Below the pieces are notes generated by a model. It was not told the DNA's origin. It worked only from the letters and a program-made list of their open reading frames with translations, and did not search any database. The translations under genes and the position numbers were made by a program. A stretch of DNA of 64,000 nt from Eurosta solidaginis (taxonomy: Eukaryota; Arthropoda; Insecta; Diptera; Tephritidae), in contig NC_090321.1 of NCBI RefSeq assembly GCF_040869045.1, positions 135,647,689-135,711,688 on the forward strand, given 5' to 3'. Every line of letters begins with the position of its first letter. The stretch's first letter is position 1. This document shows positions 1-64,000 of this stretch, piece after piece.

Positions 1-340
1 ACTTACTATTCCAAAAACAAAATACAATTTTTCAAATTTAGAAAAATTAAAAAATTACAATAATTATCATTAGAAAAAAATTATTGCTCTGGCCTTGAGC
101 TCGATTCGAACCTTGAATGATTTATCAATAGGCCGATAAAAACAAAAACAATTGTTAATAAACCATGAGCACTTGGGAATGTCAAACAAAGTAATTGACA
201 ATAAACAAAAATCCAGCATTATCAGTGATTTGCACCAGATGGCGCAACACTGAATAAATATAGTTGGTAAAAAGGAATAGAAGTAGCAAATTTGCCAGTC
301 AAACAAACCACCGCTGTATAGCTAAATGGTTAGCGCAGCA

Positions 341-410
341 TGCCTAAAGCGTACTGATGATGAAGGATTTAGCACCCTTCGAAATGGATCTATCTGCGCA
401 GCTATTGGCA
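341..410 (+). ncRNA. Hammerhead ribozyme, type I, in satellite monomer 1 (representative of 25)
   Basis: Read 5' to 3': outer stem I strand TGCC (341-344), internal loop, inner stem I strand GCGTA (349-353), core CTGATGA (354-360), one extra T (361), stem II GAAGG/CCTTC (362-366/376-380) with a 9-nt loop, core GAAA (381-384), stem III of four pairs including A384-T393 with a 2-nt loop, then C394 as cleavage nucleotide. Stem I closes with TGCGC (395-399), which pairs with GCGTA through one G-T wobble, and GGCA (407-410), which pairs with TGCC. Predicted cleavage is between 394 and 395. Equivalent cores start at 784, 1213, 2060, 2489, 2919, 3349, 3778, 4625, 5054, 5484, 5918, 6347, 6776, 7206, 7635, 8064, 8482, 8911, 9341, 9770, 10199 and 10627; two others read TTGATGA (1642, 4207). 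The fold is inferred by hand, not tested. Confidence 0.88.
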
Positions 411-1199
411 GGTTGTCTGAAAAATTGTCTACTTACTATTCCAAAAACAAAATACAATTTTTCAAATTTAGAAAAATTAAAAAATAACAATAATTATCAT
501 TAGAAAAAAATTATTGTTCTGGCCTTGAGCTCGATTCGAACCTTGAATGATTTATCAATAGGCCGATAAAAACAAAAACAATTGTTAATAAACCATGAGC
601 ACTTGGGAATGTCAAACAAAGTAATTGACAATAAACAAAAATCCAGCATTATCAGTGATTTGCACCAGATGGCGCAACACTGAATAAATATAGTTGGTAA
701 AAAGGAATAGAAGTAGCAAATTTGCCAGTCAAACAAACCACCGCTGTATAGCTAAATGGTTAGCGCAGCATGCCTTAAGCGTACTGATGATGAAGGATTT
801 AGCACCCTTCGAAATGGATCTATCTGCGCAGCTATGGCAGGTTGTCTGAAAAATTTTCTACTTACTATTCCAAAAACAAAATACAATTTTTCAAATTTAG
901 AAAAATTAAAAAATAACAATAATTATCATTAGAAAAAAATTATTGTTCTGGCCTTGAGCTCGATTCGAACCTTGAATGATTTATCAATAGGCCGATAAAA
1001 ACAAAAACAATTGTTAATAAACCATGAGCACTTGGGAATGTCAAACAAAGTAATTGACAATAAACAAAAATCCAGCATTATCAGTGATTTGCACCAGATG
1101 GCGCAACACTGAATAAATATAGTTGGTAAAAAGGAATAGAAGTAGCAAATTTGCCAGTCAAACAAACCACCGCTGTATAGCTAAATGGTTAGCGCAGCA

Positions 1200-1268
1200 T
1201 GCCTAAAGCGTACTGATGATGAAGGATTTAGCACCCTTCGAAATAGTTCTATCTGCGCAGCTATGGCA
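1200..1268 (+). ncRNA. Hammerhead ribozyme variant with fully Watson-Crick stem III
   Basis: In this monomer the sequence after the core GAA is ATAG, a 2-nt loop TT, then CTAT, so the G-T wobble of the common monomer is replaced by an A-T pair and stem III is perfect. The copy one higher-order unit later (core at 3778) has the same change, and the monomer with its core at 7635 also has ATAG/CTAT but with loop AT. Keeping or improving pairing while the sequence changes supports the predicted stem. Confidence 0.82.
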
Positions 1269-1628
1269 GGTTGTCTGAAAAATTTTCTACTTACTATTCC
1301 AAAAACAAAATACAGTTTTTCAAATTTAGAAAAATTAAAAAATAACAATAATTATCATTAGAAAAAAATTATTGTTCTGGCCTTGAGCTCGATTCGAACC
1401 TTGAATGATTTATCAATAGGCCGATAAAAACAAAAACAATTGTTAATAAACCATGAGCACTTGGTAATGTCAAACAAAGTAATTGACAATAAACAAAAAT
1501 CCAGCATTATCAGTGATTTGCACCAGATGACGCAACACTGAATAAATATAGTTGGTAAAAAGGAATAGAAGTAGCAAATTTGCCAGTCAAACAAACCACC
1601 GCTGTATAGCTAAATGGTTAGCGCAGCA

Positions 1629-1697
1629 TGCCTAAAGCGTATTGATGATGAAGGATTTAGCACCCTTCGAAATGGATCTATCTGCGCAGCTATGGCA
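1629..1697 (+). ncRNA. Hammerhead ribozyme copy with mutated core (TTGATGA), probably inactive
   Basis: The first core residue C3 is T here (TTGATGA at 1642-1648), while stems I, II and III are unchanged. C3 pairs with G8 in the hammerhead active site, so this copy should be strongly impaired. The same change is present at 4207, exactly 2565 bp away, and was therefore duplicated with the higher-order repeat. The corresponding monomer of the third higher-order copy (core at 8064) has the intact CTGATGA. Confidence 0.75.
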
Positions 1698-2475
1698 GGT
1701 TGTCTGAAAAATTTTCTACTTACTATTCCAAAAACAAAATACAATTTTTCAAATTTAGAAAAATTAAAAGATAACAATAATTATCATTAGAAAAAAATTA
1801 TTGTTCTGGCCTTGAGCTCGATTCGAACCTTGAATAGGCCGATAAAAACAAAAACAATTGTTAATAAACCATGAGCACTTGGGAATGTCAAACAAAGTAA
1901 TTGACAATAAACAAAAATCCAGCATTATCAGTGATTTGCACCAGATGGCGCAACACTGAATAAATATAGTTGGTAAAAAGGAATAGAAGTAGCAAATTTG
2001 CCAGTCAAACAAACCACCGCTGTATAGCTAAATGGTTAGCGCAGCATGCCTAAAGCGTACTGATGATGAAGGATTTAGCACCCTTCGAAATGGATCTATC
2101 TGCGCAGCTATGGCAGGTTGTCTGAAAAATTTTCTACTTACTATTCCAAAAACAAAATACAATTTTTCAAATTTAGAAAAATTAAAAAATAACAATAATT
2201 ATCATTAGAAAAAAATTATTGTTCTGGCCTTGAGCTCGATTCGAACCTTGAATGATTTATCAATAGGCCGATAAAAACAAAAACAATTGTTAATAAACCA
2301 TGAGCACTTGGTAATGTCAAACAAAGTAATTGACAATAAACAAAAATCCAGCATTATCAGTGATTTGCACCAGATGGCGTAACACTGAATAAATATAGTT
2401 GGTAAAAAGGAATAGAAGTAGCAAATTTGCCAGTCAAACAAACCACCGCTGTATAGCTAAATGGATAGCGCAGCA

Positions 2476-2545
2476 TGCCTAAAGCGTACTGATGATGAAG
2501 GATTTAGCACCCTTCGAAATGTATCTATCTGCGCAGCTATTGGCA
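2476..2545 (+). ncRNA. Hammerhead ribozyme variant with weakened stem III
   Basis: After GAAA the sequence is TGTATCTATC, so the loop-closing G-C pair of stem III becomes a T/C mismatch, leaving three pairs including the G-T wobble. The core CTGATGA (2489-2495), stem II and stem I are intact. Copies with the same change lie at the cores 5054 and 8911, one and two higher-order units away. Confidence 0.72.
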
Positions 2546-5500
2546 GGTTGTCTGAAAAATTTTCTACTTACTATTCCAAAAACAAAATACAATTTTTCAA
2601 ATTTAGAAAAATTAAAAAATAACAATAATTATCATTAGAAAAAAATTATTGTTCTGGCCTTGAGCTCGATTCGAACCTTGAATGATTTATCAATAGGCCG
2701 ATAAAAACAAAAACAATTGTTAATAAACCATGAGCACTTGGGAATGTCAAACAAAGTAATTGACAATAAACAAAAATCCAGCATTATCAGTGATTTGCAC
2801 CAGATGGCGCAACACTGAATAAATATAGTTGGTAAAAAGGAATAGAAGTAGCAAATTTGCCAGTCAAACAAACCACCGCTGTATAGCTAAATGGTTAGCG
2901 CAGCATGCCTAAAGCGTACTGATGATGAAGGATTTAGCACCCTTCGAAATGGATCTATCTGCGCAGCTATTGGCAGGTTGTCTGAAAAATTGTCTACTTA
3001 CTATTCCAAAAACAAAATACAATTTTTCAAATTTAGAAAAATTAAAAAATAACAATAATTATCATTAGAAAAAAATTATTGTTCTGGCCTTGAGCTCGAT
3101 TCGAACCTTGAATGATTTATCAATAGGCCGATAAAAACAAAAACAATTGTTAATAAACCATGAGCACTTGGGAATGTCAAACAAAGTAATTGACAATAAA
3201 CAAAAATCCAGCATTATCAGTGATTTGCACCAGATGGCGCAACACTGAATAAATATAGTTGGTAAAAAGGAATAGAAGTAGCAAATTTGCCAGTCAAACA
3301 AACCACCGCTGTATAGCTAAATGGTTAGCGCAGCATGCCTTAAGCGTACTGATGATGAAGGATTTAGCACCCTTCGAAATGGATCTATCTGCGCAGCTAT
3401 GGCAGGTTGTCTGAAAAATTTTCTACTTACTATTCCAAAAACAAAATACAATTTTTCAAATTTAGAAAAATTAAAAAATAACAATAATTATCATTAGAAA
3501 AAAATTATTGTTCTGGCCTTGAGCTCGATTCGAACCTTGAATGATTTATCAATAGGCCGATAAAAACAAAAACAATTGTTAATAAACCATGAGCACTTGG
3601 GAATGTCAAACAAAGTAATTGACAATAAACAAAAATCCAGCATTATCAGTGATTTGCACCAGATGGCGCAACACTGAATAAATATAGTTGGTAAAAAGGA
3701 ATAGAAGTAGCAAATTTGCCAGTCAAACAAACCACCGCTGTATAGCTAAATGGTTAGCGCAGCATGCCTAAAGCGTACTGATGATGAAGGATTTAGCACC
3801 CTTCGAAATAGTTCTATCTGCGCAGCTATGGCAGGTTGTCTGAAAAATTTTCTACTTACTATTCCAAAAACAAAATACAGTTTTTCAAATTTAGAAAAAT
3901 TAAAAAATAACAATAATTATCATTAGAAAAAAATTATTGTTCTGGCCTTGAGCTCGATTCGAACCTTGAATGATTTATCAATAGGCCGATAAAAACAAAA
4001 ACAATTGTTAATAAACCATGAGCACTTGGTAATGTCAAACAAAGTAATTGACAATAAACAAAAATCCAGCATTATCAGTGATTTGCACCAGATGACGCAA
4101 CACTGAATAAATATAGTTGGTAAAAAGGAATAGAAGTAGCAAATTTGCCAGTCAAACAAACCACCGCTGTATAGCTAAATGGTTAGCGCAGCATGCCTAA
4201 AGCGTATTGATGATGAAGGATTTAGCACCCTTCGAAATGGATCTATCTGCGCAGCTATGGCAGGTTGTCTGAAAAATTTTCTACTTACTATTCCAAAAAC
4301 AAAATACAATTTTTCAAATTTAGAAAAATTAAAAGATAACAATAATTATCATTAGAAAAAAATTATTGTTCTGGCCTTGAGCTCGATTCGAACCTTGAAT
4401 AGGCCGATAAAAACAAAAACAATTGTTAATAAACCATGAGCACTTGGGAATGTCAAACAAAGTAATTGACAATAAACAAAAATCCAGCATTATCAGTGAT
4501 TTGCACCAGATGGCGCAACACTGAATAAATATAGTTGGTAAAAAGGAATAGAAGTAGCAAATTTGCCAGTCAAACAAACCACCGCTGTATAGCTAAATGG
4601 TTAGCGCAGCATGCCTAAAGCGTACTGATGATGAAGGATTTAGCACCCTTCGAAATGGATCTATCTGCGCAGCTATGGCAGGTTGTCTGAAAAATTTTCT
4701 ACTTACTATTCCAAAAACAAAATACAATTTTTCAAATTTAGAAAAATTAAAAAATAACAATAATTATCATTAGAAAAAAATTATTGTTCTGGCCTTGAGC
4801 TCGATTCGAACCTTGAATGATTTATCAATAGGCCGATAAAAACAAAAACAATTGTTAATAAACCATGAGCACTTGGTAATGTCAAACAAAGTAATGGACA
4901 ATAAACAAAAATCCAGCATTATCAGTGATTTGCACCAGATGGCGTAACACTGAATAAATATAGTTGGTAAAAAGGAATAGAAGTAGCAAATTTGCCAGTC
5001 AAACAAACCACCGCTGTATAGCTAAATGGATAGCGCAGCATGCCTAAAGCGTACTGATGATGAAGGATTTAGCACCCTTCGAAATGTATCTATCTGCGCA
5101 GCTATTGGCAGGTTGTCTGAAAAATTTTCTACTTACTATTCCAAAAACAAAATACAATTTTTCAAATTTAGAAAAATTAAAAAATAACAATAATTATCAT
5201 TAGAAAAAAATTATTGTTCTGGCCTTGAGCTCGATTCGAACCTTGAATGATTTATCAATAGGCCGATAAAAACAAAAACAATTGTTAATAAACCATGAGC
5301 ACTTGGGAATGTCAAACAAAGTAATTGACAATAAACAAAAATCCAGCATTATCAGTGATTTGCACCAGATGGCGCAACACTGAATAAATATAGTTGGTAA
5401 AAAGGAATAGAAGTAGCAAATTTGCCAGTCAAACAAACCACCGCTGTATAGCTAAATGGTTAGCGCAGCATGCCTAAAGCGTACTGATGATGAAGGATTT

Positions 5501-8500
5501 AGCACCCTTCGAAATGGATCTATCTGCGCAGCTATTGGCAGGTTGTCTGAAAAATTGTCTACTTACTATTCCAAAAACAAAATACAATTTTTCAAATTTA
5601 GAAAAATTAAAAAATAACAATAATTATCATTAGAAAAAAATTATTGGTCTGGCCTTGAGCTCGATTCGAACCTTGAATGATTTATCAATAGGCCGATAAA
5701 AACAAAAACAATTGTTAATAAACCATGAGCACTTGGGAATGTCAAACAAAGTAATTGACGATAAACAAAAATCCAGCATTATCAGTGATTTGCACCAGAT
5801 GGCGCAACACTGAATAAATATAGTTGGTAAAAAGGAATAGAAGTAGCAAATTTGCCAGTCAAAAAAAAAAACCACCGCTGTATAGCTAAATGGTTAGCGC
5901 AGCATGCCTAAAGCGTACTGATGATGAAGGATTTAGCACCCTTCGAAATGGATCTATCTGCACAGCTATGGCAGGTTGTCTGAAAAATTTTCTACTTACT
6001 ATTCCAAAAACAAAATACAATTTTTCAAATTTAGAAAAATTAAAAAATAACAATAATTATCATTAGAAAAAAATTATTGTTCTGGCCTTGAGCTCGATTC
6101 GAACCTTGAATGATTTATCAATAGGCCGATAAAAACAAAAACAATTGTTAATAAACCATGAGCAATTGGGAATGTCAAACAAAGTAATTGACGATAAACA
6201 AAAATCCAGCATTATCAGTGATTTGCACCAGATGGCGCAACACTGAATAAATATAGTTGGTAAAAAGGAATAGAAGTAGCAAATTTGCCAGTCAAACAAA
6301 CCACCGCTGTATAGCTAAATGGTTAGCGCAGCATGCCTAAAGCGTACTGATGATGAAGGATTTAGCACCCTTCGAAATGGATCTATCTGCGCAGCTATGG
6401 CAGGTTGTCTGAAAAATTTTCTACTTACTATTCCAAAAACAAAATACAATTTTTCAAATTTAGAAAAATTAAAAAATTACAATAATTATCATTAGAAAAA
6501 AATTATTGCTCTGGCCTTGAGCTCGATTCGAACCTTGAATGATTTATCAATAGGCCGATAAAAACAAAAACAATTGTTAATAAACCATGAGCACTTGGGA
6601 ATGTCAAACAAAGTAATTGACAATAAACAAAAATCCAGCATTATCAGTGATTTGCACCAGATGGCGCAACACTGAATAAATATAGTTGGTAAAAAGGAAT
6701 AGAAGTAGCAAATTTGCCAGTCAAACAAACCACCGCTGTATAACTAAATGGTTAGCGCAGCATGCCTAAAGCGTACTGATGATGAAGGATTTAGCACCCT
6801 TCGAAATGGATCTATCTGCGCAGCTATTGGCAGGTTGTCTGAAAAATTGTCTACTTACTATTCCAAAAACAAAATACAATTTTTCAAATTTAGAAAAATT
6901 AAAAAATAACAATAATTATCATTAGAAAAAAATTATTGTTCTGGCCTTGAGCTCGATTCGAACCTTGAATGATTTATCAATAGGCCGATAAAAACAAAAA
7001 CAATTGTTAATAAACCATGAGCACTTGGGAATGTCAAACAAAGTAATTGACAATAAACAAAAATCCAGCATTATCAGTGATTTGCACCAGATGGCGCAAC
7101 ACTGAATAAATATAGTTGGTAAAAAGGAATAGAAGTAGCAAATTTGCCAGTCAAACAAACCACCGCTGTATAGCTAAATGGTTAGCGCAGCATGCCTTAA
7201 GCGTACTGATGATGAAGGATTTAGCACCCTTCGAAATGGATCTATCTGCGCAGCTATGGCAGGTTGTCTGAAAAATTTTCTACTTACTATTCCAAAAACC
7301 AAATACAATTTTTCAAATTTAGAAAAATTAAAAAATAACAATAATTATCATTAGAAAAAAATTATTGTTCTGGCCTTGAGCTCGATTCGAACCTTGAATG
7401 ATTTATCAATAGGCCGATAAAAACAAAAACAATTGTTAATAAACCATGAGCACTTGGGAATGTCAAACAAAGTAATTGACAATAAACAAAAATCCAGCAT
7501 TATCAGTGATTTGCACCAGATGGCGCAACACTGAATAAATATAGTTGGTAAAAAGGAATAGAAGTAGCAAATTTGCCAGTCAAACAAACCACCGCTGTAT
7601 AGCTAAATGGTTAGCGCAGCATGCCTAAAGCGTACTGATGATGAAGGATTTAGCACCCTTCGAAATAGATCTATCTGCGCAGCTATGGCAGGTTGTCTGA
7701 AAAATTTTCTACTTACTATTCCAAAAACAAAATACAGTTTTTCAAATTTAGAAAAATTAAAAAATAACAATAATTATCATTAGAAAAAAATTATTGTTCT
7801 GGCCTTGAGCTCGATTCGAACCTTGAATGATTTATCAATAGGCCGATAAAAACAAAAACAATTGTTAATAAACCATGAGCACTTGGTAATGTCAAACAAA
7901 GTAATTGACAATAAACAAAAATCCAGCATTATCAGTGATTTGCACCAGATGGCGCAACACTGAATAAATATAGTTGGTAAAAAGGAATAGAAGTAGCAAA
8001 TTTGCCAGTCAAACAAACCACCGCTGTATAGCTAAATGGTTAGCGCAGCATGCCTAAAGCGTACTGATGATGAAGGATTTAGCACCCTTCGAAATGGATC
8101 TATCTGCGCAGCTATGGCAGGTTGTCTGAAAAATTTTCTACTTACTATTCCAAAAACAAAATACAATTTTTCAAATTTAGAAAAATTAAAAGATAACAAT
8201 AATTATCATTAGAAAAAAATTATTGTTCTGGCCTTGAGCTCGATTCGAACCTTGAATAGGCCGATAAAAACAAAAACAATTGTTAATAAACCATGAGCAC
8301 TTGGGAATGTCAAACAAAGTAATTGACAATAAACAAAAATCCAGCATTATCAGTGATTTGCACCAGATGGCGCAACACTGAATAAATATAGTTGGTAAAA
8401 AGGAATAGAAGTAGCAAATTTGCCAGTCAAACAAACCACCGCTGTATAGCTAAATGGTTAGCGCAGCATGCCTAAAGCGTACTGATGATGAAGGATTTAG

Positions 8501-10819
8501 CACCCTTCGAAATGGATCTATCTGCGCAGCTATGGCAGGTTGTCTGAAAAATTTTCTACTTACTATTCCAAAAACAAAATACAATTTTTCAAATTTAGAA
8601 AAATTAAAAAATAACAATAATTATCATTAGAAAAAAATTATTGTTCTGGCCTTGAGCTCGATTCGAACCTTGAATGATTTATCAATAGGCCGATAAAAAC
8701 AAAAACAATTGTTAATAAACCATGAGCACTTGGTAATGTCAAACAAAGTAATTGACAATAAACAAAAATCCAGCATTATCAGTGATTTGCACCAGATGGC
8801 GTAACACTGAATAAATATAGTTGGTAAAAAGGAATAGAAGTAGCAAATTTGCCAGTCAAACAAACCACCGCTGTATAGCTAAATGGTTAGCGCAGCATGC
8901 CTAAAGCGTACTGATGATGAAGGATTTAGCACCCTTCGAAATGTATCTATCTGCGCAGCTATTGGCAGGTTGTCTGAAAAATTTTCTACTTACTATTCCA
9001 AAAACAAAATACAATTTTTCAAATTTAGAAAAATTAAAAAATAACAATAATTATCATTAGAAAAAAATTATTGTTCTGGCCTTGAGCTCGATTCGAACCT
9101 TGAATGATTTATCAATAGGCCGATAAAAACAAAAACAATTGTTAATAAACCATGAGCACTTGGGAATGTCAAACAAAGTAATTGACAATAAACAAAAATC
9201 CAGCATTATCAGTGATTTGCACCAGATGGCGCAACACTGAATAAATATAGTTGGTAAAAAGGAATAGAAGTAGCAAATTTGCCAGTCAAACAAACCACCG
9301 CTGTATAGCTAAATGGTTAGCGCAGCATGCCTAAAGCGTACTGATGATGAAGGATTTAGCACCCTTCGAAATGGATCTATCTGCGCAGCTATGGCAGGTT
9401 GTCTGAAAAATTTTCTACTTACTATTCCAAAAACAAAATACAATTTTTCAAATTTAGAAAAATTAAAAAATAACAATAATTATCATTAGAAAAAAATTAT
9501 TGTTCTGGCATTGAGCTCGATTCGAACTTTGAATGATTTATCAATAGGCCGATTAAAACAAAAACAATTGTTAATAAACCATGAGCACTTGGGAATGTCA
9601 AACAAAGTAATTGACAATAAACAAAAATCCAGCATTATCAGTGATTTGCACCAGATGGCGCAACACTGAATAAATATAGTTGGTAAAAAGGAATAGAAGT
9701 AGCAAATTTGCCAGTCAAACAAACCACCGCTGTATAGCTAAATGGTTAGCGCAGCATGCCTAAAGCGTACTGATGATGAAGGATTTAGCACCCTTCGAAA
9801 TGGATCTATCTGCGCAGCTATGGCAGGTTGTCTGAAAAATTTTCTACTTACTATTCCAAAAACAAAATACAATTTTTCAAATTTAGAAAAATTAAAAAAT
9901 AACAATAATTATAATTAGAAAAAAATTATTGTTCTGGCCTTGAGCTCGATTCGAACCTTGAATGATTTATCAATAGGCCGATAAAAACAAAAACAATTGT
10001 TAATAAACCATGAGCATTAGGGAATGTCAAACAAAGTAATTGACAATAAACAAAAATCCAGCATTATCAGTGATTTGCACCAGATGGCGCAACACTGAAT
10101 AAATATAGTTGGTAAAAAGGAATAGAAGTATCAAATTTCCCAGTCAAACAAACCACCGCTGTATAGCTAAATGGTTAGCGCAGCATGCCTAAAGCGTACT
10201 GATGATGAAGGATTTAGCACCCTTCGAAATGGATCTATCTGCGCAGCTATGGCAGGTTGTCTGAAAAATTTTCTACTTACTATTCCAAAAACAAAATACA
10301 ATTTTTCAAATTTAGAAAAATTAAAAAATAACAATAATTATCATTAGAAAAAATTATTGTTCTGGCCTTGAGCTCGATTCGAACCTTGAATGATTTATCA
10401 ATAGGCCGATAAAAACAAAAACAATTGTTAATAAACCATGAGCACTTGGGAATGTCAAACAAAGTAATTGACAATAAACAAAAATCCAGCATTATCAGTG
10501 ATTTGCACCAGATGGCGCAACACTGAATAAATATAGTTGGTAAAAAGGAATAGAAGTAGCAAATTTGCCCGTCAAACAAACCACCGCTGTATAGCTAAAT
10601 GGTTAGCGCAGCATGCCTAAAGCGTACTGATGATGAAGGATTTAGCACCCTTCGAAATGGATCTATCTGCGCAGCTATGGCAGGTTGTCTGAAAAATTTT
10701 CTACTTACTATTCCAAAAACAAAATACAATTTTTCAAATTTAGAAAAATTAAAAAATAACAATAATTATCATTAGAAAAAATTATTGTTCTGGCCTTGAG
10801 CTCGATTCGAACCTTGAAT

Positions 10820-11665
10820 ATTTTTTATTTGTTTTTTCAAATTTATGTATATATATATTTTCTCAAATTTTAAATTTTTTCCAATTTTTTCTAAAAATTT
10901 TCGGTTTTTTTTTGTAAAAAATTACATAAAATTTATTTATTTATTTTTCCTCAACTAAATGTTCACTTTATTCATGTATTTTTTGCTTTTTTTTTTGATT
11001 TCTCACTAAAAATTTTTCCCACCTTAATGTTTTGTTTTAGTGCACATATGTATGTGTATCAATTTGTTTAATTTTTCGATATTTCTTACTTGGTATGTTT
11101 AATTTCTTTATGTATTCATGTAAGTGCACTGATTTTTTGTTAAACTCTATAAAATTTTTTTTTATTTGCCGTACCGAGCACGTATTACGTTTTGTTTGTT
11201 ATTTATATAAAATAGTTTTTAATTTTTGTATAAAAAATTTGTTTTTTAATTACTTTTACTTTTTTTCGTATTTGTTGTTGGTCGCTGGTGAAACTTTATC
11301 CGGCTCGAAGGACCATGTATAAAAATCACTGCACTAGGCGCTTTATTAAGGAAAGGAGGGCTCACAGGTTTGAGTCCTATGTGTTTTATTTAAAACTTTT
11401 AAATAACAAAATAAAATATTAATTCATTTAAAATATTTCAAACAAAATTAGAAATGCAATAATTGCGCGACGGCGGGCGGGCGTTAATACAAAAATGAAC
11501 CGGGCGATGCTATGCGGGCACGATCGATGGGTGTGGGCGATTCGGTAGATTAGATAAAAATGAAAAATGAGAGTGAGCGCGGCAGCAGACACAGCTGAGC
11601 TGCCATGATGGTGTTTGGCCGCACTGGCCGGGTGTTGCCAGACGGAGGGGCGGACTTAATCCGAA
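10820..11665. other. AT-rich unique-looking DNA, no gene seen
   Basis: This flank of the satellite is rich in T and A runs up to about 11455, then turns GC-rich near 11465-11660. A 75-codon open frame at 11095-11322 on the + strand is Phe/Tyr/Cys-rich, as expected of translated AT-rich DNA, and I do not call it a gene. Confidence 0.6.
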
Positions 11666-11679
11666 AATCGGATCATGTC

Positions 11680-12203
11680 TTCAACACTTTTAAAATACTC
11701 ATTAAAACACCTTTCATTTGATACCCATATCGTACACACAAATTCTAGAGTCACCCGTGGTCCACCTTTATGGCGATATCTCGCAAAGCCGTCCACCTAT
11801 AGAACTATGGTCCACTCCCTTTTAAAATACTCATTAACACCTTTCATTTGATATCCATATCGTACATATAAATTCTATAGTCGCCCACCTATAGAACCTA
11901 TAGAACTAAGGTCCACGCCCTTTTAAAATTCTCATTAACACCTTTCATTTGATACCCATATCATACAAACAAATTCTAGAGTCACCCGTGGTCCACCCTT
12001 ATGGCGATATCTCGAAAAGGCGTCCACCTATAGAACTAAAGCCCGCTCCCTTTTAAAATACTCATTAACACCTTTCATTTGATACCCATATCGTACAAAC
12101 AAATTCTAGAGTCACCCGTGGTCCACCTTTATGGATATCTCGAAAAGGCGTCCACCTATAGAACTAAGGCCCACTCCCTTTTAAAATACTCATTAACACA
12201 TTT
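11680..12203. repeat. Minisatellite of ~115-130-bp units (TTTCATTTGATACCC family)
   Basis: About four imperfect units recur, each containing CTCATTAACACC, TTTCATTTGATACCCATATC, a run around ATTCTAGAGTCACCC, and CGTCCACCTATAGAACTA. The same family returns at 20285-20690 and 63755-64000. BEL-1 is inserted inside this array, since minisatellite sequence flanks both of its LTRs. Confidence 0.85.
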
Positions 12204-12819
12204 TGTTTGAGCGACTGTCGTAGTCACCAACAGCCAACCCTTCTATTTAATAGAAATTAGTCTTAGAAAACTTGAATATTAACATATATTTATTATTGGT
12301 TTGACATTTCATTATTTTATTATACTTTCGAAATATTCTCCATCCCGGTGTGACAATAACTTTGTGAATTTTACCTTTTATAAAAAGTAATAAACCTTTC
12401 GAGAATTTTTACCATCACGCGTGTGACGCCAAATATTATTGTAAAAGCCCTTTTTTATTGAAGAAAGAATTTCTTTAAAGTTTAAACCCTTTTATATTAA
12501 AAGAAAGAAGTTTCGTTAAAGTTGAGAAAACGTGTTTTTTTGTTGTCTATTGGAGATAGACAAATAATAATTATAAATTGGAAATATCCCCATAAAGTGG
12601 AACAAGCTACTAGTGCCTTGAGCACCGCCGTGTCCAGCACAAACACCACCATCATCATCAAAACGCCACCAGATTCAGCCGGTGCCACAATCTACAACCG
12701 CATCATCGCCAACACCAACCACCATCATCAACGCAGCAGCCGCAGCCACAACAGCTACATCCCACAGTAAAAAGGAAGGTAAATTTTAGATTGTGCATTA
12801 ACCACACCCCCCTAGACAG
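12204..12819 (+). repeat. BEL-1 5' LTR
   Basis: It begins TGTTTGAGCG and ends near CTAGACA, matching the 3' copy over nearly its whole length, including a histidine/proline-codon-like stretch rich in CCACCATCATCA. It lacks about 200 bp that the 3' LTR has after CTTGAATATT. The exact 3' boundary is uncertain by a few bases. The next bases, TGGTCCTTCG (12821-12830), are the probable tRNA primer-binding site; BEL-3 has TGGTCCTACG at the same place. Confidence 0.82.
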
Positions 12820-13062
12820 TGGTCCTTCGTCGCCATTAAGCAGCCAGCGACCAAAAGTGCTCCTAAGACACATCAAATAGGCCTTGCCAAAAAACTGTGA
12901 GTATTAAATCAAATTTAATACCCACTTCCTAGTGCGACAAAGAACATAAACGAGAAAATTAAAGAAAAATTTGACTCTCGACGATTGGTGATTCCCGCCA
13001 GTAAGCCTCATTTCCCGCCAAATTTTCTCAATTTCCCGCCAAAACTTGCACATACCATTTCG

Positions 13063-13109
<47 letters not shown>

Positions 13110-13999
13110 ATAACCCCATATTGCAAAACTCAGTACGGTATATGTGCAAAGCAAAGTAAGAAAAACTCAGTAGTTAGCTACAGTGGGCACACTTGCTAAA
13201 ATCACCCCTTATATTTTAATGCGACAAATCTCTAAATAGTTTAAAATTTTCTCATTTTAAATTAAAATATCTCTAGTCGGCAATTAAGTATATTGCAAAA
13301 CCTCTGCAATCGTCTGATTTGTCCCCATTTTAACAAATATTGAAGAGAAAAAACAAGTTATTCTTGCGTTGCAATTATATATAATTATAATTACACAAAT
13401 CGACATAAGCGGTAAAGTATACTCATACAGTGGTACAAGAGTGGTTCGGTGCGTACATTAGCGTGAAAAAAAAAAACAAATAGATATATTCTCTCTTGTA
13501 CATCTAAAAACCACCCGAATATATATTATTTTCACTCTGTATTCCTCTACATACAGTCCACAAAAAATATCGATAGTGAAAATCTTAAAAAATAATTACT
13601 CATATTTACATATATATATTTGTATTTTTCCCACGTATATTTAACCCTCACGCATATATACACATTAAATACATTAAATACAGTGCACCGCGGCACAGTG
13701 GTCAACTTTGTCTCGACATACCCTCAAGTTTCAAATTAATTAAAACCTCTTTACTTTGAAAACCTCTCTCTATTGGGTTTTACACAAATTCAAACCCCTC
13801 AAATAAAATTTAATTCAAAAATTTTTTTTTGATTTTGAAAATTACTCTATCTCGCTATTTAACGTGAATATTTAAACGTAACTCCCTCACATAGTTAAAA
13901 GCAAATACTCTCTATTCAAAACAAAAAAAGAGTTTTTTCTCTCTCTTAGTTAAATTTTATTAATTCTGAACTCTAAGCGTCATAAAACAAAGCTCAAAA
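12820..13999 (+). other. BEL-1 untranslated leader with (TA)n microsatellite
   Basis: No convincing coding sequence is present between the 5' LTR and the gag start at 14000. The stretch is AT-rich and includes a pure TA microsatellite at about 13070-13105. The final 200 bp contain many CTCTCT motifs. Confidence 0.65.
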
Positions 14000-14842
14000 A
14001 TGAGTGACGATGAAACCAAAAAAAGTGGCTCCAAAAACAAGGAGTTAAAAGATTTAAAATCTCGTCTGCCCAAAAAATTTACATCCGAAACGGACAATTT
14101 TATGGAATATTGTGCTCGGTTTAGGTCGACGTCGCTCCAAGACAACACTGAGTCCTCACTTAACATAAAAAACTCAAACATAGAAAAATTCTGGAATAGA
14201 GTCCAGCACGCTTTAGATAAAATTATCGAAGCCCCAGATCAGGACCTTCCCGAAGATTTTCCAACATCTGCTAATAGCAAATACAGGTCCTGTCTCATAG
14301 CGTATGAAGACACAAAAGCCCAGATCGAAGACCAGCTTCAATTGCTTAATCAAGCAAATGCCCCCGCGCCCCCTACCGTCACACCAGGTCCATCCGACAA
14401 AACCGGTATTTCGCTAAAAATCCCTCCCTGCGATACCGAAATATTTTATGGTGGTTATGAAAAATGGCCCTCATTTCGTGATATGTTCACAGCCGTTTAT
14501 ATTAACCACCTGAAACTCTCCCAAGCGCAAAAATTGTATCACCTCACATACAAAACCCAAGGGAAGGCAGCTCAAATAGTCAACCAATTTCCCTTGACTG
14601 ATAACAACTTTGCCTTAGCGTGGGAAGCCCTAAAGTCCCGATACGAGAACAGACGAGTTCTCGTAGACAACCAAATACGGGCCCTGATGAACTTAAAAAC
14701 CATCACTACCGAAAACAGTGAGGATATACAAAGGTTGCAATCTTCGGTAAATAATTGCCTTCAAATTCTCGCCACGCAACAAGTCTCCACAGATAACTGG
14801 GACCCCATACTTATTTATCTCGTGACCTCTAAACTCCCATAA
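14000..14842 (+). pseudogene. BEL-1 gag (DUF1759-like), broken
   Basis: A 280-codon frame starting at the ATG at 14000 encodes the BEL capsid-type protein. The first ~130 residues are charged and helical-looking. From about residue 145 comes the diagnostic block: IPPCDTEIFYGGYEKWPSF, then RDMFTAVY, a YHLTYKTQGKA motif, and LKSRYENRR. The frame ends at TAA (14840-14842) just after SKLP, where related elements continue, and gag-like sequence goes on for ~150 bp with further stops. It would form the particle shell if intact. Gag of BEL-2 shares the same landmarks. Confidence 0.85.
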
Positions 14843-15079
14843 AATACAGTCACTTTATGAGAGCAGTCTCTGACCTCAAGAAGAGAACTTCCTAACTGGT
14901 CCCAAATGGACCAGTTCCTCACCACTCGATATGAAGTCGTAGAGCGAGTCGATCAATGGCGACCAAATAAATTTAAAGCATCCCTAAACTAGGCCATCAT
15001 TCAAACCCCAGCAGTCGCATCCCTTTCAAAATAGATCGACCTCCCACACCAAGTCTCATGTGACAGAGCAGCGGACAAT

Positions 15080-16177
15080 GTACAAGTGCGCTATGTGTAA
15101 AACCTCATCTCATCCCTTATAAGTTGCTTCAAATTTAAGAAGCTGTCGACCTCTGATTGCAGAAGGTTTGTGAGAGCAAACAATATGTGTTTCAATTGCC
15201 TCTCTCAGTCACACATATTGAAAGACTGTTCCAGTACTCAAACTTGCAATCAATGTCAAGATCGGCACAACTCAGTTTTTCACGAAGACACATCTCAAGT
15301 GCCGAAAAGACAACCCTCACGATTGCAAAAGACATCCTCACAAGCCACGACCACGAATTCCACAGTCTCACCCGGTAATACTCCCGATCAAGCCAATGCC
15401 CTGGATGAAAGCCCTTCATGCTCGCAGAAAAGCCAAGTCCAATCTTTTTATTCCGAAAACGATTGTGAAATAATTTTACGCTCGGCTATCGTACCCGTAG
15501 AGCATAAAGGAGAAATTTTCAAACTCAGAGCTCTTGTAAATCAGGGATCTGAACGAACCTTTATCTCTACCAGAGCCCAAGATAGACTCAAACTCCCATT
15601 CAAACCCTCTAGATTTGAAATATCAGGGATGGGCGGCAAGGTAGTTCAGACCTCAAACAAATTGTGCTCTTTGACTTTGGTATCCCCCGATTTTAAAACC
15701 AGGATAAGTGTAGAGGCAATAGTATTACCCCGGCTAACAAAAATGCTCCCCACTCTTAAGCTCACTAGCGAGCTTCAAGCAAAATGGGCACACCTTAACC
15801 TCGCAGACTGGAACTGTCACTCCCCCTCGCAAATATATCTCGTCCTAGGCAGTGATGTAATACCGCAAATCATCCAAAATGGCGTTGAGAAACTTTCCCC
15901 CCATCTTCTAGCGCAGAAAACAATTTTTGGATGGATTCTGAGCGGTAGAGTCCCTGTGATGGTCAACGCTTTCTGCATGCAAGTGTCAGAAGTGACGAAC
16001 GAAGATCTTAACTCTCTATTGCGAAAATTCTGGGAATTGGAGGAAGTTCCCACCAAACCCCAAATAATCCCAGAAGACGAGTTTTGCGAGAATTTCTACG
16101 CAGCCACAACCTCACGCGATGGTAACGGTCGTTACATCGTAAGGTTGCCGTTTAAACCCAGCTTCTCAGAGTCATAG
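15080..16177 (+). pseudogene. BEL-1 zinc knuckles and aspartic protease (DUF1758/A17-like), broken
   Basis: A degenerate first finger (CAMCKTSSHP) at about 15086 is followed, from 15170, by a 335-codon frame. It has CFNCLSQSHILKDC and CNQCQDRHNSVFH, the paired knuckles of BEL proteins, then the protease region with LRALVNQGSERTFIS. The usual catalytic Asp of this motif is Asn, so the copy should be inactive. The flap-like part, with IFGWILSGRV, ends near 15950. The protease would process the polyprotein. The frame then stops at 16175-16177, before the reverse transcriptase. Confidence 0.85.
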
Positions 16178-16690
16178 AGTCTCGGTCTTCAGCTCTAAGC
16201 CAGTTTCTTGGAATGGAGAGAAGTTTCCAGAAGAAAGGGGATCTAAAGACTCAATATGATAGTGTCCTAGAAGAATAACTCACCCTCGATCATATGGAGG
16301 AAACCGGCTCCTATGAAAAATTTGACGGAGGAAAATGCCTCTCATTTTATCTTCCTCATCACGCAGTTGTCAAACCCGAGAAAAAGACATCAAAGGTGCG
16401 GGTCGTGTTTAACGCCTCAAAGAAGTCGGCATCTGGACGTGCGCTCAACGACGTTCTTTATACCAGCCCTACCCTCCAACCCGATCTGATGCTTCTGATT
16501 CTCAAGTGGCGGACATACCAGTTTGTTTTTAACGGCGACGTAGAAAAAATGTATCGTCAAATCATAATGCATGAAGACGACAGAGACTATCAGAGGATCG
16601 TCTTTCGCTCATCTCCGAGCGACCGCATAAAAGACTATCGTCTGAAAGCAGTCACATTTGGTGTTAACTGTGCCCCCCACTTTTGACCCC
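16178..16690 (+). pseudogene. BEL-1 reverse transcriptase, N-terminal part only
   Basis: The frame at 16294-16686 contains YLPHHAVVKPEKKTSKVRVV, FNASKKSASGRALND, and the palm start FNGDVEKMYRQI, followed by [10 protein letters not shown]. It then jumps directly into the thumb/connection region (DPAGWLTPI), so about 200 residues including the catalytic Y-x-D-D box are missing. This internal deletion by itself makes the element non-autonomous. Confidence 0.88.
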
Positions 16691-17340
16691 GCAGGGTGGC
16701 TTACGCCGATTATGATTCAGGTCAAGATTTTACTCCAAGAGCTATGGATAGACGGAACTGGCTGGGACGAACCAGTGAAGCCCCTCCGCTTCATTAAATG
16801 GACACAGCTCGCAAAAAATTTACCCAACATCTCAGACATAAAGATATCTCGATGGGTTGACTACATCCCGAACCAGCAGGTTGAACTACATGGTTTCTGC
16901 GATGCGTCAGAAAAGGCATATTGCACCACTATATATCTGCGAACAACCCACGGTGTCACCACGTCGTCCCACCTTCTGGTCGCTAAAGGCAAGGTTGCCC
17001 CTCTTCGCACTACCAGTCTTCCAAGACTAGAACTATGTGCAGCTCTACTCCTTGCCTGACTAATCGCCGTCGTACAATCCCATCTCGAGCTCTCTCTTAA
17101 AAATCTTTACATGTGGTCTGACTCGGAAATTGTGTTAGCATGGCTCGAAAAGCCTCCCCACGCTTGGGAAACTTTCGTATCCAATCGAACAGCTGAAATT
17201 ATGGATTTCGTCGGAAGCGCCTCCTGGAAGCATGTAGGCAGTCGCGGCAATGCAGCAGACATGGGCACTAGAAGATGCAAACCCATGGACTTGGCAAATT
17301 CTTCGCTGTGGTGGAATGGCCCCGCGTGGCTGACCTAGCC
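16690..17340 (+). pseudogene. BEL-1 connection and RNase H domain, broken
   Basis: Frames at 16690-17059 and 17111-17338 give [22 protein letters not shown] (first RNase H acid), [11 protein letters not shown] and WSDSEIVLAWL (later acid), then AADMGTRRC. A stop at 17057-17059 separates the two pieces. RNase H would remove RNA from the RNA-DNA hybrid during reverse transcription. Confidence 0.85.
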
Positions 17341-18310
17341 CCCCGAAGCCTGGCCAAAACCATCTACCCGCAGCATCAACCCGCCTGAAATGCGCCGAGT
17401 CGAAGCACTACACTCAGCCGAAGATTACCCCGATGTATTGGATCGATTTTCCTCTTTTCCTCGCGCCCTCAGGGTCATGGCATATGACTTCAGGTTTACT
17501 AATAATCTCAAGGACCGACTTCGATGCATTAAACCCGCTTACACTCTTACATCTCCGCAAAACGAAAAATAAACTTGTGACCTTAACGCAAACCCGATAT
17601 TTTCCTCGCGAAAGAGCATGCTTGGAAAATGCAAAACCAATTGATAAAAGAAGCTCTCTACTAACCCTCAACCCATACCTCGATGAAAACGGCCTCCTCA
17701 GGGTTCATGGTAGATTAGTTCATTCGACGTTGACTTACAATGAAAAACATCCCGTTATTATCACAGAAAAATCTAGATTCGCTGTCCTCTATATACAGTA
17801 TCTCCACGAACTTCTCCTCCACGCCGAATTACGTCTAATGCAGCAATGCCTCAGACAGGATCTCTATATTCCACGACTCAAACCCCTCATAAAGAGATGC
17901 ATACATCAGTGCAAAACTTGTACCCTCCACAAGCAGCAAATGCGATCGCAAATCGTGGCGGCCTTGCCCCCGGAACGATGAACATACGCTCCGTCTTTTA
18001 CCACTACCGGTGTCGACTTTGCTGAGCCTTTTCAAATAAAAGCCTCCTTGCTAAGGTCTCACACCTTACTGAAAGGCTACGTGTCCGTTTTTGTCTGTTT
18101 CGTGACAAAAGCTGTCCACCTTGAGCTGTGCTCGGACTTAACAACCAATGCCTTTCTCGCAGCATTTGCTCGATTCGTCGGACGTCGTGGATATCCTGCC
18201 ACAATGATGAGTGACAACGGCAAAACGTTTATTGGAGCTAAAAGAGCGACCGAAAAGGAGTTCGTTGACTTCATGAAAACTGCCTCTCAAGAATTAATCA
18301 CAAAATAATC
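17340..18310 (+). pseudogene. BEL-1 integrase zinc-binding and catalytic core, broken
   Basis: The linker (17390-17572 and 17433-17981, in different frames, so frameshifted) leads to the HHCC finger with HELLLHAELRLMQ and CIHQCKTCTLHK. The core follows, with TTGVDFAEPF (first Asp) and MSDNGKTFIGA (second Asp). The frame stops at 18306-18308, and the stretch that should carry the third acid (H-x-GG-x-WE region) is largely deleted. It would join the DNA copy to the host genome if intact. Confidence 0.85.
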
Positions 18311-18851
18311 TCCCCAGGGCATCAATTGGAAATTCAGGAGGAGCCCACAAGTTCAAATTTGAAGAATTTACCACCCTCTTGGTAAGAATAGACGCCGTGT
18401 TGAACTCTCGTCCTATCTCACCTTTATCCCAAGATCCCATCGAGTTTACCGCGCTGACCCCCGGCCACTTTATTAGAGGTGGCCCCCTGCCCGCTATCCC
18501 TGAAGTGGATCACGCGGATTTCTCTCTTATAAACCGATGGGACAGGGTAAGAAGCTTACATCATCAATTCAGCAAAAGGTGGAAGGAAGACTACCTAAAG
18601 GATCTCCAGAAAAGGCAGAAGTGGCAAAATCCACAACTCGAACCAAGGTCGGTGAGTGTATCTGCATTCATGACGACTCACTTCCCCCGACTGAATGGCG
18701 CCTTGGACGTATTGAAAAAATACATCCAGGACCTGACCGCCATATACGTGTTGTTGACGTTCGTACTCAAACCGGCACCCTCGCACGACCACTTGTCAAG
18801 CGCAACATAATGCCAGCTGAAATCCCCTGTATCAGTATTTCTCTCCACTAA
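18311..18851 (+). pseudogene. BEL-1 integrase C-terminal part (DUF5641-like), frameshifted
   Basis: The frame at 18379-18594 encodes the classic region LNSRPISPLS, then LTPGHFIRGGPL. After a frameshift near 18590, the frame to 18851 gives LGRIEKIHPGPDRHIRVV and LVKRNIMPAE. This is the conserved end of BEL polyproteins, thought to bind DNA with integrase. Confidence 0.83.
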
Positions 18852-18882
18852 AATACTTTTACAACTGTAATTACAGATCGCT

Positions 18883-19410
18883 GTGGATCGTGCACATCGA
18901 TCGTCGTCACGAAGGCCAGTGCGGTCGGAGATCGTTGCTCCCAACCGCGCCAATGAATCACGCAGCTCGACGCTAATAACGGACTACCGACGGTGCCGCA
19001 TATGCACCCGTCAGCACGCCCTTCGGAATTGCGTAATATTTAAAAAGATGAAGCCACCCCAGAGATGGATGCTTGCACGAGCCTATAAGTTTTGACTGAA
19101 TTTCTTGGCATTATCTCACATAACCAGCGAGTGCAGCTCATACGACAGATGCCGGATCTGTGGAGCGCGATATCACTCTCTACTCCATCGGCGGGACGCT
19201 ACTCCAAGCGGCCAACGCGCCATCCAGGCACCCCGGCCTGGCAGATCCGCCGTACCGGCACCCCCTGCCGCCGCCGGGCAACCCCGTTCTCGCCCGGGAA
19301 ACAACATTCCCTCAGCAGCACTCAGCATCGCACGACGCACCATTCGATGCACCGCACAAGGGCTGCAGACCGCCAACGCTAGAGGAAAAGTGTCCCAAAT
19401 CCTCGTGTGA
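18883..19410 (+). pseudogene. BEL-1 extra 3' ORF: zinc-knuckle protein, one in-frame TGA
   Basis: Downstream of the integrase a separate frame runs MDRAHRSSSRRP to 19410 with a single interruption, TGA at 19093-19095. It holds a second double zinc knuckle: CRICTRQHALRNC, the interrupted finger (stop)LNFLALSHITSEC, then CRICGARYHSLLHR, followed by a Pro/Arg/Ala-rich tail. By comparison with the knuckles of BEL gag, the TGA replaces a Cys codon, and the next Cys is Phe. It resembles the zinc-knuckle protein at 48340. An accessory nucleic-acid-binding role is inference. It could instead be a gag-like fragment captured by the element. Confidence 0.7.
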
Positions 19411-19478
19411 GATGCGTTACGGACTCTTCAAGAGCTGCAAGAGGCTCTAGCCGCTGAACGCGCCTAGGACGGGGACGA

Positions 19479-20295
19479 TGTTTGAGCGACTGTCGTAGTC
19501 GCCAACAGCCAACCCTTCTATTTAATAGAAATTAGTCTTAGAAAACTTGAATATTGAATTTATTTGCATATGTACCTTTTACGTATAAGCACGCATTCTG
19601 AATTATTTGCACGTACAAATACGTAATATCCTACATTACGTACATATTTTTTATTAAATTTAAGTATTTGAAATGTTTGTGTTGTACGCTAACACGCAAG
19701 CGTATTTCACCTCTCTGGCAACGCCAACAATGGGTGACAGATGTGACTATGTACACACATACATATATTTATTATTGGCTTGACATTTCATTATTTTATT
19801 ATACTTTCGAAATATTCTCAATCCGGGTGACAATAACTTTGTGAATTTTACCTTTTATAAAAAGTAATAAACCTTTCGAGAATTTTTACCATCACGCGTG
19901 TGACGCCAAATATTATTGTAAAAGCCCTTTTTTATTGAAGAAGAAGTTTCTTTAAAGTTTAAACCCTTTTATATTAAAAGAAAGAAGTATCGTTAAAGTT
20001 GAGAAAACGTGTTTTTTTGTTGTCTGTTGGAGATAGACAAATAATAATTATAAATTGGAAATATCTCCATAAAGTGGAACAAGCTACTAGTGCCGTGAGC
20101 ACCGCCGTGTCCAGCACAAACACCACCATCACCATCAAAAGGCCACCAGATTCAGCCGGTGCCACCATCTACAACCGCATCATCACCAACACCAACCACC
20201 ATCATCAACGCAGCAACCGCAGCCACAACAGCTACATCCCACAGTAAAAAGGAAGGTAAATTTTAGATTGTGCATTAACCACACCCAGCTAGACA
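19479..20295 (+). repeat. BEL-1 3' LTR
   Basis: It begins TGTTTGAGCG after the purine-rich stretch GGACGGGGACGA (19467-19478), the likely polypurine tract, and ends near CTAGACA. It is ~200 bp longer than the 5' LTR because of a block at about 19556-19765. The remainder is nearly the same as the 5' copy, with scattered substitutions. Confidence 0.83.
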
Positions 20296-20690
20296 CCTTT
20301 CATTTTATACCCATATCGTACAAACAAATTCTAGAGTCATCCACCTATAGAACCTATAGATATAAGATCCACGCCCTTTTAAAATACTCATTAACACCTT
20401 TCATTTGATACCCATATCGTACAAACAAATTCTAGGGTCACCCGTAGTCCACCTTTATGGCGATACCTCGAAAAGGCGTCCACCTATAGAACTAAGGCCC
20501 ACTCCCTTTTAAAATACTCATTAACACCTTTCATTTGACACCCATATCGTACAAACAAATTCTAGAGTCAGCCCTGGTCTACGTTTATGGCATCCCTAAA
20601 TGGCGTCAACCTATAGAACTATGGCCCACTCCATCTTAAAATACTCTTTAATACCTTCCATTTGATACACATGTCATACAAACACATCCC
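20296..20690. repeat. Minisatellite, TTTCATTTGATACCC family
   Basis: Three to four degraded units with ACCTTTCATTTGATACCCAT, ATTCTAG and CACCTATAGAACTA. It continues the array that BEL-1 interrupted at 12203. Confidence 0.82.
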
Positions 20691-20734
20691 AGGGTTACCC
20701 TAGGTTCATTTTCCTACATGGTGATTTTCCCTTA

Positions 20735-21860
20735 TTTTGTCTCCATAGCTCTCAACTGAGTATGTAATGTTCGGTTACCCCCGAACTTAGCCTTCCTTAC
20801 TTGTTCGTATTTGGTATAGAATTATGGCATTTTTTCATTATTCGTAATTTTTGATATCGAAAAAGTGGGCGTGGTCATAGTCGGATTTCGGCCATTTTTT
20901 ATACCAATACAAAGTCAGTTCAGATAAGTACGTGAACTGAGTTTAGTAAAGATATATCGATTTTTGCTCAAGTCATCGTATTAGCGGCCGAGCGGAAGGA
21001 CAGACCTTCGTCTGTGTATAAAACTGGGCGTGGCTTCAAGCGATTTCGGCCTTTTTCACAGAAAAATGTTACCGTCCTAGAATCTAAGCCCCTACCAAAT
21101 TTCACAAGGATTGGTAAATTTTTTTCGACTTAAATTAAATGAAAAAGGGCGGAACCACGCCAATTTTGAAATTTTCTTTTATTTTTGTATTTTGTTGCAC
21201 CATATCATTACTGGAGTTGAATGTTGACATAATTTACTTATATACTGTAAAGAAATAAGTTTTTTTTTTAAACTTGACTTAAAAAAATTTTTTTTTAAAG
21301 TGGGCGTGGTCGTTCTACGATTTTGCTAATTTTTATTAAGCATACATATAGTAATAGGAGTAACGTTCCTGCCAAATTTCATCATGATATCTTCAACGAC
21401 TGCCAAATTACAGCTTGAAAAACTTCTAAATTACCTTCTTTTAAAAGTGAGTGGTGCCACGCCCATTGTCCAAAATTTTACTAATTTTCCATTCTGCGTC
21501 ATAAGTTCAACTCACCTACCAAGTTTCATCGCTTTATCCGTATTTGGTAATGAATTATCGCACTTTTTCGATTTTCCGAAATTTTCGATATCGAAAAAGT
21601 GGGCGTAGTTATAGTCCGATATCGTTCATTTTAAATAGCGATTTGAGACGAGTGCCCAGGAACCTACATACCAAATTTCATCAAGATACCTCAAAATTTA
21701 CTCAAGTTATCGTGTTAACGATAAATTTTTTTTCGATACTGATGATTTTGATATATGGAAGTCTATATCTATCTCGATTCCTTTATACCTGTACAACCAA
21801 CCGTTATTCAATCAAAGTTATTATACTCTGTGGGCTCTGCTCAACTGAGTATAAAAAAGT
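20735..21860 (+). repeat. Dispersed noncoding repeat with GGGCGTGG blocks
   Basis: It starts beside a hairpin-bearing end (GTTCGG...CCGAAC, 20769-20786) and contains repeated phrases such as AAAAAGTGGGCGTGGT, ACCAAATTTCATCAAGAT and TTATACTCTGTGGGCTCTG, ending CTCAACTGAGTATAAAAA. An inverted copy lies at 62405-63590. I remember this family as very common in fruit-fly genomes, but I cannot name its class. Small open frames inside (e.g. 21384-21608) are not genes. Confidence 0.75.
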
Positions 21861-22579
21861 AAGTGGTTTGAAAATTCAGTGCGCACATATATTATTATAA
21901 TTGTTAATTTAACAAAGTGTATCGCGAGTGATTTGTTTAACCTGTGCAGTAATAAAATTAAAATAACAACCAAATTAAAGTTTGTGAGTGTCAATTTGTA
22001 TAGATAGCCCTTCTGACCATCGAATATTACTCCCCACCAGTGGTAAAAGATATTTGACATGGCACAATGGTCTTCAGTGCACCGAGCGCACATATCTATA
22101 CAAATCAGTGTTGAGAAAGTTAAACCAAAAGTTGCACATATTCCCTTTAGAGGATTGGAGGAGCATATACATTTTTTCGTTACTTGCACTTCTCGTGGGT
22201 TAACTTTCACACCAACGAGAACACTGCACAATGACTATAACCTCACATTGTTCATTTTTGCCTATTTCAAATTTCGTTTGCACAAAATCAAACAAAAGAA
22301 AAAAAACAAAATCACTCTGGTAGTACACTAAATGCATTATTTGAAATAAAAATCACTTTTTCGTAGTCTGTTAATAAATTATAAAGACTTGCGTTTAACA
22401 ATAAATTTTGTGGAGATTTATTTACTCGGAAAATTCTGTGGTCATAATTTTTTGTGCTTGATATTTTTGGGTTACCAGAAAACAGATTCTGTCTCTGTGC
22501 TTTTTTCTGGAGTTATATACCAAGTCCCGTGCAAGATTCAAACGTTTCTTTAGAGTAGTTATACCCTTTTTCATCCAAT
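21861..22579 (+). other. Probable BEL-2 leader or LTR, boundaries not found
   Basis: This stretch between the dispersed repeat and the BEL-2 gag start has no coding signal I trust. I looked for a matching LTR downstream of 37290 and did not see one, so BEL-2's LTRs are either lost or too diverged to recognise by eye. Confidence 0.4.
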
Positions 22580-24459
22580 ATGGACACACGCAATCGACTA
22601 GCTGACATTGTCATTGAATTCGAGGTCGAATTCCTCAGCATCCCCACAAGCGACCACTCCAAATTTTCGCTGAAAATTCAGCAGGAGACATTGAGGTCGA
22701 AGTGGGACAAAGCCACAGAGGCTTTTGATGAAATAATAGCTGCAGATGACCTCCCGGCAAAAGATTTAGCCATATTTGAAAAGAAAAACAAGTCAGCCTA
22801 TTCAGTCTATGTGAGGTGCATGTCAAAAATTAATGAACTCTCAGAAGGGCTAGAAAAGCTAGAGAAGGAAAAGGAAATTTTAAGCAATCCATGCAACCTA
22901 CATCTCCCACCCTGTGATACAGATGTATTCAAAGGAGATTATTTATCATGCCCAAGATTTCGTGACATGTTCACAGCCAATTATGTTCTTAATAAGGGAC
23001 TTACTCCAAAACAAAAACTTAATTACTTGAATCAAAAGACTCAAGTGGAGGTCAAGGAAATTGTCAAGAAGTGCGACTTGACAAACGAAGGCTTTGAAGT
23101 AGCCTGGAAAAATCTCTGCGAACGATATGAAAATAAAAGAATCCTTGCCAATACCCAGTTGAAGATTTTCTTTAACCTGCAAACAGTCGAAACTGAATGC
23201 GGTACATCCATAAAGAGATTACAACGGGATATAAATAATTGTATATCCTCATTAGTGAGTCACAAAATTGACATATCAAACTGGAACCCCATTATAACAT
23301 ATCTCCGTTCGACAAAGTTACCTGATGTTACCCTGTCACTTTGGGAACAGTCAGTGGAGAATAAAACAGAGACTTCCGAGTGGGCTGATATGGACCGATT
23401 CCTATCACATAGGTTCCAAACCTTAGAATCAGTTTCGGGTTTAAGAGGAATAAAGCCCGAAAAACCCTCAATGGTACAAGGCAATAAGGAGTCCTCTGAA
23501 CCCACGCATAAAAAGCTTGGGACTTTTCAAGCGGGTGTCGCTAAAAACGGGTGCACAATGTGTCAAACATCTAGGCACAGAATGTATTCCTGCGACAAAT
23601 TCAAAAAATTAACAATAAGCGACAGAATTTCATTTCTCAAAAGCAACCGATGTTGCGTGAATTGTCTCTCACCGGGGCATTCGGTGTCGAAGTGAACTAG
23701 TGGCTCCAACTGCAGCATCTGTCAATCAAGGCACAATACCCTTCTGCATTTACAGACGACCAAGGCCACAAATGATACTTCGCCGGTGGCCACAGATTCT
23801 AATGAGGATTTAACTGCTCCGTCCAAATCAGCTCAAATGCGTAATGAGTCTAAAAGGAAGAAGAAATCGGCTACAACGGTTAAAGTAAAATCGAATTTCG
23901 CTAACACGAGTAAAGACGTTTTACTATTAACAGCCCGTGTATCCATTTATCATAATGGCACTAATTGTTCGGCTAGAGCTCTCATAGATTCGGGATCTGA
24001 GTGCTCTTTCATTACAGAAAGACTCAGGCGAAGAATTAACCTGCCAAGTAGGAAAATGTATGCCCAAGTTTCGGGCATCAATAACACAGTTTCAGCGCAG
24101 GTTAAAGAGGCATGTGCCATGCAATTGCGTTGACCAGTTGACCCTCTAATTTCAATCGACGCTGTTGTGTTAGTTTTGCCACAGATAACTGGCAACCTAC
24201 CTACATGCGATGTCATTGTACTCACTCAACAAGCATTTCCCGATCTTGTACTAGCGGACAAAAGATTCTTCGTAAATGAGCCAGTCGATCTTGTTTTGGG
24301 TGGAGACATTTACGCGCAAATCATCTTGAGCGGTATTAAGAAGAACATTCATAATACTCTCTTGGCCCTAGAGACAGTGTTCGGTTGGATACTAACGGGT
24401 CGTGCCGAAGCCGTCAACCCAACCAACTACAATAAGGTATCATTCTTCAATGAAGTTGC
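22580..24459 (+). pseudogene. BEL-2 gag, zinc knuckles and protease, one frame with two TGA stops
   Basis: A single reading frame from ATG 22580 runs to the Gypsy insertion, interrupted only by TGA at 23693-23695 and TGA at 24131-24133. Gag landmarks are LHLPPCDTDVFKGDY, PRFRDMFTANY and LCERYENKRIL. The knuckles are CTMCQTSRHRMYSC, CVNCLSPGHSVSK(stop) and CSICQSRHNTLLH; the first TGA sits exactly where the fourth Cys ligand belongs. The protease motif is intact (RALIDSGSECSFIT), and the flap region with VFGWILTGRA ends at about 24400. The 371-codon first part is a complete-length gag. Confidence 0.87.
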
Positions 24460-25849
24460 TGTGAGGACCCCAAAACCGAGGGTTTAGTACCCTCACAACA
24501 TATACCTATTTTTCATTTTTTCTTACATACATGTTATACAAGAATTGAATTTAACTCTGAATTTAACATTTATACATTTTTATGACATGAATTATACCTT
24601 TATGAATTACACGTCAAAACAAATACATGCGGTCGCATATTGAATTATTATTTACTAAATTGAAGGATAAACCAGACTTGCGCACTTTTGCACGCAAGCA
24701 CAACATTTACATTTTTCGCCCACATAAGTTTCAAATATAGGTCACCCTAACATACACTAAAACATTTGGAAGGAAAATGGAAATGCACAAAAACATAAAA
24801 TTATGCCGGTCAACCAACCCTTTGCGCATCCAATGCACTCAGCCACAAATACAACATACATAATTTGGATAAACAAAGATCAGCAGTAAAAGTCGCCAAA
24901 CTAAGCGCTGCTACTAATTGGGACTTTTCTCTACATGCTTACGTACATGCATACGACACCCCAACGCACGTGCTAAGCAGAAGCCGAAAGCATCAAACAA
25001 GGCAAACGCACCATCAAAACCAAGTGACAGCGAACATACGCATAAACACAAATGATCGAATTCGGTAGGTAAAGCAAAGACTGGAAAACACGGCAGGCAT
25101 ACAACAAGCGTACGTACGAGATTTGGCACATTGTTCGCTATGTATATTAGGGCTCCCTAAAATTGGGATATGAAATGCCGGGATAGTGAATCGCCATACA
25201 TGATCGAAAATATGCATATATGTATATATACCGATGTACCACCATATGTATGATAATGGAAAGAGGGAAAACGCATGTTAGCATGTAAGCGTATGTATGT
25301 ACCAATAGAATACAGCGAAAGTAGCGTTAAACTAGAATTCGATTTTTGCATTTCCAGCTTTTATAATTGTTATTGTAAAATTACTGACTGCCTGCGTGCA
25401 GTCCTATATAATTTTATAACTAAGGAATTATTACAATGAATTGTTTTTAGGAAATAACTGTCCACCGGCGTACAAAATGGTATATAAGGGCGGCAAATTA
25501 ACTTGTAAGATCAGAAGCTAGGAGATAGGCATACGAGTCAGTGGGCTTCTACCACTGACCAACACGACCTGAAGGTTTCTACTTCGTTTCGTGAATTATT
25601 TTATATTCAGTAGGAGGTTTCTACTCCAACTGACGGAGGGCTAGCAGAGGGGTTCTACCTCAGCTACTCTTATTTAGACAGGGACAAAGAATAGGAGTAG
25701 CTCTTAAGGATATCGATCCCTTTTTAAATAAACTTTATAACGTTTTCAGAACTCCTTTGTCTATTTATTTTCATCGGAATAGGTTCCCCCACCAAATATA
25801 GGAACCCTGGACGGACTGGGCATACCTCAGCGGGAATAAGTCCGTCACA
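24460..25849 (+). repeat. Gypsy 5' LTR (1390 bp)
   Basis: Begins TGTGAGGACCCC, ends GTCCGTCACA. It matches the 3' LTR closely, except for about 33 bp at roughly 24970-25005 that the 3' copy lacks. A region with GGTATATAAGGGCGG (25479-25493) looks like the TATA box of its promoter. Small open frames inside are shadows. Confidence 0.92.
25479..25493 (+). promoter_or_regulatory. Probable TATA element of the Gypsy LTR promoter
   Basis: TATATAAG lies in GGTATATAAGGGCGG, upstream of a segment of five GGTTTCTAC/GGCTTCTAC-like short repeats near 25540-25660. The same sequence is at 31917-31931 in the 3' LTR. Transcription start is not shown by the sequence. Confidence 0.5.
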
Positions 25850-25851
25850 TA

Positions 25852-25936
25852 TGGCGCCCGAGCAGGCTTATAAATAAAATCACATATGGCGACCGAGCAG
25901 GCTTATAAATAAAAACACATATGGCACCCAAGCAGA
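25852..25936 (+). promoter_or_regulatory. Primer-binding site present as three tandem copies
   Basis: Just after the LTR, TGGCGCCCGAGCAGG (25852-25866) matches the 3' end of insect tRNA-Lys as used by several retroelements. It is repeated as TGGCGACCGAGCAGG (25887-25901) and TGGCACCCAAGCAGA (25922-25936). The period is exactly 35 bp, so the whole ACATATGG...AATAAAA unit is triplicated. Only the first copy is next to the LTR and has the full match, so it is probably the one used. Confidence 0.8.
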
Positions 25937-26035
25937 CTTAAGAAAGATCAAGGAAATAAACAAGGCTTTACATAAAGGATATTCAAAGGAAGGTAACAGC
26001 GACATACGGAAATAAAGTCAAAACAACGATATACG

Positions 26036-26890
26036 ATGCAACAACCAGGCACATACGCAACCACTATGGATCGGGTAAGAAAATGGGGCTTGAAATACGA
26101 CGGGGGCAAGGATCCTCTAGGGTTCATAGAACGCGTGGAAGAACTGGCAGAAGGATACGAAATAAACGTCAACTCGTAACCAAGAGCATTGCCGGAGTTA
26201 CTCAAAGACAAAGCGTTGGTTTGGTACCGAAATAACAACCGGAGTTGGAAAGAGTGGGACTCATTCAAGAAAGATTTCCTAAAATTTTTCCTCAGCTCCA
26301 GATATTTTGAACAGTTGGACGACGAGATACGGGCACGCATGCAAAGACCAGGAGAGAAGTTCAAGGATTATGTGCTAGCACTACAAGGGCTGATGCGACA
26401 TGCCGCCTACACCGAAGACAAAAAGCTAAACCGCATATACAGGAACTCCCGCAGAGAAATCCAGCTGTATGTAAAAAGAGGCGAGATCAGCAGCCTGGAG
26501 AAATTGGTAAGTTTGGTAGAGGATTATGAAAATATTACCCCTGACAGAGATCCGATGCGACCAACGGCAAGACCATTTATACCAAGGCGCCCAGAAGAAC
26601 GTTACCAATATATACAGGCAGAGGAGCGGTAACAGCAGACAGAGAAACAACCATCCCAGAAATCAGACCCGGCACCAAGATACATCGATACAAACACGGC
26701 GTGCAGACGATGCGGAGGAGGCGGCCATGTCGCATACGGTTGCCGTAGCGCTCGCATCGAATTCTGCTGGACATGCGGAAAAGTAGGCACACTCACACGA
26801 AATTGTTGTAGACGAACGCAGGGAAACGGCCAGAGACCTCATTGGCACCGAGGAGTGGGGTCTCCCCAAACGCAACCTCGGGAAAACTAA
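26036..26890 (+). pseudogene. Gypsy gag with two in-frame stops
   Basis: From ATG 26036 the frame has TAA at 26177-26179 and TAA at 26630-26632, and ends at 26888-26890. The capsid part (Retrotrans_gag type) has LLKDKALVWYRNN, WDSFKKDFLKFFL and NRIYRNSRREIQLYVKR. Two knuckles follow: CRRCGGGGHVAYGC and CWTCGKVGTLTRNC; the second lacks the His ligand. The frame overlaps pol by about 49 bases, pol being in a different frame, as in other Gypsy elements using frameshifting. Confidence 0.85.
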
Positions 26891-28776
26891 ACACGTTAAG
26901 ACATACAAAGGGCCGGATCTTGGCGAATATTACGGTGAATGGCGAAGAGGTAGTAGCAGCAATCGATACAGGGGCGACGCGAAGCTTTGTGAGTGGAACA
27001 ATGGCAAGAAGGCTGAAGACAGGTATATTCAAGGCGATAGAAACACGAGTGATACTGAGAGATGGCAAACCGAAGACGATCATAGAAGCGGTAGATATTG
27101 AAGTGGGAATGAGTAACCAAGTGCTGCAAAATGAAATGCTAATCCTACCAGGACTAGTCGACGAAGTGGTGCTTGGAACGGATTACCTAGCGAAGGTGAA
27201 CATGGAGATGAGATGTGTAGAACAAACGCTAACCTTGAACACAAACAATCAGGAGGAGGATGCGGTCACTTGTACAACAATGGTCGAAAATAGAAATGAA
27301 AGTAGTCACAAAGATAACAGCCTAAAAGTTGCGAACACAGACGAGTCGGTGAGTAAATTTCTCAACAAAGAATTACAGATGTTCCAGGAAATGTCAGGTG
27401 TATCCAACTTGGCCACGCACAAGATAGTGATGAAAGACGACCGCCCCATAAAACAAAGATATTACCCGAAGAATCCCAAGATGCAAGAGATTATTAATAA
27501 GGAAATCGATGAGCTTATCGAGAAAGGTTGCATCGAACCTTCTAGAAGCCCGCACAGCGCACCAATAGTTTTGGCAAGGAAGAAAAATGGTAAATGGAGA
27601 CTGTGCGTAGATTACCGCCAACTAAACGCAAGGTCAGTACCAGACGCATACCCGTTACCCCGTATCCAACACATCCTGGATAGATTGAGAAGTGCTCGGT
27701 TTATCAGCAGCCTCGATTTAAAAAACGGATATTGGCAAATCCCCATGGAAGAAAACAGCAAACAATACACCGCATTCACTGTACCCGGACGTGGGCTATA
27801 TCAATGGAAAGTAATGCCGTTCGGTCTGCACTCAGCCCCAGCAACTTTCCAGAGGGCACTCGATCACGTTATAGGACCAGAGTTGGAACCTTACGCATTC
27901 GCATATCTAGATGATATCATCATTACGAGCAAAACATTGGAAGAACACATGATACACCTTAAGATAAACTCGGAAAAATGTGAGTTTTTTAAGAAAAGTT
28001 TAAAGTATCTAGGTCATGTCGTTAGCGAGGAAGGCATTCACATGGACCCGGACAAGATAGCAGCCATCAGCGAGTTGACACCGCCAAACAATTTACGCGA
28101 ACTACGGAGATTCCTAGGAGTGGTATCGTGGTACAGGAGATTCGTCTCAGACTTTTCACAAGTTTCACACCCGTTGACGTCAATGCTAAAGAAAGGAAGG
28201 AAGTGGAAGTGGTCGGAAGAGCAGCAGTCGGCATTCGAAGCATTAAAAGCCGCACTCACCCAAGTACCTGTACTAGCTTGTCCAGATTTTTCGAAGAAGT
28301 TTTGCCTACAGACGGATGCAAGCGATTTTGGCCTCGGAGCAGTGCTCACCCAAGGATCAGGCAGAGAAGAACGAGTGATTGCTTATGCGAGTCGCCGACT
28401 TAACAAGGCAGAAACAAATTATTCCCCGACAGAGAAAGAATGTTTGGCAATAGTGTGGGCGATAAGGAAGATGAGACCCTACCTAGAGGGATACACGTTC
28501 ACGGTAATCACAGACCACCTAGCTCTAAAATGGTTAAACGCAATAGACAGTCCGACGGGACGGATTGCTAGATGGGCACTAGAACTACAACAATACTCAT
28601 TCGACGTACAGTACCGGAAAGGAAAGCTAAACGTGGTAGCAGATGCACTTTCGAGACAGCCGATGGACGAGCAACTAACTACGTTGACAGTAGAGCAAGG
28701 CAAACGCGAGTGCAAGTGGCTAAAAGCGAAGATTACAGAGGTAAGAAAGGCTCCGGAGAATTCCCAGACTATGTGA
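26842..28776 (+). CDS. pol: Gypsy pol: protease, reverse transcriptase, RNase H
   Basis: A 644-codon frame. Protease has AAIDTGATRSFVSG at about residue 40. Reverse transcriptase has KKNGKWRLCVDYRQLN, FISSLDLKNGYWQI, MPFGLHSAPATFQR and the catalytic FAYLDDIIITSK. Next comes EEHMIHLKINSEKCEFFK, where about a dozen residues usual in this family are missing. RNase H has LQTDASDFGLGAVL, YSPTEKECLAIVWA and ITDHLALKWL. The frame ends at TVRKAPEN-like sequence; the integrase continues in another frame from about 28750, so a single-base indel near there is likely. It would copy the RNA to DNA. Confidence 0.9.
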   Translation: MAPRSGVSPNATSGKLNTLRHTKGRILANITVNGEEVVAAIDTGATRSFVSGTMARRLKTGIFKAIETRVILRDGKPKTIIEAVDIEVGMSNQVLQNEMLILPGLVDEVVLGTDYLAKVNMEMRCVEQTLTLNTNNQEEDAVTCTTMVENRNESSHKDNSLKVANTDESVSKFLNKELQMFQEMSGVSNLATHKIVMKDDRPIKQRYYPKNPKMQEIINKEIDELIEKGCIEPSRSPHSAPIVLARKKNGKWRLCVDYRQLNARSVPDAYPLPRIQHILDRLRSARFISSLDLKNGYWQIPMEENSKQYTAFTVPGRGLYQWKVMPFGLHSAPATFQRALDHVIGPELEPYAFAYLDDIIITSKTLEEHMIHLKINSEKCEFFKKSLKYLGHVVSEEGIHMDPDKIAAISELTPPNNLRELRRFLGVVSWYRRFVSDFSQVSHPLTSMLKKGRKWKWSEEQQSAFEALKAALTQVPVLACPDFSKKFCLQTDASDFGLGAVLTQGSGREERVIAYASRRLNKAETNYSPTEKECLAIVWAIRKMRPYLEGYTFTVITDHLALKWLNAIDSPTGRIARWALELQQYSFDVQYRKGKLNVVADALSRQPMDEQLTTLTVEQGKRECKWLKAKITEVRKAPENSQTM

Positions 28777-30011
28777 TCGAGGACGTAAAGCTCTACAGGA
28801 GAATAGAGAGTCAAGTTGATGGTGAAGACGCAGTACCCTGGAAGCTATGTGTACCGATCCCACAGAGACGCAGAGTGCTGGCGGAAATTCATGACACACC
28901 AAGCGCAGGACACATGGGCGTTCGAAAATCTATTGCACGAGCGACGACACGATATTACTGGCCCGGAATGTTCAGAGACGTAAGGAAGTACGTACAACAA
29001 TGTCATGGATGTCAGGTATACAAACCTAGTCAACAACAGGCCGCGGGTAAGATGTTAACTAAAATTCCAGAAGAACCGTGGGCAACAGTGTGTGCAGACT
29101 TTGTTGGTCCAATGCCACGCTCAAAACATGGTAATACAATGGCATTAGTTTTCGTTGACAGATTTTCAAAATGGGTGGAGATAATGGCAATTAGAAAGGC
29201 AACAACAGAAAGCGTAGTACGAGGATTTAGAGAGAGAATTTTGGCACGATTTGGCATTCCAAAGGTATTAATCACAGACAACGGAGCGCAGTTCGTGAGC
29301 AAACGTTTTGAGAAGTATTTGGAGGAGCTTGGCGTAAAACACCAGCTGACAGCACCATACACACCGCAGGAGAATCCGACAGAAAGAGCGAACCGCAACA
29401 TCAAGAGGATGATAGCACAGTTTTCAGGGAATGAGCAGAGAACATGGGACGAGCTGATACCAGAGATAACACTCGCATTAAACACAAGCGTATGCGAATC
29501 GACAGGGTACAGTCCAGCGTATGTAGTACAAGGCAGAGAACCAAGGATTCCCAATAGCCTTTACGACGAGCATACATACGGTACAGATGAGAGAGTAGCT
29601 AATCCAGCCGAGAAATCAATGAAGATGAAGGAGATATTCGAGATGGTACGACGGAAGCAAGAGCGAGCATCAGCAGAGCAAGCAAAGCATTATAATTTAA
29701 GAAGAAGGCAATGGCGACCGGCTATAGGCGACCTAGTGCTGGTAAAGGAGCATCAGCTGTCAAAAGCGGTGGATAACTTTGCAGCCAAACTAGCGCCCAG
29801 GTACAGTGGACCCCACCGGGTAACGAACTTTGTATCACCAGTGATCGTAGAGCTAGACAAAGTTTTCAGAGGAATGTGGAGGACAGCCCACTTAAGTGAG
29901 CTGAAAGCATACCACGCAACAGACGCCTCCGACAATAATGAATCCATAAAGCAAAGGAATGAACAGGGTAACAAGAAGAACGCTAGTGAAGATCAAATCC
30001 CGTCAACATAG
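28750..30011 (+). CDS. int: Gypsy integrase (frameshifted from pol)
   Basis: The open frame extends further 5' but homology begins near 28750 with GEFPDYVIEDVKLYRR. The HHCC finger is HDTPSAGHMGVRKS plus CHGCQVYK. The core triad is visible: CADFVGPMPRS (Asp), LITDNGAQFVSK (Asp) and PQENPTERANRNIKR (Glu). The C-terminal domain has GDLVLVKEHQLS and RYSGPHRV. No stop interrupts it until 30009-30011. It would integrate the element with a 4-bp stagger, consistent with the TTGC duplication seen. Confidence 0.9.
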
Positions 30012-30929
30012 TCCAATCGAACAACAAACAATATCCCCGAGGTACAACAACAGAGAGAGAACAGCGAGGTAGCCATCTGTGGTACTCTCACACGAGTCAG
30101 CGAAGAGGCCGAGAGACAACACGAAGAGGACCAAAGTCCGAGCCAACAACTGATAGTATATAAAGACGCTCAAGTGCAAAACAATACGGAGAATCAGGCA
30201 CGAACATTTCCAGAAAATCAGGTACAGGTCGCTCGAGGAACCCAAGTACAAATCGCCAAAGGACTGATACCTGTAGCAAGATTACACCTAGGAAGACAGT
30301 TTGCTATAGCAGCCCTAAATGAACACACACCCAGAGACAGCTCCGGAATAACGGATTATTACGTGAGATTCTACTGCAACTCGAATCAAATCGGTAGTAA
30401 CGTACACGCCCAACCGCAACAGTATCAAATCATACACTAAGAAATTTCATTTCAAGAAGTACCCGGACTTCGAATCAACCACTAAAGCACGGTAAACTCT
30501 AACCACAATTACGTAATCACATAAAAGTACTCCTTAACTAGGCTCATTACATACCACGTTTTTACGCACCAAAAAAAAAATAATAATCCACCTTATACGG
30601 TGGGAACACCCTAAGGAAAATCCACCAGTTTCTCATTTACAGTTTAGGCTGGCATCACACACACCACCGACGGGAAGGGCAGCGAAACGCCAGCAACGAA
30701 CACAACGACGACAGTGAAATATTAAACCGTATGGCCAGCGAGGTCAACGACAACAACAGCGACATATTGAGCCTGATGGCCAACGAGGCCAGTGGTAGCA
30801 TCAACAGCAGCAACGACAACCATGACGACAGCGACGACGAAGGCAGTGTGAGCGAACACTATTTCCGAGTACGGATCACACGCACCTGCATGGTGACCGT
30901 AAGCTTCGCTGCGGTAGGTGAGGGGGGAG
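30012..30929 (+). other. Gypsy 3' region with possible small ORFs
   Basis: After the integrase, one frame at 30174-30440 encodes an 88-residue Gln/Asn-rich peptide with two VQ-ARG/VQIAKG-like repeats, and another at 30731-30943 encodes an acidic stretch with NDNNSDILSLMANE and DDSDDEGSVSEH. Neither shows a signal peptide, membrane segment or envelope motif. They may be remnants of a third ORF. The polypurine tract GGTGAGGGGGGAG (30917-30929) precedes the 3' LTR. Confidence 0.45.
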
Positions 30930-32286
30930 TGGGAGAACCCCAAAACCGAGGGTTTTGTACCCTAACAACATATACCTATTTTTTATTTTTTCTTACATAC
31001 ATGTTATACAAGAATTGAATTTAACTCTGAATTTAACATTTATACATTTTTATGACATGAATTATACCTTTATGAATTACACGTCAAAACAAATACATGC
31101 GGTCGCATATTGAATTATTATTTACTAAATTGAAGGATAAACCAGACTTGCGCACTTTTGCACGCAAGCACAACATTTACATTTTTCGCCCACATAAGTT
31201 TCAAATATAGGTCACCCTAACATACACTAAAACATTTGGAAGGAAAATGGAAATGCACAAAAACATAAAATTATGCCGGTCAACCAACCCTTTGCGCATC
31301 CAATGCACTCAGCCACAAATACAACATACATAATTTGGATAAACAAAGATCAGCAGTAAAAGTCGCCAAACTAAGCGCTGCTACTAATTGGGACTTTTCT
31401 CTACATACTTACGTACAAGCATACGACACCCCAACGAGGCCAACGCACCATCAAAACCAAGTGACAGCGAACATACGCATAAACACAAATGATCGAATTC
31501 GGTAGGTAAAGCAAGGACTGGAAAACACGGCAGGCATACAACAAGCGTACATACGAGATTTGGCACATTGTTCGCTATGTATATTAGGGCTCCCTAAAAT
31601 TGGGATATGAAATGCCGGGATAGCGAATCGCCATACATGATCGAAAATATGCATATATGTATATATACCGATGTACCACCATATGTATGATAATGGAAAG
31701 AGGGAAAACGCATGTTAGCATGTAAGCGTATGTATGTACCAATAGAATACAGCGAAAGTAGCGTTAAACTAGAATTCGATTTTTGCATTTCCAGCTTTTA
31801 TAATTGTTATTGTAAAATTACTGACTGCCTGCGTGCAGTCCTACATAATTTTATAACTAAGGAATTATTACAATGAATTGTTTTTAGGAAATAACTGTCC
31901 ACCGGCGTACAAAATGGTATATAAGGGCGGCAAATTAACTTGTAAGATCAGAAGCTAGGAGATAGGCATACGAGTCAGTGGGCTTCTACCACTGACCAAC
32001 ACGACCTGAAGGTTTCTACTTCATTTCGTGAATTATTTTATATTCAGTAGGAGGTTTCTACTCCAACTGACGGAGAGCTAGCAGAGGGGTTCTACCTCAG
32101 CTACTCTTATTTAGACAGGGACAAAGAATAGGAGTAGCTCTTAAGGATATCGATCCCTTTTTAAATAAACTGTATAACGTTTTCAGAACTCCTTTGTCTA
32201 TTTATTTTCATCGGAATAGGTTCCCCCACCAAATATAGGAACCCTGGACGGACTGGGCATACCTCAGCGGGAATAAGTCCGTCACA
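30930..32286 (+). repeat. Gypsy 3' LTR (1357 bp)
   Basis: Begins TGGGAGAACCCC and ends GTCCGTCACA, followed by the target duplication TTGC and BEL-2 sequence. It differs from the 5' LTR by a 33-bp deletion near 31434 and scattered substitutions. Confidence 0.92.
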
Positions 32287-32290
32287 TTGC

Positions 32291-34259
32291 TTTAAACAAA
32301 GAGCTAAGCTCCTTTTCGGAAAGTGAAGATATACCCAAGTCAAAAGCCCTTACAGCCGAAGAGAAAATATGTGACGAGCCATAAAAACGCACAACGCAAC
32401 GAAATTCTGATGGAAGATATATCGTTTCAATTCCTTTCAAAACAGTAACCCAGCGGACATTAGCCTGGGACCTTCATTAAGGATAGCGTGCTCTCAATTT
32501 TACAAAAACGAGACACGACTTAAGAAAGATCCCGAATTACAAAAGGAATACAATAGGGTCATTATCGAGACAATGGGGCATGTATCAAAAATAAATATAC
32601 TTCAGTCGGCCGATGCAGTCGACAACTATTATCTGCCTAATCATGCCGTTATTAAAGAGGAAAGTACCTCAACGAAAGTTAGAGTAGTTTTCAACGCATC
32701 TTCACGTTCTTCAAATGGTACCAGTCTGAACGACGTTCCTTTCCCTGGTCCTGTACTCCAGTCTGATTGATCCATATTAATTCTTCGCTGGAGACTTTTC
32801 AAACACGTCTTCAATAGCGCTATTGAGAAGATGTACAGACAAATCCAAGCAAACCCAGTACCAACGAATAGTTTTCCGCTTAAGCTCAAACGATCCAATC
32901 AATCTTAATGTACTCAAAACGGTAACTTTCGGGATTAATTGTGCTCCTTATATGGCAATAAGGACTTTACTCCAACTAGCTGATGATTCAGAAGTTTCTC
33001 ATCCAATAGCCTCGAATATCTTACGCAAAAATATGTATGTCGACGACGTCCTTTCAAGGGGGCATTCCATTGAGTCCGCGATTGAAGCTAGGGATGAGAT
33101 ATCTACAGTTTTAAAATCAGCTGGTTTCCCATTGCGCAAATGGACCTCGAATAACAACGAAATATTAAAAGGAATTCCAAAACCTCATCTTTAGAGAGAA
33201 GATTTTCTAGAATTTGAGGATTCCAGTAGCGTGAAAGCGCTTGGAATTAGGTGGAATGCACATTCCGATAAATTCTGTTTCACTATCAAACCAATGGAAG
33301 AAGACACAAGTCTCACAAAAAGAGCGATATTGTCGACTATCGCAAAACTTTTTGACCTGTTAGGTTGGCTGGCACCCACAATTATAGTCGCGAAAATTAT
33401 TATGCAAAATATATGGCTAGAGGATACAGGGTGGGACGAACCCGTATCTCCCTTAACATTGGTGAGGTGGAAAAATTTTACCGGAACTTACAATGAACTC
33501 GAGAAATTACGAACTACCCGATGGGTCTCCTATTCCCTGACAGAAAAAGTAGAAATTCATGGGTTTTGCGATGCTTCCGAAAAAGCCTACGCTGCAACGG
33601 TCTATTTGCGGGTCGAGAAGGATGACAAAGTACTTGTCAACCTGCTTTTGGCAAAAAAAAAGAGTGGATCCAGTTAAAACCATTTCACTTCCGCGACTGG
33701 AACTTTGCGGGGCGGTATTATTGGCAGAAATCATCGAATCAATTTGCAGCAATCTGGATTTTGGTCATCTCAATATCCATCTGTGGACTGACTCGACGAT
33801 AGTGCTGGCCTGGATACGCAAACCCTCATGCTCCTGGTCCACTTTTGTATCTCATCAAATAACCAAAATTATCGATAAAGTGGGAAGTTCATCATGGTAC
33901 CACGTTGATTCAAGTACAAATCCAGAAGATTTAGCCAGCAGGGGCATATTAGCTCAGGACTTGGTCGGCAACTCTCTATGGTGGCAGGGACCGTCTTGGA
34001 TCCAAGAAGACAGAGGAAATTGGCTACCTCAAGAAACGTATTTCACAACAAACATAGAGGAAAAGCGAGTACAGGCACATGCAGCAGTAGTCGCAGATAA
34101 CAGAAGTGACATTCTTAACAGGTTTTCCAAGCTACCGCGCGCCTTGAGGGTACCGTCATACGTTTTTAGATTCATTCTTAGGACCCACCTGAAAGAGAAA
34201 GCTCCTATCCAGGAATCTCACTTCATCAAATCTGATGAAATTAAAGCAACGACTATCTG
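32291..34259 (+). pseudogene. BEL-2 reverse transcriptase and RNase H, several breaks
   Basis: Resumes BEL-2 after the Gypsy element. 32573-32770 encodes YLPNHAVIKEESTSTKVRVV and VFNASSRSSNGTSLND, then a TGA. 32823-33194 has TFGINCAPYMAIRTLLQLAD and the catalytic NMYVDDVLSRG, so the RT active site is kept. 33195-33677 has FDLLGWLAPTIIVAKI and [16 protein letters not shown]; after a frameshift in an A run near 33655, the frame to 34260 has LPRLELCGAVLLAEI, HLWTDSTIVLAWIRKP and PEDLASRGI. It is cut at 34259 by the Penelope insertion, in the linker before the integrase. Confidence 0.86.
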
Positions 34260-34334
34260 ATTTTATCAAACTGTGATATTTGCCGGCTCAAGGTCCAATG
34301 TAATAAAACACTTTTTTAAATATTTCCCAATATA

Positions 34335-34363
34335 TTTCAATCTCCTTCGGAGATCGTCTTCAG
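34335..34363 (-). ncRNA. Hammerhead-like core in the Penelope 3' end (incomplete)
   Basis: On the minus strand CTGAAGA (34363-34357; core with A at the free position 7), one extra C, a seven-pair stem GATCTCC/GGAGATT with loop GAA, then GAAA (34338-34335). This is the central part of a hammerhead, which Penelope-like elements are known to carry in their terminal repeats. A short AT stem III can be drawn, but I do not find a convincing stem I, so I call it a remnant or a partial motif. Confidence 0.5.
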
Positions 34364-34543
34364 GGGCTATAACAATAACAAAAAAATATTCACATATAAA
34401 ACTGAATACAATTGGGATACAATTTTTCTTACATACATACATTAATTATCTTGTCCGATACACGACACTTGTTAGTTCGCCATGCATTTCAGAACTAAGT
34501 TTTTGTTTTTTTGTGAGTCAAGTAAGTGTCTATAAATATGTGA

Positions 34544-35110
34544 TCAATTTTCTGTGTCCGTTTTGTAGTTGAGTCTCTTGCTTCGTGGTGTATTTTCTAT
34601 ATGTAGCAATTCTAACGTAAACCTTTTGCTATAATTTGTCTCCTGCGCTAGTATGCTCACCGCTTTAAAATCTGGTTGGTGTCCGTTCTCTAAACAGTGG
34701 GCCGCAAGTGCTGTTTTATGAATGCTGCAGGATGATCTACATTTAATATCAGATCTGTGTCCTGCTGTTCTTGTTTTTAATTTGTTCTTTGTTGTACCCA
34801 CATATTCTTTTCCACATTTATTATTTTCATTTCTCGCACATGTACTCTTATATATTACATTATGTTTGTCTGAATTTGTTAGATTGCTTTTCATGTTATT
34901 AAAAAATATGTTTGTTGTGCACGATGGTTTGTGTGCAATTCTTATATTCTCCTTGTCATAGATGTCTGAGCCCTGCAATCTTTCTGAAAAACCTGGCATA
35001 TATACTACAGATCTATATTTTGTAGTCTTGTTCTCTCTGTTCTTCCGGCATTTATATTTCGGGTATTCCTTGATTAACCTCTGTATTGCGTTAGGAGGGA
35101 AGTCATTCAT
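34544..35110 (-). pseudogene. Penelope GIY-YIG endonuclease domain
   Basis: A 188-codon frame. Residues ~80-130 give YKSTCARNENNKCGKEYVG, TTKNKLKTRTAGHRSDIK and HKTALAAHCLENGHQPDFKA, corresponding to the GIY-YIG nuclease with its Cys pair, Arg and His-rich strand. The preceding part has PGFSERLQGSDIYDKEN. In intact elements this domain is fused behind the RT; here a frame break at about 35110-35340 separates them. It nicks target DNA. Confidence 0.88.
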
Positions 35111-35347
35111 CTTTAGTATGTGTGTTATACGTTTTTTATTCTCGGAGTTAAAAACCGTGTCACTCGTATCTAATACTCATCTAATGAAGTTTTTCGCCGT
35201 ATTTATAATCAAACTCCTTGGGTGTTTTGATTTAAAATTTATTATTCTTCCTGATGATGTAGGCTTTTGATACCAGTCAAGTTTTATGTTATTGTCTATT
35301 TTACATACTAATGTGTCTAGAAACGGCAGTCTACTAGCCGACTCCAG

Positions 35348-35719
35348 CTACATCGTAAACTGTATGTCCCTGTGGAATGAGTTTAGCACCTTCAAGGTTT
35401 TCTCCAGCTCGTCGTCCTTAACTATGGCAAACACATCATCTACGTATTTGCTAAGTAGTCTCGCGTTTGTCACTGTTTCCAAAATCTCTTCCATGATGAT
35501 GTCGGCAACAATCGGTGATGCTGGGGATCCCATCGGAAGTCCTTTGAGTTGCGTATAAATTATTTCTTCATACTTGAAATATCTATTTTCCGATATGCAA
35601 AACTTCACAATTTCCATAAAAAGGTGTTTTCGAATATCCGTGTGTTCCTTTATGTCTTTCCACTTTGTCAGTATAGTTTGTATAGCCAGGTCTGTTGGTA
35701 TAGTTGGGAATAGTGACAC
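35348..35719 (-). pseudogene. Penelope reverse transcriptase fragment
   Basis: A 123-codon frame with SLFPTIPTDLAIQTILTKW, the motif LKGLPMGSPASPIVADIIME and the catalytic SKYVDDVFAIV, then FHRDIQFTM. These are the B, C and following motifs of a Penelope RT. The N-terminal half is missing or broken; sequence continues to about 35830 with stops. Confidence 0.9.
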
Positions 35720-35894
35720 AACATCAAACGATACGAGGCGTTTATCATCATAAATGTAGGAGTCGTGAACACTTTCTTTGAATTCTATTGCACTTTTTAC
35801 ATTAAACTTAGATTTCGTCGTCAGATTTTTTAAAATATTACATTATTAAAATCACAGTTTGATAAAATCAAAAAAAAATTGCAACGACTATCTG

Positions 35895-37290
35895 TTTAAT
35901 TACACTTGCTCAGGAGAAACATTACCGTAATGAAGTAGCGAAACTAAAAGTCAAAAATCAGCTTGAGTGTAGGAGCGAAATACTTTCCCTAAATCCATTT
36001 CTCGATGAAACCGGAGTCATTAGGACGGGGGGCGGCTTGGAGCATCCACCGATATGGCATATGGCGAAAAGCACCCAATAATACTACCATACAATTGTAG
36101 GTTGTCGCGTCTGTTCCTCCAGTTTGTTCATGAATTTTCTCTCCACGGTGAAAACCAACTAATGCTGCGAATTATTTGAACCCAGTACTGGATCCCAAAG
36201 GTGAAAACCATGGTCAGAGCCATAATTCATAATTGTAAGATCTGTACGATCTACAAAAAGCAAGTTCAAAGTCAACTCATGGGAATTTTACCACAAGAGC
36301 GTACAACGTTTTCGCGCGTATTTACTAACACTGGGGTGGATTTTGATTGCCGTTCGACATAAAAAGTTTTAGTGGGCGTGGCTGTCGTACCAAAAAAGGT
36401 TACGTCTGTCTGTTTGTTTTTCTACTAAGGCCATGCATTTAGAGGCCACTAGCGATTTGAGCACCTCATCTTTTTTAGCAGCGTTTTCGCGATTCGTAGC
36501 CAGACGAGGATGCCCAAGGAATATCTACTCAGATAATGGAACCAACTTCGTCGGAGCTTCACCCGCATTAAAGGCGGAGTTTAAAGCTTTTCTCGCCGAT
36601 TCCCGAATTCAAATTCTCTCAAAATTTGCACATCAGGAATTAACGTGGCATTTCATACCAGCTGGCGGTCCGCATATTGGCGGCCTGTGTGAAACCGGTG
36701 TGAAAAGCTTTAAAACACGTTTTAAAAAGATCGCATTGAGCTCGAAATTTACTTGCGAGGAGTTCAACACGCTACTTTGCAGAATCGAATCCTGCCTTAA
36801 TTCGCGTCCTCTAAGCCCGGCCTCCAACGAACCTTCGGATCTAGAACCCCTGGCTCAAGGTCACTTTTTAGTCGGCGGTCATTTATTAGCTCCATCGGAG
36901 CTAGAAATCAACGAAATCCCAGCTTCAATCGTGAATCGATGGCAAAAACTCAAGGCATTGCGTCAAAAATTTTGTCAAAGATGGAAAACCGAATACCTAT
37001 CGGAGCTACAAAAGAGGATAAAGTGGAAAAATCCAAAATCAAACATCAAGGTAGGAGATATGGTGGTCATCAAAGAGGACAATTTGCTGCCAAATGAGTT
37101 GAGACTGGGACGAGTGGTCAAAGTTCATCCTGGTTCCGACAACCGGATACGCGTCGTAGACATTCGGACAGAGAGGGTCCAAGTGACAACACCACTTGTC
37201 AAACTGGTATTATTACCACCATTTGTCTCACAATCAGAAGATAAAAATCTGGCAAAAGCAACCATCTCAAAACCAACGCCTCACAATTAG
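35895..37290 (+). pseudogene. BEL-2 integrase and C-terminal domain
   Basis: Sequence from 35895 to 36432 has the linker and the HHCC finger (CKICTIYKKQVQSQ, near 36236) with several stops and frameshifts. From 36433 a clean 285-codon frame carries MHLEATSDLSTSSFLAAFSR, YSDNGTNFVGAS (second Asp), GGPHIGGLCETGVKS (third acid), then LNSRPLSPAS, LAQGHFLVGGHL, VGDMVVIKEDNLLPNELRLG and RIRVVDIRT. The last part is well preserved compared with the rest of the element. Confidence 0.88.
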
Positions 37291-37769
37291 AAGAAAAACA
37301 AAAAGAAAATATATCAATCCCTTTAAAAAACTAAAAGTAGAAAATTTTGTTGTCTTATTTTAGTCGACCCAGCTTAATGTGAACACCAATTCATATCTAA
37401 TAGAGTGTAGGAGTTTTTTCGGAACTTTTTACTAAATTCCATTCGGAGAATTTTTTTCTTTTCGACCCGCCCTAATGTACATATGTATGTTTGTACAAAT
37501 CACGGGGTGGTATTCTATTGCATATTCACATTTTGTGTTTCTTGGTTACAAAAACACGTTTTCACCTTTAAGAGGCTTTTTACATACTCCCATGCAGAAC
37601 GATTTTACGGCTGGGTAGGCACACGCCGGTTAAATTTATACAAACAGACACAATATGGTTATGTATATTAGCCCAAATCACAATGCACACTTTTTTTGGT
37701 TCCGGTCACCGGAATTTTTCCACATCAAGTCTAAATTTTCGAAATATTACATTAAGATTGAGGGTAGTA
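37291..37769. other. No gene seen; BEL-2 3' flank
   Basis: AT-rich sequence with short repeats such as ACATATGTATGT. A 62-codon and a 63-codon open frame here have no features of a gene. The BEL-2 3' LTR should lie here, but I cannot delimit it. Confidence 0.45.
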
Positions 37770-37951
37770 GTGCAGTTTGTGGTACTCACCGAAATTTGGA
37801 CCAAAGTCCTCGAGTGAGGTATCAAAAGACGCGTATTTATGTCTAGATTGCAAATCCGAAGCGGAGGTTAACTTTTTTTACCCCTTTAAAAGTTATCGGC
37901 GAAAAACTGTTTCATTGGGCGCGTTTTGTTCCGGCACAATTACGTTATTTT
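37770..37951 (+). repeat. Left arm of an inverted repeat around the Merlin element
   Basis: Phrases GTGCAGTTTGTGGTACTCAC, CGAAATTTGG, TCGAGTGAGGTATCA, AAGTTATCGGCGAAAA and GGCGCGTTTTGTTC-like sequence recur in reverse complement, in the same relative order, at 40768-40900. This arm has ~45 extra bases near 37845-37890. Confidence 0.8.
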
Positions 37952-38006
37952 AAGTTCGCGAATCACTTCGTTTATGATTACCACTGTGCTTATACAATAG
38001 GTATAA

Positions 38007-38062
38007 TAACCACGAATTAATGAATACGATTCGTTAAATTTCATTAATTCAGTGGTTATTAA
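38007..38062. repeat. Short palindrome (hairpin)
   Basis: AATAACCAC...GAATTAATGAA is followed by TTCATTAATTC...GTGGTTATT, giving arms of about 22 bp around a ~14-bp loop. Function unknown; it may be part of the left arm's repeat family. Confidence 0.6.
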
Positions 38063-38554
38063 AAATATAAACATTGAAAAAAAACCTGTCGCTCGCTACG
38101 GAGTTGCAGTAAAACACATGCAGTAAATAAAAAGTGTTGCCACATGAGCAACAATATACAATTATACAGTTATAAGATGGTGTCACTTGAACTGTATTGA
38201 TTGTATTAACCTCTCTACTCAAGTTATCTAAATTCACTATGCCATTTCACACCACCCGGGAGGTTGCATAAAGGGCGCGTTACCGATTTTTTTGGGTGTT
38301 CGGTTCCCCTGTAGGCCTATTTTCACCCGCAATGTCTTATCACTGACGATTGCGCAATGGAATCTGTACAAAATTATTTAAGAAATTATTGATTGTTGTT
38401 TTATTATATATTTATATACTTACATATTTGTATACCGCGATACTACATCAAATAGAGTTTCAGGCAAATGTGCTGTAATATAATGAAATTTAAATATATT
38501 TATATTCACATTTGGAATGTATATTTGCTTGTTAACTCACGTGTTTTTCTTTCT

Positions 38555-39462
38555 CTAGTTGCTATCGGCGTTATATAGCGAACCAATGGCTTTGAAAATG
38601 TGATGAATGAGCTCACCCATTTTATTATATTTGCGCAGAAAGGGGAACTCGGCAATATAGCCCTCAAAGTGTTCCTCCACTCTTCGGTAGCGCGGAACTT
38701 TCGACCGGAACTCTCGCCAATTTCGCTCATTTTTTTGCGTATGAGCTCCGGACGTGGGGTCTACAAAGTTCTCGCTATGGTTCACATTAGCGTGAATGTA
38801 GCCATGTTCCTCCAAGCGATCGTACGCCCTCCAGCAATCAGTATAGATGGTAGTACCTGGCGCGATTTTTTGCTTAATAACATCGAGCAAAGTCTCCCTC
38901 GAATGATCAGGTACCGGTACTACAAACATCTTTTTCGAGTCGCGCTCGATTCCCCCGAAACCCCATTGCCCCTCAATAACCCTTCCGCGATTATATTTCC
39001 GGCGTCCCATCTTCGCCTCATCTACCTCGAATATCTTACCCTCGCCACCGAGCACTGAATCGCTTTTGCTAATGGCCCAGTTCATCAACACCTCCCGAGT
39101 AAAACCGTATGACGCGCGATCTCAATAGTCTCTTCCAAGAACTGGGTTTTAGGGTAAGGCATGGTTATAAAATATACCACAAAGCGGCAGATTTGGTCCA
39201 CACTCAGATGGGAGCCGGAAAAGAACGTATTCGTATAAATACTCTGCTTAAACGAACACTTCATTTTAAGTTTTTTCTTATTTTTCACTACAGTGTTCAC
39301 TTTACGGCACATAAAATCCTTACCCGACAAAACGCATTGATTATTGCACGTGGAGCACAGTCTCACCGCACTTAAGACACCGTGATTAATAAGAAAACTT
39401 TTTAGTTCTTCCGCGTTCATTCGTAAAAAATTACATACAGTTTGGCTACAATTGTCGCACAT
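38555..39462 (-). pseudogene. Merlin-type transposase (ISXO2-like DDE), one frameshift
   Basis: On the minus strand an N-terminal frame (39462-39085) has a zinc-ribbon-like CSTCNNQCVLSGKDFMC and the helix region HLSVDQICRFVVYF. After a probable single-base shift near 39100, the frame to 38555 has NWAISKSD, IFEVDEAKMGRRKYNRG (first Asp), TTIYTDCWRAYDRL (second Asp) and GAHTQKNERNWREFRSK (third acid/Asn region). About 300 residues in total is normal length for this family. It would cut and paste a Merlin DNA transposon. Clear terminal inverted repeats and an 8-9-bp target duplication were not found. Confidence 0.9.
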
Positions 39463-39734
39463 GTTGAGTTTTTATTAATATTTGAACCGCACAAGAAAAT
39501 TTCGTTGACACTCACCGAAAATAGTAAAGCTTTTTAACGGCTATTTTAAAAAGCCGTTAATTTTAAAAAAATTTAACAGCTATTTAAGCTAAGATATGAA
39601 TTTATATCTGTCTCTTTCATTTCAACGATTTTTTCCATTTACTTAGTACTAAATAATGACAGGGTTGTCAGCTGGTAATAAAATATGGCATCATTTTAAT
39701 TGGCTACATACGCTGCTGCGTTTTGCGTTAACTA

Positions 39735-39962
39735 AAGCTTTTAACTTATCTTCGCTTCGCTACTCTTCTCTTCTCTTCACTTCTCTTCTTTTCTCTTCAC
39801 TTCACTGCACCTCTCTCCTCTGGTCTCATCTCGTCTCATCCCCTCTTCTCTCCCCTTCTCTTCTTTTCTCTTCTCTTCTCTCTTCTCTTCTATTCTCTCC
39901 TCTTCTCTTCTCTTTTCTTTTCTTTTCTTCTCTTCTCTTCTGCTCCCTTCTCTTCTATTCTC
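39735..39962. repeat. CTTCT/TCTCT microsatellite
   Basis: A 230-bp polypyrimidine tract made mainly of CTTCTCTT and TTTTCTTCTC units. It gives spurious Ser/Leu-rich and Glu/Arg/Lys-rich frames on the two strands. Confidence 0.92.
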
Positions 39963-40375
39963 TAAATGGAAAAATCTTCCGTGTTTCATAAAATATGAAA
40001 ATTTGGAATAAATAATCGCGCTATTTTTTATTCCAAATTTTCGCTTGCGGCGCTTTTTTATTAAATGAAAAAATCTCTGTGTTTATTTTCATTTCGTTTC
40101 ATAAAATATGAAAAATCGCACGATTTTTTATTCCAAATTTTCGCCTGCGGCACTTTTTTGTTAAACGAACAAACCTCTGTGCTTCTTTTCATTTCGTTTC
40201 ATAAAATATAAAAATTTGCGTGATTTTTTATTCCACATTTTCGCCTGCGGCGTATTCGTAAAATGAAAAAAATCTGTGCTTCTTTTCATTTCGTATCATA
40301 AAAGATAAATTTTCGCCTGTAAGGTTTTTAAGTTAAATCAATAGATTTTCGGCTTCGGCGCTTCGCTTCAATAAA
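39963..40375. repeat. Tandem repeat of ~115-bp units
   Basis: Three and a half units, each with TTTTTTATTCCA, ATTTTCGCCTGCGGC, TCTGTGCTTCTTTTCATTTC and GTTTCATAAAATAT. Divergence between units is moderate. Confidence 0.85.
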
Positions 40376-40767
40376 TTAAAAACTTATCTCCCTAAATATT
40401 TATATTAAATTGCAAATTCAATATATACAAATCAGATATACAAATGCAAAATAATAGAGCAAGGATATGTATTTATCTGAATTTATGTCGAGCTGCTACC
40501 ACCTTGCATTATTCCGACTAGAGAAAAGCAAAAGTAATTTCTATTGTTGCTGAGGTGGCATCACTATTCACCTCCAATTACTCTGTATTCGTGTGTGTTC
40601 ATGTGTTTAACTGCAACAAAGAAACAAGCAAGTTTTTGTGATATTTGCTTTTCCTAAATAAGAATAAACAAGTGAAATTAAAAGTTAAGTATTTCTTCAT
40701 TAATGCGTGTGTATCAAATTACATTAATATACCAAATATCGAAATTGATTTGATTCATGCGCCTACA
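40376..40767. other. No gene seen
   Basis: AT-rich sequence without coding signal or obvious repeat. Confidence 0.5.
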
Positions 40768-40900
40768 ATAATGTAATTGTGCCCGAACAAAACGCGCCAA
40801 ATGAAACATGTTTTCGCGGATAACTTAATAAAGACATAAATTATGATACCTCACTCGAAAAAAATGACCAAATTTCGGTGGGTACCATAAACTGCACAAT
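40768..40900 (-). repeat. Right arm of the inverted repeat around the Merlin element
   Basis: Reverse complement of the 37770-37951 arm: GTAATTGTGCCCGAACAAAA, CGCGCCAAATGAAACA, TGATACCTCACTCGA and CCAAATTTCGGTGGGTACCA. The arms are about 2.8 kb apart. Confidence 0.8.
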
Positions 40901-41594
40901 TACCAGACTGAGAGCGGATTGTTTGGTATAAAATGCGTAATTTCAAAAAAAAATTTTTTGGTGTTGGGAAAAATTTTGCAATTTCATGTTTGTTTTTTTA
41001 TTTTTCTCACACTATTTGTACGCAATACCGTAACCTAACGCGAGCTGAAGCCATACAATCACTCGATAATATTTTTTATGAATCACATGGAAAATATTCC
41101 GGCATCAAAAAAAAATTTTTTTTCCACAGACTAATACGTTTTTGCACACAAAACATTATAGCCAATTATATTAGATTGACCAGAAAAGTGTTCATTTTGT
41201 TTTGCAAATATTTTTCACACATTTTTTTTGGAAGAATGGAAAAGAAGGATATTACAATGGCAGTTAGCGTTACGTAAAAGAAAATTCATCCGCTACCAAT
41301 TACATTGCATTAACCCTTTTTAAACAAAACAGGGGTTTTAACAAAAAATTTATCACACATCCTAAAAACAAAAAACAAAAAATGGGACAGCCTAATGCAT
41401 AACCGGTGTTACTAAATAGTAACATCCGATTTATGGAACAAAACTAAAGCAAAACATTTTTTTAATTTTTCTAAAAAGAAAGCGAAAAGAAATAAACATT
41501 TTTTCTTTGGTACACCCGAATGTACAATACACGCGCTACTCCGATCACGTGTTTTTTCATAGTGGATTATCCATAAAACCGAAAAACAATTACA

Positions 41595-41801
41595 CACAAC
41601 ACCAGGCATGCTTAACGAACGAAACGATATCATTTCGTTACGATAATCAACGCTAATAAACGAACCGAAGTCACTTCGTTTCGTTTATTAACGTTAAGAT
41701 CGTCAAATTAACGTTAACGAAGTGACTTCGTTTCGTTTATTAGCGTTGATTATCGTAACGAAATGATATCGTTTCGTTCGTTAAGCATGCCTGCACAACA
41801 C
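41595..41801. mobile_element. hAT-like foldback MITE with 8-bp target duplication
   Basis: The 191-bp body (41603-41793) begins CAGGCATGCTTAACG and ends with its exact complement, CGTTAAGCATGCCTG. The terminal arms pair perfectly for about 60 bp, and a second shorter complementary pair lies inside, so almost the whole element can fold back. It is bounded by CACAACAC on both sides (41595-41602, 41794-41801). An 8-bp duplication and CAG...CTG ends are typical of hAT elements. It codes for nothing and would need a transposase from elsewhere. Confidence 0.9.
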
Positions 41802-41939
41802 AAAGCTACATTTTTTCGTCACTAAGTATGCACGTTTTTTATTTGAAGAATATTACCTTACAAAAATGTTATAAATACATAATATATGTATGTACATATT
41901 TTTTTTTATCTTCACTTTCCTCATTTTTTATTTTATATA

Positions 41940-42870
41940 TTTATACTAGCAGACCCGTCAGACGGTGTTCTTCCCTTAATTTGGTCTATCTGTATACATT
42001 TTAATAAGCTTTTTCCGTCTAGCCCTGCCCTTCCCCCCTCTTCACTTTTTCTCATTCCTTTTATTCTCTCCTCCCTCCGTCTTTTTCGCTTCATCTATCT
42101 CTATCTTCGTCTCTTTCTATCTCTTTGTATGTCTCCTTCCCTCTTTTCTCTTCTCTGAAGTTTTCCCATTCTTCTTCATCCCTTATTGCCAATCCCAGAG
42201 GGTGGTATGTATTTTGTTCCAGTCCCATTCCGAGTCCCAGTACCACTCCGAGTCTCAGTCCTAGCCCTGGTCTTAATCCCAGTCCCTGCCGTCTCTGGTC
42301 TACTTCCTTCCCGGAAAAAAAGGATCGTAAATACTAATATAGGCAAATTTATATACAAAATTTCAGGCAAATCGAATAGGACGTATGTAAATAAGTATGT
42401 GGGTATTATTAATTCTTGTGTTTATTTCGGCTTCGCATGCATATTTATCAGTTTTGCCAGGTTGATGCGACTAAATCGAATATCACAATGAAAATTACTT
42501 TAAAGTTCTCAGCAACAGCTTTCATTTGATATCCATATTACAGACACATTCTAGGGGTATCCGGGTCCAGGTTTTGGCCTATATCTCGAGACCCTAGTCA
42601 CCCAGGGGTATAAAGATTACTCTGTACTAAAGCACACATCAACAGCTTCAATTTGATACCCATAATGTAAAACCACATCCTAGTGTTACTCTGGTCCACG
42701 CTTTGGCCTATGTTTCGAGACCATAGTCACCAATAGGTATGAAAACTTCCCTGTACTAAAGCTCTCATCAACAGCTTTTAATTGTATCCATATTCTATAA
42801 ACACATTCTAGGAGCACCCGCGTTCACGTTTTGGCCTATATCTCGAGACCCTTGTCACCCAGGCTCCTTA
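41940..42870 (+). repeat. Dispersed repeat with CT-rich core and CACGTTTTGGCC minisatellite
   Basis: Starts at CTAGCAGACCCGTCAGACGG, has a pyrimidine-rich core with CCAGTCCC-type units (~42220-42295), then about three ~120-bp units with TTTCATTTGATATCC, ACGTTTTGGCCTATATCTCG and GAGACC(C)TAGTCACC. Related, reverse-orientation copies lie at 50230-50740 and 53400-53880. A 5'-truncated LINE interrupts it at about 42870, and its units resume at 46480. The class is not clear to me. Confidence 0.78.
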
Positions 42871-43129
42871 CTGTTCACGCCCAAGGGCGTCCCGTAGTGT
42901 ACGCCTAAGCGCCCCCCACTACCTTCCAGCAGCCCCGCTGCTCAGCAAGCCACAACAAGTACCCGCTGCTGCTCGCGCCCCACGGCGCCAACAACTCAAA
43001 CAGCTGCTACCACTCATAATTACTATCTTCTTAGTAGAGTCGGTAGCAATGCTGAGCATCAGCCCCTGCCCCCGTCTTCTCCCCATCCTCTTTTCCGGCA
43101 GCAACCGTGTAGGCCAGGGAAACAGACTC

Positions 43130-43881
43130 TTAGTTCCTACCTCCGTTTGCACCGTTTGCCAGCACAGAATATATATATTTGCGAGATCCGCCCAATGCAG
43201 CTCCTGCCTTGGGTGGTGCCACTTTCCTAGATGTTCTGGTCTCCCCGATGGCAACCCCGACGGGTTTCATCGCGCCATGTTGCCAGGTCGCAAACCCAAA
43301 TCATCCGGGTACCCCAATGCTTGGCCAAGGATTCCCAGTCCCAGGGCGACAACAGCAATTACGTCCTGGCCTTACACAACCCAGGCGTAGTCACCCGTCA
43401 CTTACCCCCAGAGTGGCGGCGCCTCCCCTTATGCACTTCAGAATTCTGCAGTTAAATTGTAATAGACTAACTGGGAAGATTACGGAGATAGTCGATTTCA
43501 TGAAGCGGCACAACATCCGCATTGCTGCGATTCAAGAGACTGAACTCACAGCAAGATCTGCATTGCAGACCTGCTCTGGGTATAATGTCCATAGAAAAGA
43601 CCGCGAGAGCGGAAATGGAGGCGGCCTCGCGTTTATCATACACCACTCTGTGCAATATTATATATTTGATCCTGGCATCGACCGCAGGGACAATGTCTTA
43701 GAACGTCAAGGCCTATCTGTCTGATCAGGCGATGCAAACCTAAAAAATCATCAACATCTACATCCCTCCTGCCACCTGTTGCCCCAGTGGATACCGCCCT
43801 AATATCAGAGCCTTACTCACTGGCAACAATCGCACTATCTTAGGCGATTTCAATGCCCACCACGATCGATGGCATTCAAAT
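43130..43881 (+). pseudogene. LINE ORF2 5' part: finger and apurinic-type endonuclease
   Basis: The start of homology has the Cys/His pattern CTVCQHRIYIFARSAQC, then CLGWCHFPRCSGL. The endonuclease begins at 43436 with MHFRILQLNCNRLTGKI (Asn), AAIQETELTARS (Glu) and GNGGGLAFIIHH. A frameshift near 43720 moves the following motif LGDFNAHHDRWHS (~43836) into the frame of the downstream ORF. The enzyme would nick target DNA for primed reverse transcription. Confidence 0.85.
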
Positions 43882-45750
43882 TTGCGGGCGGACAGTAGGG
43901 GTGAGATGTTGGCGGATCAAATAGAAGAAACGACGTTCTGCACAATAAACGGAGACGCCCCCACACGTATGGTAGGAAGCTTTCACAGTTCGCCGGATAT
44001 CTCAATCGTGAGCGCAGAACTCGTAAACTGCGTCAACTGGCAGCCGATGGTAACATTGGCCTCCGACCACCTGCCTATACTTATTTCGCTCGAGCGTACC
44101 GCCGACTTCATCGTCACCGAAAAACGCACTTTCATAAACTTCAAAAAAGGAAAGCGGGAAGAATATAAATCTTTTACAGACAACCGCTTTGCTGCCCTCC
44201 CTATCCCGACTGATGCCCGCCAAGGGGAGCGTGCCTTCCGAAAGGTCATTGAATCCGCCTCGGCACGTTTCATTCCTGCCTGGAGAATTCCCGAAATCCG
44301 GCCCCACTTCCCGACAGAGGCCGCAAACTTAGCGAGAGAAAGTGACCTTATAAGACAGCTTGATCCAGGCGACCCCCAAATAAGGGATATAAACCAACGC
44401 ATCAGATTGCTTGTGGATGAACACAAGCGGGCGAAATGGAAGGAGCACCTAAGAGGTTGTAACCTCTCTACCGGTGTGGGTAAACTTTGGTCCACCGTAA
44501 AGTCCTTATCGAATCCGACTAAGCACAAAGACAAAGTTTCCATCGCCTTTGGCGGCAAAGTGCTGTCGGATGCGAAAAAATGCGCGAGCGCTTTCTGCCG
44601 ACAATATATAATGCATTCTACGGTCGACAAAGATAGAGGGAGGGCCAACAGACACGCACATAAACACGAATTCAGCGCGTCACCAATCACCATCACCGCT
44701 AAAGAGGTTGAGGACGCCATTGGTCGCGCTAAACCATCCAAAGCAGTGGGACCAGACGGCATAGCCATGCCGATGCTTAAAAGCCTAGGGAAAGAGGGTT
44801 TCAAATATTTAGCGCATGTCTTCAACCTGTCTCTTTCCACCTTTGTCATACCTGAGAAATGGAAAATGGCCAAGGTGGTCCCGCTACTAAAGCCTGGGAA
44901 ACCAGCTAACATAGGAAAGTCGTATAGCCCGATATCTCTCCTATCACCAGTAGCAAAGACGCTTGAAGCCATTTTGCTCCCTTATTTCCAAGCAAATTTG
45001 CAGCTAGCCTCTCATCAGCATGGCTTCAGAAAACTCCATAGCACTACCACCGCGCTAAATACCATTAGAACCCAGATAAATTGCGGTTTAAATCAATACC
45101 CCCACCATAGAAGAGTATTCGTAGCGCTAGACCTATCAAAAGCTTTTGATACGGTCAACCATGGCTCGTTACTGCAAGACCTAGAAGGGTCTTCCCTTCC
45201 ACCATGTCTTAAAAGGTGGACCGCAAATTACCTGGGTGGTCGGCAGGCATCGGTGCAATTTAGAAACGAAACATCAAAACCAAGGAGAATTAAACAAGGG
45301 GTGCCACAGGGTGGTTTCCTATCCCCGCTTTTGTTTAATTTCTACATATCTAAGCTACCTTCACCACCGGAAGGAGTCACAATCGTTTCCTACGCCGATG
45401 ACTGCACAATAATGGCCACAGGCCCAGGCCCAAAGATCGATGAGCTATGCAATAAAATAAACGGCTACCTCCCTGATCTCTCCAGTTTTTTCGCCACGCG
45501 AAACCTGGCATTATCACCGACTAAATCTTCCGCGACCTTATTTACAATATGGACGTCCCAAATGTCGACCATTTTGAACTTCCACGTCGATGGCACTACG
45601 CTACCGACTGCCCTACACCCCAAAATCTTGGTTGTGACGTTTGATCAGGATCTACAAATTGGTGAGCACGCAACCGCAATTGTTCCGAGAATTCAGAGCC
45701 GTAACAAAATCCTCAAATCCCTCGCTGGCAGTACCTGGGAAAAAAGATAA
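43882..45750 (+). CDS. LINE ORF2 endonuclease end and reverse transcriptase
   Basis: A 622-codon uninterrupted frame. It opens inside the endonuclease (TLASDHLPILISLE is the SDH motif), and continues to the RT: KMAKVVPLLKPGKPANIG, SPISLLSPVAKTLEA, HQHGFRKLHSTTTALN, FVALDLSKAFDTVNH, RIKQGVPQGGFLSPLLFNFY and the catalytic VSYADDCTIMATG. The usual YRPISLL is YSPISLL. After LHPKILVVTFDQDL the sequence skips ~100 residues relative to typical Jockey proteins and stops at 45748-45750. Confidence 0.9.
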   Translation: MRADSRGEMLADQIEETTFCTINGDAPTRMVGSFHSSPDISIVSAELVNCVNWQPMVTLASDHLPILISLERTADFIVTEKRTFINFKKGKREEYKSFTDNRFAALPIPTDARQGERAFRKVIESASARFIPAWRIPEIRPHFPTEAANLARESDLIRQLDPGDPQIRDINQRIRLLVDEHKRAKWKEHLRGCNLSTGVGKLWSTVKSLSNPTKHKDKVSIAFGGKVLSDAKKCASAFCRQYIMHSTVDKDRGRANRHAHKHEFSASPITITAKEVEDAIGRAKPSKAVGPDGIAMPMLKSLGKEGFKYLAHVFNLSLSTFVIPEKWKMAKVVPLLKPGKPANIGKSYSPISLLSPVAKTLEAILLPYFQANLQLASHQHGFRKLHSTTTALNTIRTQINCGLNQYPHHRRVFVALDLSKAFDTVNHGSLLQDLEGSSLPPCLKRWTANYLGGRQASVQFRNETSKPRRIKQGVPQGGFLSPLLFNFYISKLPSPPEGVTIVSYADDCTIMATGPGPKIDELCNKINGYLPDLSSFFATRNLALSPTKSSATLFTIWTSQMSTILNFHVDGTTLPTALHPKILVVTFDQDLQIGEHATAIVPRIQSRNKILKSLAGSTWEKR

Positions 45751-46445
45751 AGAAACACTCATGACTAGATGGTCGCCAAGCCTAAAAATTACCCACTGGA
45801 AGAAGCTACAGGCCTGCCAAAATACTGCTCTCAGAATTGCCACGGGCTGTCTTCTTATGTCCCCAGAACACCATCTGCATAATGAGGCGAGAATACTCCC
45901 CATCAGGTAGAGAAATGAGATGCTGACCAAACAGTTCCTGTTGAATACCCAGAAACCTGAGAATCCCAACAGACATCTGATTGATGAACCAGCACCGCCT
46001 AAGGGCTTAAGGAGTCATCTCCGTACGCGTTTTGAGGAAATACGGCACCTGAGAACCCAGCCGTATGAAGCGAAAAAACACAAGCAGGTCCTTGGTGAAC
46101 TCCACAAACAGGCGTCGGACCTTTATGCCGGGAATTGCCCGGTGAATCCAGTACTCAAAGAAAAGTACCCAAAACTCGCTGAAGAGGAACGCATACTCCC
46201 CAGGGATCTGAATACTGTAACAGGTTAAACTCTTACCTATCCAGAATCAAACCCGACATATAAAATGTATGCCCCGCTTGCAATGTGTCCCCACATGACA
46301 TCAACCATCTCTTTAATTGTAATGTGGAACCAACGCCTCTAACACCCCTTTCCTTATGGTCCAACCCTGTTGAAACAGCAAGTTTCCTTGGACTCCCGTT
46401 AGAGGATATTGATGACAATTCGTGATCGGTCGCGGCTGTTAGGTG
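45751..46445 (+). pseudogene. LINE ORF2 C-terminal region, frameshifted
   Basis: Pieces in different frames give LQACQNTALRIATGC, HLHNEARILP, then (45920-46228) ENPNRHLIDEPAPPKGLRSH and CPVNPVLKEKYPKLAEEE. Past a stop come CPACNVSPHDINHLFNC and SLWSNPVETASFLGLPLE, the normal end of Jockey ORF2 with its Cys-His motif. Confidence 0.85.
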
Positions 46446-46479
46446 GGGCTAAGCACTATACAACAACGACAACAACAGC

Positions 46480-47040
46480 CTGATCCACGTTTTGGCCTAT
46501 ATCTCGAGACCCTAGTGACAAATACATAGGTATGAAAATTATCATGTACTAAAGCACTCATCAACAACTTTCATTTGTTATTCGTGTTGTATTACCTCTT
46601 TCTAGGGGTACCAGGGTCCACGTTTTGGCCTCAATCTCGAGACCCTAGTCACCAATAGGTATGAAAACTACCCTGTACTAAAGCACTCATCAACAGCTTT
46701 CATTTGTTATCCATACTCTATAAACACATTCTAGGGTACCCGCGTCCACGTTTTGGCCTATATCTCGAGACCCTAGTCACCCACGGGTACGAAAAATACC
46801 CCGTATCAAAGTACTCATAAACAGCTTCCATTTGATACCCATATTGGACAAACATATCGCAGCATTATCCAAGTCCACGTTTTGATCTCAAGACTCTAGC
46901 CAGAACGGGATAAAAAGTATCCTATGTCTGTCTCCTGGTTCGAAGCTACCCCTCCACTAATTTTCAGCCAAATCTGTTCATCCGTTCTTGAGTTACAAAT
47001 AGTGTAACTAACACCACTTTCTTTTATATATATACATCAC
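46480..47040 (+). repeat. Minisatellite and end of the dispersed repeat
   Basis: Four units with ACGTTTTGGCCTATATCTCG and TCATCAACAGCTTTCATTTG, then the conserved end phrases GGGATAAAAAGTATCC, TTTTCAGCCAAATCTGTTCA and AACTAACACCACTTTC. A second copy of the whole stretch is at 51190-51740. Confidence 0.85.
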
Positions 47041-48339
47041 ATTAGAAACTTCAAAAATAACAGCATTTCTCCACTATTTAATGGATGTTATTATACACAT
47101 AAACCTTCCTCTTCAATCACTCTATCTACTAAAAAAAAAAGCGCATCAAAATCCGTTTCGTAGTTTTAAAGGTTTGAGCATTCAAAGGGACATAGGTACA
47201 GAAAAAGCGACTCTGTTTTATACTACGTAGTGCTAGTGATACATGCAAAAATACCAAAAAATAAAACTTTTGTTTAATAATTTTAACGAAATGTTCAATA
47301 TTTTTACGAAAGAGTATTTTTCGAGAGATGTATGCATTCTTAACCATTTATTATTATTTGTGTATGTACATACATATGTATGTCAAGCTGATATGAAAAC
47401 ACATACATACCTATAAACCTACGGCCGAAGTTAAATAACGCAGCGAATGCTATGTGTATATACGTATGTGTCGCATCATGTCTCACTCAAAAGTAATTTG
47501 CTCGCACAGTTGACAACGAACAATCACACACACGAATTTTTTGGTAAAAATTTTACTTTTGTTTAAACAATTTGGCTTATATAAGAAAGGAATCAAGTAT
47601 TTTTTTGATGCAGAACAAAGGCAAATATTTCAAAGTTTTACTGAAAAGTAGAATTTTTAAATCCATCCTTCCGTTTATGAGTTATAGCTGTGTAAAGAAA
47701 AATTTTATGATTTTTTACTACATTTCGGCAATTTGCCACGCCCCTATAATATATATACCTCCAAATTATATTAACTGTACCATCTCACGTAGCTAAGCTT
47801 TCAAATGCAAAAAACCGTTTTAAAATCGGAGCATCCTGTGTGAAGTTATGTGCATACATGGCATTTAGCGACTTTATTTTATAAGATTTATAGATAGATA
47901 GATTACAATATATTTTTTTACTACACTACACTACCGAAAACCGTATTACACTTTTCGCACGCCATTGACAAATTTAGTGCAGCGTAAAATGAATCTAGCG
48001 GCGATAAATCGATATCGGATCGATGTAGGGATAACACCGGGGCTACACTTGCCATCTATTCAAGCAGTGTAATAGGGTTAGGAGCATATACAAATGCAAC
48101 TACCTGAAACGGGTTTGCGGCTCATTTTATACAGTTTCTAGGCCTTTGATTTTTCATATTGATTTCCCGGGAGACTTTCATTTAAATATATGAAATATTT
48201 CATCTAAGTTTAACCACATTCACAAACCACATTGCACTAAGGACTTAAGGGCCGTTTTTAAGTATCCCTACCCCAGCAAGTAGCTACCACCAATTTTTGA
48301 GTACGGCGTTATATAGCCGCTCATGTTGCTCGCCATGCA
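47041..48339. other. No gene seen
   Basis: AT-rich sequence unique within the window from 47456 on, apart from short simple repeats (ACATACATATGTATGT near 47365). Open frames at 47129-47347 and 47572-47796 look like chance. Confidence 0.5.
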
Positions 48340-49487
48340 TTGGGCCACAAAATGCAAATGGTAAAGGTCTGCAACTTGGAAACTATTACTTTTCCAGATA
48401 TGACGCGTTACACCGCTTCACCCAAGCGCTCTGAAGCGAGCCAATTTGAGTTAAGATGTCAGCTATGTAGCAAACCACATCCGCTCAGAGCGTGCCCAGT
48501 TTTCAGCGCCAAGGAGCTCACCGAACGCCTAAGATTAACGCACAAATACCGCTACTGCACTATTTGTCTTTCAGATGCACATATCGCATCTCAGTGCTTA
48601 AATGAAGGATTATTACAACGTGCGGCGAACATCATCATACGATCGTCCACATTGAGCCCAACGAAAAGACCAGACGACGACCAACACGTCCCACCAGGAA
48701 TGACGCCAACGACACCGACTCAATGTCGCTATTTGCCTCGGAGGGCGATTTAACTGACTCCGAAACATCTGCTTTCCGCCAGGATAATTTGACTGGAGTG
48801 AAATCCATGGCATTCCACCCAGCACCTCAAAGTAGTACTGCGCTGCAACGTTTCCGGCCACGTCTACGCCATGAACTCCCACAGGGAAAACGTAATAAAA
48901 GTGATCCGACCTATAAGCGACCTTGGCGCAATCACAAAGAGGGGGGAGTGGAATCTCAAGCATTCCACCCACCCTCTAGGGTCAACTTCCGCTCCAGCGC
49001 AATAGCGATACCACGGTCGTACAATGCCTCACCTCGGTTGCACCAACAGCAATCGTCAAGATAGAAGCAGGAGGATGCATACACCTCGTGCGGGCGTTAA
49101 TTAATGTATGCGCCAGTGCTACCGAGGTATCAGAGGACTTGGTACGCGAACTTCATTTGGAGGCAACGTACTTAAACGGGCGAATGGGGTGTTTTTTAAA
49201 ATTACGTGGGAATTATGGCAATTCGGCGACCATCACCACACATGCGGTCTGCGTTCAGCGCATACAACGCAAAACACAAACCACAAACCTCGACGCAATG
49301 GTATTCGGTCAGTACGCGAATCTTAAACTGGCAGATCCGAAATTTCACCTCGCCGCCCCGTTCGCATTGTGTTGGGAGCAGAAGTTGTTCCTAAAGTATT
49401 GCTGGGAGCTATTCCAGCGTGAACTCTGAGTCCTTTATTGGCCCAGAATAAGATCTTTGGGTGGGTGCTATCCGGCGCCTGCTAAAT
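48340..49487 (+). pseudogene. Zinc-knuckle plus protease-like protein (BEL-related), frameshifted
   Basis: Three adjacent frames give one protein. 48340-48750: CQLCSKPHPLRACPVF and the knuckle CTICLSDAHIASQC. 48723-49064: a low-complexity linker with GGVESQAFHPPSRVNF. From about 49040: VRALINVCASATEVSEDLV, FLKLRGNYGNSATITTH, then, with one more frame shift near 49370, a region ending NKIFGWVLSGAC. The layout is that of a BEL zinc-knuckle/DUF1758 protein, but no reverse transcriptase follows; stop codons and ordinary DNA come instead. At the catalytic place of the protease (RALID-S/T-G in relatives) it has N-V-C. It may be an accessory ORF or a domesticated or non-autonomous relative. Confidence 0.72.
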
Positions 49488-50229
49488 ATACATAAAAAAT
49501 TACATATAATTTTTAAATACATACAAACACATGAATTTTCCTTGAATTGATCAATAAAACGTGCCACTGAATTTGAAACCACGTATATTTAATTTTTTCA
49601 TTTATCTTCCATTCTTTTCAGAGCGAAGAGCTTAGATATAAGAAATTAGTTTTAAAAACCTGAGGAAACACGACGGCTTCGGGTGCGCTTTTTCTATACT
49701 TTGTTACGTTGCATCACGCAACGGGTGGCGGCATGTTTAGACCAGATGCCTAAAACCTTAAACTTATAAGGTCGCCCTCGTACTTACTTTTCATTTACTT
49801 GTTAACAGAGTTGGTCGAACGGTTTATTTTATATCTGCTAAAACATCGCACGGATAAATAAACCGTACGACAGCAACTCGTTTTAACATCGTTAACAGTT
49901 TTATCCTTCACTTGGATTTATGGTTCGTCACGTCCACACGCACCAGCAGCCGTAGCTGTTTCAACAAAGGTAACCTAAAAATAAGTATAACCTTAAAACA
50001 CGTATTACAACATTTTCGGCCGCGATGGACTCCTTTTCAGGTGGTGCGGATATACTTCCGTGTAATTGCTTGGTGTTTAATTAAACAGCCTGCTTATCAA
50101 TAAAAAATATTATAGCGAATGATATCAAGTATAGCACATCACCAGGCCCGCCTAGACGGTGGGGGGGGCGGGTTTCTGAGGGGGCCCGCGCTTTAGAGGT
50201 ACTATGACATTTTTTTAATTCAGCAGAGT
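49488..50229. other. 3' flank of the zinc-knuckle/protease gene, duplicated at 52671-53400
   Basis: No further domains are visible. The stretch includes TTAACAGAGTTGGTCGAACG and GGTGGTGCGGATATAC-like phrases and a G-rich run near 50160. A 63-codon frame (49912-50103) also persists in the second copy, but has no recognisable motif. Confidence 0.5.
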
Positions 50230-50740
50230 CTTTAGTTGTGTAGAGGGTAATTTTCATACCCCTGGGTGACTAGGGTCTCGAGATATAGGCCAAAACGTGG
50301 GCCAGTGAATGCCTAGACAGTGTTTGTACAATATGGATATCAAATGAAAGCTGTTGATGAGTGCTTTAGTACAGAGTAATATATTATCCAGAGACGGACT
50401 GGGACTGGGATTAGGACAAGGACTGGGACTGAGACTCGGAGTGGGACTGGGACTGGCAATGGAATAAAATACATACCACTCTCTGGGACAGTCGACAAGG
50501 GATGCAGAAGAATGAGAAGAAATTGAGAGAAGACAAAAGAGAGAAGGAGATTGAGAAAGAGATAGAATGAGGCGAAGATGGAGATAGATGAAGCGAAAAA
50601 GACGGAGGAGGGGTGAATAAAAGGATTAGGAAAAAGTGAAGAGAGAGGGGAGGGCAGAGTCAGACGGAAAAAGCTTATTAAAATGTATGCAGATAGGCCA
50701 AATTTAAGCCAGGACAACGTCTGCCGGGTCTTCTAGTTGG
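50230..50740 (-). repeat. Dispersed repeat (41940 family), reverse copy 1
   Basis: Read on the minus strand it starts at CTAGAAGACCCGGCAGACG, has the pyrimidine core (GACTGGGACTGG on the + strand near 50440) and one CACGTTTTGGCC unit. The long Ser/Leu-rich minus-strand frame at 50340-50717 is a translation of this core, not a gene. Confidence 0.82.
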
Positions 50741-50940
50741 TATTATAAATTTACCAAATTAACGTGACTTGTATTTTAGTTAACATTAATATTAAATATT
50801 TGAAACTAATAGATACCACATTTCTTTTCTTTTCTATTACCCCCAAAATTTGGTCGGTCAAACTTCAAGTTTGCACTCCGAGCAAAACAACAGTAATTGG
50901 AAGTGACGTGAAAAGTTTTGACCTCAATAAATATTGAGTT

Positions 50941-51076
50941 TTAAGAAATGCCAGTTTCCTTTGCATTATTAATTTCTAAATCAGTTTTATAACTATCTTC
51001 ATTTCTCAAAAATGATGGGAATAATTTTGTATCTTTCTGCATATCTTCTTTTTTTCTGCTACATAAACGGCAGTAT
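50941..51076 (-). pseudogene. Fragment of uncharacterised antisense gene, duplicate copy
   Basis: Minus-strand residues YCRLCSRKKEDMQKDTKLF and NEDSYKTDLEINNAKETG match the 53994-54209 fragment. The Cys pair and the following charged helix belong to the same protein as at 54562-55418. The reading frame is lost before 50941. Confidence 0.7.
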
Positions 51077-51166
51077 GTGTGATGGTAGCGTGCTCCGCCT
51101 ACCACACCGTATGCCATGGGTACAAACCCCGGGCAAAGCAACATCAAAATTTTAGAAATAAGGTTT
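51077..51166 (+). mobile_element. SINE 5' end, truncated by the duplication junction
   Basis: Only the tRNA-related head is present: A-box region GTGATGGTAGCGTGCTCCGC and B-box-like GGTACAAACCCCGG, then CATCAAAATTTTAGAAATAA. It stops at the junction with the LINE tail at 51166/51167. Its full counterpart is at 54210-54562. Confidence 0.85.
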
Positions 51167-51830
51167 TGCTACAACAACGACAACAACAACAGCCTGATCC
51201 ACGTTTTGTCCTATATCTCGAGACCCTATTGACAAATACTTAGGTATGAAAATTATCATGTACTAAAGCACTCATCAACAACTTTCTTTTGTTATTCGTG
51301 TTGTATTACCTCTTTCTAGGGGTACCAGGGTCCACGTTTTGGCCTTAATCTCGAGACCCTAGTCACCAATAGGTATGAAAACTACCCTGTACTAAAGCAC
51401 TCATCAACAGCTTTCATTTGTTATCCATACTCTATAAACACATTCTAGGGGTACCCGCGTCCACGTTTTGGCCTATATCTCGAGACCTTAGTCACCCACG
51501 GGTACGAAAAATACCCCGTATCAAAGTACTCATAAACAGCTTCCATTTGATACCCATATTGGACACACATATCGCAGGATTACCCAAGTCCACGTTTTGA
51601 TCTCAAGACTCTAGCCAGAACGGGATAAAAAGTATCCTGTGTCTGTCTCCTGGTTCGAAGCTACCCCTCCACTAATTTTCAGCCAAATCTGTTCATCCGT
51701 TCTTGAGTTACAAATAGTGTAACTAACACCACTTTCTTTTATATATATACATCACATTAGAAACTTCAAAAATAACAGCATTTCTCCACTATTTAATGGA
51801 TGTTATTATACATATGTATAAACCTTCCTC
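51167..51830 (+). repeat. Minisatellite and dispersed-repeat end, second copy
   Basis: Duplicate of 46453-47100, beginning with the A-rich LINE tail ACAACAACGACAACAACAAC and ending past CACCACTTTCTTTTATATAT. Confidence 0.88.
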
Positions 51831-52173
51831 TTCAATCACTCTATCTACTAAAAAAAAAGCGCATCAAAATCCGCTTCGTAGTTTTAAAGGTTTGAGCATT
51901 CAAAGGGACATAGGTACAGAAAAAGTGACTCTGTTTTATACTACGTAGTGCTAGTGATACATGCAAAAATACCAAAAAATAAAACTTTTGTTTAATAATT
52001 TTAAGGAAATGTTCAATATTTTTAACGAAAGAGTATTTTTCGAGAGATGTATGCATTCTTAACCATTTATTATTATTTGTGTATGTACATACATATGTAT
52101 GTCAAGCTGATATGAAAACACATACATACCTATAAACCTACGGCCGAAGTTAAATAACGCAGCGAATGCTATG

Positions 52174-52329
52174 TTTTTTTTTTTTTTTATGGGACTTTAA
52201 CCGCACTAAACCTCCTACCGTCTGAGTACCATTTACCCCCCGGTACTACCGTCAAGTATTCCGTCGGGAGGTAGGTTGAGCACTAAGCTCTACGTCTGTC
52301 GGGGTCACGTTGCTGTACTTAGATAGTGC
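52174..52329 (-). mobile_element. 3' end of a LINE with poly(A), inserted on the minus strand
   Basis: A run of 16 T (52174-52189) followed by ATGGGACTTTAACCGCAC and a GC-rich ~130-bp tail. Read on the minus strand it is an extremely short 5'-truncated retroposon ending in poly(A). It occupies the place of 1.69 kb present in the other duplicate copy. Confidence 0.7.
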
Positions 52330-52670
52330 CGCGAACTTCATTTGGAGGTAACGTACTTAAACGGGCGAATGGGTGTTTTTTAAAATTACGTGGGAATTAT
52401 GGCAATTCGGCGACCATCACCACACATGCGGTCTGCGTTCAGCGCATACAACGCAAAACACCAGCCACAAACCTCGAAGCAATGGTATTCGGTCAGTACG
52501 CGAATCTTAAACTGGCAGATCCGAAATTTCACTTCGCCGCCCCGGTCGCATTGTGTTGGGAGCAGAAGTTGTTCCTAAAGTATTGCTGGGAGCTATTCCA
52601 GCGGGAACTCTGAGTCCTTTGTTGGCCCAGAATAAGATCTTTGGGTGGGTGCTATCCGGCGCCTGCTAAA
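52330..52670 (+). pseudogene. Protease-like fragment, duplicate of 49145-49487
   Basis: Frame with FLKLRGNYGNSATITTH, MVFGQYANLKLADPKFHF, and in the next frame NKIFGWVLSGAC. The N-terminal zinc knuckles and linker are missing because of the deletion at 52174-52329. Confidence 0.75.
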
Positions 52671-53399
52671 TATACATAAAAAATTACATATAATTTTTAA
52701 ATACATACAAACACATGAATTTTCCTTGAATTGATCAATAAAACGTGCCACTGAATTTGAAACCACGTATATTTAATTTTTTCATTTATCTTCCCTTCTT
52801 TTCAGAGCGAAGAGCTTAGATATAAGAAATTAGTTTTAAAAACCTGAGGAAACACGACGGCTTCGGGTGCGCTTTTTCTATACTTTGTTACGTTGCATCA
52901 CGCAACGGGTGGCGGCATGTTTAGACCAGATGCCTAAAACCTTAAACTTATAAGGGCGCCCTCGTACTTACTTTTCATTTACTTGTTAACAGAGTTGGTC
53001 GAACGGTTTAAGTTATATCTGCTAAAACATCGCACGGATAAATAAACCCTACGACAGCAGCTCGTTTAACATCGTTAACAGTTTTATCCTTCACTTGGAT
53101 TTATGGTTCGTCACGTCCACACGCACCAGCAGCCGTAGCGGTTTCAACAGAGGTAACCTAAAAATAAGTATAATCTTAAAACACGTATCACAACATTTTC
53201 GGCCGCGATGGACTCCTTTTCAGGTGGTGCGGATATACTTCCGTGTAATTGCTTGGTGTTTAATTAAACAACCTACTTATCAATAATAAATATTATAGCG
53301 AATGATATCAAGTATAGCACATCACCAGGCCCGCCTAGAAGGTGGGGGCGGGTTTCTGAGGGGGCCCGCGCTTTAGAGGTACTATGACATTTTTTTAAT

Positions 53400-53880
53400 T
53401 CAGCAGACTGGGTCTCGAGATATAGGCCAAAACGTGGGCCAGTGAATGCCTAGACAGTGTTTGTACAATATGGATATCAAATGAAAGCTGTTGATGAGTG
53501 CTTTAGTACAGAGTAATATATTATCCAGAGACGGACTGGGACTGGGATTAGGACAAGGACTGGGACTGAGACTCGGAGTGGGACTGGGACTGGCAATGGA
53601 ATAAAATACATACCACACTCTGGGACAGGCGACAAGGGATGCAGAAGAATGAGAAGAAATTGAGAGAAGAGAAAAGAGAGAAGGAGATTGAGAAAGAGAT
53701 AGAATGAGGCGAAGATGGAGATAGATGAAGCGAAAAAGACGGAGGAGGAGTGAATAAAAGGATTAGGAAAAAGTGAAGAGAGGGGGAGGGCAGAGTCAGA
53801 CGGAAAAAGCTTATTAAAATGTATGCAGATAGGCCAAATTTAAGGCAGGACAACGTCTGCCGGGTCTTCTAGTTGGTATT
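53400..53880 (-). repeat. Dispersed repeat (41940 family), reverse copy 2
   Basis: Duplicate of 50260-50740 with a few small deletions. Confidence 0.82.
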
Positions 53881-53993
53881 ATAAATTTACCAAATTAACG
53901 TGACTTGTATTTTAGTTAACATACATATTAAATATTTGAAATTAATAGATACCACATTTCTTTTCTTTTCTATTACCCCCAAAATTTGGTCGG

Positions 53994-55418
53994 TCAAACT
54001 TTCAAGTTTGCACTCCGAGCAAAACAACAGTAATTAGAAGTCACGTGAAAAGTTTTGATCTCATTAAATATTGAGTTTTCAGAAATGCCGGTTTCCTTTG
54101 CATTATTAATTTCTAAGTCAGTTTTATAACTATCTTCATTTCTCAAAAATGGAATAATTTTGTATCTTTCTGCATATCTTCTTTTTTTCTGCCACATAAA
54201 CGGCAGTATGTGTGATGGTAGCGTGTTCCGCCTACCACACCGTATGCCATGGGTACAAACCCCGGGCAAAGCAACATCAAAATTTTAGAAATAAGGTTTT
54301 TCAATTAGAAGAAAGTTTTTCTAAGCGGGGTCGCCCCTCGGCAGTGTTTGGCAAGCGCTCCGAGTGTATTTCTGCCATGAAAATCTCTCAGTGAAAACTT
54401 ATCTGCCTTGCAGATGCCGCTCGGAGTCGGCATAAAACATGTAAGTCCCGTCTGGCCAATTTGTAGGGAAAATCAAGAGGAGCACGACGCAAATTGGAAG
54501 AGAAGCTCGGCCTTAGATCTCTTCGGAGGTTATCGCGCCTTACATTTATTTATTTTTTTATTTAAACGGCAGTATTTGTTGGAACTGAAAGGTTTAGAAA
54601 ATCCGAGAGTCGTAAGCTATCTCCTAATACTAAACCTAAAGTGAAATAAACATGATAAGTACTTCCACTGCTATTAATTTTGATGTCTTCTTCTTTTAAG
54701 TGCCTTATTTCTTCTTTGAGTGCATACAACGTTTTGTTACTTCCGTAAGCTTTGATCAATGTAGATTTGAAAAGACTAGGTACAAATATAAAGTTAAGAT
54801 TTGCACTTAAATGATCAGGAATTGTAGGAAAAGATAAATATATTCCGCATATGGAATCTTTAGAGTTACGAATTCCTAGTGGATTGTTGATTTCAAAGTC
54901 ATCTGCGTATAAAAAGTATGGTATTACTATTTTTTTAATACCTATTACAGCTTTTTTTCTTTATATAAGGACACGTTAACAAAGCTAGAATAATTTTTAC
55001 TTTTCTCTAAAACTTCTATGTTTTCTATTGTATCCGTGAGAAGTGTGCCAACTTCAAATATTTTTCTTATGCAATATCTTAACTTAAATACATATGCTTC
55101 TGACTTTGACCCTTTTAAAACTGTACGGCCGGAAGCAATTTTTTCTGCTATTTCATTGTTTACAGTATATGTGTAAAATTGTTCAAACATGTCATATTGA
55201 CTTAAATATTGTGTAAATGTATGCACGGTTTGTACATTTTTAAATGGATTTGACAGAATATTTAGGATTTCTGTAATCTGTGTAGGATTTGAAATACAAG
55301 ATTTGACATTTGAAACAATTATTTGACAAAAATTTGTTATTTTGGATTGAATATATATAGCGTCCTTACGCGAGAAATTATCTTTTGCATACAATTCACA
55401 TGTTAAGCTTAAAGCAGA
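53994..55418 (-). pseudogene. Uncharacterised repetitive protein gene (middle part), antisense
   Basis: On the minus strand, past the BEL-3 insertion: LSLTCELYAKDNFSRKDAIY, ITEILNILSNPFKN, YVFKLRYCIRKIFEV (55418-54945); then in another frame PYFLYADDFEINNPLG, IYLSFPTIPDHLSANL and VYFTLGLVLGDSL (to ~54600); then, beyond the SINE, YCRLCGRKKEDMQKD and FNEIKTFHVTSNY (to 53994). I recognise the layout from a large family of uncharacterised animal proteins found in many copies, with N-terminal C2H2-like fingers; no function is established to my knowledge. At least two frameshifts plus two insertions make it dead. The 'YADD' here is not a reverse transcriptase. Confidence 0.65.
54197..54575 (+). mobile_element. 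tRNA-derived SINE with 13-bp target duplication
   Basis: Body 54210-54562, duplication TAAACGGCAGTAT at 54197-54209 and 54563-54575. It has tRNA-like A and B boxes at the start, a GC-rich body (GGGGTCGCCCCTCGGCAGTG, GCTCGGCCTTAGATCTCTTC) and ends in TTTATT repeats. It interrupts the antisense gene. Confidence 0.88.
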
Positions 55419-56213
55419 TGTTGAGTTCGAATTTTCAACCATGAGACATATTTATATTGGCGGCCACCGTGGTGTGATGGTAGCGTGCTCCGCCTACCGC
55501 ACCGTATGCCCCAGGTTCACACCCCGGGCAAAGCGACATCAAAATTTTAGAAATAAGGTTTTTCAATTAGAAGAAAATTTTTCTAAGCGGGGTCGCCCCT
55601 CGGCAGTGTTTGGCAAGCGCTCCGGGTGTATTTCTGCCATGAAAACTCTCAGTGAAAACTCACCTGCCTTGCAGATGCCGTTCGGAGTCGGCATAAAACA
55701 TGTAGGTCCCGTCCGGCCAATTTGTAGGGAAAATCAAGAGGAGCACGACGCAAAGTGGAAGAGAAGCTCGGCCTTAGATCTCTTCGGAGGTTATCGCGCC
55801 TTACATTTATTTTAAGCGCCAATTAAGTAAGTAAGTAAGTAAGAGACATATTTATTTATTATTACAAGGGTTAATGCACAATCATGCCAATCATGTGATG
55901 TATTGACATTTGCATTATCTCTATTCATTTTGTTCACAATTCTTTCTTACATTCTGGCTTACAGTCCACTTTTCTTATTTATACCGCTCGTTTCGAATAA
56001 TTGCTTTTGCTAATACTTGCCAATATTTTTGAGTACTTTAATTTGAATTAATAAAGTTATTTGTTGTTAAGAATTAAAGTATTATCGAGTATTGATTTCG
56101 ATTTGGAAACCACCGCATCAGAGCAGCAGAAGCATTTCTTGCCGTACTGACAACCCGCTACAGGTATTAGCCGCAAAAGGTGAATATACAAGAGAAGGTA
56201 ATAATCCGCACCA
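55419..56213 (+). repeat. BEL-3 5' LTR, interrupted by a SINE
   Basis: Begins TGTTGAGTTCG, ends CCGCACCA. The 400 bp of SINE plus duplicated target start after CATGAGACATATTTAT. The primer site downstream is probably TGGTCCTACGAACCG (56218-56232). Confidence 0.92.
55443..55855 (+). mobile_element. tRNA-derived SINE inserted in the BEL-3 5' LTR
   Basis: Body 55456-55842, duplication GAGACATATTTAT at 55443-55455 and 55843-55855. A box in GTGATGGTAGCGTGCTC, B box GGTTCACACCCCGGG, a ~300-bp body and a (TAAG)n tail. It is full length and well preserved; same family as at 54210. Pol III transcription and mobilisation by a LINE are inferred from the family. Confidence 0.93.
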
Positions 56214-56555
56214 TTTTTGGTCCTACGAACCGAATTCGCTGTAACAAGTGCAAGTATAATCGTATATAAATTTTAATCGCCATATACTTGCATACTATTG
56301 TCAACGAAAAATCTATAATCTTCCGCAATTTCGTCAGCAAGGTATCATACATTTTACATCTAAAACCGGCGTGACATTCATTTGCCCTTTTAACACTTTC
56401 CCTATTGCCGACCTTTCGTACATCTCGCCTTTCATTTGGCCTCTGCAAGAAGCAATAACGAAAACATCAGCGGAGATTCTTACATACATACATATTCATT
56501 GTAATTGTTAACCACAATAAATAAATTTTTACAATTCAATTATTAGTTAAAGAAA
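56214..56555 (+). other. BEL-3 leader
   Basis: Untranslated region between LTR and gag start; the primer site is at its beginning, and no other feature is seen. Confidence 0.7.
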
Positions 56556-57467
56556 ATGTCTACTTTCGTCAAAACGCGTGATTCTGCCCTCAACGCCATT
56601 AAGCGGTATATGACGAAAAGTAAGGACGACGATTTTATTTTGGATGTCGATAATGTTGAAAGCTATCTGACATTGTTGAGTGAGCAATAGGCTCGTTTCA
56701 ACACCGCGCAAGATGCAGTAGAGGTTTCGTGTGGAGCCGACAATATTGAGGTGGATGAAAATGCTCGCATACAGGCCGAAACCTGGTATTGCACGGCGTT
56801 GGCAAATTTTAAGCGCGTGCAGAAATGTAGAGCAGAATCTGTGTCGCAACCAATTTCGTCGTCAGCAACTGTGTCTGCATCCATTCGACTGCCCAAAATG
56901 GATCTTCCAACATTCGCCGGCGATTCAACTGAATGGATCGCGTTTTACGATGCTTTTTGTTCGCTAGTCGAAAACAATACTACCTTGTCGGGCGGGCAAA
57001 AGTTGTACTATCTGCGTAGTTGTTTAAAAGGATACGCCCTTAGCATAATAAGTGGCTTTAAGGTAAGCGACGCAAACTATAATATGGCGTGGAACCTGCT
57101 CAGGGCGTGTTACAAGGTTATGCGCGTCATCGTTGAAATGCATATTAAGGCCTTAGGTGACATTAAAAAGGTCACAAATGACTCTACTGATGCCATCAAA
57201 AGCGTTCTTAATGCATTTCATCAGCACATTCGAGAGCTCAAAGCGTTAGGTAGGCCGGTCGAGTTTTGGGACGATTGGCTAGTCCACGAGATCGTTAACA
57301 AACTAGCGTTCGAGAACCGGAAGCAGTGGGAGTTATCGCTGGTAAGCGATGAGCCACCAACCCTTGATCAGTTGACTACATTTTTAGAAATACGATGCCG
57401 CTCGTTAGCGACGCTAACTACGCCTGATACCCAGACCACAGTAGGGAAGGTAACCCCGTCAAAATAA
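56556..57467 (+). pseudogene. BEL-3 gag, one internal TAG
   Basis: From ATG 56556 (MSTFVKTRDSALNAIKRYM), the frame has TAG at 56688-56690 (after LTLLSEQ) and ends with TAA at 57465-57467. Landmarks are IRLPKMDLPTFAGDSTEW, FYDAFCSLVENN, KLYYLRSCLKGYALSII and LLRACYKVMR. In working elements the frame continues into the zinc knuckles; the in-frame sequence indeed continues after 57467, so the TAA is probably a mutation. Confidence 0.88.
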
Positions 57468-58315
57468 GCTGGAAAGTCAACAAAAGTTTTGCACGCGAGC
57501 TCGGAACGAGCCAATACGCGATGTCTATTCTGCAATGCAAGTCACAGGATTTATGCTTGTGAGAGGTTCCGCAATCTAGATGCCACCGCCAAATCGAAAT
57601 TCCTTAAAGAATCCAAAGCCTGTCTTAACTCTTTGAGTCCTGGACATTTCAAAGACCGCTGTAACAGTACCTCCGCATGCGGTATATGCCACCAACGGCA
57701 TCACACACTGCTTCATGGTATGGGAGTATCAACCGCTAGCACTACAATAGCTCATTTCATCGCTGAGGCTGACTGCAATGCAACGACAGCTCCATCTGCT
57801 ATCCCCCTTACAACTTTCTCGACTAGTACCGCATCCACTATCGTTAAACCACCATTAACTTCCGCTTCCACATCTGTTTCGTCATGCTTGAGCTCTGAGG
57901 CTGACCCGCTAGCCATAAGGCAACATGCCGTTTTGCTTTCAACCGCTGCCGTGAAGATTCGCGATAGTTCCAATAGATGGCAGACAGCTCGTCTGTTATT
58001 TGATTCGGGTTCAAATGCGACGTTCGTAACCGAGGCGTGTGGGCAGCGTTTAGGACTACCCCGTACATCGGCTTCCGTAGTGGTCACTGGGATCGGTTCA
58101 TCCCAAGGAGGTCGCTGTAAGGGTGAGACATCACTTTTACTCTCATCGAGTTTTTCGGATGACTGCTACTCAATAGATGCGGTTGGACTTTGTGCGGATA
58201 TATTGATACTTCGCCGTCGTCAACCCAACAAGTACAAACGCTGCACTGTGATGTGCAAATCGATCGAGCTCTGACTAGGCTGTGGGAACTTTAGGAGTCT
58301 CCACGTAAACAGCAT
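57468..58315 (+). pseudogene. BEL-3 zinc knuckles and protease, truncated
   Basis: Same frame as gag. CLFCNASHRIYACERF, then CLNSLSPGHFKDRC (second Cys is Ser) and CGICHQRHHTLLH. After a Thr/Ser-rich linker comes the protease motif RLLFDSGSNATFVTEACG, with catalytic Asp present. The frame ends at 58272-58274 shortly after, with the rest of the protease apparently deleted, since RT-linker sequence (FEERFCEDHF) follows at once. Confidence 0.85.
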
Positions 58316-59135
58316 TTGACGTTCGAAGAGCGCTTCTGTGAAGATCACTTCGCATCTACGCACTGCCGGTTGCCTGATGGTCGCTTTCTAGTGGAGTTAC
58401 CGCTGAAAGTTGACGTGCCATTGGGTGACTCTCGCGACTTCGCAGTTCGCAGTCTGCTGCATATGGAACGGAGGATGACTCGTGACACCAAGTTGCAGGC
58501 ACATTACAACGAGTTCATGCAAGAGCTTATGGAAATGGGACATATGGAAACCGTAACGGGAACAACGAATAATGCTGTCTATTACATGCCGCATCATGCA
58601 GTGTTGAAGGAGTCCAGCGTCACGACGAAGCTAAGAGTCGTTTTCAATGCTTCCGCTAAAACTTCGTCCGGAAATTCGCTAAACGACGGGCTGTTTGTTG
58701 GACCGCAACTGCAACAGGATCTGTATTCCATACTATTACGCTTTCGAACTCATCGCTATGCTGTAACAGCGGATGTTCCTAAGATGTATCGTCAGGTATG
58801 CGTATCGTCGAAGCACGTGGATCTGCAACGCATCGTTTGGCGTTCTGATCCATCTGTGCCTATTCAAGACTACCGCATGCTACGAGTGACCTATGGTGTG
58901 GCGGCCGCGTCTCATTTCGTCGAACAGCTGCGAAAGATCCATTTCAGCGATTCTTAATGATTTTTATATGGACGATTTGCTTACTGGCGCATCCTGCAAA
59001 GCTCATTTGCAATCATTACAACGGAACGTGTCGGAGATTTCGAAGGAAGGTGGTTTCGAACTGCGAAAGTGGGCAACGAATTGCAAAGAGCTGAACGAAA
59101 GTATCTCCGAGTCATCAGGAAGTATATCACACTAG
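58316..59135 (+). pseudogene. BEL-3 reverse transcriptase
   Basis: 58316-58957 has YYMPHHAVLKESSVTTKLRV, VFNASAKTSSGNSLND, YAVTADVPKMYRQV and TYGVAAASHF, where related elements have a small gap filled with ~25 residues. After a frame change, 58893-59135 holds the catalytic NDFYMDDLLTGAS (Met before the Asp pair) and FELRKWATNCKEL, ending in a TAG. Only one or two lesions separate it from a working enzyme's layout. Confidence 0.87.
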
Positions 59136-60941
59136 GTGGTGGATGGTAAGGACGTACATGCGCTTGGTTTAATGTGGGATACCAAGCAAGATCATTTCAC
59201 CTTTGCAGTCAACCTGAAGGAGGAACCTACACGTCTAACTAAAAGATCGTTCTTGGCCGATGCTAGCACATTGTTCGACCCTTTGGGTTTACTCGCTCCG
59301 GTAACAATCAAATCGAAGATGTGGTTCCAAGACGTTTGGCGCTCTGCAGTTGGATGGGACGACCTGATCCCAGACTCGATCTCCAGAGCGTGGCTCGATC
59401 ACCGGTTTCAGCTGCAGAAACTGAGAGAATTGAGGGTGAATCGCTGGCTTGGATCTGGAACAACTGGGGCACTTACCGAGCTACATGTTTTTGCTGACGC
59501 TTCGGAACGCGCTTATGCTGCTGTTATCTACGCTCGCACCTTGCAATACGACGGCACGGTCACAGTTTCTATCATTTCGTCGAAAACTAAGGTGGCACCG
59601 CTCAAAACGACCACACTGCCGCGTCTAGAAATTTGTGCGGCGCATTTAGCTTCAAAATTAGTTCGTAGCGTGTTGAACAGTTGGTGCGATCTCCGTTACC
59701 CGCTGTACGCTTGGACGGGTTCGACGATCACGCTATCTTGGCTGCAAGCACACCCTAGCAGATGGATGACCTTCATAGCAAACCGAATTGCCGACGTTCA
59801 AGAAATCTTGCCTCCCGAGTGTTGGAATCATGTGCGTACAGCATTGAATCCTGCTGATTGTGCTTCAAGGGGTATACCGCCTTCTGATTTGCTTGGACAA
59901 CAGCTGTGGTGGAACGGTCCTGATTTTTTGAAGGGTACAAACCAGTTCTGGAAGGAAGGTTCCTTGAAGCCGCACACAACCAATCTAGGCGTCCGCAACA
60001 AGGTCGTAGCCCACGTGATCAACTCGGATGACCACTGGCCAGTCATTAGGAAATATTCGTCGTTTTCCAAGTTGCGTCGTGTCATCGCTTACATATTAAG
60101 GTATATCTCAAACTCTCGTGCTGCTATCAAACGCCTCGATGAAAAACGAGCTGGATTTTTAAGCGGTCTGGAGTTAATGGAAGCTGAACGCTGCTTAATA
60201 AAGTATTCGCAAACCCTTTACTTTGCTAACGAGATCTCCTGTTGCACCGCAAATCGGCCGATCCCGGTACCCAGTAGCTTGTTGCGCTTGCAGCCCTTTC
60301 TCGACGCGAACGGTATTCTTCGGGTAGGTGGACGACTAAAATCCGCAGAGGTCACGAATGATGTCAGGCATTCAATAATTTTGGCTAAAAATTCCCCGCT
60401 ATCTCGATTAATAATTTCTGATATTCACCGTTTTCCATTACATGCTGGGCCGCGCATAATGCAGGTCGTATTGCAACGTCGCTACTGGATAATTGGCGTC
60501 CGCAGTTTAATCCGTAGCATTTATCATAAGTGTGTTAAGTGCACTTGCATCAATCGCAATGCCTCCAAACAGTCCATGGGTGACCTTCCAGCGTATCGTA
60601 CGACTTACTCTCGCTGCTTCACACGCACTGCGGTCGACTTCGCCGGCCCATATTCGTATAAGTTTACCCATGGAAGAGGAGCGAAATCCATTAAGGGCTA
60701 TATTTGTTCTTTTATTTGTATGTGCACGGGTGCGATGCATCTGGAGTTCGTAGGAGATCTGTCGACCCCTGCATTCCTCAACGCGTTCAAGCGTTTTATT
60801 AATCGTAGAGGATGCTGCAAGACGATGTTTTCCGATAATGGCACGAATTTCGTCGGAGCCGAGAAGGAGCTTCGTGTCATGTACGAAAAATGTATGGAAG
60901 ACGATACTCTGCAGAATTTCTTTGCTGATTCGCACATATAA
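59136..60941 (+). CDS. BEL-3 RNase H and integrase, 601-codon open frame
   Basis: Long uninterrupted frame: ALGLMWDTKQDHFTF, LFDPLGLLAPVTIKSKMWFQ, HVFADASERAYAAVIYART (RNase H), LPRLEICAAHLASKL, then YAWTGSTITLSW, where the usual catalytic Asp is Gly. Integrase: HRFPLHAGPRIMQVVLQ and CVKCTCINRN (finger), TAVDFAGPY (Asp), FSDNGTNFVGAEKEL (Asp). It stops at TAA 60939-60941, just before RFNPPTAPHMGGYWETG, which carries the third acid in the same frame. Confidence 0.9.
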   Translation: MVDGKDVHALGLMWDTKQDHFTFAVNLKEEPTRLTKRSFLADASTLFDPLGLLAPVTIKSKMWFQDVWRSAVGWDDLIPDSISRAWLDHRFQLQKLRELRVNRWLGSGTTGALTELHVFADASERAYAAVIYARTLQYDGTVTVSIISSKTKVAPLKTTTLPRLEICAAHLASKLVRSVLNSWCDLRYPLYAWTGSTITLSWLQAHPSRWMTFIANRIADVQEILPPECWNHVRTALNPADCASRGIPPSDLLGQQLWWNGPDFLKGTNQFWKEGSLKPHTTNLGVRNKVVAHVINSDDHWPVIRKYSSFSKLRRVIAYILRYISNSRAAIKRLDEKRAGFLSGLELMEAERCLIKYSQTLYFANEISCCTANRPIPVPSSLLRLQPFLDANGILRVGGRLKSAEVTNDVRHSIILAKNSPLSRLIISDIHRFPLHAGPRIMQVVLQRRYWIIGVRSLIRSIYHKCVKCTCINRNASKQSMGDLPAYRTTYSRCFTRTAVDFAGPYSYKFTHGRGAKSIKGYICSFICMCTGAMHLEFVGDLSTPAFLNAFKRFINRRGCCKTMFSDNGTNFVGAEKELRVMYEKCMEDDTLQNFFADSHI

Positions 60942-61544
60942 TGGCGCTTCAATCCACCGACCGCGCCTCACATGGGCGGATACTGGGAAACCGGTATAAA
61001 ACGGATCAAGTACCATCTGAAACGCGTTTTAGGAGAAACCCTCTTGTCCTAAGAGGAATTCAGCACGCTATTAATAGAAGTGGAAGCTTGCGTAAACTCC
61101 CGTCCATTGTGCGAGGTTTCCACGAATGCACTCGACCTCGAAGCTCTACCACCGGGGCACTTTATTATCGGCGAACCGGGGAAACCGGGGGGGGGGGGGG
61201 GGTTCCGGGGAAATCTCCGGCAACGGTGGCAGTTGATATCATCCATAAGACAGCATTTCTGGCGTCGTTGGAGAGACGAGTATCCCGTGAGTTTACAACG
61301 CCGCACCAAGTGGTTTAGACCGACGCGTAACTTTGAAGATGGAGATGTTGTGGCTGTATTTGACGAAGCTACCCCTCCCACAAAGTGGACACTAGCGAGG
61401 GTAGTTCGATGTCATCTGGGAGCTGACGGTCGCACAAGGGTCGTCACGGTAAAGACGCCTAATGGCGAATACAAACGGCCGATTACGAAAATATGCCTTC
61501 TACCTACGAAAGGTGATTTATTTTGCGAGAACGAAGAATCATGA
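60942..61544 (+). pseudogene. BEL-3 integrase end and C-terminal domain
   Basis: 60942-61080 encodes APHMGGYWETGIKRIKYHL with a TAA at about 61050; 61080-61544 encodes CVNSRPLCEVSTNALDLEAL, PPGHFIIGEP, then a run of 16 G (61187-61202) in place of ~10 family residues, then WRDEYPVSLQRRTKWF, EDGDVVAVFDEATPPTKW and RTRVVTVKT. The end at 61542-61544 is the natural C-terminus. Confidence 0.86.
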
Positions 61545-61773
61545 AAACACATTTTTTAACCATGTTAAAATTGCTCACATTTTTTATATTTTAAACATTG
61601 TTTTGTTAACAGTCGAATCTGAAGATAAAAATCTAATTCTGTTAAACTTTTTTTCTATAATGATTAAATTCTGTTAAGTTTATTTTTCTATTTTGTAAAC
61701 ATAAGAAATGTAAAATCATGTAATTTAAAGTTGAACGTATCATACGTAACTAGATAGTTCAAGGGCGGCGGTA
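61545..61773. other. BEL-3 3' untranslated region
   Basis: AT-rich, no coding signal; polypurine tract at its end. Confidence 0.7.
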
Positions 61774-62168
61774 TGTTGAGTTCGAATTTTCAACCATGAG
61801 ACATATTTATTTATTATTACAAGGGTTAATGCACAATCATGCCAATCCTGTATGTATTGACATTTGCATTATCTCTATTCCTTTTGTTCACAATTCTTTC
61901 TTACATTCTGGCTTACAGTCCACTTTTCTTATATATACCGCTCGCTTCGAATAATTGCTTTTGCTAATACTTGCCAATATTTTTGAGTACCTTAATTTGA
62001 ATTAATAAAGTTATTTGTTGTTAAGAATTAAAGTATTCTCGAGTATTGATTTCGATTTGGAAAACACCGCATCAGAGCAGCAGAAGCAATTTCTTGCCGT
62101 ACTGACAACCCGCTACAGGTATTAGCCGCAAAAGGTGAATCTACAAGAGAAGGTAATAATCCGCACCA
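61774..62168 (+). repeat. BEL-3 3' LTR (395 bp)
   Basis: Begins TGTTGAGTTCG after the purine-rich CAAGGGCGGCGGTA, ends CCGCACCA, followed by GCAGA. It shows the pre-insertion state of the site where the SINE sits in the 5' LTR. Confidence 0.93.
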
Positions 62169-62378
62169 GCAGATTTATGAATTTCATCCGAAAAGTTAAT
62201 GTTAACATTGCTCAGATTGTCATTCACAGATTCGGAAGTATTTGGCAGCGCTGCTAAGGCAATTTTATTGTAATCTTTCGGCTCATTGGAAAAGTTAAAT
62301 TTACATGATGAGGAGGACGATAACTTGAAGTGTTTTGCAAACGAGTATTTACTGGAGAAATGCTGAAAACAATTTCTT
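62169..62378 (-). pseudogene. N-terminal part of the same antisense gene, beyond BEL-3
   Basis: The minus strand reads FKCCQRNCFQHFSSKYSFAK and then HFKL, a C2H2-like finger, followed by a Ser-rich and acidic stretch (PNTSESVNDNLSNVNINF) up to IHKSA at the insertion point. Removing BEL-3 plus one GCAGA joins IHKSA to LSLTCEL in the same frame. Confidence 0.68.
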
Positions 62379-62404
62379 TGACAACATTTAAAAACTCAAT
62401 AGTT

Positions 62405-63600
62405 TTTATACTCAATTGAGCAGAGCTCACAGAGTATAATAACTTTGAATGGATAACGGTTGGTTGTACAGGTATAAAGGAATCGAGATAGATATAGACT
62501 TCCATATATCAAAATCATCAGTATCGAAAAAAAATTTGATTGTGCCATGTCCGTCCGTTAACACGATAACTTGAGTAAATTTTGAGGTATCTTGATGAAA
62601 TTTGGTATGTAGGTTCCTGGGCACTCATCTCAGATCGCTATTTAAAATGAACGACATTGGACTATAACCACGCCCACTTTTTCGATATCGAAAATTTCGA
62701 AAAATCGAAAAAATGCGATAATTCATTACCAAATACGGATAAAACGATGAAGCTTGGTAGGTGAGTTGAACTTATGACGCAGAATAGAAAATTAGTAAAA
62801 TTTTGGACAATGGGCGTGGCACCGCCCACTTTTAAAAGAAGGTTATTTAGAAGTTTTGCAAGCTGTAATTTGGCAGTCGTTGAAGATATCATGATGAAAT
62901 TTGGCAGGAACGTTACTCCTATTACTATATGTATGCTTAATAAAAATTAGCAAAATCGTAGAACGACCACGCCCACTTTAAAAAAAATTTTTTTTTAAGT
63001 CAAATTAAAAAAAAAAAGTTTATTTCTTTACAGTATATAAGTAAATTATTTCAACATTCAACTCCAGTAATGATATGGTGCATCAAAATACAAAAATAAA
63101 AGAAAATTTCAAAATGGGCGTGCCTCCGCCCTTTTTCATTTAATTTTTCTAGGATACTTTTAATGCCATAAGTCGAACAAAAATTTACCAATCCTTGTAA
63201 AATTTGGTAGGGGCTTAGATTCTAGGACGGTAACTGTTTTTTGTGAAAAAGGGCGAAATCGGTTGAAGCCACGCTCAGTTTTTATACACAGACGACCGTC
63301 TGTCCTTCCGCATGGCCGTTAACACAATAACTTGAGCACAAATCTATATATCTTTACTAAACTCAGTTCACGTACTTACCTGAACTCACTTTGTATTGGT
63401 ATAAAAAATGGCCGAAATCCGCCCACTTTTTCGATATCGAAAATTACGAATAATGAAAAAAATGCCATAATTCTATACCAAATACGAATAAAAGGGATGA
63501 AACATGGTAATTGGATTGGTTTATTGAGGCCAAATATAATTTTAGAAAAAAAACTTTGTAAAATGGGTGTGAAACCTAACATATTAAGTAGAAGAAAATG
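62405..63600 (-). repeat. Dispersed GGGCGTGG repeat, inverted copy
   Basis: Reverse complement of 20735-21860 along its full length, starting CTCAATTGAGCAGAGCTCAC and passing AACCACGCCCACTTTTTCG and ACGACCACGCCCACTTTAA. It contains a stretch (CCATGTCCGTCCGTTAACAC) that the first copy lacks. Short open frames inside are not genes. Confidence 0.82.
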
Positions 63601-63689
63601 AAAAAGTTCTGCAGGGCGAAATCAAAAGCTCTTTGAATCCTGTCAGGAATACTGTTCGTGTTATTACATTTTTATTTAAATAAATTAGC

Positions 63690-64000
63690 GGTACCGGACA
63701 GATGATGTTCTGCGTCACCGTGGTCCACATTTTGGTCGATATCTAGAAAACTCCTTCACACATACAACTACCACCACTCCCTTTTAAAACCCTCATTAAT
63801 ACCTTTCATTTGATACCCATATCGTACAAACAAATTCTAGAGTCACCCCTGGTCCACCTTTATGGCGATATCTCGAAAAGGCGTCCACCCATAGAACTAA
63901 GGTCCGCTCCCTTTTAAAATACTCATTAACACTTTTAATTTGATACCCATATCCTACAAACAAATTCTAGAGTCACCCCTGGTCCACCTTTATGGCGATA
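63690..64000. repeat. Minisatellite, TTTCATTTGATACCC family
   Basis: Two units plus flank, with TCATTTGATACCCATATCGT, GAGTCACCCCTGGTCCACC and GCGATATCTCGAAAAGGCGT, running off the right edge of the window. Confidence 0.85.

Follow-up and report, generated by a model that had tools for sequence, protein, structure and literature searches.

A ~429-bp satellite of a tephritid-like fly with a probable extra-U type I hammerhead in each monomer

Animal type I hammerheads are described from tandemly repeated units of 150-450 bp whose GC content is below 50% (PMC7229834). The closest described counterparts of the satellite considered here are the newt and axolotl satellites or retrozymes (~330-350 bp), which, like the fly repeat, are tandem arrays of few-hundred-bp monomers, each carrying a single type I hammerhead whose helix III is weak; a palindromic tetraloop, as in the fly motif, is further described for one axolotl family (PMC7229834). 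The fly system differs from these in its fly-like host, its 429-bp monomer, an extra U after the core residue A9, and the three nominal base pairs of its helix III. The Sm-alpha repeat of Schistosoma similarly couples a type I hammerhead to a tRNA-derived part (PMC4918200, PMC2770079), whereas the fly monomer is limited to a D-arm/A-box-like piece (+ strand) and a B-box-like element (opposite strand), and its core has the extra U. Among insects, the pDo500 satellite of Dolichopoda cave crickets carries a hammerhead-like structure in its monomers, and this region is described as showing no extra conservation, as is also the case in the fly array (PMC2808323); pDo500 comes from a different insect order and is compared here by its description rather than its sequence. 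The atypical hammerheads of dipterans and HDV-like agents have likewise been reported from fly genomes (PMC7936874), but these are type III motifs whose helices I and II are long, in contrast to the type I motif of the satellite.

With respect to the core, the nearest parallel is the (+) hammerhead of Chrysanthemum chlorotic mottle viroid, which also has a single unpaired nucleotide at the junction of A9 and helix II, although this is an extra A rather than a U, and the viroid is not a genomic satellite (PMC3705267). Changing this nucleotide (A10) to U is reported to raise trans-cleavage 3-4-fold, with C or G being strongly detrimental (PMC3705267); a viroid hammerhead can thus work with an extra U at this junction. 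To the hammerhead satellites already described in newts, flukes, and cave crickets, the present case adds one from a tephritid-like fly and, of greater importance, a variant of the core that Rfam reported in none of the loci scanned. On the whole, we consider it very probable that the ~429-bp monomers encode an extra-U type I hammerhead, acting more probably as a dimer than as a monomer, whose cleaved units may circularise.

The satellite array and its motif

The window, i.e., the whole 64-kb stretch of DNA analysed, opens inside a tandem array with a period of 429 (98% matches), such that the apparent array start is the window edge and its left end lies further out. The array and the parts of its first monomer are as follows:

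1..10823, + strand: satellite array of 25 complete monomers (418-433 bp) and a 121-bp partial one
10703..10823, + strand: partial last monomer (121 bp); the array stops just past the B-box-like element, before the hammerhead portion
102..112, - strand: B-box-like GGTTCGAATCG, core string in 24/25 monomers
319..334, + strand: tRNA-like D-arm hairpin GCUA-AAUGGU-UAGC just 5' of the hammerhead, with the A-box-like TAGCTAAATGG
341..410, + strand: predicted hammerhead of monomer 1, including outer helix Ib (UGCC 341-344 / GGCA 407-410)
349..353, + strand: GCGUA, the 5' strand of stem I, opposite UGCGC 395-399
354..360, + strand: catalytic box CUGAUGA (C3-A9), UUGAUGA in 2/25
361..361, + strand: unpaired extra U at the A9/helix II junction, 25/25 monomers
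362..380, + strand: stem-loop II, GAAGG-AUUUAGCAC-CCUUC, invariant in 25/25, pair probability 0.94-0.98
370..373, + strand: UAGC of loop II, which could form a pseudoknot with the complementary GCUA (401-404) of the stem I internal loop
381..384, + strand: GAAA box, 25/25 monomers
384..393, + strand: stem-loop III, AUG-GAUC-UAU, 3 bp including a G.U
392..395, + strand: predicted cleavage site AUC^U, after C17 (position 394), AUC in 25/25

Part of the array is organised as a higher-order repeat of six monomers, and the GC content of monomer 2 is 33%. The five main satellites described from Bactrocera tryoni measure 154-182 bp (PMC4367827), and the ~429-bp satellite is therefore not among them.

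The motif of monomer 1 is repeated in the other 24 monomers, with the boxes, the A15.1-U16.1 pair, and the NUH triplet in the proper order (GAAA, the A-U pair, and AUC in 25/25) and with consecutive predicted cleavage sites 418-434 nt apart. Stem I is open, whereas stems II and III end in loops. A preceding sequence-only reading, which had seen a hammerhead in every monomer, is partly confirmed by these data. It was correct in placing YTGATGA and GAAA on the + strand of all 25 monomers, with CUGAUGA in 23 and the C3U form (TTGATGA) in the two with cores at 1642 and 4207, and in placing C17 of monomer 1 at 394 within an AUC triplet common to all. Its claim that pairings of all three helices can be drawn in each monomer stands for 24 of them, since a C-G pair of stem I is broken in monomer 14 (core at 5918), where the strand reads UGCAC. 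Both CUGAUGA and stem I are intact in 22/25 monomers, and in these GAAA, AUC, and helix II are likewise intact. What does not hold is the usual spacing that it had ascribed to the motif: in all 25 monomers an unpaired U separates A9 from helix II (GAAGG/CCUUC). A strict hammerhead descriptor without insertions accordingly finds 0/25, and one allowing a single inserted nucleotide finds 24/25, a pass being defined as stem I ≥5, stem II ≥4, and stem III ≥3 bp. A symmetric register of helix II, with U10.1 opposite C11.1, was rejected as being ~6 kcal/mol worse (-5.1 vs -11.4 kcal/mol). As the viroid and the viral contigs described below tolerate such an insertion, we term the fly motif a variant-core hammerhead. 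A pseudoknot between loop II and the stem I internal loop is possible, with complementarity extending to 5 bp for loop II with CUAAA and 4 bp for UAGC/GCUA, lengths that could also arise by chance.

Among the tRNA-like elements, the A-box string is present in 24/25 monomers. TAGCTAAATGG resembles the A-box consensus and GGTTCGAATCG the B-box consensus, and CTTCGAAAT bears a loose resemblance to a B-box. ARAGORN found no full tRNA. The A-box- and B-box-like elements might furnish a promoter. Counting against the proposed system, runs of T on the + strand of the monomer could terminate pol III.

Recovery of the motif by structural models

The Rfam covariance-model search proposed in the sequence-only reading yielded no hammerhead match, and a model trained on viral motifs found all 25 monomers. 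Specifically, Rfam 15 gave no hammerhead match in the window at the gathering threshold and none in the array (11.5 kb scanned, E up to 10), and a scan of 106 nt with E up to 10 returned five weak, unrelated matches and no hammerhead. Rfam equally reported none in the extra-U viral hammerhead loci scanned (2, and 11 of the 120 listed matches); hence, we give its negative result little weight and regard the extra U as the likely cause of the miss.

The covariance model R1, built from 36 viral extra-U hammerheads, recovers 25/25 monomers with E-values of 8.5e-10 to 9.9e-7, with no other match on either strand of the 64 kb at E up to 10. The fly motifs score 27.3-36.1 bits; of five decoys, i.e., bacterial or archaeal loci with the fly core and helix II (L003-L007), four score 11.5-16.2 bits and the fifth gives no match. 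These low or absent R1 scores, along with the absence of stems I and III by eye, led us to reject the decoys themselves as hammerheads. A sequence-only model from the same alignment (R2) found 0 monomers; it is a weak control because its effective sequence number is 36 against 9 for R1 and its search mode differs. Apart from the array motifs on the + strand, neither the descriptor nor R1 detected a hammerhead on either strand of the window, with the proviso that minimal Penelope-type motifs would escape the descriptor, as it requires 2 bp in helix III. Taken by this route, which differs from that of the sequence-only reading, the assignment of a type I hammerhead to the monomers is well supported.

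Proposed dimeric cleavage and competing explanations

Helix III is self-complementary across all 10 nt in 20/25 monomers, and two copies can therefore pair. In its commonest form (19/25) the duplex is at -9.2 and the hairpin at +3.5 kcal/mol; across the 20 fully self-complementary monomers these values range from -9.2 to -9.8 and from +3.2 to +3.5 kcal/mol, respectively. The remaining five retain 8/10 dimer pairs, with duplex energies of -4.4 (two) or 0.0 kcal/mol (three). Given a hairpin that is very weak and at the same time palindromic, we propose that the active form is probably dimeric, with the helices III of two motifs paired as in newt satellite RNA. This weak hairpin and the palindromic tetraloop sharpen the likeness to newt-type satellites that had been drawn from the sequence. 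Newt hammerhead motifs are reported to act as dimers (PMC7229834; PMC6155905). For axolotl motifs whose helix III is weak, including a family with a palindromic tetraloop, cleavage is reported to be poor in the monomeric form and better in the dimeric one (PMC7229834). Counting against a dimer, efficient cleavage by the monomer has been ascribed to the majority of invertebrate type I motifs (PMC7761336), and 2 bp with a tetraloop has been described as similar to invertebrate motifs (PMC7229834); monomeric cleavage, known from other invertebrate motifs in which helix III has 2 bp, is the less probable mode. In either case, a + strand transcript would be cut after AUC (C17) into units of 418-434 nt with 5' ends at UGCGCAGCU, and these may be ligated into circles by analogy to other animal type I hammerhead repeats, for which this has been shown.

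Thermodynamic folding is less favourable to the motif: in the local segment an alternative pairing of the core (-16.6 kcal/mol) is preferred over the hammerhead (-11.4 kcal/mol), and the helix III pair probabilities do not exceed 0.006. Stem I has pair probabilities of 0.55-0.88 in windows of up to one monomer. Its pairing is weaker (0.38-0.48) in a two-monomer window (monomer 2). We further count against a ribozyme that the monomers of the array show no covariation, along with C3U in 2/25 monomers, the broken stem I pair in 1/25, and the loss of two of the ten helix III dimer pairs in 5/25.

That the motif is no ribozyme at all, having arisen by chance or as a tRNA/SINE-derived hairpin resembling a hammerhead, is very improbable. 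The D-arm-like hairpin and CTTCGAAAT could derive from a tRNA-derived repeat, and the lack of an Rfam match is in line with such an origin. Against this, a loose core pattern matches the window 52 times, with 50 of the matches inside the array, compared to 6.9 expected; when stems were also required, 200 simulated 64-kb sequences searched on one strand yielded 0 matches, and 20,000 simulated monomers yielded 1 at the loosest setting. Chance is thus excluded at the level of the descriptor simulations, and the independent structural model and the decoy scores also speak against this explanation. A less remote, though still unlikely, alternative is that the array is a decayed fossil, in which a once-active hammerhead is now untranscribed or inactive and its copies spread only by unequal crossing-over of DNA. 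The higher-order repeat does show amplification at the DNA level, and the motif shows no sign of selection, i.e., no excess conservation; the core changes in 2/25 and the stem I change in 1/25 point in the same direction as a fossil. Set against it are the 22/25 monomers with an intact core, GAAA, AUC, stem I, and helix II, although recent homogenisation without selection could account for these. This alternative partly overlaps the preferred one, since the motifs encoded by an array that is not transcribed could nevertheless be active ones.

An explanation compatible with an encoded extra-U hammerhead is that the array is one insertion product of an animal non-LTR retrozyme, with circular RNA as the spreading form. 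We regard this as a serious candidate, while stopping short of calling it probable. The size and tandem layout (~150-450 bp for such elements), GC below 50%, and type I hammerhead all fit, as does the tRNA-like D-arm with its A-box just upstream, given that schistosome hammerhead repeats also contain a tRNA (PMC4918200). Weighing on the other side, the left end of the array falls outside the window, which leaves any target-site duplication unreadable, and the remaining 53 kb of the window contain no dispersed monomer copy.

Viral motifs with the same core

Searches of IMG/VR viral contigs returned at least 120 matches to the core with an inserted U, and 100 of the 120 listed have both stems I and III (101 under slightly different limits); an inserted A gave 16 matches (3 complete) and an inserted C gave 2 (0 complete). 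The 120 listed matches include near-identical contigs, and a coarse loop/flank filter, which also took in the GAAGG pattern, leaves 54 distinct ones among those with both stems. The alignment A1 comprises 36 of 42 matches that had been preselected to have at least 5 bp in stem I and at least 4 bp in stem III, six with long stem III regions having been left out; this preselection inflates its covariation for stems I and III, for which the presence of both stems in 100 of the 120 matches listed is a less biased figure. Where helix II is ≥5 bp, pairing between loop II and the stem I 3' flank is seen in 17/26 cases against a shuffled mean of 4.3. Like the fly motif, the viral ones have a U after A9 and mostly the type I layout; however, in the contigs inspected they occur in one or two copies rather than an array, with a stable helix III and mostly GUC, as opposed to the weak helix III and AUC of the fly. 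The two resemble each other in structure, and nothing points to common descent. Two stretches tested had no near relative among named phage records.

We tentatively propose, as a plausible reading that still falls somewhat short of being the probable one, that hammerheads with an extra U after A9 constitute a widespread natural subclass lying outside curated models and published filters, with separate origins in bacterial viruses and the fly satellite and with U as the one fitting base, the fly version undergoing newt-like dimeric processing to ~429-nt circles. If extra-U hammerheads do cut, current ribozyme counts in flies and viral genomes are probably too low. The strong genetics of flies would make the role of a self-cutting satellite RNA testable. 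The order of inserted bases in the viral contigs (U, then A, then C) is the same as in the viroid mutagenesis; if such motifs do cut, the base rule at this position (U fits, A sometimes, C not) lends itself to a simple bench test.

Hammerhead motif of the satellite array

The satellite forms a single array at 1-10823 (Tandem Repeats Finder on the window: period 429, 25.3 copies, 98% matches), with 25 complete monomers of 418-433 bp and one 121-bp partial when the monomer start is set at ACTTACTATTCC. Its left end lies beyond the window edge; on the right the last monomer is cut off after 121 bp and AT-rich DNA follows; no second copy was found elsewhere in the window, the remaining matches being 13-39 nt long. 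The array is a six-monomer higher-order repeat: monomers six apart differ by a median of 4 positions vs 6 for neighbors, and several sets are identical (e.g., 2/8/17 and 5/11/20). This periodicity and the identical sets show recent amplification at the DNA level. The array is a genuine hammerhead satellite that belongs to an established kind, the newt-like tandem type I, and its core is unusual.

Hammerhead elements in monomer 1
341-344 / 407-410, +: stem Ib, UGCC / GGCA
349-353 / 395-399, +: stem I, GCGUA / UGCGC
354-360, +: CUGAUGA box
361, +: unpaired extra U
362-366 / 376-380, +: stem II, GAAGG / CCUUC, 9-nt loop
381-384, +: GAAA box
384-386 / 391-393, +: stem III, loop GAUC
392-394, +: AUC, predicted cleavage after 394

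The sequence-only reading had the order of these elements right and placed the cleavage site correctly, after 394. Its further claim of three helices at the usual spacing in every monomer holds in part: no monomer passes a descriptor placing helix II directly after A9, and the helices are present in 24 of the 25 once one inserted nucleotide is allowed, the exception being monomer 14 (UGCAC in stem I). The hammerhead descriptor (stems I, II, and III of at least 5, 4, and 3, respectively) found no match in simulated sequence (200 × 64 kb, one strand). C3 is changed to U in two monomers, both of which retain G8, and core and stem I are both intact in 22/25.

Conservation of the motif does not exceed that of the sequence around it (of 29 columns with substitutions, 6 fall inside it vs 4.7 expected), as likewise described for the cave-cricket satellite (PMC2808323, in excerpt). 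Nearest-neighbor folding favors a rival pairing of the core over the hammerhead by 5.2 kcal/mol, hardly predicts helix III, and lowers the stem I pair probability to 0.38-0.48 in a two-monomer window. The satellite hammerheads are very likely able to cut, and the explanation we hold with considerable confidence is that each monomer encodes a type I hammerhead with an extra U between A9 and helix II, which probably acts as a dimer.

The extra U in viral contigs and covariance models

The sequence-only reading had looked to an Rfam covariance search for a hammerhead match; none was returned, as no Rfam family matched the window at the gathering threshold or, with E up to 10, the array, and a scan of 106 bases listed no hammerhead among its five matches, all weak and unrelated. 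Rfam likewise reported no extra-U motif in seven prokaryote or viral loci, two of which bear one (sole match: a ribosomal leader in the prokaryote locus L004), or in the 11 contigs scanned out of the 120 listed in the viral set described below, where its one hammerhead was a separate type III motif in L008. The available portion of Perreault et al. 2011 (PMC3088659) reports that hits mispaired beside the core were rejected from the final alignments; it lists insertions into the core that follow A6 and A13 and, in saltern variants, one near C3; three earlier viroid variants are referred to but left undescribed, and in that portion no insertion after A9 is named.

A precedent comes from the CChMVd plus hammerhead, in which, according to a chrysanthemum viroid review (PMC3705267, in excerpt), A9 and G10.1 are separated by an additional A. 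C or G at this position is highly damaging, and replacing the A by U raises trans-cleaving 3-4-fold. With U the best base in CChMVd, the fly satellite bears the best-performing one.

The fly core plus helix II pattern, searched against IMG/VR viral contigs, recovered two contigs (L001 and L002) with a full hammerhead, the extra U as in the fly and different stems; a covariance model (R1) then revealed a second motif in each, ~0.8 kb from the first, and the flanks of the two contigs are similar.

Extra-U hammerheads in the two contigs
L001, 8548-8603 and 9355-9411, (-)
L002, 10243-10298 and 9436-9492, (+)

In L001 one motif lies just after ORF 8605-9501 (-) and the other within it; this ORF has no PHROG match. 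In prokaryote genomes the fly pattern gave five matches, with stems I and III not visible. A broader pattern (CTGATGA, T, GGG...CCC, GAAA) gave at least 120 matches in IMG/VR with inserted U, stems I and III being present in 100 of the 120 listed, against 16 with inserted A (3 complete) and 2 with inserted C (0 complete), an order matching the CChMVd mutagenesis. Phage-type genes are present in two contigs checked, where 4/7 ORFs have PHROG matches (DnaB-like helicase, primase/helicase, DNA polymerase, and methyltransferase). The viral extra-U matches listed fall into two groups, one with a short helix II and small loop, the other with a long helix II and a likely pseudoknot between loop II and the 3' flank.

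R1 was built from 36 aligned viral motifs and the three-helix structure, with the fly sequence excluded. Pairs hold in 94.4% of the cells of its alignment, with covariation of 0.808 vs 0.170 when shuffled, the stem I/III part being inflated because rows were picked for pairing. On the 64-kb window at E up to 10, R1 matches exactly the 25 monomers (27.3-36.1 bits; E 8.5e-10 to 9.9e-7), the three lowest scores belonging to the two C3U monomers and the one mismatched in stem I. As a weak control, a model of the same alignment that uses sequence only finds nothing there. Four of the five prokaryote decoys, which have the fly core and helix II without stems I/III, reach 11.5-16.2 bits, and for the remaining one, L004, R1 returns nothing with E up to 10. 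Where complete open stems I and III are lacking, inserted-A/C matches do not exceed 16.9 bits, while two inserted-A contigs with both stems reach 29.7 bits. The latter score is that of L131 and L137, viral contigs with a hammerhead-like motif in which A replaces the extra U.

The more interesting part is an overlooked extra-U form common to the fly satellite and viral sequences. We tentatively suggest, at somewhat less than even odds, a natural subclass missed by curated models, with separate origins in bacterial viruses and the fly, and newt-like dimeric processing into ~429-nt circles. Among the open-access papers listed, which for satellite DNA in Bactrocera and related subjects were the best 20 of 2,548, and with subscription journals mostly outside, titles and abstract starts yielded no paper on a fly hammerhead satellite and none on an extra-U subclass, which does not amount to proof of novelty; available portions of two papers mention type I hammerhead repeats in insects in general terms (PMC7229834) and type III hammerheads in dipterans (PMC7936874).

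Predicted dimeric cutting, possible loop contacts, and transcription

The helix III segment AUGGAUCUAU of 19/25 monomers can pair with itself along its full 10 nt, two of the pairs being G.U, and AUAGAUCUAU in one further monomer is perfectly palindromic. As a hairpin the commonest form is unstable (+3.5 kcal/mol), as a duplex stable (-9.2); UGUAUC (three monomers) and UAGUUC (two) each lose two of the ten pairs, with duplexes at 0.0 and -4.4 kcal/mol. In the axolotl, motifs whose helix III is weak show poor cleavage in monomeric form and better cleavage when dimeric; a palindromic tetraloop occurs in one of its two families (PMC7229834, in excerpt). Given this precedent and the self-complementarity, a fly transcript is predicted to cut poorly as a single monomer and well as a dimer. 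Against dimers, the same excerpt likens 2 bp plus a tetraloop to invertebrate motifs, most of which cut well as monomers according to part of a review (PMC7761336).

Loop II can pair with the stem I 3' flank in 17 of 26 listed viral extra-U motifs with helix II of at least 5 bp (shuffled mean 4.3, maximum 10), and at chance level, 2/28 vs a mean of 2.0, in those with a shorter helix II. By mutating one motif, Perreault et al. showed that such pseudoknots matter in it (PMC3088659, in excerpt). At the corresponding place the fly motif has UAGC/GCUA, a 4-bp complementarity hinting weakly at a candidate pseudoknot.

Directly upstream of the motif, on the + strand, lies a hairpin resembling a D-arm, which contains an A-box-like string present in 24/25 monomers; the best B-box-like string lies on the strand opposite the hammerhead. 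A pol III start within the monomer is possible, but its transcripts would be prone to early termination. In monomer 2, runs of 5 and 4 T lie on the + strand, at positions 28 and 424. Read-through transcription, as proposed for retrozymes (PMC7761336, in excerpt), fits multi-unit RNA better.

Other elements of the window

Retroelement remains are dense over 14000-61544, BEL/Pao pieces among them.

Further features
26842-30011: gypsy-type pol
38555-39091: ISXO2-like transposase
43882-45750: LINE-like reverse transcriptase
11795-12210, 20351-20684, 63714-64000; 42513-42863, 46484-46854, 51198-51558: short arrays of ~130-bp repeats (CATTTGATACCCATAT type)

Penelope-like elements often bear minimal hammerheads. 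ORF 34544-35110 (-), 67% identical to a Eurosta solidaginis protein and without a Pfam match, resembles the end of such an element by eye; no hammerhead was found near it with the descriptor, which is blind to motifs lacking helix III. Rhagoletis, Ceratitis, or Anastrepha supply each of the ten best matches of the BEL/Pao-type ORF at 59136-60941, led by a Rhagoletis pomonella protein (79%). Together with the Eurosta match, this makes a tephritid fly the probable source of the window. The ~130-bp short arrays are scattered across the window, and their repeats take at least two related forms.
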